A stretch of DNA of 64,000 nt, from contig NC_045144.1 in the NCBI RefSeq assembly GCF_008831285.2, positions 20,287,716-20,351,715 on the forward strand, given 5' to 3'. Every line of letters begins with the position of its first letter. Within the stretch, counting starts at the first letter, position 1. Below are positions 1 to 64,000 of this stretch, piece after piece. The notes beneath the pieces were generated by a model. It was not told the DNA's origin. It saw nothing but the letters and a program-made list of their open reading frames with translations, and did no database searches. The stretch comes from Nymphaea colorata (Eukaryota > Streptophyta > Magnoliopsida > Nymphaeales > Nymphaeaceae). Made by a program: the position numbers and the translations under genes.

Positions 1-2109
1 ATGCAAGTTCTTATCATGTCCTTTCCAACAACCCTTGTTTTTTTCTTTTTTCTCTACTACTTTTTCTTTTCTAGTCAAAGGAGATATTTTTGTAATCACC
101 CACTTAACAATTTTTTCAAATACCTTTCTGGTTTTCTAAATTTCATCAATCTTCTATTTGAGTTAGTGGCATGGGAGTTCTTAAAATTAATGGGGAAAAA
201 GCAGAAGTTTCAAGACTAAAAAGGCCTTACAAGTTTGACAAAAAGTATGGTTCGTCGGTTGGTTCGAGAAGTCATATGCACACATTTTTAAACATTTACA
301 GTTGACTTGGACATAGTGAGGGTGACATGTATATTATAACATTCCACCACGTAAAATCACAAGTAAAATGCCGTAATATTCTTGATCATACACTCCCCCT
401 TTGTCATAAATAGAAAAGTAAATCAGGAATTGGCAAAAAGGAAAATAGAATGCTCAAATTTAGAAATTGCCTAAGATGAGGAAAAGGTTTTACTTGGAAA
501 GAACAACTAGATAGGGGAGGTTCTTCCATGGGCCCTTGTGGAAATTCAGGGCTCTGAGTGGTGGCTTAATGGCCCACCAGAGCACAGTCTCTCTTTCTTT
601 CCGTGGCCTTCTTCATGGCCCGCCAAAGCTCTCCCTCTCTATAGTTGTATCTTATTAATGACTCCAACCACGCTTCAAGCCAGACTGGAAAGAGCCAACC
701 TACAGCAAGTCTATACATTTTTCTATATGATTCGTTTCCATGTGATTTGATGCATCTCATCATCGTACATATCGGCGATGTATATCAATTGGACCACCAT
801 TACCAACTGAATATTTTTGTGCCATGTTAGGTCGATGGTTCTAAGTAGTCTTCCTGATTGTAAGCAGGTGAAAAGATGCTCGAAACAAACCAAACGCTTT
901 CTGTTCTGCGCATTAAATGTTGAACAACCCTTGCCAGGCATTCCACCCATGTACAGATGCTTGCTCTTCTAGCAGCCAATATAAGCAAGGTGGGTTAGGC
1001 AGATTATCATATTATGCCAATAAAGAGACACAATCTTCGACTTGATTTGTATTCGAGTTCAGCCCCTGAACAGGTGGATGAAGCACTTTCTTTGGCCACA
1101 CATTGCTTTTGCAGAAAGTGAAAAATGCCATGAACTCAACAGCTGGTTGCTGATCAGCTCAATTCAGCTAAACAAAATGCTAATCTGTGTTCGAAATATT
1201 TTCTTCCGGGCAACTTAAGCCCTTCTTTGTTCATGAATGAACTAAGCATGTAACTGGGTGCTTGTCTTCAGTTGTGTCGCATAATTGTTTTTCGCAGCAA
1301 AGGAGTTTACCAAATGAGAAAAATAAGGCAAAATTTTCTAAAGTTATTTAAATAAATGTTATGCAAAACTTATGCAATGTTATTGGTACAGATGAATGAT
1401 CAAGTCCCTGGATATGCATTTGAAGCTTTAAACAACACAATCGACAATGAATATTGTAACTGTCATAATAACAATTAAATATAAAAAAAGACAAATATTG
1501 ACTGTTCCGCAGTAAATCTCTCTGCTGCATATTCAATAAAAAATGTTTGGTTACTGATCAAAAAGCCTGAATACAATAGGTGGATAATCAACAAAACCTT
1601 CCCCACCATCAACATCCATTGAAAGCAAGACTTGCTGGACTGCATAAAGAATGGATGATAGTAGTGCCCCGCATTCAAGTAATTCTCTAGAACTGCAGGA
1701 GATGTAAATGATGACCCTGTTTGTCTTGGTCACAGCTAGCAAATGCCACCTGCAGTTCTGACACTACCAGGACAGTAACAATATCGATGAATTGCAAAAA
1801 ATAAGGAATATATTATTGACCACGTGCTTTGCATTTTGTTAGAAATATTGACATGTAACTCAGTTAACATTGATCCATGAAGCTATGTTTCCAAGTCCAA
1901 CAAACAAATGACCAACACAAACAGGAGTTGATAATTGTCAGCCAATTCAATGGAAGATGATAACAATGTGGTTAGTGGTGGTGTTATAAGAGTGAACTTT
2001 CAAGGAAAGGAAAAAAGGCACATATACAAACACAAAGGGAAAAAAAAAGCAGTGTCATCCCAGTAACTATCACATATAATTGCTTCGAGGAAAAGAATTG
2101 TATACAGCA
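1..2109. other. Left-edge region without an assignable gene
   Basis: No complete gene is readable here. The stretch is AT-rich. On the minus strand two pieces look exon-like: about 1560-1691, bounded by a pyrimidine-rich AG acceptor and followed by a GTAACC donor-like site, and an open stretch about 830-960. Neither can be joined into a longer frame and I do not recognise a family. The last 100 bases adjoin the 3' end of the hAT element. I could not fix the hAT terminal inverted repeat or its 8-bp target duplication. Confidence 0.5.
830..1691 (-). pseudogene. Two possible exon remnants of an unidentified gene
   Basis: Two minus-strand segments have the composition of coding sequence. The first (about 1691 down to 1560) reads ELLECGALLSSILYAVQQVL and continues for about 25 residues, ending at a possible GTAACC donor. 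The second (about 960 down to 830) includes ECLARVVQHLMRRTE and ends in a stop. They are separated by 600 bp with no visible connecting exon. I do not recognise the protein, and no start codon context or further exon could be found. They may be chance open stretches, an old gene fragment, or the end of a gene extending left of the window. Confidence 0.22.
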
Positions 2110-5035
2110 TTAATCTTCATCCAATGAAGTAGAGTCATCTTCTTCATTGGTTCTACTTGGTCCGCATTCTTCATCATCTTCTTCTTCTAAATCTGAAGAC
2201 AACCCAACCTCTAAATTTTCTGCTTCTGGAAATGGATTCACATGGTCAATATAGATTCGATCTGCATTTATGTTTGCCATTTCTGCAGCCATGCTTTGCA
2301 AATGCATGTTCATTCTAATGAATACCAAATCAGTTACTCTAGATGGTAAAAGATTGCTTCTCTTCTTTGTATGAACAGCTTCAAATGCACTCCAATTTCT
2401 TTCGCAAGCTGATGCACTGCATGGCTGGCTTAAAATTTTGATTGCTACTCTTTGAAGAATAGGAACAGAACATCCACATATCAACCACCAAACACCTAAC
2501 ATAATTTAAAGAAACAAACAAACAAAATTGAGAATCATACAGTCGCAAATTTGTAATTAAAACATTTAACCAATCATCAACAATTCAGAAAAAGTGAGAC
2601 ACTTACGTGGATGAGAAGTGTCAATAATATTCATGGATAGCTCACAACGAAATAATGATGGATGTCTGGTTTGATATTTGGCCAATTCAAGAGACATATT
2701 TGCACAATCCTCAGGAACAAGAAGTTTTTCTATTGCTAACTCCAAACCTTTCCGAACTTCATCATTCATCCTTACTTTATTATTCCAGAACAAATGAGGA
2801 TTTAGATAAGCTGCTGCGGCATATATGGGACTGTTCAAATTACGGTTCCATCTCTTGTCAATTATACTCCAATATGGCATATATTTTTCTCTCATGTTGT
2901 TGCATGCACTCTTGATAGTTTCTTTAGCTCTATCAAGTGCTTCATACAAATAGCCCATAGTGGCTCCTTCCCCATCTACCATCTTAAGTACTCTCACTAA
3001 TGGTTCAACAAACCTTATTATTTCTTTTCCCTTTCTCCAAAAATCTTCATTTTGAATGAGCCTTGTAAGTTCTTTTGCATCATTTTTTTCAGTGTTTTCA
3101 ACATGTCTCCAATCATTGGAGGCAACCATAAATTTCAGGCCCTCTTCTTGTTTTAAGATGGAATCCAAACAAATAAATTGAGAGGCAAATCTAGTCACAC
3201 CGGGCCTCCTCAACTCCTTTCCCTTTGTATAAGTTCTCATTATATCTAAAGCTTGTTGCTTATTATATAAGAACTTGACAGCCGGCCTTGCTTTGCACAT
3301 GATATTTTTCACATCTTCTAAACTATCAATGTCTTCAAGCATTAAGTCAATGCAATGGGCAGCACAAGATGTGGTAAAAATGTTTGGATATTTTCCTTCA
3401 AGAATACGTTTTGCTTTTCTATAATTGCTTCCATTATCAGTAACAATCTGTACAACATTGTTTGCCCCAATTTCTTCTATAGTTGGAGATAAAAAATCAA
3501 CTATAAATTCTGCACTTTTAGGGCCTTTTTCAACTTGACTTGCCTTCCAAAATACGGTGCCAGTTGGAGAGCTCACCAACAAGTTTATATAGAACCTGCT
3601 TCTAATCGTGTCTTTCCAAATATCAGACATAATTGTGCATCCAGATTCTGTCCATGTTTTCTTCATTTCATCAACATATACTAGAGCATCTTTTCTTGCT
3701 TCATCTAGTAGTTTCAGAGCTCGGGAGAATGTACCCTGGTCCAAAGTTTGTAGCAGCAGCAACAAAATTTTTGAAATCCACTGATTGAAGCAAGTTGAAA
3801 GGCAAGTTATTCATTACAATACCTTTCAGTAGAAGCTTATCCACAAAATCTTTTTCTACTTTTTTCATCATGCCTGGAATTGTTTGTTGTTGGCCTTGTC
3901 CTGTTCCTCCCTCAGACAAAGTTCCACAAAAAAAATTGCTGCCTGAAGATGATGAACCTACACTTGAATGTGATTCACTTCCACTTTGCATTCTCCCCTT
4001 CTTCATGGGTCTGTCAGAAATAACTCCACAAGCTATGATTGCCCTTTGCTTGACATTTTCAGGCACATTAGGACATGGAGCAGCATCATTGCCATGAAGT
4101 CCAGCCAAATGATACTTAAATCGTGTAATTCCTCCGGCATATTGCTCAGAACAAAATTCACAAATCAACTTCCCATCATCGCTTTGAGTTGCATGTGACC
4201 AAAACATGTCCTTCCCTCTAGGCATTTTATGCAGCTGTCAAGTATCAAACAACTGAGGTCCTGAAGCCATAAAATCTGACCGTCATTTCAGCGACATACA
4301 ATTGCCTAAGCACATACGCGAATCGACTGAAAACAAAACTATTCCACAAAGCAAGAAACGTACAAACTACAAAGTTTAACAGCGATAGACAATTGCTTAA
4401 ACACATATGCAAATAGACTGAAACAAGAGGTATATAGTATAAACTATAAACTATAAAGTAGACGACCAACAGACGTATGCAAATTGAGTGAAAACAAAAA
4501 CTTGAAACTAATCGATCGAAAACAAAAAAAAAAAAATTAGAAACTAACGGACGTAAACAAAAAGTCAAAATGTCCAACGCACATATGAAAATGGACTAAA
4601 AATCTAACGGAAAGCCTACCTGAGCACGAGAGCGTGGTCGGATGTAGCAGTCGGAGGTCTACACGGTGCCGGAAAGCTGTCGAAGGTCTGCACGGTGCCG
4701 GAAACTGCAACTCGACACAAAAAAGAAGACGCCGGTCTGCTCCGCCGGAGAATTTGATGTCGGAAACCTCGCCCGAAATCGGAAATCCCCGGGATTTCAC
4801 CGTTCCCAAATCTGAAAACCCTAAACTCTAAAAACTCGTCCGCCCCCTTCTGTCGAAGAACTCTATAAATGCTGCCGAAAGCTTTGAACCTTTACGTTTT
4901 ATTCCTTTTTTACTTAACTACCATTTAAAAGTTTCCAAAATTACAGATGATGCCACCTGCGAAATACAAATTGCCTTTAGACGCGAAAATACGCGTTTTT
5001 TTTTTGTTTTAGACATAATTTTTATTTTTGTCATG
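2040..5035 (-). mobile_element. hAT-family DNA transposon, first copy (full-length but defective)
   Basis: The body carries a BED zinc finger, a DUF659/transposase core and a C-terminal hAT dimerisation region in the usual order on the minus strand. The 5' leader (4226-4610) holds four copies of a motif like CATATGCAAATNGACTGAAA spaced 70-105 bp apart, resembling subterminal transposase-binding repeats. A 27-bp unit around GGTCTRCACGGTGCCGGAAA is duplicated at about 4651-4710; the second hAT copy has it once. Outer ends are approximate: terminal inverted repeats and 8-bp target duplications were not found. The right boundary is set by where similarity with the second copy (near 13220) fades, just after a GACGCGAAAATA-like string. 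Confidence 0.8.
2110..4225 (-). pseudogene. hAT transposase gene (BED finger, DUF659, hAT dimerisation domain), frameshifted
   Basis: Exon 1 begins at ATG 4225. Its first 45 residues form a BED-type finger with C22, C25, H39 and H44. Around 3710-3700 the frame breaks: compared with both versions of this site in the second hAT copy, 14 bases between two GAAA tracts are missing, so the reading stops at 3701 while the transposase core continues in another frame (3765-2607). The core carries the catalytic-type strings SDIWKD and VTDNGSNYRKA and the CAAHCIDLMLEDI region. An intron with a GTAAGT donor after 2607 and an acceptor before 2495 leads to the last exon (2110-2495), which has the hAT dimerisation signature ACERNWSAFE and an acidic tail. 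Domain order and total length fit plant hAT transposases. The deletion makes a functional product unlikely. Confidence 0.88.
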
Positions 5036-7391
5036 CAGCTGCTTTTGGAATTTGTACAGAACGTTATAGGTGGTCACCAAAAAGACTTTTAAGAAGAATA
5101 TCATGTCCCTTTATAAAATTTTGAGACTATCCGTTTAATCTTTTTAAAATGCAATATATTAAAATTTTAAAATAGATCACTTGATTGTTACTTTGGCATG
5201 TAAAATAGAAGTACTAGGCGAAATTGTTGACTATGAAATTCAATCGCGAGTGAGTTCATTGAAGAAATAAAAGAAAATTGTTCTCTTTATTTTTTCTTAT
5301 TGTAATAAGTTGGTATATTGCATAAAAAGGGTACAAAACATAGATTAGGCTTTCTTCTAAGGTTCCACCTGCCTACGCCTCAAAGTGTCTTGTGAACTTT
5401 CGTGGCAATGAATCTTTAGGTGATGTCCAGAACTGGATGAAGTTCTGGCTCTGTCATGAATGGAAAGAACAGAGTTGACATGCAGAATCCAAAGTGATTT
5501 TTTAATTATTTTCTTCAATCAGACGACAACTTAATGAGCTTCAAAGGCTACATGATAATTTATTGGCTTCTGGTCTGTTAAATAGCTAAGGTACTGTGGG
5601 ATGTCCGGAAGGGTATTTTGGAAAGTTGATTTAATTCTATATTTATTTGTTCCATGTAAAAGAGATGAAACAGCTCGAAAAGTCATCCTTTAATGTGTAA
5701 ACCTTTGAATTTATTGATCAAAGTTCAGCATTCCCAATCTGCCAATAGACCAAAGTGATCAGATGGATTTAGACTTGAATATTATAGAGAATAAATATCG
5801 TTGCATGATAGATTATGCATTTTGTCCATGAAAAAACCAGTTGGCTTTGTAGGCTGCATAAAATTTGTTGGCATTTGAATACAAACTCTTAGGCTTTGAT
5901 GGCTTGATGGTGCAGAAGTTCTGAGCATCCACCTATGACAGGAAACCTTGCAAATATTCACACTACCCCCTTGAGAAAACCCTTCAAATCATCATTCACC
6001 TGAGAGATCTGGTGCATGTTGGAACACTAATGTCTAATAAGGAATTTACAGGTACTCTGTTCACCTTGAAAATATATGAGCAGTTCCGTAGTATGGCAAA
6101 TCATATTCTCAAGATCTGAGATCCCCATCATCCATTTTCATCATGGATGTTTGCCGTTATTAGCGTGGGTGCTGCATTTGGAGGCCGCACCATTGATGTT
6201 CGGAATGGCTGGATGAGACCATCCTACAAACAAACTTCATCTCCAAGCATGAGAACTGGTAGCTGACCATATAACGGTGTTGGGAATGGGTGGATGAGAC
6301 CAACCTACCAGATTTGCTCTTGTAGCTTCATCTCCAAGCATGAAAACAGGTAGCTGTCTATAAAACAGGTAGCTGTCTATAATTTTTTACCTGCTACATG
6401 CAAGGCATCACACTTCATAATCGGATTCATGTCATCTTATCAACGCAAATAAGAAAGAACTCGTTAATGGAGAAACTCCAAAACCTGAATTGCAGAAAGC
6501 AGAACCAGCAGGACGCAAATTGACCACGAAAAGATGGGCATCACCTTGACCTTGGGCTGTCTTCATCAACTGCATCTACCATTAGTTGTGAAGAAGCATA
6601 TATCTTTGTCAAGTTCTCAATTATGTAACCAGGATATTCAACGTCGAGTCATGTTCAATCTCCTTACAGAAATTGTGCTAGAAACTCCAATGAAGATGAC
6701 CGTGTTCTTATATCTTCTGCCGTACCGACATCTTGCGCCCTCTAATGATGCTCAACTAATTTGGCTTCCCTAAAAAAGAAGAAAATCCGTTTTGTTTCTT
6801 TTCCACGAATATGGAACAAATTTTAAACTCGGGTTGAAAGAAACTGATAAAAACGTGATTTACTTTCATATGGATGTGTTTACTTTTTTCATTTCATAAT
6901 CATCGGCTTCTGAACATGGCATCTACCGTCCCAGGGTGGTGGTAAAGCAGATGCCAGTCATGGCGATTAAACGAATTTCAGAATTGCATTTCCCCTTTTG
7001 TGACTCGTTCAGCTAAATAACTAACTTTATCTACGCGGGCGTGCACGCGCGCGCGCGAGAGAGAGAGAGAGAGTAAAAATCATACCCTGACCTTTTAATA
7101 ATGCAAAACGAACATGAGAAAATATACATGATTTTAGCTGTTATAATTGCGTTTAGCATTAGATTTACATGTAAAAATGGAATCATGCCTTCCAATGTGC
7201 CCTGACAATGTGGGGTATCTGCTCATGAATTCTCATCATAACAATAAGAATTGAAGATGATCTTCATTCACATGGTCAACTCAGCCGGTATTTTGTTTAT
7301 GTCGAGATTCAGTCAGAAAGAGTACCAAGAATGAGATTAGCCTGCACTAGATGGACAAGTTCGTACTAATAATCATCTACATTTTGTTTGC
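5036..7391. other. Intergenic flank within the left duplication unit
   Basis: No gene is supported. The segment 5384-7391 is the downstream flank of the duplicated gene end and matches 14356-16091. It holds a degenerate direct repeat of about 85 bp at 6190-6360 built on GGATGAGACCAWCCTAC and CATCTCCAAGCATGARAAC. It also holds a (GC)n/(GA)n tract at 7045-7071. The block 6567-6955 has no counterpart in the right copy. I found no recognisable product for it on either strand. Confidence 0.6.
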
Positions 7392-10300
7392 CTACAGCTT
7401 GTAGTCCAAACCAGCACCATACTTCCAACCTTCTAGTTGCCTTCGCCATGTAAATCTTGCCTTGCTTGGAAGTTTTGTCTATCCATGGCCTACAAAAGAA
7501 GTTTATGCAACTCCTCGTGTGATGCTACACTTTTCAGTCAAAGATGAGAAGATTATCTGAAATGCCAAGTTTACATCACAATGGGGTCCGGCGAAGTTGA
7601 AAGAAATGTATAGTAACCAAGGAATGTAAAATGAACTAACCAATCAAGAATTACTGGAATGCCAACCTGCATCGAAAGAGAAAGGCGCCTCAAACCAGCT
7701 GCAGAACACAGATCAATATATACGAAACAAAAGAATAAGCTTCCAACAAAATAGTAGAGTAAAAGTGACCCTTGTCCAAACAAAATTGAAGGGGATCCTA
7801 AAACAGCCGAAAGAGAACTAAAGCCTTCAAAGATTCAAAGATGCCAAAATGTTTCTGTAGGTTATAACTCTCTAATGAGTGAAAATCAGAGTAAACGCTC
7901 ATGTTTAGCATGGGGAAAGCACTAGAATGAAAGCACTCTTAAAATATTTATTAGCTACGAGTCAATGTCGGAAGTAGGAAACCAACTAATCACTTCCAAA
8001 ACCTGCTTGCTGCTTGTTATGGGAAAACATGCAGCGGAGGACCAACTTCTTAACATAATTTTTGCTGAATTTTAATATGCTTACATGGTTGATCAATTGT
8101 ATGTAATAGAAAGATTCAAATCTGTCGGATGCCAGGGTTGCCAGATGGTTAAAATTTTAACGCTGAAAATATCATAAACCATTGCTAAAAGTACCTTGAA
8201 TCATTGCTTGCACTATAAACCATCACTAATACTCCTATGGTGGCTGCATTTCCGTTTCAACTTTAGGCTTTTTATTGTTTGATCTGTACTACATGTCATC
8301 CATACATTAAAATAACATGATTTAGTATTGGTCCATAGGTTTTCTAGTAATGACCATGTTCTTACTCATTTCCATGAAAAATAAGAAAGAAACTATTTTT
8401 TCAGAGGGAAGATGCTTTATTATATTTATTTTCTGGCAACCTATTGTTAACATTGTTATATTTCCCAAACTTATATTCTAAAGTCATTTTAGCAATAAAA
8501 ACATGATATTTTCAAAACATTGCCGATGATTGTGACTATCATTGAGACAAAGTTTTGAAATATATTTAATGTTATGGAGTTTGAAATTTTTATAGTTCTA
8601 AAAGAAATTTTCAAAATTTCTTTACTGAGGTTTTATCAGATGCAGCAGTGGCAGAACTAGGTGTGGGCTTCATGCAGCCCTATATAATTTAGTTTATTCA
8701 CATATCGTTTCTTCTAAACAATTTAGTTTATGGCATATTAGCTCCCTACAAATCTAAAACTTCTTATATCAGTGTTCCTCAGTCACATATTTCTAGCTTC
8801 AACAGTCAGTTGCAGGCACGGATTGGAGGGGATCATTGGTACTACAATTGGATAAAGGACTCACTGAGATTCATATTAAATGAATCGCTTAATCTGGCTG
8901 CCAAAAAGACATAAAGAGTGGAAGTAGGGTTGAATGTACTCGCACAGGGGATGGAGCTTTACCTTAAAAATAGTTGAATTTAACAGCACTGGCCCATCCT
9001 TCATGTTGTATGGTCCAAGCCTATTAATAATTTGTAAAAATACTCCTTTTCAATTTGTTATTGTTGGCGCTCAGTATCCCAAGCACTTTCTTCTTTGGGT
9101 TGAACAAAGGAAACCTCAACCTAAAGGTGGGCAAAGCCACCATGTTATTCGGCATACTTGGAAAAGTTTTTCCTTTTTGAATATTTTGTGGTAAAATTGT
9201 TTTCTCCTGAAATCTCAGGAATTCAAAAAATTAAATATATATAAGAATATTACAACACATTGTGGAAGATTAATAATTTTTGACCTTTTTTTACAAACAT
9301 ATTGACAAAATTTACAATAGTTTTTAAAATCTTAAAATAAAAAAATGAAACATATAATACATCGAAAAAGTTTTCTATAAAAAAGGAAAATATCATGCTA
9401 ACATCAGGAAATATCTTTTGGCAACATGTTGACAAAATAACAAGCTTCATCCATTAAAACATTTCACGCAGTTTTGGTGATAAAAACACAATTTTTCCAA
9501 AACATCGGTGATATTTTATGACTATGATACTCACATATAGTTTATCTTCTTGTTGCAAGCTAGCTATTCTCCTAGATTACACTTTTGTGAAGATAACTTT
9601 TCTTACATATTTTTTAATTCCATGAAATAGTATACATAAGCATTCGAGCTCTTTTGAAGGGATCAATGATTTTTGTGCTCTTGGAAAAGGTAAAACAATA
9701 ATTTTATGGAAAACGCTTTTCAAAATTGGAAAGATTATACTCATTTTGGAAACATGGTAGTTAGGTGCAATTTCAGAAATAGGTAGGCTAACATTGCAAA
9801 TTATCTTAAAAAACTTAAAACACTTGATTTTGGCAGTCGTTATGAAAATTTGACAGACATTTTTTCTTTCCTTTTACATTCTCATGAACTGGAGTTGGAG
9901 CAGCGGTCTTTTTAAATGGGAAAGGATCAAAGGAAGAGGCAAAACAAAGATAGAAGTTAGGGCAGGCACTCTCAAACTGAGGGTAGGAACTGCCTGGTCT
10001 AGACATACGACATCCCTGTTCGGAGTTTGCAGTTCAGGCCCTTGGCACCCTAAGCCCAAAGAGGCTCCACTGCTGTATCGGTTTCATATCCTAAGATGGA
10101 CTAAAACATCCTGCTGGAAACTTTTCCTTTTACTGCACAGAGATGTTGCTAGATAGATCAATAAATTTTGATGTAAAAAGAGTTGAAACAACTGACAGAA
10201 GCTGGTCCCATGGCTTTGAAAAATAAACCCATACTGATTGGCTATAATTGAAAAATGAAAATTATTCAGAAAAAACGGTGATGAATTTCATAAAACAATC

Positions 10301-11433
10301 ACTGAAGGACCTTAATGATGATGAATTTCATAGGACGGTCACTGAAGGACCCTAAAGATGATAACAAAACTTAGTCGCATATATAGTTCATGGGTTTTTG
10401 CCACCGAGGTTTCCCTTGGGTATTAACAAAAAGTTTGTCATCTCATACTGCCCAAAAAATAAGACGCACAGAAAATAATTGGAAAGAAAAAAGAAATTAT
10501 CAGTTTTCTATTGATTTTCTTATAGGAACATTAATAAAAATCAAATAATTATTCCAAGCGTTAGAAGAGAAGAAAAAGATTCAAAATGTATTTTTAAAAT
10601 AATTCTACGATTTTCTGAAAATATGGGAAAAATGAGTTTTGGCAATATTTTCAAAAAGTTTGAGATAACTTTTTTAGGTAATACTGCAATATTTTTGAAA
10701 ATGCCATCAATGCTTGTCACCATGATAAAAACACAAAATTACCAAGCTCTGAAGGCAAAGAAGAAAGATGTGGTCCTGAATCAAGTTGGTCTTTTCTCGT
10801 TCAAGTCTCTTCATGAGAGCGAACGTCAAAAAGAGAAGTGGCAGCCATGGATCAAACCAAACATAAACAACTCTTCTATGGTTTTAGCTGTAACAGAAAT
10901 TCTAAGGACAACAACTGGGACAAAAATGAATATTGCAAGAGTTACCTGCTTGAAAATAGATGGAAGAATTTGTGGATGGCTTAGCACAATAGTTCCTAAT
11001 GTCTTTGCCAGTGGCCAAAACTGGACCACGTCCTGTAAAAAATCATAAGAAGAAGATTCTTGACTTATAATTTTCTCAAAAGAAGCAAGTTTTTAATGAA
11101 ATAAGTGACACTTTAAGATATTGACAATTTTCTGTGCATACAAGTACCTGCAGAAATGGACTAAGAACTGCATCCCCCAGTTTCTGCGTGAAATTTAAGA
11201 AAGACAACAAGTATCAAAGTAATCACAAAAACGAAGTTCCAACAAAACGCAAACTGGCTGAAAGGCTTCACAAGTTCAGCCAGAAAAGAAACTGAAATTC
11301 AATATGGGTATGTTGAAACCTTCATCGACTGGAAATTGACATAGAGAAGTTCATTTATGAAGTCAGAAGACACATTGGCATCTGACTGTGCTGACATTGC
11401 TCTTTGAAAAAGCCAAGACGAGCTCAAATTTGG
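7392..11433 (-). pseudogene. Truncated duplicate of the cyclase-like gene (copies of exons 14-18)
   Basis: Five exons of the gene at 16092-33173 are repeated here in the same order: exon 14' 11320-11433, exon 15' 11148-11183, exon 16' 10946-11032, exon 17' 7575-7666 and exon 18' 7392-7489. Exons 14'-17' keep open frames and splice sites. Exon 15' changes LGDPVLRPFLQ to LGDAVLSPFLQ. The last base of exon 17' is changed (donor AT|GTAAAC instead of AG|GTAAAC), replacing Arg by Met. Exon 18' has one extra T near 7471-7476, which shifts the frame and destroys the conserved GAGLDYKL ending. Exons 1-13 and a promoter are absent: similarity stops at 11488, where hAT sequence begins. It is therefore a 3' gene fragment left by tandem duplication. 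It could still serve as an alternative distal 3' end of the intact gene's transcript. Confidence 0.87.
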
Positions 11434-11490
11434 CTGCAAGAAACAGTTCAGACTGGAAATGATAATTCAAGCATCAAAGAAAGGAATACC

Positions 11491-13220
11491 AGTTTATATA
11501 GGATCCGCTTTTAATCGTGTCTTTCCAAATGCCAGACATAATTGTGCATCCACATTGTGTCCATGTTTTCTTCATTTCATCAACGTATAATAGAACAGCT
11601 GTCTTTGCTTCATCTAGTAGTTTCGTTCTTGTTGATTAGTTAACATTTTTTTTTGTGGAACTTCGTCTCAAGGAGGAACATAACAAGGCCAAAAAAAAAC
11701 AATTTCAGACATAATGAAGAAAGTGAAAAAAGATTTTGTGGATAAGTTTCTACTTAAAGCTATTGGAATGAATAACTTACCTTTCAACTTACTTCGATCA
11801 GTAGATTTCAAAAATTTTGTTGCTAGTGCTATAAACTTTGGCCCAAGATATATTCTCTCAAGCTCTGAAATAACAAGAACGAAACTACTAGATGAAGCAA
11901 AGAAAGATGTTCTATTGTATCTTGAATAATAGAACAACTTTTTTTACTTCATTTAGTATTTTCTTTCTTGTTGTTTAAGAGCTTGAGAGAATATATCATA
12001 CACCAAAGTTTCTAACACCATCAATAAAATTCTTGAAATTCACTAATCCAAGTAAGTTAAGAAGTAAGTTATTCATTATAATAGCTTTAAGTAAAAACTT
12101 ATTCACAATTTCCACTTTCTTCATCATGCCTAAAATTTTTTGTTTTTTGCCTTGTCCTTTTTGTCCTTCTTCAGACCAAGTTCCACAAAAAAAAAATTGT
12201 TAGCTGCTACACTTAAATGTGATCCACTTCTACTTTGCATTCTCCCCTTCTTCATGGGTTTGTCCTCAATAACTCTACAAGCTTTAATTGTCATTTGCTT
12301 GGTACTTTCAGCCTTTCAGGCACATTACGACATGCAGCAACATCATTGCTGTGAATTCCAGCCAAATGATACTTAAATAGTGTAATTCCTCCGGTATATT
12401 GCTCAGAACAAAATTTGCAAGTCAACTTCCCTTCTTCACTTTGAATTGCATGTGACCAAAATATATCCTTCACTCTAGGCATTTTCTGCAGCAATCAAGT
12501 GTCAAACAACTAAGGTCCTGAAGCGATAAAATCTGACTCTCATTTCAGCGATAGACAATTGCTGAAGCACATATGCAAATCAACTGAAAACACAACTAAC
12601 AAAGTAACAAACAACAAAGTTTAACAGGGACAGACAATTGCTTAAGCACATATGCAAATCGACTGAAACAAGAGGTATAAACTATAAACTATAAACTATA
12701 AAGTAGCAAAATAGCAGCGTATGCAAATTGACTGAAAACAAAAACTTGAAACTAATCGATTGAAAACAAAAAACTAGAAACTGACGGACGTAAACAAAAA
12801 GTCACAATGTCCAACGCACATATGCAAATGGACTGAAAATCTAACGGAAATCCTACCTGAGCACGCAAGCGTGGTCGGATGTAGCTGTCGGAGGTCTGCA
12901 CGGTGCCGGAAACTGTAACTCGACGAAAAAAAGAAGACGCCCGCCTGCTCCGCGGAAACCTCGCCGGCAATCGAAAATCGCCTGGATTTAACGTTCCCCA
13001 AATCTGAAAACCTAAACCCTAAAAACTCGTCCGCCCGCTTTTGTCGAAGACTCGAAATGCTGCCGAAAGTTTTAAGTTTAACGTTTTATTATTTTTTACC
13101 CAAACTACCATTTAAAAATTTGAGAAATTACAGTTGATGCCACCGCCTGCAATAAAACTGCCTTCTTTAAAAAAGACGCGAAAATAGACGTTTTTTACGC
13201 GTTTTTTTCGTTTTGCCGTT
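11491..13220 (-). mobile_element. Second hAT copy: 5' part only, internally rearranged
   Basis: Similarity to the first hAT element starts abruptly at 11491 (matching 3582) and continues to the 5' end of the element. The 3' half of the transposase gene is therefore absent. It carries a BED-finger reading frame starting at 12482 that is soon frameshifted, and the same four leader repeats (12569-12590, 12647-12669, 12718-12740, 12817-12840). Its exon is disrupted by an inverted segment (about 11646-11920) coding MKKVKKDFVDKF on the plus strand, followed by the same region again in the normal direction. It cannot encode a transposase. Confidence 0.82.
11646..12196. repeat. ~270-bp inverted repeat inside the second hAT copy
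   Basis: The left arm (11646-about 11918) and right arm (about 11928-12196) are reverse complements of the same part of the transposase gene, from the GTTCCACAAAAAA string to the TTCATCTAG region. They are separated by about ten bases, with GTTCTATT facing AATAGAAC at the centre. By eye the arms match at roughly three quarters of positions, with small indels. A transcript across it would fold into a long imperfect hairpin. Confidence 0.78.
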
Positions 13221-14355
13221 TTTCCTGAGTCTTATTTTAGCTGGATAGAAGTGTTTTTGGGAGTCTCCTATATTGTCTTTCTTCCTTTTCTGTAGTTCGA
13301 AAAGCTTTTGTTGTTGCTAGAATGATTGTTTTTGGGGGGTGCAACTATCACATTTGCTTTTGCTGCCCACAAATTCCAAAACTTTCACGATCTAGCAATC
13401 TGTAAGTGCAACATATTATTACTGTTTAAGCAGCCAACTGTAATCTACATTACTAACCTTCCATTGTTCAGGCATGATTGCTGAAGTTTCTCATTTTGAC
13501 AGCAATCAAATGCTCTCTTCATATTATCTTAAGTTTAGATGAACGATACAGTGAGATTTGTTAAATAATCGGTCTGACAGTGTCCAGTTTCCATTACTCA
13601 AGGCTGAAATTTTGGAACATGAGAATAACCTGTATCTGGATATTGCACGTTCATGGGCATAATGACCATTTTCTAATGTAACTAATTATTGCATAATGAC
13701 CGTTAATTTCAGGTTGAGAGCATCTCGAAGCACGATACTTTTCATGGGCCGCATGGCGCCAGTGAAAAGCCTCTCATTAGGGAGCTTTCAAAAAGATATG
13801 GTCGGAGAGTTTCAGACTGAGGAGCATCAATATGATCCGTATAAGTTTAGGAAATAAGCCTAGAGCATAATATGTACAGAGAAACTTTATTCGTCCGGCC
13901 TTAAACATGCAAAGTGACTTATAATTGAAAAGAATGCAGAAGGATGTAAGATGATGTCTGTGGCCATCCCTTCACATTAACATTGCTATAGTAATAAAGT
14001 TCTTGAAAAACATGGTTATTGATTAATGTCATCTCATGGGTATTTTTGAAAGCTGTCCGGTTGTTTACCGCAGCGACATATTTATCAATTTTCTAACGAT
14101 GTTTTTCATCGAGAGAGGTAAAACCTTCGGAAAACAACTTAGAACATCTCAACTTTCTTAAATATGGGAAACAGTTTATGAGCATCAACTTGGATAATTC
14201 ACCAAAACCAAAATATTTTTTTATTTTTCTTGAATCAGATACATAATCCATTTTGATGTGCTTAAGCTGGCCGCTTGAATTGGACTGACTGAGCAGGTCA
14301 CTGTATTTTCATTATTCTGAAAGGAACAAGATGGTATTTGGGCCAGATAGGACTT
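13221..14355. other. Inter-copy stretch unique to the right duplication unit
   Basis: This 1.1 kb lies between the 5' end of the second hAT copy and the start of the long alignment with the left unit. The corresponding place in the left unit has only 0.35 kb of different sequence. It holds the orphan plus-strand exon at 13713-13820 and possibly a small upstream exon around 13294-13337 (reading RKAFVVARMIVFGG). An AATAAA-type string follows near 13992. Nothing else is recognisable. Confidence 0.55.
13713..13820 (+). pseudogene. Orphan terminal exon of an unidentified plant gene
   Basis: A pyrimidine-rich tract ending TTTCAG is followed by 35 codons and a TGA. The peptide includes HDTFHGPHGASEKPLIREL and ends RYGRRVSD. 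Its composition and clean acceptor look like a genuine last coding exon. A possible polyadenylation signal lies about 170 bp downstream. No matching upstream exons exist nearby: to the left is hAT sequence, apart from a possible short exon at 13294-13337. I do not recognise the protein. The exon is in convergent orientation to the cyclase-like gene. It may be the cut-off end of a neighbouring gene whose other exons lie left of this window. Confidence 0.45.
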
Positions 14356-15710
14356 AGTGTCTTGTGAACTTTCATGACAATGAATCTCTAGGTGATGTCC
14401 AGAACTGGATGAAGTTCTGGCTCTGTCATGAATGGAAAGAACAGAGTCGACCTGTAGAATCCAAAGTGATTTTTTTAATTATTCTTCAATCAAACAACTA
14501 TTTAATGAGTTTCAAAGGCTACATGATAATTTATTGGCTTCTGGTCTGTCAAATAGCTAAGGAACTGTGGGATGTCTAGAAGGGTATTTTGGAAAGTTGA
14601 TTTAATTCTATAATTTATTTGTTCCATGTAAAAGAGATGAAACAGCTCGAAAAGCCATCGTTTAATTGGTAAACCTTTGAATTTATTGATCAAAGCTCAG
14701 CATTCCCAATCTGCCAATAGATCAAACTGGCAAGATGGATTTAGACTTGAATATTATAGAGAATAAATATTATTGCATGATAGGTGATGCATTTTGTCCA
14801 TGAAAAAAACAGTTGGCTTTGTAGGCTGCATAAATTTGGTGGCACTTGAATACAAACTCTTAAGCTTTCATGGCTTGATGAAGCAGAAGTTCTAAGCATC
14901 CACGTATGACAGGGAACCTTGCAAATATTCAGACTACCCCCTTCAGAAAACTCTTCAAATCATCATTCACCTGAGAGACCTGGTGGACGTTGGAACATTA
15001 ATGTCTAATAAGGAATTTACAAGTACTCTGTTCACCTTGAAAAGATATGAGCAGTTCCATAGTATGGCAAATCATATTCTCAAGATCTGAGATCCCCATC
15101 ATCCCTTTTGATCATGGATGGTTGCCGTCATTAGCATGGGTGCTGTATCTGGAGGCTGCACCATTGATGTTCGAAATGGCTGGATGAGACCATCCTACCA
15201 TGTTTGCTCTTGTAACTTCATCTCGAAGCACGAGAACTGGTAGCTGGCTATAATGGTGTTAGGAATGGGTGGATGAGACCAAGCTACCAGATTTGCTCTT
15301 GTAGCTTCATCTCCAAGCATGAAAACAGGTAGATGTCCATAATTTTTTTACCTGCTACATGCAACGCATCACACATCATAATCAGATTCATGTCTTCTTA
15401 TCAATGCAAATAAGAAAGAACTCGTTAATGGAGAACTCCAAAACCTGAATTGCAGAAAGCAGAACCAGCCAGAAGTGTCGATTAATATATTTATGCTCTC
15501 GTGAGTCAAGAAGAAGATCAAGATCTTGTATATATGTTTGGACGCAAATTGACCATGAAAAGATAGACATCACTGACGTTGGACTGTCTTCATCAATAAA
15601 CGAATTCAGAATTGCATTTCCCCTCTTGTGACTCGTTTCCATGAAACTAATTTTCTTTCATATAGGCTCTTAGCCCGTCCAGCTAGATAACTAACTTTAT
15701 CTACTTGGAA

Positions 15711-15747
<37 letters not shown>

Positions 15748-16091
15748 GAGAGAGAGAGAGAGAGAGAGTAAAAATCATACCCTAACCTTTTAATAATGCA
15801 AAACGAACATGAGAAAATAGACATGATTTTAGCTGTTATAATTGCATTTAGCATGAGATTTACATTTAAAAAAGGAATCCTGCCTTCCAGTGTGCCCTGA
15901 CAATGTGGGCTATCTGTTCATGAATTCTAATCATAACAATAAGAATTGAAGATGATGATCTTCATTCACATGGTCAACTCAGCCGGTGTATTGGTTATGT
16001 CGAGATTCAGTCAGAATGTACCAACCAAGAAAGAGATTAACCTGCACCAGATGGACAAGTTCGTACTTATTATCATCTACATTTTGTCTGC

Positions 16092-19000
16092 CTACAGCTT
16101 GTAATCCAAACCAGCGCCATACTTCCAAGCTTCTAGTCGCCTTCGCCATGTAAATCTTGGCTTGCTTGGAAGTTTGTCTATCCATGGCCTACAAAAGAAA
16201 TTTATGCAACTGCTCATGTTATACTACAATTTTCATTGTCAAAGATGAGAAGATTATCTGAAATGCCAGGTTTACCTCACAATGGGGTCCAGCGAAGTTG
16301 AAAGAAATGTATAGTAACCAAGGAATGTAAAATGAACTAACCAATCAAGAATTACTGGAATCCCAACCTGCATCATATCAGAAAGGAGCTTTAAACCAGC
16401 TGCAGAACATGGATCAATATATACAAAACAAAAGAATAAGCTTCCAACAAAATAGTAGAGTAAAAGTGACCCTTGTCCAAACAAAATTGAAGGGGATCCT
16501 AAAACAGCCGAAAGAGAACTAAAGCCTTCAAAGATTCAAAGATGGCAAAATGTTTCTGTAGGTTATAACCCTCTAATGAGTGAAAATCAGAGTAAACGCT
16601 CATATTCAGCATGGGGAAAGCACTAGAATGAAAGCACTCTCAAAATATTTATTCGCTACGAGCCAATGTTGGAAGGAGGAAACTAACTAATCACTTCCAA
16701 AACCTGCTTGCTGCTTGTTATGGGAAAACGTGCAGCGGAGGACCAACTTCTTAACATAATTTTTGCTGAATTTTAATATGCTTACATGGTTGATTAATTG
16801 TATGTAATAGAAAGATTCAAATCTGACGGATGCCAGGGTTGCCAGATGGTTAAATTTTTAACGCTAAAAATATCATAAACCATTGCTAAAAGTACCTTGA
16901 ATCATTGCTGCACTATAAACCATCACTAATACTCCTATGGTGGCTGCATTTCCGTTTCAACTTTAGGCTTTTTATTGTTTGATCTGTACTACATGTCATC
17001 CATACATTAAAATAACATGATTTAGTATTGGTCCATAGGTTTTCTAGTAATGACCATGTTCTTACTCATTTCCATGAAAAATAAGAAAGAAACTATTTTT
17101 TCAGAGGGAAGATGCTTTATTATATTTATTTTCTGGCAACCTATTGTTAACATTGTTATATTTCCCAAACTTATATTCTAAAGTCATTTTAGTAATAAAA
17201 ACATGATATTTTCAAAACATTGCCGACTATCATTGAGACAAAGTTTTGAAATATATTTAATGTTATGGAGTTTGAAATTTTTGAAGTTCTAAAAGAAATT
17301 TTCAAAATTTCTCTACTGATGTTTTATCAGTTGCAGCAGTGGCAGAACTAGGTGTGGGCAGCTGCCCATGCAGACCTATATAATTTAGTTTATTCACATA
17401 TCGTTTCTTCTTAACAATTTAGTTTATTGCATATTAGCTCCCTACAAATCTAAAATTTCTTATATCAGTGTTCCTCAGTCACATATTTCTAGCTTCAACA
17501 GTCAGTTGCAGGCACGGATTGGAGAGGATCATTGGTACTTCATTGGTACTACAATTGGATAAAGGACTCACTGAGATTCATATTAAAGGAATCGCTTAAT
17601 CTGGCTGCCAAAAAGACATAAAGAGTGGAAGTAGGGTTGACTGTACTCGCACAGGGGTGGAGCTTTACCTGAAAAATAGTTGAATTTAACAGCACTGGCC
17701 CATCCTTCATGTTGTATGGTCCAAGCCTATTAATAATTTGTAAAAATACTCCTTTTCAATTTGTTATTATTGGCGCTCAGTATCCCAAGCACTTTCTTCT
17801 TTGGGTTGAACAAAGGAAACCCTCAACCTAAAGGTGGGCAAAGCCACCATGTTATTCGGCATACTTGGAAAAGTTTTTTTTTTTAATATTTTGTGGTAAA
17901 ATTGTTTTCTCCTGAAATCTCAGGAATTCAAGAAATTAAATATGTATAAGAATATTAGAACATATTGTGGAAGATTAATAATTTTCGACTTTTTTACAAA
18001 CATATTGACAAAATTTACAATAGTTTTTAAAATCTTAAATAAAAAAAATGAAACATATAATACATCGAAAAAGTTTTCTATACAAAAGGAAAATAACGTG
18101 CTAACATCAAGAAATATCTTTTGGCAACATGTTGACAAAATAACAAGCTTCATCCATTAAAACATTTCATGCAGTTTGGTGATAAAAACACAATTTTTCC
18201 AAAACATCGGTGATATTTTATGACTATGATATTCACATATAGTTTATCTTCTTGATGCAAGCTAGCTATTCTCCTAGATTACACTTGTGCGCAGATGATT
18301 TTTCTTACATATTTTTTCATTCCATGAAATTGTATACATAAGCATTCGAGCTCTTTTGAAGTGATCAATAATTTTTGTGCTCTTGGAAAAGGTAAAACAA
18401 TAATTTTATGGAAAATGATTTTCAAGATTAGAAAGATTATACCCATTTTGGAAACATGGTAATTAGGTGAATTTTCAGAAAAAGGTAGCTAACATTGAAA
18501 ATTATCTTAAAAAATTTAAACACCTGATTTTGGCAATTGTTATGAAAATTTGACAGACATTTTTCTTTTCTTTTACATTCTCATGAGCTGGAGTTGGAGC
18601 TCCGTTCCTTTTTGAATGCGAAAGGATCAAAGGAAGAGGCAAAACAAAGATAGAAGTTAGGGCAGGCACTCTCAAATTGAGGGTGGGAACTGCCTGGTCT
18701 AGACATACGTCATCCTATGTTCAGAGTTTGCAGTTCAGGCCTTTGCCACCCTAAGCCGAAAGAGGCTCCACTGCTATATCGGTTTCATATCCTAAGATGG
18801 ACAAAAACATCCTCCTGGAAACTTTTTCTTTTACTGCACAGAGATGTTACTAGATAGATCAATAAATTTTGATGTAAAAAGAGTTGAAACAACAGACACA
18901 AGCTGGTCCCATGGCTTTGAAAAATAAACCCATACTGATTGGCTATAATTGAAAAATGAAAAATTATTCAGAAAAAATGGTGATGAATTTCATAAAACAA

Positions 19001-22000
19001 TCACTGAAAGACCCTAATGATGATGAATTTCATAGAACGGTCACTGAAGGACCCTAAAGATGATAAAAAACCTTAGTCGCATATATAGTTCTTGGGTTTT
19101 TGCCACCAAGGTTTCCCTTGGGTATTAACAAAAAGCTTGTCATCTCATATAGTCATATTACCCAAAAAAAAACAAAACAAAACAAAAACGTACAGAAAAT
19201 AATTTGAAAAAAAAGGAAAATATCGTTTTCCTACTGATTTTCTTACAGGAACATTAATAAAAAAACAAATAATTATTCCAAGCATCAGGAGAGAAAAAAA
19301 TTCGAAATGTATTTTTAAAATGATTCTATGATCTTGTGAAAATATGGGAAAAATCAGTTTCCGCAATATTTTCAAAAAGTATGTGATAATTTTTTTGGGT
19401 AATACTGCAATATTTTGAAAATGCCATCAATGCTTGTCATCATGATAAAAACACAAAACTACCAAGCTATCTTAAGGCAAAGAAGAAAGATGTGATCCTG
19501 AATCAAGTTGGTCTTTTCTCGTTCAAGTCTCCTCATGGAAGCAAACGTCAAAAAGAGAAGTGGCAGCTATGGATCAAACCAGACGTAAACAACTCTTCTA
19601 CGGTTTTACCTGTAACAGAAATTCTAAGGACAACAACTGGGACAAAAATGAATATTGCTAAAGTTACCTGCTTGAAAATAGATGGAAGAATTTGTGGTTG
19701 GCTAAGCACAATAGTTCCTAATGTCTTTGCCAGTGGCCAAAACTGGACCACGTCCTGTCAAAAAATCATAACAAGAAGATTCTTGACTTTTAATTTTCTC
19801 AAAAGGGGTCAGTTCTTGATTAAATAAGTAACATTTAAGATCTTGACAATTTTCTGTGGATACAAGTACCTGCAGAAATGGACGAAGAACTGGATCCCCC
19901 AGTTTCTGTGTGAAGTTTAAGAAAGACAACAAGTATCAATGTAATCAGAAAAACGAAGTTTCAACAAAATGAAACTGGCTGAAAGGCTTCACAAGTTCAG
20001 CCAGAAAAGAAACTGAAATTCAATCTGGGAATGTTGAAACCTTCATCGACTGGAAATTGACATAGAGAAGTTCATTTACGAAGTCGGGCGACACATTGGC
20101 ATCTGACTGTGCTGACATTGCTCTTTGAAAAAGCCAAGATGAGCTCAAATTTGGCTGCAAGAAACAGTTCAGACTGGAAATGATAATTCAAGCATCAAAG
20201 AAAGGAATATCTACAAACCAAAGTAGGATGTTACAAACCATATATGGATTCAACAGTGATAAACTGGCCTCATCCAAGAAATCACCATCTAATGCTTCAT
20301 AAATACCTTATGAAAAAACAATTACAATGAATTACCAGAGGCGCAACAACAAATGCACGGGGCAAGAAAGCTGCATGATTCTAAGCAAAATTCTGTTATC
20401 ATCTTACCATATGCTATGTATAATACATCAGATACAGAAAGGAAATGGAAATTTTAGTTCTGAAGAAATTTATTATCATGATACAAAACAAGAATTGCAT
20501 GTGAATAAGAGAAACAATGAGCAAACATAAAGCTCAAGTTCCCTGGATTCGTTATAAACTGATTTTATAATCAAAACTTTATAATGGCATAGAGATCTAT
20601 CTACTAAGTGATACCAGATGCAAGTCTGTTGAGGTTCCGAGTAATGCTACCAAAACCACCAAAGGAGACTGGAGACTGTATGCCACTAGCATCACCAACC
20701 TGAAAAAATAGCAATATCAAGAGCTAAGAATCAAGCATCAAGTAACATTACATGGCCGCTAAGTAACAGCTGAACTAAGCATTGACTTAGTGGACACAAG
20801 AATATTACAAATCAAGTGAATCCAATTATGTCAATGTGTCTGGCAGAATAAAGACCAATACAGACAATAGCTAGGATCTAAAACATATTCACGAGGACAA
20901 GATTTCAGTTCATGCATCATGCACAGATGAGCTTTTCAAGCTTCTTAAACTTGACATAGCTAATGTATAATCATACACATCTTACCTGCAATATACGACT
21001 GAATGGTGTTTGAAGTGGACTGCTGAGACGTATTTCCCATGCCAAAAGACAATACCCAGAAAGTCATAATCAAGTGCAAAAAAGGTAAATAAAAGATGTC
21101 AACTTGAAAATGTGCATATGTTCAATTGAGAACTGAATTGATGCTAGTATCGTCTGATGATTTGAAGTTATTTATGAATATAAAAGATATTGATCCTTAC
21201 ACATTATTTAGGATTTAACTGAAAGCATCTCATTTCTTTAAAATAAATGTGTGTGAATGGCAGAGTTGATGCTAGCTTCCAAAACAATACAAAACAAAAT
21301 TATTTATATCCCTTTCCAAGCAAAGAAAGAAAGAAGTTTCTCCACATTGATGGCAAAGAATCAGAAGACGAAGCCTGATGCCAAATTCTGTAGTCAAGTT
21401 GCATAGAAAGAAAAGATTCAGCATAAAATTGTGAACATTCTTCTCTAGTGAAGTAGTGCCTAGCTCAATCTAAAGTTGGTCCCTCATCTAAAAGAAATTC
21501 AAACTTAAGACCTCAGATAGACTACCAAGTATCAACCATGCCAAATCAGGATCAAGTAAGTTTTTTCACATAATTAGAGCTAACACCACAGCCAACAGTT
21601 ATATGAAAAACAGCGATGCAAAAGCAATCTGATGGTTTTCTAAAAGATCATGCAGCAGAACATAGAATGAAAGACAACCATCTAGCAGCCATGACTGCAA
21701 AGAAAAAAAATATCAGAAACAAAAAATAGGATAATGATATTTGCCTAAATGGTGAAGCATCTTCTAGTAGGAGTGTGGGGGGAGGAGGGGAAGCAACGGA
21801 AGCAAAACAGTGGAGCTATAGTAATGATCTTACATGCAAGTTCACATTGAAAGGAAGGAAAAAAGAAGAAACTCAGGCCATGACAAGCAAAATTTGTCTT
21901 TTAAGAGGAAGCACATGATAATGATTTTGTATCTGAAATCAAACAAAATAAAAATCAGCGAAATTGAGATTTTACCAAGATCAACAATATATGTTTATCA

Positions 22001-25000
22001 TTAATCTAAATTACTACCAATAATTCATGCATAGATGTTTCCTGAGAGTCCGAACTATTATCAATAATTTGTCATTGGGCAAAATTTTTAATACGGAATT
22101 TTAAGAGAAAAAATTAAATATGCTTCAACATCGAGCAAATGATAGAAAAATTAGGATACACAATATAAGAAGTAAAGAAACTTTTTCATGTAAATAAGAA
22201 AAGAAAGCAAAAAAATTAAGTGATTATTCATTAACAGACTCACAATTCACGAAATGGCATCCAAAGTTTTGGAAACAGTGTAAATGTCACCAAGTGGAAA
22301 CTTAGCAAGGATGCTATCTGCATGAATAATATAAAAGGAGGTAAATCTAAAACTTGGTTTTTGATGTTGAATGAATCCACACCTGTCCCGGTAAGTAGGA
22401 AAAATCCCAAAAATGACTCTCAATATTTCAATATCCTCAATACCTTCTCCCTGGAACAAAAAAGATATCAATGATAACAGAACATAAAAGATACAATTTC
22501 ATTATTTTTAGAAACTTGAACAAAAATGTGGAGATATGATCCCACGAAAATTAGCAGCATATTATCTCTCAACGTGACATACGATCTAAATAAAATGATA
22601 CAAATGTAAATCATTGTGAAAAAATTTATAAGTTCCAACGCAAAACAATAGAATGAAGAGGATTGAGGAACAACTGTGAGCACAACATTGTAGAACTTTT
22701 AGAGTTGAATGCTCCCAAGTTTATGGGAGAGTATTTTAAGTGATTTGCATGAATTTTTGCGACTAATGATGAGAAAAATGTGACAATATGAATCATTGCA
22801 GTGAAATAACTAAATTTCACCAATCCTAGGATTGCACATTTATTGATGGTTCATGCGAGAAGTGTAACTATTACATATGATTTCAATATTTGGTTGATAA
22901 ATGCTGAACTAATAAGCGCTGCTGCTGTCATTAGTTCGTAGAAAAAGAGCTTTACATGGTTAAAATCAGAAGAGCCACATGAGAGAAAATATTCTGTCAC
23001 ATGAATGTCATAACATGAATCGTATGTCAAAGGAACCTGAGCTTCTTTTTTTTTCTTCATCATCACCAGAATTAATTGCTTATACTGGTGTTGATTGGGG
23101 AGGAGATATAGACATTCAACAATTGGTTTTTGTGTCTTTTAGAAGAATCTCTCATATTAAGGAGATGCAAAAAGCAAAAAAAAAAAAAAGGTTTCTTCTT
23201 CTGCAAAGGCAAAATATAGACCATTGGCTTCTACAACAATGGAAGTTGTCTGGCTTAGGCAACTATTTGAAACATAGAGTACACCTGAAACTACACGCAA
23301 GATTATATTGTGAAATAAGGGCTTGATTTATATAGTCTGGAATCATACTTAATGAGCAGACAGAACAAATAGAGATGGATCACCACTTTGTCAAGCAAAA
23401 GCATTTGAGGAAGTCCTAATAATAGACATTTAACAACTGGTTTTGTATCTTTTAGGATATTCTCTCATACCATGGAAATCCAAGAAGCAACATTTTTTTT
23501 TAAAAAAATCTTCTATAGACATCAAATGTAAAGCATAGACTTCTGCAGCAGTGGAAATCACGTGGCTCAGGCAACTATTGGAATATATGGGAGTACACCT
23601 GAAACTACCCACCAGATTATGTTGTGACCATAGGGGCTTGATTTATAAAGTCTGAAATTGTACCTTAAATGAGTGGACTTAACATATGGAGATGGATTAT
23701 CATGCCAGAGAAGTATTTGAAGAACACAATCCATTTACCTTGATCTATTTTATGTGGCTTCAGAGTTTCAAATTGCAGAATACATTAGTATTCTACATTC
23801 CTTAAATTTCTCCTTAACTGTTGGAGTACATATCTCAATAGTCAATAATATACCTACATATATTGTTAGCTAGCCAACGGACAGCTGGCCTGCTCCTTGT
23901 GTATATATTGAGGAGAATTCTCCCCCTTTTGCTCATTGTTTTCTTCAGTTATTCTTCTTTGAATAATATTCACTTTTTCATTTCTTAACTGTGCATTCGT
24001 GCACATTGTGAGTTTTGTCTGTTGAGGTTCTTTTCAAACTTGAAATTATTGATTTGAGCTACTTAGCGCATTAATGCTGGCTGGTTTAGGGTCTTAAGCA
24101 ACCAGTTAGTAGCTTAGCTGATTCACAGAAGATTCATACTGAGAAAAGAATGGAGCATGAAAAGCTCAATGGGTTCATATATATTTGACATAACCTTTAG
24201 GCAGAAAGAGAGGTGCTATATAATTTCAAACACCGTTTCAATATATAATGAGTGATCTATATAGTAAAATCAAATTAGAGGAATACTAATTTACTTGATA
24301 AGTTGGCATCAAATCCCAGTAATCTTCAAGTAGCTGCTCCAGAGTAGGGCATCCTGGTTTTGGATCAAGGTAAGTAAACATGTAAGTTGTCCGATCTCTA
24401 GGGCCAGAACCAGCTGGAAATGCCTGCAGAAAACAGTGGAAATATTAATCACAGAAAAGTTAAATAGGATTTGTCAACACATGAATTTTTGTGTCTCTGG
24501 TCAAGAAACTCAAGAACTGAACTCTAAAGCACGCTAAGTCAGCTCAGATCAGTCAATTCCAGAATTATGATAACAATATTGTTCAGGTTAGCTTTCCCCA
24601 TTTTTTAACTTCAACTAAGTGAGGTCAAAAGCTGATGAGCACCTACTGTAGTATTCTCTAACTTGCTTCCTAGTTTGTACTTTGTATCAAATTGCATCCA
24701 GAAAATGCGACAAACCAGGATACAAGGCAGCATGAGGTCAATAGACACCAATATTTCTCTAACATCTTCATAATAAGACTATTCCCAAGTCATTCTGAAT
24801 GCACGGGATGTTGCAGTTTTCCTCCTTAAGGAAAGCAACCTTGAATATTGGACCTAGGTCCAACAATGAACATGGCCCTGGCACCGACTATAACAACCAA
24901 ACCAAAACAGACGTCAGCACCAACTTCTAGCAGATTCAAAAATCACCCCATAGCTAGCTTCAACTTAGCAGCCATAAAGAACTATGAACCAAGAAGATTA

Positions 25001-28000
25001 TAAGGCATCATGAGGCTGAAGTGCATGTGGTCACAGATATTTCTGGAGAACTTAAATAATTTAGATACTCTAAAAATAGTACCAATAGATGAGATTTACA
25101 CAGACAAAAATGTAGAATATAGGTGGATTAGGCACTTTTCGTGATCTTCTCAGAAGTGCGAACTTTGAACTATGGTTGCCTTCAGCAGGGCCTCCTGGTA
25201 AAAAACCAGCTGTTGGATTTTTCTTTCACATTTTTGTGTGTGAGAAAATTGATTGTTTTGATTCTTAAGTATTTATGACATTCTGACTTACAATAATTCA
25301 GCATCTAAAACATATTTGTGTACCAAAATTAAGTGATTCAAGAGTTACTTCCTCTAACGCCAATTGGCAATTCTCTTGACAAACTGAGCAGCTGATGAAA
25401 ACAGTCAGTGTCATGTGTGTGTGTGTGTATTGCATGCGCACTTGAAACATAATGTTGTCAACATTTTTTGCTTCCATCAAACTTGTGGATGTGATCTTCA
25501 TAGTTTATTTACTAAAAGTTATGCCTTCCACTAGATTGCATGCATGGAACATAGTTGCAAAGATATATTTGAGTTCAAGAGAGGCAAAATCTTGTAATAT
25601 TAAAGGCATTCTAACAAATCTTAGAATCTAAGAGAATTGAGAAAAGAAAAAAATTAGGAGAAAACAAGAAGATGAGCAATTTATTGAGCAAATAAACAAG
25701 AATGTCATGAGAATATTGTGACAATATGGTAAGACATACACAATTCTCAATATTTTCACTATTGTATTAAAATTTCATTGTCATCATTCTTGTCAAAACC
25801 TTGCAAATTGAACTCACAATAGTTTCAAAAGCTTGGTGATGTCCACTGCCTAGGAGCCTCATATCATATGGTTTTTCAGCAACCAAAAGGATGTGTCAAA
25901 AATGTGATGAAATAAATAAATAAATAAATAAAGATATATATATATATAGTTTTTCTTGTTAATGGATCTAACTCAAAGCATTTTTCCTTTAGTAAAGGCA
26001 ATAAAGAATAGATATCTGCATCAAAGAATGAAGACAGGGAACTTTGTTTATGGAAGAGTGTGGGACGGTCCCCTCTTGCAGATGTGAAGTTATGAACCAC
26101 TCTAGGCATTTATGAGTATTACTAAAAATTTCCTCTATTATCTTATCTGCACTTCTCTGAGCACCTGACTATCGGGTGAGTATGGCATTCTGTGATTTAT
26201 CAGATTTTTTGTTCTTAGGCATATTGTTAAGGATTGTATTCTTAAAAGAAGCATCAGATAGCATACGATGACTAAGACAACCACGAACCATTGCGCAATA
26301 CGATACATTCACAAGCACCACAGTGCTGTTATATCCGTAAGGCAAGTTTAATTTCCTACACACAGTCCTCAGAGCAAATTTTAGGTATTCAAACATAAGC
26401 AACCTGAATTTAATAAGAACATATGGTCCTATGGAGTAAAGACGTGCTTTTCAGTTAAACCACACATTCTCAAGTTTACCCATCCAGCAGCCATGACGAA
26501 ACGCAATATTAGATGAAGAATCACAATTACAATCTTGCCTTCTAAAAATGTGCAACTAATCAAAGTTGAGATTATAAGGAAAGTAGATGACAAACCTCCC
26601 AAAAGTATTGCAACTTTGACTTGCCAATTGTTCTTATGGAAGAGCTGCTGAAAATAACATCGCTTGTTTTGTTATTCTTGAAGCCACGAGAGCAAGATCC
26701 AACTACAAGACAAACACCATCTGGTTTCTTTCCGGAACGCACCTGCCCAACAAAACAAAGAGGAAACTTGGAAAAAGACAACCAAAAGAAAGCATTTCAT
26801 GTCCAGAAGGTATACATGCATGCTAGGATGTCTTTCCATATGCAAACTTTTCTGAAAAATCCAATATTTTAATGCCCAAATGAAACCAGCTGTCATGGTA
26901 TGCTTCACATCACAAATCATCTAAGTAACATATATTCATCCCATACATGAATTTTCAGTAAATCTGGATAGATACTATGATGCATAAAATAGAATAAATT
27001 AAAGACATGCTTTACCTGCTTCACTATTGGGGAAAAATTCCCCATGGCATCAACAAGAAGACGTGCAGAAAGGAATTCTGCTTCTGAAAAATTAATAAGC
27101 TGGAATATGAAAGGATAGAACAGTAAGAATTAGTATGCAATAGGTCAAGTTTATTCACGCAAGACAACAAATAAAACAAAATTTGGGCACAGATTATATG
27201 GGTTGCTGAATGATAAAAAAGTGGTGGAAAATACATTTCAGATATGAAGAGAATACAAATGACATCTCTAACGAAAAGAAGCTTGATCACAAGCTCAAGA
27301 ATTACTCCAAAACAAGGAATACACTCATAAAAGGATGGTTCACAAAAAAAATTGATGCTCAATAATCATGCACTTGTGAAATAGCACAAAAAAACAACCT
27401 TAGAAAAATAACCTTTGTTGATCTCACAGTACGCCAAAAACACATGCAAAATATGCTGGCTTAAGGCTCTTATTTATGCCACAAGAAGGCCAAGAAGAAG
27501 AGAGCGACCCACTGTTAGCTAATCCAGATGCCTAGTTCAGTGACTAGCTATCATGATACTAAAGTGCACCCTCTACCTAAAAGGAAAAAAAAAATAGATA
27601 AGCAAAAGTACAGAAATAATTATACGCTTATAAGTGTGTGTAATGCAAGCATAGCATATATACATATTACATAGTGCATAGCAATAAATAGTGTATAAAT
27701 TTATAATGCATATTGAAACATGCATATACTTTCTCAAAATACAAAATTCCCTTTGCCATAAAACAATGCATCTTCATACCAGAATGCAGCATTTTTTAGG
27801 TCTCAAAAGAGGCCCCAACATACTTCCTCAGTTGCCACATCATACGTCTCTATAAGAACTTCAAAACAGCTTATTGACTCATACAGTGACATTTTAAAGT
27901 CACAAATCATCTGCCTCATAACATAATATCCCAGTTTAAGCCCCATTAGTTGGGAAAGAATCCAGTTAGAAGTGCTCAAACCACATTTTTGCAACAAAAT

Positions 28001-31000
28001 TACAAAAATAGGACTTTAGGAATAAATAAAAAATTAATTATTAAGTTACTTACACTCATGGAGTTTTTAAACGTAATGACAGTTCGTACCTTCAACAAGC
28101 TAATCAATACAAAGTCATGATAGGTTGTAACCTTGGTAAGTTAAACTAATACAGGTAGTCGACTATCCAGCCTTTTACGTTCCCATGTTTTCTCCCCCTA
28201 TAAGTTAGAAAGTCTCATCCACAGAAGTAATGCCGAGAAGCCATGCATTTTCTGATTTAAGGAAACTTTTTTGCTTAGAGGACGACTCGGAAATATTCCA
28301 ATTCTCTTGTTTATTAGGATCGTTTTCTGTTTTGCCCATTTATTCAAGTGCAATAACCCACTTTTTTATTCTCCAATACTCTCTTATATGCTTCCTCCTA
28401 GTGCAGTCAATATAGTTGTTTCATGCTCCTCCGGCCTTTCAGCCACTTTAAGCAAGATTCTATCTACCCATCAATAAGATTTAAGAAAGATCTGTACGAT
28501 CTTTCTTTTGGTTTATTTAACAAATACAGCATTCCACCTCTCAGTTACTACTTTTCATATGATTTATTAATGGTGCCAAGCCAGGAAAAGCCTTTGAGAA
28601 CTGCCCCCCACACCCCACCCCACCCCCCTCTCTACATATTTCATCTTTCATCATTTGATTATCCTGAACTAAAATGTCTATTTAATTGATATGCACAGGT
28701 ATTCTTTACTTGAGTCAGTATATAAGTGCCTCAAGATAAATGTATCTCATAGTTGTTTAGTTGATATCTACAGGTCTAACCAAAAAACATCTAATGGTCT
28801 CAGCCAAGTAATGGAGTTTAGTTTATCATTGGTTAAACAGACAACATTTAATGGTCAATTATTAGAGGCCAACAAAATTAAAACAGTTCTATATTTGTGA
28901 TGTCATCACAGGATCAAACTATGCATAAATTTGTCAAAAATCAGTTTACCTGAAGCCAGCAATCTGTTAAAAGTTTTGTATTTCTTGTTAATAAACTCAC
29001 ATAAACAACAAATCAATTGGACAGCTTAACAGCCAAGCTAAAATTCTAGAAACATCACAAATGCTAAAAAACCTTACCACAGAATCATCGTACACAGATA
29101 TGGTAGATATGCTGCTGCCCTCATAGATGGTTCCCCCAGAGTTTATAAATCGTTGTTTCACAACTTCTATTAGTTTTGCAGGCCTGTAGGTACAAAATTT
29201 CAGCAATGCTATTATCTAAAGTGAGAATGATAAGTCACTCTTATACATTTTCCAAAAAATTGTAACAATTAATAGGAGCTATAATATATTTACTAACCAT
29301 AGATTTTACAACCATATGACGCAGAAAAAACTTGAGAAAACATGACTCCAAAAGAAACAATATTTAGAACCATGAAAAAAGCACAATAATGGCTCTCTTC
29401 AGAAGTATGAAGAAAACAGGCATATTTTGCAAAATGATCATCTAGCAAATAGATAAAAGAAACTGATACTCACGAAACCCCGAGATTAAGGATATCTTCA
29501 ACCCAAATATCACCTTTTCCTTCAAATCCACATCTGTTCTGTCATATGATTAAAGACAGACACGTCACAGAAGATGAAGTAGAAAGCTTTATCATCACTA
29601 GCAGATATTTACTCTTACTATAACCTATCATTTTCCACACACACACACACACACACACATAGAAGCCAGAAAGTTGAGTCCTTACTGGATTAAACTTTGC
29701 AACAGTGACCTGTTCTATATCATTTTCTAACAGAATCCCAGCTTCAACTAGTTCCCGTAATTCTTTCTCAGATATATTCCACTCTTGCTCCCTCTGTATT
29801 TGATACCATTATAAGCAGTGATATTGTATTTGTGTATCAAAAGAATTTAGCAGTTAAACGGATAAGCTTTAGCTAACAGCTTACCCCTTTCACCATGTCT
29901 CTTTCAACAATTCCCACTTTAAGACCTCTAAGGCTCAAAGCAGTAGCTATGAAAACCCCCAAAGTACCACCACAGACTAAGACGTCAAATTTATCTGATA
30001 TTTCCTTGTCGTCATTGGAGTACCAGAATGAACCATCAAGCCTCTTAACAACTTCACTAGGTTTGAAATTTTCTGTAAACTATGACAGCTCAAGTCAAGC
30101 AGAATAAAACTATAACATGGCAAAGTCAAATTTTCTAGTTTTATGTATGTAAAGTTGTAAACATGCTGTCCATATACACTAATACGGGCATTCATAATAT
30201 ACTTTTACAAGTGCATTTCTCAAACATTGTCTGATTGATTCATGTGCTTACTTTAGGGGAGCCGTTCTTGTTGATTTGATTTTTGATCAATTGATGGCAA
30301 GTCCTGAAGTATTTGAAACAAATCACAGTACACTTAGCTGTTGTATTTCTTATTACACAATGAATGAGTATAGCACAGTTGTAGCCTCATGTACTTTATT
30401 TGACTTATAAGTTAGTTCTTGGCTTACAAGAGACATTTTATTAGATAGCTTTTTCTAAATTAAAGCTCTCACTTAAAGTTATTAAAGCTTGGCCAAGTCA
30501 CTTAGTTGGACCCGCCAGTCATCAGCAACATGGAAGTATGGAACAGGTGCAGCTTGCTTTATGTCAAGAACACTATGAAAACCGAGACATGATGAATGTG
30601 CTTCTATAAAATGCCAGACCCTGTCTCATCACCCATTAAGGATGCCCTTAATTATAACTTAACTAAATGAGCTAACAGAGTGAATACCCTTAAATACTGT
30701 CACTTGAAACAGATTATTGAGCATTTCATAATCAGAACAAAATTACCTGGTTTTGAAGAACAAATACTGAGCCACAGCTTGTCCAACCTTTTCAAGGCAT
30801 CATATGAATAACTGCCTCCAGCGCCTCCTGCTCCTTGACCAGCAAGTGAAATAGTTTCCATTATTCTCTATAAGAGCAAGAGGACAGACAGGTCTAATTC
30901 AGAATACATACGCTTATCTATGAAAAAAGACGAGATCTTACATGATCAATGTCACTAATGCTTAAGAAATCAGCAGACCTAAAAGAAAAGAAAGATCAAT

Positions 31001-33173
31001 TGACCTTTTCCTCAAAAGAGTTTCATTTAGATTACCACTGCATGGTTTTGTTTCTGCCTTGCCTCAAAAGAGTTTCACATAGATGCCCACTACCGTTTTG
31101 TTTGAGCCTGAAGGTTAACAATAATCGCTTTTTATTTTTTCACTATTTGTCTATTTGACATGGCAATGGAACAAGAAGTAGTCAATCACATAATATGACA
31201 TGAATATATATGTACCCATGGTGTGTGAACATCTGCCATCCTAATTGAGCAGCATGTGGACATGTTAATGGATCCAAATCTTTGCTGCAGAACTAAGGAA
31301 AAAAGGGTGCCAACTTGAGGTCAACAATGTGGATCATGTGGTTTTATTAAAAAAAAAAGGGAAATGACGATAAGCAAGATATCCCGGTGCTAAAAGTTTT
31401 TAGACAATTTGACACATGCACAAACTATGGATATGCTAATAAATATGCCTTGTGAGAGTTTCACTTTCAAAACACAGAGATGAATAAGCATTTCAATTGT
31501 TCAAACTTCCAAAGTACTTCAGCAAGTAAGCCTTTTCATGGCAACAAAATTTGAGACAGCTCCTATTGGTATTTAATGTCCAACTGTTTCATTTCCAGAA
31601 TTCTGTAGAAATTAGTAAATGAACTTGCTTAGCTAATGGTAAAAAAAACTAGCTAACCAAATGCAGTGCCATTTTTCATGAAGCATCCATGTCCCAGAAA
31701 AGGGTGTACCACAGGGTATCTTTTGTTTTTGGATGGATGTTGGGCATCATTTTGTTGAGTAATGAAGAATCATCCGGTAAGAGTAGGAAGGTTTGATGGC
31801 CTTATTTCTACACCATCCGATTTTCATGAATCCTTACTGGAGTGACTTTGACTAAGACATAACTGAATTAAGTCAAACTATAAAAAGTTAAACATTGCCA
31901 AAAGTTTAATGATGATGCCTATATCATTGTAAACAATAGAAACCGTCAGTTGGGTCCATTCGGAAGGCACTTAGAGCTGGAGGGGAGGGACATGGACGAG
32001 ATGGACATAATCATTATCGTCAAAATGTAATTAGATACATGTTCAAAATTTTGCCTGCTACAGATTTGTAGAATTAAGAAATAAGATCATGATAATTCCG
32101 ACCCTCAAGTTCAACCAAAGTGCTCTAAGATGAGCTATGCATCCAATAATACCCTCCAGTTAGTAACTTAGTAGCTGCATTCACGAGAATGCAACAGTAA
32201 AAAAAGTGAAGACGCAGTTCCAAATGGCCAACCTACAGCCGGTAATTTTCAGTTATCTTCCAGCTTTGTCCACCTCATAGGAATGGAACTTGAACTCACT
32301 TTTCATGAAAATTCCGTTCTCCGCGAGTGATCTCCACAGTTCTCGTATTTCTTATTGGAGTACATCTATCAAGGACGCCCAGAACTAAGCTATTTCAGTA
32401 TGCTTTTTCACGAAGAAACAAAGTGGTCGTTTCATTATCAACGTATAAAAATCTCACTCTGCGTCACAACATATTCCATCTTTTTGCGTTATAAATAGTT
32501 TAAGAGGACAGAGAACCCGACCACCTTGATCAATCACAGGGACAGGGGACGCCCAAATATTAATCCCATGTCGTCAATGTTCCGACCATCTCTTGTTCTC
32601 TTTTTTCTGTTTTTGGCGAAGAAATGAGCAAGCATTTTCCTTGTTTAACCAGAAAATATCCAAAATGGTAGAACGAGAACTGTATTTCTGCATCATGAAT
32701 GACCCCACCTTTTCTTTTCTTTTTCTCTTTCCTTCTGTTCTTGACTAGGCGAAGATATGAATAACCAACTTAGCATTTAGCGAGTAAGGATTCAGAATAA
32801 TGACAGAGGGACATGAACTGAGCTGTGCCCACCTTATTTCTTTTCTGTTTTCTTAGGTTCTCCGGCCGATAAATGGAAGACCATCTTTCGGATTTAACCA
32901 GTAATGATTCAGAATCATAAGAAACAGCATATGGCAAGTAACTACCGTCTCAAACATACAGCACAAGGGGCTCCAAACACGAACCTGAGTTCTCGATGGA
33001 GTTGCGGTCGACGCAAGGACGACCCCCCGACGAGGAGGCTTCCTCGTCCTGGCATTTGCTGGAACTGTGGGCACTGAGCACAGCAAAGAACAAGAAGAAG
33101 GAGAAGATAATCGCAGGGGGTTGGCAGCGTGAGGATGAAAAGGTGACGCCGAGAGCAGCAACCAGGCGCGCAT
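16092..33173 (-). CDS. Plastid-targeted FAD-dependent lycopene-cyclase-like protein (At2g32640 type), 18 exons
   Basis: Coding exons: 33173-32985, 30867-30747, 30072-29885, 29793-29686, 29538-29474, 29183-29078, 27099-27016, 26742-26596, 24423-24295, 22450-22383, 21022-20986, 20699-20615, 20306-20239, 20154-20041, 19905-19870, 19754-19668, 16367-16276, 16188-16092. All junctions are GT-AG and the frame is continuous (1821 nt, 606 aa). The start at 33173 is chosen over 33180 because only this frame enters exon 2 in phase; it gives a Ser/Arg-rich, acid-poor N-terminus typical of a chloroplast transit peptide. FAD-binding features are FDVLVCGGTLG with glycines at 138, 139 and 142, E160 at the end of the second strand, DAMGNFSP at 276-283, and VGDASGIQSPVSFGGFG at 415-431. 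A hydrophobic stretch around 548-568 may touch a membrane. The family resembles lycopene beta/epsilon cyclases, but its substrate is, to my knowledge, not established. Exons 14-18 lie in the duplicated segment. Confidence 0.92.
16368..19667 (-). other. Intron 16 (3.3 kb) of the cyclase-like gene, duplicated in the left unit
   Basis: This long intron matches 7667-10945. It contains a GTGTGGGCAGCTGCCCATGC-type repeat fragment at about 17335-17375, also found elsewhere in the window. It also has a direct repeat of about 40 bp based on GATGAATTTCATARAACRRT near 18972-19055. One stretch (8211-8492 against about 16911-17192) is identical over about 280 bases by eye. No gene is seen inside. Confidence 0.65.
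23030..24003 (+). mobile_element. Ty1-copia retrotransposon remnant in intron 9 (RNase H pieces and LTR-like end)
   Basis: The plus strand carries decayed RNase H sequence of the copia type: AYTGVDWGGDID near 23075-23110, a VVWLRQLFE-like motif near 23245-23275 and HHFVKQKHL near 23378-23405. The same region occurs a second time at about 23425-23735, more degraded (WLRQLLEYMG in another frame). From about 23820 the sequence begins TGTTGGAGTACATAT and contains GTGTATATATTGAGGAG and a polyadenylation-like AATAATATTC, like a copia LTR. The right end near 24003 is uncertain. Stops and frameshifts are frequent. It lies in the opposite orientation to the host gene. Confidence 0.65.
29637..29660. 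repeat. (CA)n microsatellite in intron 4
   Basis: A run of about 12 CA units lies in the 147-bp intron 4 of the cyclase-like gene, 25-50 bp downstream of the exon 4 donor on the minus strand. Length changes here could alter a very short intron. Confidence 0.85.
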
Positions 33174-34707
33174 CTTTCACACAGAATTCCCTCCCCTTCT
33201 TCCTTTTTCTCGGAATTAAAGCCCCTTTGCATAAAAAGATTTGTGGTCATGTGCTGCTCCTCTACTCGATCGCTTGGGAAGAAGAGCACCTAACGGCTAC
33301 GTGGTTCGCCATCCTGCAGGAATTTAATTTTGTTGGCAACTCCTCTTTTTGTCGTTCTACGTCTCCATCGATCCGTGCCCATTCATTAACCTTCTCTGGT
33401 AAATGCGCCGGCAAGTGGCAAGAGGGGCAGCTGCTAAACGATCTCGACGTGCCGGTGAGCAACCGTGGCCATACAAAACAGGCTTCTACTTCACAGTTGC
33501 CGGCCACGGTTAAAACGCATTTTGTCATAAAAATTTTGTTTCTCTGCAGTGTAATCTTTCATCTGAACCTCAAACCGAGACACGGAAGTAAATTTCCTTT
33601 TACCAACTAAATTCTTAAAAAAGATTTTCATCTGTGCCCAAATAAATTATCTTATGAGTACTCTTCTCGTGGCATCATTCAATTTTTTTGTGGATAATTG
33701 GCACGCCTTTAATTAGTTGGTTAAAATTTAAAAATCATATATTTCTTAGTAATAATTTATGATACTTCCAGCCACACTTTTTATGTTTAACCATCTATTA
33801 ACATTAACAACATTAAGCATTGGGTCCTACACACATATATAGTTATTAGATTATATGCATGAAAAGTATATAATTTATTTCTGTGAACATTTTGAATGTG
33901 AGATGATTCATCATCACTTCAAATTAACACACGATTCATTTACTCATGGAATGAAAAATGAAGAAAATATACAAGTGCCACTGGATAAGAGTGAACCTTG
34001 AGCTTGAGATTGCAAGTTCAAGTCTCTATGTCACGCTAGTCGCTAGTCAACAGATTTTTGTATAATTTTTAACCCTTACCACTTTTGCCCATATAGACGA
34101 GAGTTCTTTCATTGAGCCATAGGGGCATTTTGGTAAATGAAATCCATACTCTAATCAATCGAATAATTTCAGTAATGGTAGCGGTACACTCGTTAACTTT
34201 AATGTTGTGCTCCACCATCTTAAAATGTAGGATCATAGCGTCCACATGAATCAAACTACATACCGACTAACACTATGTTCCTTGAAGCATTTTAATTATA
34301 ATTATTATAAAAACCAAATATAAAGAAATTTTTATTATTCAAAAGGTGATGACACCAATAATTGAAGATCTAACAAATGCAAAAGATAAACAGACTTACA
34401 TTAATGTATTAGAGAGGTCCAAAGGAGCCATCACTCCAATGAAATCAACTGTAGCTGCTGTTGTTATAACATGAGAGATAACAGCCAAGGGCAAATTTTC
34501 TTTGTCCCCAAACCCAAAAAAGAAGGGAGAGAGGGACCCAACATTCCAACCCACTTGTCACATGCATAGCCCCACATTTGTTCACCAGTCCTACATGGTG
34601 AGTTCCTATTGGTTGGCCTGAGACGTCACGGCACCATTAGGCGGAGTTGTTTGCTGTGGACTGGCATTGGGAGGGCACTTGGAGTCCCATTGGCATGTGT
34701 GTCATAA

Positions 34708-34938
34708 AAGGGGTTGTTCATTTCAAACCTTTTTATGAAATCCCGTAACACGGAACTCTGTTTCTACGGCACATGTTTATTAAAGATTATTTAGTAGCAG
34801 AAAGATTTTGTGAGTGTTTGATGAATCTGTCATCATTTTTAAAGTAGATTCATAAATCACTAACTAGGACATGTGTTTATGAATCTAACCTAAAGATTGG
34901 TTACATTCATAAAGTGTCTCATTAACAAACAACCCCTT
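34708..34938. mobile_element. MITE-like element with GGGGTTGTT terminal inverted repeats
   Basis: The left end AAGGGGTTGTTCATTTC is mirrored at the right end by ATTAACAAACAACCCCTT. This gives about 11 bp of perfect terminal inverted repeat (AAGGGGTTGTT) and partial similarity further in. The 231-bp body is AT-rich, has no coding capacity and contains inner inverted words such as ATGAATCT/AGATTCAT. Flanks give no clear target-site duplication (TAA on the left, AGC on the right), so the superfamily is uncertain. Confidence 0.55.
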
Positions 34939-35384
34939 AGCCAACCCACCAATACTATGCATGCAAGCTCAAGGGAAAATAGGTGGTATGGGAAATTGTT
35001 ATAGAATATTACAAAAAGCTACTCAAAGAATTAACAATTAACAATTCAACATTTTTAAATGTTTTTTTCCAACAATTGGGACCAAATGACATGTTTATGA
35101 TTTGACCATCAATTTTTAAGATTTTAAAACTACTTTTTGAGAAATAACATGAAAATCATGTAGCTATTGGATGAAGTTGACAAAATGGGGTGGTGATTTA
35201 TTAATTTCGAGCAGTTTTTTTTTTATATTTTAATGTTTAAAATATTCAATCATGGGTTTTAGATGACGGGTGTTGAATGGTGCAGAGCCAAGATTTTTCA
35301 GTGACAAAACTTTGGTGTGGGCACTTCATATAAATTTAAAGTCATAACGATGAAAAGTTAATACATTACAATGAAATTTTTGAT

Positions 35385-35440
35385 GGACTGGTGTGGGCAG
35401 CAGCCCACCCCAGCCAACAAGTAACTCTGCCACTCATGCT
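35385..35440. repeat. Dispersed GTGTGGGCAG / CCACTC repeat fragment
   Basis: The words GTGTGGGCAGCAGCCCACCC and AACTCTGCCACTCATGC resemble segments at 8644-8690, 17330-17380 and 41985-42240. It is likely a remnant of a dispersed transposon family, too short to classify. Confidence 0.45.
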
Positions 35441-38400
35441 CAACACTTAAGAGGTGTTTGATAGCTTCAAATTTGAGATATAAGTGATTGGAAATCATTG
35501 AAAAGCTTAGATTCACAGAATTACACTCCCATCCAATCTAAGAAAGGTTTATATTGAGAGTCTCATACGAAATAGATATTAGATCTACCTCGGATCTAAG
35601 ATCCGAAGCCATCAATCAGATCCATATTAAAAATTATTGTTAATAATGTTGTTTTCATCTCTGAGTTACATGTGGCATGATTGGATTGGCCCGCCTTAAG
35701 ATTTAGTTGAGATTTGGAAGAGAGATCGAGTGGCATGGAAAGTCATTGATAATGATATCTTGAGCATGAAGCGCGCATCCTGACCATGACACGTGTCATT
35801 GCAAACACCATAATCAATAACTGCCTTCAATTCAAATTGAGGCAAGATCAGATCAGGTGACATTGAAAAATTATATCGTTGTAGCATTTCGTTTAAACAT
35901 CCAACCTTGGGCTTTAGGTGCCACGTGGCAGCCAACAGAGATCGTATACATGATTTAGTTAGGATCCTTAGATAATAAAAATTAATCACTTTCGGGTGAG
36001 CGATATTTGACTCACCGCTCAAAGAAGGTCGAAGACTTCACTCAACTCTTCATCCTCAAGATACAGCACATGCGTCGGTGCTTTGAGATGCCGCATCTAT
36101 TACGCTTCAACTTACGTGTCAGTAGTTTCTCTTTTGTAACATAGAGAGTTGGTCCTCATAAAACGAGTCACCTTAATTATAGTTTTATTAAGTTTAGTGC
36201 GTATTTTATGTGGCGTGATTCAATTGATCGACTTTATAATAAAAATTGTGCTGGAAATCCATGTCTGGTTAATATTATTCAAAGTGCCTTCCTATGTCTA
36301 ATGTGTGACAACACTTAAAAATTAAAATTATTGTAGTTGATAAGTTTTTCACAAGCATTTGAGGTAAAATTGTTGGACAACGACAACAAATGAAAAGAAA
36401 AAAAGAACCACAAAGCCAAATAATTGGAAGGAAGGACTCATCACTTCTTGTTGTTGTTGTTAACACAGATGCCGTTTAAACGATGACTCGTTGGAGGTAG
36501 AGTTAGAAATTTTTTAGGAGAGGAATCAAATTATAGTTTCAATTTCTTAACAAATATAAATTTTTGAAATTTTCATATAAAATATATAAAATTTTATAAT
36601 TTTTTTATTTTTTTTTAGATTGAACCCGTCTGTCGGGGCCTTTAAATCAATGAAAATTGCTAAATGGCACCAATTTTTTAGAAGGTCGAAATGTAGCAAT
36701 TTTTAAAATATCGTGAGAAATTTTTATTTTAATTAGTTTTTGTACAGTTTTCCCTATTTATTATTTTAAAAAATGATTTTTTTTGCTGCTCCACAACCGA
36801 TTTAACTGAACCGGTGAATTTGCCGATTTTTCATTTCAGGTGCATCCCTCTTGGCATAAGCTGAAACAGATCTAATTACAGATCTGGATTTACAGACATA
36901 TCAAATCAAGCAGTACTGGATTTAATTGGTTCGAAACAGTTGGTTCTATTCAAGTAGACCTGATTAAATTACGCCAAGGTGGATCTCTATTTGAACTTGG
37001 ATCTTAGTCTGAACTCAGACCAAACCCTATATGATATTAATCCAACCCAACTATTTCAGGAGCCTTTATCTGTAACAAACACACGTTTGGTATTTTTCCA
37101 TCCATCTTCATATAATGTTGGGTCTGGGTCTCATTGAACACCAAGATCTGGATTGAAGCTTAACGTATTTACCTATTGAATAAGGTACAAGTTGATTTCA
37201 TCTATCTGATTAAGATCCAGACTTGGACTTGACTAAAGATTGAAGAAAATACGATTCAACAGGTAAAATTGATACAGATAATGTCGCAATTGGATTTGAA
37301 CCAATTTCGAACTTGGTTTAAAATCTGATTATGTGCTAACAATGTTGGATCCAAACCAAATCTGATTTGCTCGGTTCAAATCAAATTGGACCCCATCAAG
37401 TAATTTATGTGATCTTCGAGAATTTCTAAGCTAAAAGTTTAAGATCTCACCCGTTCCGGACTCACCTTAGTTGGATTCATCTTTGATAATGACATTGGGT
37501 CGATCCAGACCCGGGTCCAAGTATGTTGGATTTGGACCCACCGACAACCCTTATGAGGAGTGAGTGGGAAAGGCGGAGGCACAGATTTGAAGTCGCAATC
37601 TCTCCACAGGCACCGACAGATACTTCCATTTCGGATCAATTATATCCGGGCCCCACGAATCACAAACGTTCCCATTCTTCCCCTTTTTGGATCCACTCGC
37701 TCTCTCAGTAAACAATATCATTTTCAAGGATCTCTCGCTTTCTCTCATTCTCTCTCTAGGTTTATTTGTATTGCATAGCAAATTCGAGTTTGGATTCGGT
37801 TAGTAATCAGATCCGAACTTTTACCAGACACAGTTCCGAAATCAGATTCGTCTGATCCCTTTATTGACTGACGAGAATCTTATTTTCCGAATATTGTAAT
37901 ATGATTTCCAGTAAAAATTTAAATCTGGATTTGCATGTCTTCTTAAATGAACCTATGTTTGATCACAGATCAATATTATAAGCAATATTCAAATAGTTGG
38001 CTGTAGTGATAGCCGCATCATATTCGAATGTTTCCATTGAAGACCACCTTATGGTGAATCTATTTTTTATTTTACTTTATTTACTTATTGGCAGAAACTT
38101 AATTTGCACAAAACTACGATAAAACGGTTCAAATAACAACCCCTAATTCAAAGTTCTCCCTTCTTCGTATCACTTGAAAGCATAAAAAATGCTCTGAAAA
38201 TGAAAAAAATAAGAGCTGAAAAAAGGCAAAAAAAAAAAGAACTGTTTTTTTTAAGTCGAAACAGAAAAACGTGAAAAAGCATGCATTTTCACGTTTTTTT
38301 CATTTTAGACTTTTTTTATGTTTTTCTAATACCAATATGCTTGTTTTCATTTTATAACTTTTATTTGCTGCTTATCTACTTATTTTTTGTTATTGTCTTA

Positions 38401-38791
38401 TTAATTTCTCATTTATTATGTTTTGTTCTAATTTTTTAAAATTTAAAGGTTTACCGTCTTTTTCTAGTTTTTTTCAAGCTCACTATATTATACTGAAGAA
38501 ACTTTGGCATTTGAAACATAAAAAAGATATTTGTGACTATGCTTTAAAGAAATGATGCAAGAAAATTGAATGGTGACTCTAGTTTTTTAAAGTCACCCAA
38601 CCATTTAATCTACACTTTTTGTTATAATATGATGGACAATTAAGAGAAAAAAGTGATGAACATTTTAATAATCTAATATTAGTTTATATATATATATATA
38701 TTTGTTTTTTTCTCTCAACTATTCATCCTTTACTAGACGCCTTATTAGATGGCTGGTAACTTTAGATAACTAAAATCATAATCCATTCACT

Positions 38792-38834
<43 letters not shown>

Positions 38835-40680
38835 GTCAAGAATTTATGAAGTATGGCTTTTGTTCCTAACCAAAGCGGTTTGAGATATGTCAATTTCTTT
38901 TTATATATATATATATATATATTAAAGTAATTTATTAAAATCTGATCAATAATTGTCATATTGCTTTTTCAATGAAGTTACTTATGATAAATTGTAGGTT
39001 GTCTAATCATATGCACCACACAACCTATATGGTACTTGTAGTTCCTTTGGGGCTTGTGTACAAACACTGGATGAGGATAGAGGGGAAGAGAGTTCACTAT
39101 TTGTGGGTGCATTTGTCCCACCACTCAATAATTGATAGAAGCCTAGCGGTCGGTAGCCAATACTGGGCTTCGTGTCTGAATTTGGATTGGACATGTGACA
39201 CAGCTTGGGTCCAGTCCGATCCAGTAGGGCCATTTAGATCCTACCGACAAAATTGTGATCAGATGAGAGTAAACAACAAACATATAAGAGAAGTATATTT
39301 GTGCAAAATTCTTCTTATACTCTTTTGCTAAATTATAAACTGCAACCATATCTTATATTTATAACTTATTTTTATCATTTTTATTAATTTAGAGAATTTA
39401 ATCAGTTGAAATTTAATTAGTTAATGCTTCCAATATTGGTAAGCTAGGGTTTAAACTTTACGCTAAACAAAAAATTCAAAATAACAACTGATACAATATA
39501 TATATATATATAACAAAATGCATTTAAACTACTCAACTTTTTATCCAAAATTTTGAGGAGAAGGTGTTACCACGACTTAGTAACGAGCCAAAGCTTCCGC
39601 CTAACTACTTAACATTTTAGGATAAATGGTCTGCTTTTAGTACCTCAGGTGTGTCGCCTTACTGTGCTTCAACTTGTATATTGTTGACCCTATTTATAGC
39701 ACAAAGGGTGATGACTTTGACACTCAAAATAGAAATTTGCAGCCTACTAGCCCTCCACCCCAATACATTGCACCAACTAGAATAGATGCTTGTGTGAGTA
39801 AGATATAAGATATATATATAAAGAGAGAAAGAGAGAGAGAAAAAATAAATTAAATCTTAGAAATAAGCGCTTCAATTGTTTACTTAAAAAAAAACACACA
39901 AAAAACATCAATGCACTTATGAAGAGTTATATTTGCTTGCCATGTGAGACACGCTTCTGATGACTAAAATGGCCCCATAAAATAGCACGAACAATTAAGT
40001 CTTGCTAAAATTTTAATTTCATTTTTAAATCATCTTAAAAGCTATCATAAACATGCAAGATAGATAGCTGGATAGATTAATTGATAGATAGCATGAACAG
40101 CTTAACTCTTTTGGGTACTGATTGAAGTGCAAAACCTCCAATACAAGTCATAAACATGTTCTAATTACTCTTATTGTAAAAAAAAAAAATTAACTTGACT
40201 TAAAGCATTATTAGCATTAAGATAAATACCTAACAAAAGAATCTCCTTAGAGTTCAATTTTCACGAGACTATGTCACTTATCATAATCTGTCATGTCTTT
40301 GGCAAAACCAAGCTTATCAATAAAAATAAAATATAAATTTAACTAAATTAAAATATTTTCTTAAAAACTAACTGGCATGCAGAATGAGAAGCAATGTCAA
40401 AAGAAATTCAATACCACGAGGACAATCCACTTAATGGGCAAGCAAGGGAAAACAGCAGGGCAGGGGCAAACCTTAGGTGTAGATACAACTACCTCTATTT
40501 ACTTGCCTCAATCAAAGGGAATCCTAAGCTGGACAACTCTTAAGTTTTTAATGACAAGTGGACTTTCAAACTTTAGTTTAATATATTTGATGAATTAATA
40601 TATATATATATATATATACTTCAAGCTGTGTGAGTCAAGATGATTTCGCCACCCAAACCTGGATGGAAAAATCCATAAAT

Positions 40681-40681
<1 letters not shown>

Positions 40682-40747
<66 letters not shown>
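40682..40747. repeat. (TA)n microsatellite
   Basis: About 33 uninterrupted TA units lie here. Shorter tracts lie at 38678-38700, 38794-38834, 38901-38922 and 40598-40617. Confidence 0.95.
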
Positions 40748-40750
<3 letters not shown>

Positions 40751-41224
40751 TGGATGTATTTTTAATGATGATTAATTCATTTTCTTGATAAATCTAACCA
40801 TATGAATGGCATTCTAACGTCTAAATTAAAATGTATGAACACAATGTTTTAACGAGCACATCAATTCCTGTAAGATGAAAATAAAAATTCCCAAATTGGG
40901 ATTCATGCTTTATTGCTAATTTGCCATGTAATGCATCATGAAGCAAGTCAACGCCTTATATGCTACTTAAATTTTCAAATTTAGTTATATAAATTAGTTT
41001 GTATACCTGAAAATAAAAGAATAAGAATGAACAATTATAGTTTGTCTACGAATCAATTGAACACTCATTCATTTTAGACCCATGGATCAACATGACATAA
41101 TTTTCATTATGAAGCCCGTCAAGATTTCATAATAAATAAGTAGACCATGTGCAACAATGCTTCACGGCGTACTCTTAAGAGGACATTTGATTGTTGTTCA
41201 TTGAAACAGGACAGACGTGACGTC

Positions 41225-41229
<5 letters not shown>

Positions 41230-41276
<47 letters not shown>
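41230..41276. repeat. (TA)n microsatellite
   Basis: About 23 TA units in intergenic AT-rich sequence. Confidence 0.95.
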
Positions 41277-41277
<1 letters not shown>

Positions 41278-41984
41278 CATGAACTTTATTTTACATCAAT
41301 TAATAAATTATTAGTTTATAAAAGTTTTAGGTCAAGCAATTATAAAGTATACTACAAAAAAAAAAGTGCAACTTCAAAACTTTTTAACCATCTAAATGTA
41401 TTTCTTCAAGAATTGCCAAGCCGATGCGTTCCATAATTGGTTGGACAGTTGGTTGTTAAAACTTCGAAGCTAAAAGTGAAATTCTCAAACGACTTAATGC
41501 TGAAAGTTAAAGCCAATTTTACAATAGATTTGATTCAACTGATCATTTAAGGCGCAAATTAAGTCATTTAATATATGTGCTTACTAAGTAAATTAAAATA
41601 AATTGTTATTAAGAATATTTATTTTCTTGTCAGTGTAATATATTGTTGATTACCCAATAGAGATATTGTCACTTCTGTAACAATATAAATAGTCTCGTCA
41701 CTCTTGTTTAATATACTGACCTTAATAATGATATTAGAATGAAACAATGGGTAAAAGGACTTCTCTATGTCAATGGAAATAATTAAGGAGTTGCATGGCT
41801 TGCTCTCATGGGAATTAAAACACCCACATGCTTGTTTAACATTACAAAAAAATGGAAATTGGGCCTTACATTGGAAGTGTACTTTCATATCAATTTTTCC
41901 ATTTCATCTAAAAAAGTGATTAGGGTGAGTGAAAAAGTTCTTAATCCCACCGCCAGAACAAAAGCCGAAGGGCCGCCCTCTTTT

Positions 41985-42240
41985 ATATGCCCCAGCAGAG
42001 GTAGGCTGGTGTGGGCAGTTGCCCACGCTAGCCAACACCAATCCCTGAAAACCTTCATTACAAAAGAGTTGGATCTGGGTCCAGCCAAATGTCATGCCCA
42101 CACCAAACTCATGTCGATGCCCCGTAAACACCAAACCCAGCTAAGAGAGTTGTGCCCCTTTGATAAATTTTTCTGGCTCCGCCACTGCCCAGGGCTAGGG
42201 CGAAGCCGGCAAGGGCCACTACCCCCTTTGAGATCCTGAA
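41985..42240. repeat. GC-rich dispersed repeat fragment
   Basis: This island stands out from its AT-rich surroundings. It contains GGTGTGGGCAGTTGCCCACG and ends CTGGCTCCGCCACTGCCC, the same words as the fragments at 8644, 17330 and 35385. A 143-codon open frame crosses it, but its start lies in unrelated sequence and no protein family is recognisable. It is best read as a transposon remnant. Confidence 0.5.
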
Positions 42241-43423
42241 AAAGCATGACTTTATGATTAAACTTTTCAAAAATTTTAATTGGTTCCCATAAAGATTTTG
42301 AAAATTATACAATGGATCACCCTTTGAAAATATTTTGGTTCCTCAATTGTCCAACTAGCGCTTTGTAGCATTCCAACCCAATTAATACGAAACATAACAC
42401 ATGCGAGAATGAAATTAATGTCACACACTTTCACTACCATGCCCTTTTGAAGGTACTTGACACAAGAAACACTAGCATTTTATAAATATGCCTCAATTTT
42501 TGCGACACATTCATGAAACATTGTGTTATTGTTCTTGTTGCCAAACACCTCCCCATTCACCTATATAACTTATAACTTATCAAGAGCTTAAAGTCATGAC
42601 AAATATTACATGCTTTTGTTTTAGTTTTCATTGCTTTTTCTCAGTAAAAAGATTCTTCTTCATGGTTCTTTTGCTACTTCTGTGCCCAAAAAGAGGAAAA
42701 TTAAAAGGAAACTATCAAGATATTGATTGTATTTTTTTTTATCAAGGTGAAGGTAAAATTTTGAAGTGTCATTTGAGGTTCTTCACGCATGTGCTTGTAA
42801 ATCATGTTAAAAGTTCAAGCTAGCACTTATAATTTCTTATAAATGTTAACAAAAGAGAGGAAAGTAAAACTATGAAGAGATTGATTTAAAAAAATATGAA
42901 TTGCAAATTATTTAATAAATTATATCTTTTTACTAAACAGTAAAAAGTAAAATTGTAAAGCGTATTCGGATGCTCTCCAAAACCATTTTATGAACACAAG
43001 CTTCTATTCATAATTTCTGAAACACTGGCCAGCTGTTTGTAAAACGTGACAAGTTTAGTATTCATTAATTTCAGTCACAAAATAATTTCCATTTCCGAAC
43101 TTGTGCCCACAATCATCCTTAAACCACTCTCCAGATTTTAAGCATATTAAATAATCCAACAATCCACAGGAAAAATGAAGGATAAATCAAACGGAAACAT
43201 TATGAATAGGAAAGTGACTGATAAAAAGTGGGGACTAAGATAAAGCAATTCACAGAGGAAGGGAAAGGGTGAGACCTTTTGCTGGTAATCTGCCGCGTGC
43301 CGAGCTCGAGCACATAGGTAATGGAGGGAGGTGAATGAAAAATCTTCGACTCCCATCTGGGTAGAAAGAGAGAGAGAGAGAGAGGAGAAGGAGACAGAGC
43401 AGTCACCTCTTTCTCCCTTCGCT

Positions 43424-43518
43424 TTTCCATGGAATGGCGACGCCGTAAATTGAATTGAAGGGAGGAGACTCTCTCTCCTCTTTTCCGTGGAATGGCGACG
43501 CCGTAAATTCAATTGAAG
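43424..43518. repeat. Tandem 58-bp-period repeat with short upstream open frames before the SHOU4-type gene
   Basis: The unit GGAATGGCGACGCCGTAAAT occurs twice with a period of 58 bp (ATG at 43434 and 43492). Each copy carries ATG GCG ACG CCG TAA, a four-codon open frame. The first copy also has an overlapping ATG at 43429 giving a nine-codon frame that stops at 43456. The stretch is followed by CT-rich sequence typical of plant 5' leaders and lies about 350-420 bp before the start codon. Whether it is transcribed is not known from sequence. Confidence 0.6.
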
Positions 43519-43850
43519 ACTAGAAAACCCCTCTTCTCTCTCTCTCCCCAAGTGCCAATCAGTAGATTCCACTTCACTCAACAGTGGCACAGTTGCGACT
43601 CTCTTCCTCTCTCTAAACTTTCCCCTTCCAAAACCATTACCACCCATTTGTCTCCTGTCATTTTTGGGGTTCTCTCTCTCTCTCTCTCTCTGTCTCTGTG
43701 CCCATGTTCTGAGACTGCTTTCTTCCAAAGCATCACTAGGTAAGATTTGGTCTAGTGGTTTCTGTCTGTGTCTCTGTGAGTTTGTGCGCGTGCTGTATCT
43801 TGGGTATTAGCTACATTGTGCCAATAAGGCGACAGAAGAAGAAGAAGAAA

Positions 43851-46800
43851 ATGGCAACAAGGATCCCGTCGCACCAGTTGAGCAGCGGGCTGTACGTGTC
43901 CGGGCTGCCGGACCAGCACAAGGAGCGGCAGCCAGTTATAGTTTCGAAGGCCGTGCCTTACACAGGTGGCGACGTAAAGAAGTCCGGCGAGCTCGGGAAG
44001 ATGTTCGACATCCACGTTGTGGAACAGCCCACCACTCCCCCATCGTCCTCGAGGCCTCGCAGTGGTTCCCTGGCCCGATCTGCGTCTAACTCTGGTCCCC
44101 AGCAGCTCCCTGCGCCCACCTCCGGCTCCGGCCCTCAGTCCTCCCGTAAATCCTCCGGCCCTCTCTCGAGCGCCGGCAACCCGGCTGCGTCACGGTCGGG
44201 CTCCGGGTCCCTGACACTCCAGCCGACCGGCCTCATCACCTCCGGCCCGGTCTCCTCCGGCCGCCGGCCGTCCGCCTCGTCGTCTGGCCCAGCAGACTCC
44301 TCCTCTGCCGCTGCACAGCCGCCGGCCGGCAAGGTCGTCTATGGTGCCTCTGTCACGAACCTGAGCAACAGCGACGCCGCGAGGGTTCGGTTCAGCATCT
44401 CCAAGTCCATCGTCTGGGTGTCGGTGGTGGTGTTCATGATGGCGCTGATCGTTGGGATCTTCATGCTTGTGACGGTGAAGAAGGCGGTCATCCTGTTCGT
44501 CATTGCTGGAGTCGCAACGCCCGTGGTGGTGCTGCTCGCCTGGAACTTGGCCTGGGGAAAGCGAGGGCTTCTTAGGTTCTTGGCCAATTACCCTGATGCG
44601 GAGCTCAGAGCGGCCAAGGATGGGCAATACGTGAAAGTCACAGGGGTAAGAAGATTCCCTCCGCCGACAATTCCAACTTGCTTCTTTGCCTTGCTTCCTT
44701 TTTCTTTCTGAATTTTATAGAAAATGGTTATGTGGAGGGGTCCATTTTAGATGTTGGAAGAGTCATTATATAAATGGCACCGCCGAAACGTGCCTCATTT
44801 ATTTTTTTGGCTCAATTATAAGGCAAATTGAAGGTCTAAAAGAATCTTTTTGCTCCATTGCATGATCAGCTGCATTGTTCCCCTCCATGCATATGAATAA
44901 AGATCTTCAGGAGAAAGCTAAGGGCATAATTTTGAAGGCATTTAGCCTATTCAATGGTCTAAGTAGTATTCTCTAAGGATCAAAATACAATGGCAGTGTG
45001 TCTTGTATTCGGTCCAGCTGCTAATGCCAAAATGAGAACTAAACCTGGAATTAGTGTAAGAATCGTCTATGATTCTATGGTCTATCTTCATTTTACTTCT
45101 TGCTGGGGTTTTTGGTAATGCAGCGCCACAATCACCTAGATGACCAGCAAGTGACCCCGCATAAAGGTTGATATTTTCGTGAAGGGTTGATAATTTACTA
45201 CATGAATTACATTTCATTCCTTAATGAAGAATATCTGCTGTTGAGTTGTTCCTGTTATCTTTTGTGTTTGCTGTTGCGCCAAAGTTGTGTTTCATAACGA
45301 TCATCAAGGTTTCATTGAGACAATTCTTTTTTCCGTATGTTCTGTTGCGGGGTCTTTAATTTTGTATAACTGCAAACATGGAAATCGTTTTGTAAGGTAA
45401 TGGGAAAAAGGGAAATACTCTTGCTGGAATGTTTTTCTTTTACTTGTGACAACATATGTAACACGGACTCTTTGTGGAGGTTGCAGCACCCGCATGGTGT
45501 CAGTGCAGGTCCAACACACCAAATGCAATCGTCAGCTTGTTGAGTGTGCTCAGCTAAATATATGCACATTGGAGATGATTTCTTGAGTTTTGTAAAAATG
45601 TCAAGATGTCCACATGAAAATGGTGTAAGAATGGATTATGTGATTCACTAAGCAAAGATGCACTTTTCAAGTATTATCACAATGTATCTTCAATTTCAGA
45701 TATTGGTAACAAAGGTAGCAGATTGAGTAGTTTAATAATCATGATCACAAATCAAATCTAGGTTACAAGATGAAATTCTTATTTCTCCTTTTTGGTCAAT
45801 GGAATTCTCAGTTAACAAAACTGGACAAAAACTTTGAAAATCAAGTATCTCATCCAAAATGCAGATTAAATGACCAAACAATTTCTGTGTCAAATTCTTG
45901 GTATTTGCAATCTTTGCAGTGGTTCCTCCAAACGTTTTCTTATGTCTTTGCTTTGCCCTACGTAGCAAAGCCCATGGTAAAATGTCTTTTGAATCCTTTT
46001 ATTATTTTATTTTATTTACAAGATGGCAAACTAAGTCTGTGATAAAATGTTTGCATAGCTGTATTTCCAAAAGATATCTGGTCATTATAATGTACACTGT
46101 CAGCATCCCTTTCTGTTTATATGCATCTGTATACTAAATATAATTTTTAAAGACTTTCATTACCACCATGCCTGACTGATTGCTAGTTCAGACTTTTGTT
46201 CTTTTGGTAGCTTGTCATTCAGCTGTTCCCTAATTTGAAGGCTGCCAAGAGCACTACTTTTATCTCAAGCTGTTTCTTGTTCATGAATTGGGCCTAAGCT
46301 AGCTTGTTGAGTTGTTATGGATCACTGTTTTGGTTCACTAGTTCTTTTAATTGAATTATTCCAACTTATATCAGTTTCTCATTTTTTTTCAATGTCGGAA
46401 AAGGATCCTAGTTGCCGTGTGCTTCTCCAGTAGCTTTGTTGTGACTTGTGTGAATCATGGTCCATTTGTTGTTTAATGATCCATTTGTTGTTTATCATGG
46501 CTTTTGTAGGTTGTCACTTGCGGCAGTATTCCACTTGAATCCTCATACCAGAGGATTCCAAGGTGCATCTATGTATCCACAGGACTGTATGAGTACCGAG
46601 GATGGGGTGCAAAGCCTGCAAATTCTAATCATCGTTGCTTTACATGGGGTTTGAGGCATTTAGAGGTCAGTACCTGCAATTCCTAGGTTTCCACTAATAT
46701 TTTGCTTTCATTTTTTTCAAAAGTTGATTTTTAAAGCATGCTGGGGTTTAATCCTCGGTAAATTTGAGCCTGCTACAGGTTCTGTGATGACTTCCAAATT

Positions 46801-48322
46801 TTGCTACCGTCCGCCACTTTCACATCTGGGCTTCTGCTTGTTCCTCTCTAGTAGCTCTTTTCCTGCCTAATTTCTGAACGTCTATTCTAAATGTATATTT
46901 CCCGGATTTGTAAGTTCTTCCTGCTATTCACATGCTAATATGGCCTGGAGTTGGTACTAAAAACTTCAGAAGATTCTTTAAGAATTGGCTTTTGTTTATC
47001 TGATGTGTATCATGGCCTGTGTGGCATGTTTATGTTTCTGCTTTCTCCATTCTAAAGGTTTGCTTGATGGCATATGGTAGCTTCTGTGTAAAATTTCACT
47101 CCACTTTTGGGTGCTGCAGTCCTCACTGCACCAATGAAACAGGGAGTTTCATTCCTATTCCTTTTGACCCCAAATGTGGATATAGCTTGTTTCATGCTTA
47201 GCGATGTGTTGGTTTTCACCCTGATGAGATCTTAATTTTGCTTTCTAACAATGGCTAACAATGGATAACTGTATCTAAGACGAGTATCCTGGATAAAATT
47301 GCCTGTGGATAGCATATCACTACAAGTATGTGCCCCCTCGGTTTATTTAATTATATTGGGACTTATTTTCCTTAAAATTTTATTAGTTTTGCCTGTGGTT
47401 CTTACCTTTATATTCAGGATTCCCTCAGTATTTTCAAAAGATGTGTCTTCTCCTTTTCACCTGTTCTAGTGGAGAATATAAATCTTGCATAACAAGCGCA
47501 TACAAACACTTACCAAAAGAAAAGAAGAAGAAATAAATAGTGTGGGTATTGCAGCTCGACTCTCCAAATTTTATTCATAAGTTCATGTATCTCTAAATTT
47601 TCATTCTATTCGTCTTTATATTTGTTAGTATTGTCAATTTGTCATCACAGAACACACTGTCTAGTTTTTGCCTGTTGAGCAAGGATGGATAAATCGGAAA
47701 GCTTGAATTATCTGATAGGTTAGTTGATTATAAGATGTAGCAAAGAGTATGTATATCCCTGGAGCAGTAGCTGAATGAGGCACATCCATAGCATGGACCT
47801 GATTTCTGGCTGGTGCATCCTTCAATTTTTCATGTTTTTTTATCAGTAAGAATTCAATGATTCATCTAGTTTGCTAGGGGTTTGGGTTTAAGACTTTAAG
47901 TCCTTCAAGTTGAAAGAGTTCCAAAATTCAATACTCCGTCTTAACTCTTATGATCTTATCATGCTAGGAGTCTTGGTCGTAGGAAAAATAGTGGATTGTT
48001 GGCTGTAGCTTGGATATTGGAATGTCCGTATTCCTCTAATAACAGTAGAATCTTCCAAAGTGCACCCTCATATTCTTAATTTCTTAGTCATCTTTCATGC
48101 CTTTCATCCATTATTTTGCACATTTGCTTTCACATCATGTGCATACACATATCACAGTTACCTGATTTGGAATGTTTTAAGACATCATGTTCTTATAACC
48201 AAAATAGTTCCTAATGATACTGTAAGGAAAATTTTGCAATAAGCATGGCCAGCATATAAATATTGTGATAACATCATGATACTGTCAAGGTAACATCAGA
48301 ATGTCTAATCTTTCCTTTTCGT

Positions 48323-48359
<37 letters not shown>

Positions 48360-50820
48360 TCTCCAGGTTTTGTTTATTTGGAAATAATAAAACTTTCTAA
48401 AAAGTCAAATTTGTAAGTAAAAGTAAAAATATAGAATACGTGTAGTTATTCTTTCTATTCCTGCTTTTTCTAATTTTAACCATTTTCCAAGAAAACCATC
48501 ATGTTAAAAAACTTTGGAGCTAAACCTTCCTAGAAATTGCTGAGAACAACATTGGCGATTATGATATAATGCACATACACAAACACATGTATGTTGTGAG
48601 TGTGATTCTGTTTGTGTCTTAAAGGAGAACATACACACATATTTATATTGGTTCTGAAACAAAGATCTTTAACTCCAAAGGCCTTTTTGTCCCAGCTACA
48701 AGTCCTTTTAAATGCTTAGCCATACTTGATGTATTGATGTATTTGAGAAATTTGAAAAAAAAAATAAAGCATAAGATGGCCAGCCGAATACCTGTTGTTG
48801 GCTACAATGGGTATGTAGCTCAGGCATATTCTGAGAAACCTTGAAACTACCTTGTTTCAATTTCTGCTGTTCCTAGGATAGCTACAAAGGGGCAGTTGAT
48901 GGCACAGCATCTTTTGAAGGTGCTTGTTTTTCCTTCTTGTGTACAACAAGAAGTTTCAAGAAAAATAAGGGTCAAGACTGCTGTCTGTTTTCAAATATTT
49001 TTGCCTTTACAATATAGAAACTTTCCACCCAGGTTTGGTTTCAGGACATAATGGGCAAAATTTTCACCCATTGAGTACACTCTGAAATAATTTTCAGGGT
49101 TAACAAGCAGCATCCAAATCTTTCAGTGCATCCAAATTTTTGTGGTATTGGAAGGGTGCCAAGGGAAAAAATCATATTTTTAGTTGTGGGTTTAGGGAGG
49201 ATTGGGTTTTTACTCTTAAAGTTGTTCACATTTATGTCTGGAAGGAGACTAGGTGCAAACTAATACTAAAGCGCTGACACAGGTATGCAGGTGAATTATG
49301 GGTTGGAGGCTGGCCCATGAGTCGGGCATGGATGGATTGATTTGGTACCATAGTGGAGAACATGTGTTTGTGAAGTTGGGAAATGGGAATATTTTTGGCT
49401 GTTACTTGGAGACATAGATGGGTAGTAAAAGTTTCCTTTTTCTTTCGATAGACAAGCTGGAGTTGGGTGTAGTTCTACCAGATTATGCCAATAGTGGTGT
49501 GCACCTGTAGGATTCAATTTTAACCTAACGGAGCTCTTTCTTGCCATCACTTGCCTGTCTTATCATGACTTTCCACATTTAGACTGAGTTATGAGGAAGA
49601 TCCCTCATTTTTCCTCTAGTCATACAGCAGTTAGCTTATGGTACAAACTACAAAGATTATTGAGGTGTTTGTAGAGAGTTGGTGGCTTATGGCAAGAAAG
49701 TTTGAGAGGTGCTTATCCATGGGAAACTATATTGACTTTCAAATGCGCTTAGCACTAATGACTTGCGAGTCATCAAATTTCAAGGACTTAGAGAGAGAAC
49801 GATGGTAAGACATGCCTGAACTAATTTTACTACTTTCTGTTCTGCTCATAGCATCTCTGGTGTCAAATCCAAACCGACCATGACAAAAATTGGTTTCTGC
49901 CAGACTAGGCATCATCATCAATTAGGTAGCCTTTGCGTTAGATCACAAATATAACCATTTTATCAAGCTTACATCATCATAGGCTGGTTCTTTACTGTAT
50001 GCTTGGTGCAGTTAGATGGGCAGTTTCAATCCTTATCATATAATGTGTTTAGCTGATCGAATGGGCAGGTGCATACTTGGGATTGGAATGTGTACGCGGG
50101 GTTCGAAAACAGTTTAGGTGTCAATAAAACCAGCTATTTTTATTGTGGTGGCATGTTGTATGTTGGGCATACCTTTCATCCCGCTCTCTCTTCCTCTCTC
50201 TACCCTCCTTTCCCTTTCATGTGGATATAACCCATGGTTTAGCTCACTGAACATGTTTCACTAACTTATATGAAAGTTGCACTTTTTTAAAAAATCTTGT
50301 ACAAATGTTCACTCAGCAGCTCCTCTAATTCTGCAGAGGTATGTGGCCGATTTCTACATATCGGATTTCCAGTCTGGACTGAGAGCGCTGGTAAAAGCTG
50401 GTTACGGCGCAAAAGTTTCTTCATTTGTTAAACCTGTGACTGTTGTGGATATCACAAAGGAAAATAAAGAATTATCTCCTAGTTTCCTGCGCTGGCTTGC
50501 AGATAGGAAACTTTCAGCTGATGACCGAATCATGCGGCTGGAAGAGGGGTAAAATAGCAATAATTTCCAAAGTGGCAGATCGTATTGTAATTTCTTCACT
50601 TGCTAATATTCTCCTTGTCTATGGCAGGTATATCAAAGAAGGAAGCACTGTAAGCGTAATGGGAATTGTTCGTCGTCATGACAATGTGCTAATGATTGTT
50701 CCATCTACAGAGCCAGTCTCCACAGGTTGTCGGTGGAAGAGCTGTCTTCTTCCCACCACTGTTCATGGGCTCATCCTAACATGTGATGAGAACTTGAGTA
50801 CAGAAGTCATAGCCGTGTAA
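43851..50820 (+). CDS. SHOU4: SHOU4-type membrane protein (regulator of cellulose synthase delivery), 4 exons
   Basis: Exons: 43851-44645, 46510-46665, 50337-50548, 50628-50820; all GT-AG, continuous frame, 1356 nt, 451 aa. The N-terminus matches the family pattern (PSHQLSSGLYVSG, then PYTGGDVKKSGELGKMFDI). A Ser/Pro-rich segment follows (about 60-170). Two membrane spans are predicted at about 187-209 and 212-231, then a conserved soluble region (YISDFQSGLRALVKAGYGAK and SVMGIVRRHDNVLMIV). Arabidopsis SHOU4 and SHOU4L (At1g78880, At1g16860) are reported to restrain exocytosis of cellulose synthase complexes at the plasma membrane. The 43851 start is preferred over an in-frame ATG at 43755 because the intervening residues are not family-like. 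Exon 1 is markedly GC-rich compared with the other exons. Introns are 1.9 kb, 3.7 kb and 79 bp. Confidence 0.92.
46666..50336 (+). other. Intron 2 (3.7 kb) of the SHOU4-type gene
   Basis: No inserted gene is visible. It holds a (GT)n(AT)n microsatellite at about 48324-48360. The short open frames within it have no coding character. Confidence 0.6.
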
Positions 50821-52119
50821 ATATTTCTGTGTGAAGGCATGGCCGCTGCTTCATGTCCATCTCGTTGTTCAAGTAATCTGAGGTGGAAAACACATGTAGC
50901 ATAGTATTGTTTATGTATAAATCTGTACCCAAAAAGCTGGATGAGCTCTGCGTAGTTTGTCACTGTAATTTCTTGCTTCCCTGTCTAATTGTATTTAAGA
51001 GTTGCTGTATCAAGGGATCGTGATGCGTTTCTGATGTGGGTTAGTCAATTGCTCTTGCAACTTTTGCTCTCTTCTCCTTGCAAATGGCACACATGCACAC
51101 GTACACACGATGCTTTCATGGAATGTGTTACCAAATATTTTCAATTTTCAGTGCAATAATGGTTCTCAAGTTTCAAAATATCTCATTTATCCTCGAGTCG
51201 AGTAGTAGTTCAGAATGAAAGGGCAGTTGCATGGAACTTTTTGAATTATTTGGCAAAAGCTGAGTGAGTTTGGAGTTCCCTACTGGGAAATGTCTTTAGA
51301 GTTAATTTATTGTGAAACTATGCGTATGGATGTGATAAAACTTGGAAACAGTGGTCGACCTACGGTGAACGCCCTAGCCCTGAAGAGAGTCAGCCAGCAT
51401 CATTGGCTATTTTCAGTGCGAAGTTTTCTGCTTTTATGAAGCACAATGTACGTCTGGTTAAATGACTTAAAGGTTCATATGCCATCTAAATCTGAAAAGC
51501 TTGGCAGCCTAAATCACATCTCATGAGGTATTGAGATACTTTGCTTCAATTGAAGATTAGAAAATGTGGCCACAGTGCAATGCGTGAACATATTCCACCG
51601 AAGCTCAGGTAGGGTTTGAAGCTTACCTCTGATTACCAATAGCTTAAACAACTTCAAAGAAATACAGGTACATGACTCTTGGTTGCAAAGCTAGGGATTC
51701 AATAAAGAAAGGATCCAAGCTCAAAGAAGTGACCAGCTGCTTCAGTCAATATTGTTGCTAAGTATTATAACAAGGTCTTAATCCTAAAAGGCAAGCACCA
51801 GTTTAGTTTAATGTGAAATGCTCAAATACCATTTACTCGAAACCAAAACTTAAGAGGATGGATATTCTTAGGCAAACGATTTGCAAATCAGCTTGCTTGG
51901 CCGAGTTGACCTGAGCTTCAGGCTTGACCTGGCGCCAGGCATAAAAATGTCTTTGAGCGACCTCACCATGCTGAAGACCCAGCTTGGTTGATCAGAAGAC
52001 TCCTTAAATGCCAAAACCACGTTCCGTTCCAAACATAGGATCTCGGACTAATCAAAGACCATAAATAGCCCCTGATATATGTATTCCAGACTTTGGAGAT
52101 CTCTCTCTCTCCCCAACAC

Positions 52120-52163
<44 letters not shown>

Positions 52164-52371
52164 GGAAGAACTTATAACTGGATTTCGACCATAGAAGAAA
52201 CCTCAGATCATATCAAGAACAATGAAGGTGCAAAATTTTCGCCTGATAAATATGTCAATCAAGTGAACCAACCAGATGCAGATTTACAAGCCAATTTGAG
52301 ACAGTTCTAGAAGCCAAGCCAGGGTGTATATAGAGATTGAAAGCCTTTCTACTAATCACGATTGCCCTCAT
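50821..52371. other. Region between two convergent gene ends
   Basis: The SHOU4-type gene (plus) and the SWIB gene (minus) end here, so both 3' untranslated regions are inside. A (CA)n(GA)n tract lies at about 52118-52160. No other feature is seen. Confidence 0.6.
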
Positions 52372-55300
52372 TCACTTTGACTTTGCTGGAAAATGTAATT
52401 TGACAAGCCCCGGGAGCTCGGACAGTTCAAATTTGTTCTTGCCCAAAAAAATGCTTCTCAATTTGTCATCACAGTTAACCAAGTTTCTATTTCTTGGATC
52501 CTGCACAACCAAAAGCACCTTATTAGCATCCGCTGTTGAGGAAAACTGCATGGCAGGAATACATAGATCCATTGATTTTCTTAACAAGAAACCACACACC
52601 AGGATAGATACATAATACCCAGATTCATTTGGAAAATAAAGACCAATGTAGATTCTGTTAAGAACTTAAGGTAACATTCCCAACAAAAAATAAGAATTTC
52701 ATTGCATTTATTCAGTTTTAACCTGACAATTTAATGTTAAAAAATGACAAAACTCTACTACAAAATAAAGGAAAGACATGAGATGCGTGGCAATTGCTGT
52801 TTGAGATCTGAACTGATCGTAAACCATGTAGAGCCTCTAAGGGGAGATGTTCACAATACAAGTTAAAGCTACACATTCAAATTTAGTATGATCCTTGAGT
52901 TTCTAAAGAAGCAAAAAAGAAGAGGTGCAGTTAAGGAGAAATTGCTGTTTGAGAGCCTGAAAACTGATGTCATGCTAGAAGCTCAATGCTGCTTTTCAAG
53001 GTAGAGGATTAACACAAACTTGGTCAGCCTAACAGGTAATAACAGGATAACACCTAGACCACCTGTGCTGGTAAGTGGGGAATGTGAAGGGTGTCAAATT
53101 GAGGACCCTGAAGCAAGTCCCAACCCTGTCATTTTGCTAACTGGGCTGTCCCATGGTCTTATCCTCATAGAGCTAGTGGTCAGGGGTCACCTGGGGCTTT
53201 CCATAAGGGCACCTTGTCATAAAAAGGAAAGCGACTTAGATGATACTATCCTGTCACCCATATGCATGAAAACGAAGACTTGCATGATGGCACCAGCTGC
53301 GACTGTACAGGCAATGACTCACACCTGATTCAGAGATTGAGAAAATCATTCCCATTCACAAAAGACCGAGTAACTTGATTGTCATATTCTCTTAAGCAGA
53401 GATAGTAAGTGATAAAATTTCAGTATCTTCTCTCAAAATTAAGACCAGCAACAGGATGAATCAAGAAAGAAGCCACACTAACAATACTTTAAAGCCACAT
53501 AATGCCTTCAATATGGTGATAACATACAGATCATGACATGCTGGCTTGCTTCTTTGTTGTTAAGCATTTCCAGCAAGGCATCTTCACAGGGAGTCAGAGG
53601 AAGCATTCCCTAGTGGTAGGAGGACTAATACCCAAGGTTTTAGTGCCAAACACAGCCCAATCAACTGTGGGTTCAAAACCAACTAAGATCGCGTTGACAC
53701 CCTGAGAGAATCCTCTTCAACATAAAATATTCTCCTGCATATTCACCTCAGTGCAAACGAGCAGAATATTATTTTTTTTTTGAAAAGTAGGAAATATAAA
53801 CAGGTGGTTTTCTATTGATCCTACACTTCACCAGAACTTATTACAAACCAATCCACCTGAAAAGGCTGCATGATGGTGATGGGATTATGCTTCAAGTGAC
53901 AACCATGATGAAGTTCCTATTGTAGTCAATCACATAAAGAGTCGACAAAACCTAATCTTAGTTGGTATGGGAGTGAGGGTTGACGAAATGCATCAGAAAG
54001 AAGAAACTATTTCATATTGTCCTCATAGACCTCTATGCTTCAAACTCTTCGTCAGCAGTAACATTAAGTTTCATTATTCAAGCCAGGAGTATAAGCTTAT
54101 TGACCTTTTCATAAAGGCAGACCTAATGCCCAATTTGACATAATGATTACAGGCAATGGTATCTTGATCTTAAAGGGCATTGAAAAGATGCATATTTACT
54201 AATAGTAGACAAAGGATTCTTCCCCATCTCTTTTGGTGTGCCATGATAAGGATGTTGAAAAACATCTGATATTCTTACACACAAAATAAGAGAAATACTT
54301 CCATCCAAACTTTCCAATTTTCATTCCATTGATCCACATTTTAGGTAACGAGTCTCATTAAGTTTTATAGCAAAAAATGGCATAACATTATTGCGAGAGA
54401 AAACAATTTTCCACAGAGCACAATCACATTTATCAAGAACCCTAGAGAACAGGAGCATGTATGTTTGACGTCCAAATTGGTCTTATTAGAATTTGAGTAC
54501 ATAACACAGTTAATCAGAAAAATCAGTTGAAGTTCAGTCTACTATGCAATTTACATCAAGAAGTTCAATTTTGGTGTCGCCCTAAGCCACTTCTAGGTGT
54601 GGAGCATAAAAGAGATTTGCTAACAACATCCAAAAACGAAAGAGTCATGGGACTGAAAGCCTTTTACCATCAGAATTATACCAAGAACAGAAGTTCATGA
54701 GTGATGGATTTTTGTCAACCTGAAAGAGCTGGTACAATGACCCTACCATCCATGGCATGACAAAACCATGGTCGTCCAAAATGGGATTCCTCACATTCTC
54801 TATTAGATGGAGAAAAATAAAATGTGCAATATAAGATAATAAAGAAATAGAGAAGCCGAATTTGTTCAAATTCACAGCACCAGGGGCAAATTAGTGATAG
54901 ATTTTTGTCAACCTGAAAGGGCTGGTAAAATGATCCTACCATCCAAGGCATGACAAAACCATGGTCGTCCAAAATGGGATTCCTCATATTCTCTACCAGA
55001 TGGAGAAAAATAAAATGTGCAATATAAGATACTAAAGAAATAGACAAGCCGAATTTGTTCAAATTCACAGCACCAGGGGCAAATTTGGAGAATAAAGGAA
55101 CAATTCTCTGTCCTTCAAAGCACAACTGCTTTCCTCCAAAATATCCAGTATGTTTTTCATCGGTAAGGAAACATGAGGTACACCCACAACATATAATCCA
55201 CAAACAAGATTTTTATCTTTTATACAATTGCAGCCTGCAAGAACTCTTTGAATGACACTGATCAACAATAGAACATAAGACTTTGTTTATATTGTGATGT

Positions 55301-55710
55301 AACCGCATTCAAAATCAGGGATTCTGTACGATAAATTGCATATAACAATTAAACATACCGAACAGCTGGATTTAAGACAACATAAAATGAACAGTAAAAC
55401 CAAATAAACTCTGTTGCTACAAGTTATGATCATCACTGGAAATAGAATAATTTGTTGTAACATCAGACAAGCCCTTGCACAAGAACAAGACAGGATCTGA
55501 AGAGAATTCTCTTTGTTGGGAGCGAACCTGAAGGTTGTTGTCCTTGATGTAGGACCAAACACGGATGAAACACTTGAGGCGCGACATCTGGGACTGGCCC
55601 CCAGTGAACTCTCGAAGGTTGGAGGGCAGGTTTATTGGGTCTATCAGATTTCCCAACTTCTTAGCACTCTCTTGGAACAGTGCCTTCTTCGCCTGCGGAG
55701 GCAACACCAT
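52372..55710 (-). CDS. Small SWIB/MDM2-domain protein, 2 exons
   Basis: Exon 1 is 55710-55528 (61 codons) and exon 2 is 52500-52372 (42 codons and TGA). The intron (3.0 kb) has a GTTCGC donor and a TGTGCAG acceptor, phase 0. The 103-aa product is almost entirely one SWIB domain: FTGGQSQMSRLKCFIRVWSYIKDNNLQ spans residues 35-61 and continues as DPRNRNLVNCDDKLRSIF, then FELSELPGLVKLHF. The family includes BAF60-type chromatin subunits and short plant SWIB proteins found in plastids, mitochondria or nucleus. The first 30 residues are basic and lack acidic residues except one Glu, so organelle import is possible but not shown. The SWIB fold binds protein partners or DNA-associated complexes; the exact role here is unknown. 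Confidence 0.9.
53590..53720 (+). mobile_element. Possible tRNA-derived SINE in the SWIB intron
   Basis: TAGTGGTAGGAGGACTAAT resembles an RNA polymerase III A box and GTGGGTTCAAAACC resembles a B box, about 70 bp apart. A spacing slightly over the tRNA norm and the lack of a clear tail or target duplication make this tentative. Confidence 0.3.
54701..55085. repeat. Direct tandem repeat, 193-bp period, in the SWIB intron
   Basis: Copy A (54701-54892) and copy B (54894-55085) both start GTGATRGATTTTTGTCAACC and end CACCAGGGGCAAAT. They differ at about a dozen positions by eye. The period of 193 bp is not a multiple of three, and the open frame crossing both copies on the minus strand reads them in different frames, so this is not a protein repeat. 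Confidence 0.88.
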
Positions 55711-57705
<1,995 letters not shown>

Positions 57706-58070
57706 CTAGAAAGTAAAAAAAGAAAGTACAGCAGCAGCACCAAGTGGCATTTTTTTTAATTTATTTATTAAGCAAGAAAAGGGGTTACACACGATAACAG
57801 CATCATCTGACATCAAACTCACTGCACCAACGTCCAACAAAAACACAGTAAAATGAAAACCCTGTTAGATCTTGTAAATCTCCAAATGAAGAGTACTGAA
57901 CTACTTATTGGTTGCCATAATCTATCACTCAAGGGAGCTCGATCAGCACGGTCGCATCAGGCTCTGCAAAAGAACATACAGAAACGAAGCACGTTAAGCT
58001 CATTCATATATATATTATATATATATTGTATGTATATATTATATATATATATGATTAAGAGAAAGAGAGA

Positions 58071-58433
58071 TCACATCTTGCTGCAGTCAACATTGGGGGT
58101 GATGACTACGGTGAGCTTGATGTTGCAGAGGGCAGGGAGGGAGCGGACGCGCTGAGGGTTGACACCAAAGGACGGCGCCGTCTGCTTGAAGCACTCGCAC
58201 AGGGACCTGCGGGCGTCCGCCGTCGGCGCCATCCGGTCGAGATTCTGAGCCCCCCGGCAGCAGCCGTCGCTGGGAGTCGCCCCTCCCGCCCCCACAAGGT
58301 AAGAGGTGCACGGTATCAATGCGTTCAACGCATCCCCACACGATACCCCTGCTCCCTCGGCGGCGTGGCTCCCCACCACCACCAACAGCAACAGAGACAC
58401 CACTTGCACCACCGCCACCACCTTGGCCGCCAT
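58071..58433 (-). CDS. LTP: Non-specific lipid-transfer protein, type-1-like, single exon
   Basis: The 120-aa product starts at ATG 58433 with a hydrophobic signal peptide (about residues 1-27). The open frame extends a further 68 codons upstream, but that stretch contains the promoter, so the inner Met is used. The eight-cysteine pattern is C32, C42, C58-C59, C79-x-C81, C103, C117 (C-x9-C-x15-CC-x19-CxC-x21-C-x13-C), that of type 1 nsLTPs, which are secreted apoplastic proteins binding fatty acids and lysolipids in a hydrophobic tunnel. The TxxDR-type motif is present as TADAR (71-75). The usual PYxIS motif between the last two cysteines is replaced by TVVIT (108-112). Homologues function in cuticle wax transport and defence; the role of this one is not known. 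Confidence 0.93.
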   Translation of the reverse strand: MAAKVVAVVQVVSLLLLVVVGSHAAEGAGVSCGDALNALIPCTSYLVGAGGATPSDGCCRGAQNLDRMAPTADARRSLCECFKQTAPSFGVNPQRVRSLPALCNIKLTVVITPNVDCSKM

Positions 58434-58540
58434 TACAGAACCTCCGCAGTACTCACTCGCCACTAATAAAGTTCTTCCTGGCTGTGGACTCCCCAAGAGC
58501 AGTAGTACGAGGCAGGACTCTGAAGATGAAGTTGGTGCTT

Positions 58541-58548
58541 TATTTATA
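58541..58548 (-). promoter_or_regulatory. TATA box of the lipid-transfer protein gene
   Basis: On the minus strand the sequence reads TATAAATA, about 108 bp before the start codon at 58433, implying a leader of about 75 nt. Confidence 0.7.
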
Positions 58549-61500
58549 GACGCTCCTCGTCGCCCTCGACGCTTCATGAAGAGAGTAAGACCATTGGAGC
58601 CTCCGTTACTGCTATTAAATTGCTTCATCTGTCCCACAGACTGGTATTAAGAAAGAGTATTTCAGGAAGCAGAAGAATGGTTAGCCTGCTGGCGATCAAC
58701 AAGGGGCGCTTTACAATGTGACATCCAACCGCCTAGAATTTAATGCGCCTACTTAGAAACTTCAATATAACCCTTTGATTCTTTTCTCTTGAGTAGGTGT
58801 GCATGCCAATACGGTATATATGAAGCTAGATCCATCTGCCAGCCTTACAATATGCAATTTATTTATTCGCATTTTCTCGTTGCTCATTCCATCAAGTACA
58901 ACCAACTCCATATATATATATAAAAGCACAGCCGCCAATGTTCCGTTGAGAGAGTCGTTTCGTAATAGAGTTTTTCTTCTAAGAGTTAAGAGAGCGAAGA
59001 ATTTGTCAGTGTATGTTCGCAATAGATAAATATTGCTATTGTAAAGAATAACGAAAAGGTTGTGAAATTTTAGTTTTTAATCGTCTTTTTTGCAAAAGCA
59101 AACAAGAATTACACAGCTAAAATATGCTAAAAAATGATATAATTGTAAAAATGCAGCACAGTTTCTTGTATATATATCTTTGCAATCAATCACATTTTAA
59201 ACAAAACCTGATGATGAGTTAAGGAAAGATATAATCAATTCTAGAATTTTAATTCCTATTTGATCAAACACATTATTTTCAATTCTAAATCAAAATGCCA
59301 ACCTATCAAAACAAAGAGAAACTAGAACTAAAATTTTCATTCCAATTCCAGTTTGAGGTTGAATTTTGTTTCTATAATTTTAATTTTAGAATCAAAATTC
59401 AAGACAGTCAAACACCTCCTTAACATACAACTTAACAATTTGCGTCATAAATACTGGGAAAATATTGTTAAATCTTCTTGTCATATAACTCATAATGATA
59501 TGATCAGCAGGACTGACTCACAGTCATTAACTAATTAATGAAGCTTTGCTCTCCAGCAACACATGAGATCAGCTGAAGCCAGGGAGATCACATGGTGGTG
59601 CATGCAATGGCGTCCATTCGTTTGGAGGATCACCGGTGTCTCATTATAAGCACGAGATCAGGGAATCATCATGGCCTTTCGCACGAAGAAATTGATGACT
59701 GAAAAATTGGTAGGTGGCTACATACGCGTGGAAGACATGAATAATAAGGGCAATTCTTGGTGGTAGTTGATCTTCTTCTTCTTCTTCAGCATCTGATATT
59801 TAGTTTTTCTGCGTTTCTGCAAGTGCAGGTGGAGTTGAGAGTTGGGGATGTGTCGGAAATCCATCTTTGTGGTTTAGATATTACAGATTGTCAACGAAAC
59901 TGGTTTGAGTAATAACTCACGATGTTGAAAGATGAACCTCCGTCTCTATAAGTGGCGATAGCTATTAAACTAATGGTTTTGACAGCATCATATTTTAGTC
60001 TGAGACCATGTCATCAAAATTAAGAAAGATCACACGCGTTTGCTCCAACTGCACAGTCGACTGCACATAAAACGTAACTTTACATCTGATCACAAGCGAT
60101 TGATTTGTTTGGTGTAACATAGATGCAAAATGACGTTTAATATTGGTCAAATCGTAGAGAATTAGCTATTTATAATTCTTTGCAAAAAAGTATTTTCTTT
60201 TAAGCTTAGAAATTTTGATGCATTTTTGCCTTTAATGAATTTCTGGGTCACAAAAATAAGCCCTTCATATACGTCAGTGAATATAGAATGCCAGTTAAAC
60301 TACCATATGTTCAAGGAAATCATGGCAACCTGATGTACATGTAAAACAGATTTACAATCATGAATGTCAACCTCTTAATATCATAATTAAATCACACACA
60401 CACACACAAATAGGTAAACACCAAACTACTTGGGTAAGAGACAAAAACTATACACTATACATATATATATATAAACCAATGCTGCTTGATAGGATAGTTG
60501 TTGGATGACTCAAATTCATAGTTTGTCATTAAAGAACCACAAATCTTCGCTAAAATTATTAGAAGGTATCACTAGACAATATACTGTCGCTAGTGCCAAT
60601 GTGGCTTTGGAGATTTTTTGTTTTAATTTTAAACATATATCTGGCAAGAATGAATATTCCTACATATATATGTACATAAAGTGAAATAAGCTGACCAACG
60701 GCTATGACTGTTGCAAATGGTACACGATGTGGTTAAAAACTGTGGTCAATCAACTATCATTACGGATGTACAACCTGTGACCGTTTGTAACATCACAAAA
60801 TACAAAAGCCATCCCATTATAGACATTGGCCGGCTGTTTCAATATGTATATATATATATGGTTCATTTAGGTGGCATTTTATGTCTACATATATGCGTGC
60901 ACACATGCATGAGAAAGAGGGATAGAGTAGAGTGGAAGGGGAGAGGGAGGCACTAACTCTTCTTGGTAGGTGTCATGCCCACCACCCACAAAATGCTCAT
61001 AATCAATCTACATGGTCGCTGCCTTTTGCAGACAGAAAAAGAAGAAAGGCAAGATCTATCTCTCCCTCCCTCTAATTGGCAGAAGAACCAAGAAAGGTTC
61101 CTATGGAGGAAGAAAGTGAAGCAGCCGACTTGCTGCACATTTGAATGTGCTTCTGAATCATGTCGAGCGAGTGAATGGACAGTTGAACTACCATGGCGAC
61201 TTCTGATTAATTGCTCTCCTGTCTATATATCAGCACCAATGAAATCAATGTTCTCAGCTTCCATATCCGACCTACCCATATCTAATCGACCCCACACTTC
61301 TCACTTCCATGCAAAGCTACCAACAATCCGACAAATGAGTTTTCATTTTAAAGACGCTTCTCTCTATCAACAGTTTGGAACATGAGCATCAGATCATGCC
61401 ATAACAATAGCATCGTTGCCACTACGGAGCATTATTAGTGACGTATGGATCTTTGGCAACTTCCCTCGTCTTCGTTGAAGATAGCCGGAAGTCTTAGTCA

Positions 61501-61745
61501 TGAGGATAACTTGATCAAGAAGACACGCCAAACCTATGTATATATATGCAGTTCATGAGTCATGCGGTGCAGGCAGCCAATGCAGGCCATTAATTTTTCA
61601 AAAATATAACTTCATAGGCGATATCAGAATATCCAAAACTATAGGTGCGTAAAAACATAATTGAGATCGGAATGTGGGATGCAATTTTATGCCCCATGAA
61701 CCTATTTTCTAAGATTAAGAATTACTGATTTTGAGCCCTTAGACA

Positions 61746-61861
<116 letters not shown>

Positions 61862-62300
61862 TTTTTAAAGGGGTGGTCTTTAAGAAAAGTACACTAGGCT
61901 CCATGGGAGCATGTTAGCTCTTACGTCCAGCTTGCAGAAATATGGTATTGGTATTGCAGAAAATTTCATTGAATTACATAAAGGACATGATTCAACTTTA
62001 TCACACACTTATATGGTAATAACCATGTGGATATCAGGGACAACTCAAGCTGTTCCAGAGAAGAAAGATAGTTGGTGGATTCTGCTTGTGCTTAAGCAAT
62101 AATTCATCCAGTTAGTAAAACCTTTTGTAGTCAGATTTGAAAACAATGGACGTTGATAGGAATATATATGTAGCAATAACAACCTTAAACCCCATTTTCA
62201 AATTAACTTATATTTGAATTTAAGCTTAGACAATCTAAATCTACAAGGTTGAAAAGAAAAGGTAAATGACAATTTAAATTGACATTTTTTTTGTTGTTGT

Positions 62301-62327
62301 GGGAGGGGGAGGGGGGGGGGGGGGGGG
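62301..62327 (+). repeat. Poly-G tract
   Basis: GGGAGGGGGA is followed by seventeen G residues. It could form a G-quadruplex and is a likely sequencing and assembly weak point. Confidence 0.8.
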
Positions 62328-62804
62328 TGATGGGGATAGGAAGAGGGGAGCTCATGAAATCCAATCCATGCGTTGGATCTCGATGATCATTTCTTTCTTC
62401 AAACTTATATATAGATTTAAGTAATACGAGCTCACTCATGAAATCAGATCTAAAAAAAATTTGCCAAAAACTGGTCTAGAGGACCATAAGTATTGCATGG
62501 TGTTGATACCCTATCTAAATTTATATGATTGCAAAGCAATCACTAAGTTGATATTATTTTTAATTGTCGATCATTTTAAAGCCCTTATAAAGTTTGATCT
62601 CTAAATCCAATTTCTACATCTTCTTTAGACCTTACAGATTTGGGTAATTTAGGCTCATACGTAGAGTTAAATATGAAGAAATAAGGTAAAATCAGGCCAA
62701 ATAGTGCTGGATGGCCATACACCCTGCAGGGTTGTAGGAAATGACTCATATTTGAAGGAAACAAGTAAAGCTCTTAACCCAATTGTTGTTTTACATATAG
62801 AAGA

Positions 62805-62912
62805 CAATGCTATTTAAATAATGTTACTAATAAATTTATTCTGACCTTAAACCGTGGTCTAATGCTATTTAAATAAAGTTACTAATAAATTTATTCTGAC
62901 CTTAAACCGTGG
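62805..62912. repeat. 54-bp perfect-like tandem duplication
   Basis: The unit starting AATGCTATTTAAATAAWGTT and ending AAACCGTGGTCT occurs twice in direct succession with one visible mismatch, followed by a (TG)n tract. Confidence 0.85.
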
Positions 62913-63109
62913 TCTCTGTGTGTGTGTGTGTGTGTCTGTATCAGCTTCATTCATCAGTGAGATGTAGCCATCATTATGAACTTTTCAACAAAAAAGATAA
63001 TTAGGCATTTATACAATAATTAGCTTGAAAGTGCTGCAATCAAAGTATCAAGTTGCCAATTTATCCACTTGTTTCATGATTCTTAATCATGTCCTAGTCA
63101 AGAACTCTC

Positions 63110-64000
63110 GTGCATTTGATAATAAGTGGAAAAGCAAATGGAGCTTTCAATGCCTTCTCAAGGAATCCCTTCAAAGGTGTCTCCGAATTGAATGTCCCTT
63201 GCAGCTTTCGCTTTCACTTTCAATTTCCCCAATTTCCCCAACAGAAGACTCTTGAATATGGGGCAGCAAGAAAAGTTCTCACTGGCAATCTCTTGCCTAA
63301 ATGTTCAAAATTCTTTGTGGTGTCTCTCAACGTAGATTTGTCAATTTTCTTTTAATTGTAGTACGAAATATAAAGAGAAAAACTTATAAAACAAGTTTCA
63401 CACTTTTTTTTATATATATATTTTCCATCTGAACAAGAAGCAAAGACATTTACCTGTCGATGTGGACATATCCAAATGGAACCAAAGAGGATCAAATAAA
63501 TTGAATGGATGAAAAGCATGATTCTGGCGTTGATATGAACCAAAAGAGCTCAAACAGCACATCTTTTCTATAATTTGGGTTCAAATAGATCCAATCTTAT
63601 AGGTTATGCCAGACACGAGGCTAGAAAGCAGTGCCAAAAACAAATATACAGCCATTTTTCCAACCATTTCTTGTCTGGGAAATGCCTATGTTGGTATCAC
63701 CAACCACAATGACAAAATGTTTAAAAGCGCCAACTATCAGCCTGAAAATCACATATGAAAGCAAGTGAAAGATACCACATATTTACCAGTAATTTTAGCA
63801 AAAACTAATTTAAAAGCTGTAAAAGTAAATCAAGTTAAAAAAAACAAAAAGATCTAAAGATCAAGGACTCATAAGACAATTTCATGCATTTCTTCATGGT
63901 AATATTTGTTGCTATGCCTGCATCTATGTCAACACCTGCCTATAACATCGCAATATGGCGATCTGGCTGTGAGGGGCCACTTAAGAATCCGGTTTCCCCT
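63110..64000 (-). CDS. Possible 3' end of an unidentified gene entering from the right edge
   Basis: Three or four minus-strand pieces have splice-like borders. 64000-63936 includes WPLTARSPYCDVIG and ends CAG|GTGTTG. A piece starting at 63741 after TTTTCAG includes LIVGAFKHFVIVVGDTNIG and joins the first in phase. 63521-63452 includes NHAFHPFNLFDPLWFHLDM and ends at a GTAAATG donor. A possible last piece below 63290 includes IQESSVGEIGEIESESESC. Phases across the later junctions were not resolved and I do not recognise the family. This could equally be chance open sequence. Confidence 0.25.

Follow-up and report, generated by a model that had tools for sequence, protein, structure and literature searches.

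Flavoprotein gene, gene fragment and hAT transposase

The analysed window is a 64,000-nucleotide stretch of the Nymphaea colorata genome (contig NC_045144.1). Its minus strand carries a flavoprotein gene for a cyanobacterial-type FAD oxidoreductase (16092..33173), which is open in all exons read, with a putative ATG near 33173 and a stop at 16092. Among 499 relatives, the 80 that were listed all have titles that read as cyanobacteria. The best locus, a near full-length homologue, matched query residues 20-481, with 47% in the best segment. Five of these 80 loci were used as queries in the alignment to the window, which listed two of them. The last five exons of the gene are located at 20041-20154, 19870-19905, 19668-19754, 16276-16367, and 16092-16188. 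The same five exons occur a second time, also on the minus strand, at 11320-11433, 11148-11183, 10946-11032, 7575-7666, and 7392-7489, where they form a truncated gene fragment (7392..11433). The fragment has kept the AG/GT splice sites, and its last exon contains a +1 frameshift. The break in the gene sits in a short intron of about 84 bp that precedes the fifth-from-last exon.

To the left of the fragment lies a hAT transposase gene (2110..4225, minus strand) with one short intron. Three of its frames match Pfam families (PF02892, 6e-06; PF04937, 5.9e-45; PF05699, 2.5e-12), and the BED finger, DUF659, and C-terminal hAT dimerisation domain place it among the hAT elements. Relative to the right-hand pieces, it has a short frameshifting deletion near 3715. 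A second, partial hAT (11488..13205, minus strand) runs from mid-transposase to about the 5' end, the latter being estimated from the point where the alignment stops. Terminal inverted repeats and an 8-bp target site duplication are the marks of hAT transposons. A search for such repeats at the hAT gave best scores of 24 and 23, and the maxima of 100 shuffles were 38 and 30; the 25 inverted-repeat pairs listed, out of 144, included no convincing hAT terminal pair.

Duplicated unit and its joint

Self-BLAST of the window, a pairwise comparison of the kind proposed in the initial annotation, revealed direct repeats at 3579-11488 and 11488-20209. The main collinear direct matches are 3579-3715 with 11488-11624 (88%), 3704-4680 with 11966-12916 (83%), 4675-4977 with 12883-13164 (81%), 5384-6509 with 14356-15469 (90%), and 7057-11488 with 15752-20209 (93%, E=0). 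From these matches, the alignments, and the exon reading, the left copy of the duplicated unit extends over 3582..11488 and the right copy over 11491..20209. The left unit leads from mid-hAT to the hAT 5' end and then through a spacer, a shared flank, the five gene exons, and part of the intron.

A new joint between the copies is located at 11486..11492. The homology of the left unit stops at 11488, where that of the right-side hAT starts, and across 11488-11491 gene sequence is followed by about two unassigned bases and then by hAT sequence. The initial annotation had described a direct junction of intron with mid-transposase sequence at 11489-11491, with almost no shared bases; it was right in this, as 0-1 bp is shared. 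The truncation of the right hAT falls at the joint. Both outer edges of the duplication are continuous: the left DUF659 match spans the left edge, and the alignment to the cyanobacterial homologue spans the right one. The claim that the full gene was left intact also holds. The right copy completes the open FAD-oxidoreductase gene, which it retains because the upstream exons lie outside the duplicated unit, and the left copy has only the last five exons, frameshifted.

The proposed common order of elements proved to be too simple. The order does match, but it is not gapless, since the spacers between the hAT end and the shared flank are dissimilar, and the right hAT segment consists of direct, inverted, and direct pieces. 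The left spacer (5013..5383) is about 370 bp long, and the right one (13206..14355) is about 1,150 bp long; no similarity between them was found beyond short hits. Within the window, the spacers and a 398-bp insertion of the left copy gave only short hits elsewhere (E 0.06 or more; 0.067 or more for the left spacer), and a coding-like reading at 13713-13817 in the right spacer matched no Pfam families. This missing similarity, overlooked in the initial annotation, means that at least one further event is needed.

Hairpin and sequence divergence

The right hAT contains an inverted duplication of about 275 bp of transposase sequence, which lies beside the joint and had likewise been missed. Its inverted arm (11644..11925) equals the left-copy sequence from 3938 back to about 3664, and its direct arm (11926..12205) equals left-copy 3671-3945; all arm boundaries are approximate. 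The predicted folding energy of the hairpin is -296 kcal/mol on the minus strand and -275 kcal/mol on the plus strand, whereas none of 26 control windows folded below -174.5 kcal/mol. Between the arms, 43 of 269 aligned positions are mismatched, and there are 25 gap columns. Selection for pairing was not found among these 43 mismatches, of which 16 are G-U on one strand and 10 on the other. The distances among the left, direct, and inverted arms are nearly equal (54, 46, and 50 of 274), which fits one time of origin. However, A or T stands in both arms against C or G in the left copy at 14 sites, and the reverse is seen at 3, which suggests decay common to the arms before they separated. Judging from this pattern, the fold-back may postdate the duplication. 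The position of the inverted duplication beside the joint hints at an event more complex than a simple cut and join.

When the two copies are compared, the hAT parts are twice as divergent as the gene parts (148 of 1131 columns, 13.1%, and 243 of 3709, 6.6%, respectively; p=2e-11), a difference that had gone unnoticed. Transversions are also raised in the hAT (67/1131 vs 102/3709, p=2e-6). The right hAT shows an excess loss of C/G, with 29 losses against 6 in the arm and 19 against 6 in the next 290 bp; the remaining hAT segments are biased in this way slightly or not at all. Cytosine deamination explains the raised divergence and transversions in part only. Outside the arms, the asymmetry of C/G loss is weak (48 vs 33, p=0.12), and the divergence is still 1.75-fold. 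Differences involving only A and T are not clearly raised in the hAT relative to the gene (11/636 vs 32/2256, p=0.58); without gap masking the counts are 20/744 and 38/2404 (p=0.06). With so few A-T events and the latter p value, an older split of the hAT sequences would also be compatible with the data. In the longest coding part of the hAT (3716-4222), the differences are flat over the codon positions (24, 30, and 22 of 163 each), as they are between the left copy and the inverted arm (10/74, 9/74, and 12/75). Flat distributions are expected if the hAT copies diverged without coding constraint.

The flank and gene segments each diverge by 5.9-7.2%, with the exception of an intron tract at 8050..9533, also missed previously, where only 36 of 1468 columns differ and 326 aligned columns from 8166 contain no substitution. 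This pattern makes it likely that the tract was gene-converted with the right copy. A known structured RNA family was rejected as the explanation of the tract: an Rfam scan at gathering level, which covered the entire window, gave 0 matches.

Origin of the duplication and its known analogues

The locus most likely arose through a single tandem duplication, about 8 kb in size, probably produced by end joining or template-switching repair. One new joint, continuous outer edges, a whole gene, and a decaying left fragment are the signature of such an event, and these repair routes leave intact outer edges and a single joint at which the sides share little sequence or none. The earlier proposal of a single duplication, broken in the transposase at one end and in the intron at the other, is supported, but its extension to both hAT copies is less settled. 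Their origin in this one event is likely, not proved: the flat codon positions, the A-T-only class, which is not clearly raised, and the truncation at the joint count for it, and the twofold divergence, raised transversions, and dissimilar spacers count against it.

The divergence, transversions, and spacers also speak for a duplication of the flank and gene only (5384-11488 and 14356-20209), in which the intervening 2.9 kb (11489-14355) would be filler captured during break repair, namely a fragment of another member of the hAT family, with its fold-back, plus an unrelated piece. In the 137 bp adjoining the joint there are 16 differences (p=0.036 in comparison with the remainder), and complex filler from nearby sequence is on record at plant breaks (PMC2686159). 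Nevertheless, this reading is unlikely. Two hAT 5' parts of the same orientation would have to adjoin the same flank start by chance, the codon positions are flat in the longest coding part, and when the arm start is excluded, 9 of the 92 hAT positions closest to the joint are different. In addition, the filler sizes given in that report, 1 to 131 bp, are far below 2.9 kb.

Since both units contain hAT sequence, unequal recombination between two hAT copies, one of which was lost later, was also considered. Joints of non-allelic homologous recombination fall within shared homology, but the intron-to-hAT joint has just 0-1 bp shared, and the self-comparison of the window shows no hAT match at 20209; we reject this origin as very improbable. 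The hAT sequence at the joint recalls the alternative (reversed-ends) transposition in which a pair of hAT elements takes part, as with maize Ac/fAc, and a direct duplication of about 8 kb corresponds to the lower end of the range reported in PMC3744419, which extends from 8157 bp to about 5.3 Mb. In that process, the breakpoint carries a transposon terminus and target duplications of 8 bp (PMC3744419). Here, the break lies mid-element, within transposase coding sequence, and about 1.7 kb separates the joint from the estimated hAT 5' end, so this origin was rejected as well and has very little probability. An assembly artefact in which two haplotypes of one locus were set in tandem is hardly credible: the copies have their ends within an element and within an intron, each segment other than the low-divergence tract differs by 5.9-7.2%, and indels and spacers are particular to each copy.

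Under the preferred single tandem duplication, a break or a stalled fork midway along the hAT transposase gene would have been joined to an end in the short intron of the flavoprotein gene with almost no shared bases. The route would have been either copying from the sister chromatid and subsequent end joining, or template switching during replication. Two strand switches probably occurred while the hAT near the joint was being copied, giving the direct, inverted, and direct pieces. The left gene fragment, severed from its promoter and start, would then decay, and later gene conversion may have re-matched part of one intron. The faster loss of C/G in the right hAT near the hairpin would be explained most simply by hairpin-derived or transposon methylation raising the mutation rate.

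Similar structures have been described in maize. The p1/p2 chimeras, with their break-repair joints and filler DNA, are similar in that an intron was the site of illegitimate joining, that gene pieces are present, that the cluster contains hAT elements, and that template-copied pieces are found at the joint; as far as they are described in PMC2686159, their filler is short, whereas here the piece beside the joint is an inverted duplication, about 280 bp long, and the hAT coding region itself is a breakpoint. The reversed-ends Ac cases of PMC3744419 and PMC4270019 are likewise direct tandem duplications with a hAT at the joint, but the breakpoint reported there is a terminus and not mid-transposase. 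Mu killer, according to the description in PMC3440606, is a rearranged, incomplete transposon whose transposase gene is partly inverted-duplicated and which, like the right hAT, is on paper capable of hairpin RNA. It derives from Mutator, not hAT, and its arms are about 1300 bp long, against about 275 bp here. It is quite unlikely, though conceivable by this analogy, that the duplication created a hAT silencer, with the hairpin as a source of putative small RNAs, now or once, against its hAT family. Transcription would in that case enter the hairpin from the 5' side of the hAT itself and run on in the direction of the gene fragment.

The rearrangement is of an ordinary kind. At base level, the locus shows that a partial gene duplication with its break in a short intron can spare the parent gene, and that a transposase hairpin can arise at the same place. 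The resemblance of the hairpin to Mu killer makes it worth testing. If the silencer reading were true, the concentration of C/G loss at the hairpin and next to it would be a mark of RNA-directed methylation, and the locus would be a natural hAT counterpart of Mu killer. If the hairpin is or once was expressed, it would provide a natural test of how inverted transposase-gene duplications start silencing; otherwise, the locus illustrates genome rearrangement clearly but in an ordinary way.

The tandem repeat and its joint

Self-comparison of the window confirmed the two same-order copies described in the initial annotation, which are collinear at 3579–11488 (left copy) and 11488–20209 (right copy). 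The level of identity between them is 90–93% for the main gene and flank matches and 81–88% for the hAT transposon matches. At 11488, intron sequence of the left copy abuts mid-transposase sequence. Comparison of this joint with both parents indicated that the gene is kept to ~11487, followed by ~2 bases clearly of neither parent and then by hAT sequence; at most one base is common to both parents, in agreement with the junction almost devoid of shared bases noted initially. Both outer edges are continuous. At the left edge (3582), a transposase DUF659 match (residues 33–175 of the 2566–3810 frame) runs from ~3714 down to 3286, and at the right edge (20209), a single gapped alignment with a cyanobacterial homologue spans 20307–19861, introns included. 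The gene-side break lies within an intron of ~84 bp (20155 to ~20238). One new joint combined with two old edges is the pattern expected from a single tandem duplication, the event proposed in the initial annotation.

As for the origin of the duplication, reversed-ends transposition of Ac also gives rise to tandem duplications, but the joints of these are marked by a transposon terminus together with target duplications of 8 bp (PMC3744419, PMC4270019), and the mid-element break found here does not fit such an origin. Nor does NAHR fit, as the joint lacks homology. Repair by a non-homologous route, with copied filler, has been reported from maize (PMC2686159).

The hAT end and the common flank are separated by spacers of different length (~370 bp in the left copy and ~1,150 bp in the right one); short matches aside, neither spacer resembles the other or any further part of the window. 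To explain them, a minimum of one subsequent replacement is needed, or else switching within the duplication event. A coding-like stretch in the right spacer (13713–13817; 35 residues after an AG) could be the final exon of a different gene; it matched no Pfam family. In turn, 398 bp at 6570–6967 are exclusive to the left copy; within the window they gave short matches only, and no sign of a target duplication was seen.

Self-comparison also revealed tandem pairs of 196-bp units (94% alike, 54697–55085) and 55-bp units (98% alike, 62806–62915). Long arrays at 38792–38834, 40683–40747, 41231–41276, 57586–57700, and 61748–61857 match one another on both strands and look like TA-type dinucleotide repeats.

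The flavoprotein gene and its fragment

Minus-strand exons from ~29,989 to 16,101 match, in order, most of residues 10–471 of a cyanobacterial protein. No separate match covered residues 88–102 or 139–147 in that alignment search; an exon for the former gap was placed near 29,526 by a motif search, and a putative N-terminal exon begins near 33,173. The exon-joined protein, searched against bacteria and archaea, has a relative encoded in 499 of the 506 pattern-matching stretches. It matches cyanobacterial genomes, and the best locus among the best 80 of 499 relatives, which were kept, shows 47% identity in its best segment and covers residues 20–481. Since the Pfam DAO match is under the curated cut-off (21.2 against 27.9 bits) and the match to the NCBIfam lycopene cyclase family is weak (16.3 vs 209.5 bits), naming of the predicted product stops at a cyanobacterial-type FAD oxidoreductase, probably located in the plastid. 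An intron of the whole gene contains a direct repeat of ~170 bp (78% alike, 23212–23380 and 23524–23697).

In the right copy, which completes the gene, the last five exons are open in frame to the stop. The left fragment of these exons differs from them at 17 of 426 exon positions (5, 4, and 8 by codon position) and retains the AG/GT splice bases, with one +1 frameshift in the last exon.

Divergence is low in an intron tract at left 8050–9533 (right 16751–18234), where 36 of 1468 positions differ vs 262 of 3929 in the rest of the gene part (p = 1e-10). A substitution-free run of 326 aligned columns (small gaps not counted) begins at 8166, the longest in 2000 permutations being 243. Gene conversion between the copies is likely, being the simplest reading of this tract. 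A conserved element of an undescribed kind may instead account for it; no Rfam family was found in the whole window at the gathering threshold.

The right hAT piece and its hairpin

The left hAT element contains all three hAT domains and one short spliceable intron. Near 3715 it has a short frameshifting deletion, absent from all three right-hand pieces. Self-comparison and alignment indicated that the latter comprise a first direct part (11488 to ~11638), an inverted part (~11644–11925), and a second direct part (from 11926), an order that two strand switches during copying would produce. The inverted part and the beginning of the second direct part form hairpin arms of ~275 bp with an 11-base loop. 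The minus-strand arm fold is −296 kcal/mol (mean of 20 shuffles −122.7, sd 6.4), and that of the plus strand is −274.8 kcal/mol, the lowest of 26 same-length plus-strand control windows being −174.5.

The closest precedent for the hairpin is Mu killer, a rearranged MuDR; the common feature is a partial inverted duplication of the transposase gene (PMC3440606). According to the same paper, the short antisense transcripts of effectively silenced plants initiate within the locus and are incapable of forming large hairpins, and longer hairpin transcripts are left with no more than a possible role. The hairpin structure alone is thus no proof of function.

Divergence and origin of the hAT copies

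Excluding columns within 4 bases of a gap, 148 of 1131 hAT columns differ vs 243 of 3709 in the flank and gene without the low-divergence tract (p = 2e-11); transversions number 67/1131 vs 102/3709. Divergence peaks in the arm (41/196 columns), and without the arm (107/935) the ratio is still 1.75. Where the left has C/G, the right has A/T at 29 sites in the arm and at 19 in 3946–4237, vs 6 sites of the reverse kind in each; the corresponding counts are 2 vs 5 at 3579–3670, 15 vs 14 at 4238–4660, and 12 vs 8 at 4684–4960. The bias is lopsided in the arm and right next to it. Cytosine loss cannot produce A–T changes. With gap masking, these occur at 11/636 hAT positions vs 32/2256 (p = 0.58), small numbers compatible with a 1.75-fold excess; without masking, they occur at 20/744 vs 38/2404 (p = 0.06), the excess being mostly in the 5′ end segment (11/145).

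The initial annotation attributed both hAT copies to one duplication, which is likely. Besides the higher divergence, 14 sites where both arms have A/T and the left hAT has C/G, vs 3 of the opposite pattern, count against one origin; they suggest some decay preceding the separation of the arms, or conversion between them. In its support, differences are spread evenly over codon positions in the longest hAT coding part (24, 30, and 22 of 163 each) and the inverted arm (10, 9, and 12), with 3, 9, and 4 in the short DUF659 part. The even spread is unlike that of copies diverging as constrained coding members of an active family. Because of it, the reading favoured here, short of proof, is that both hAT copies come from one event and that the right piece then lost C/G faster.
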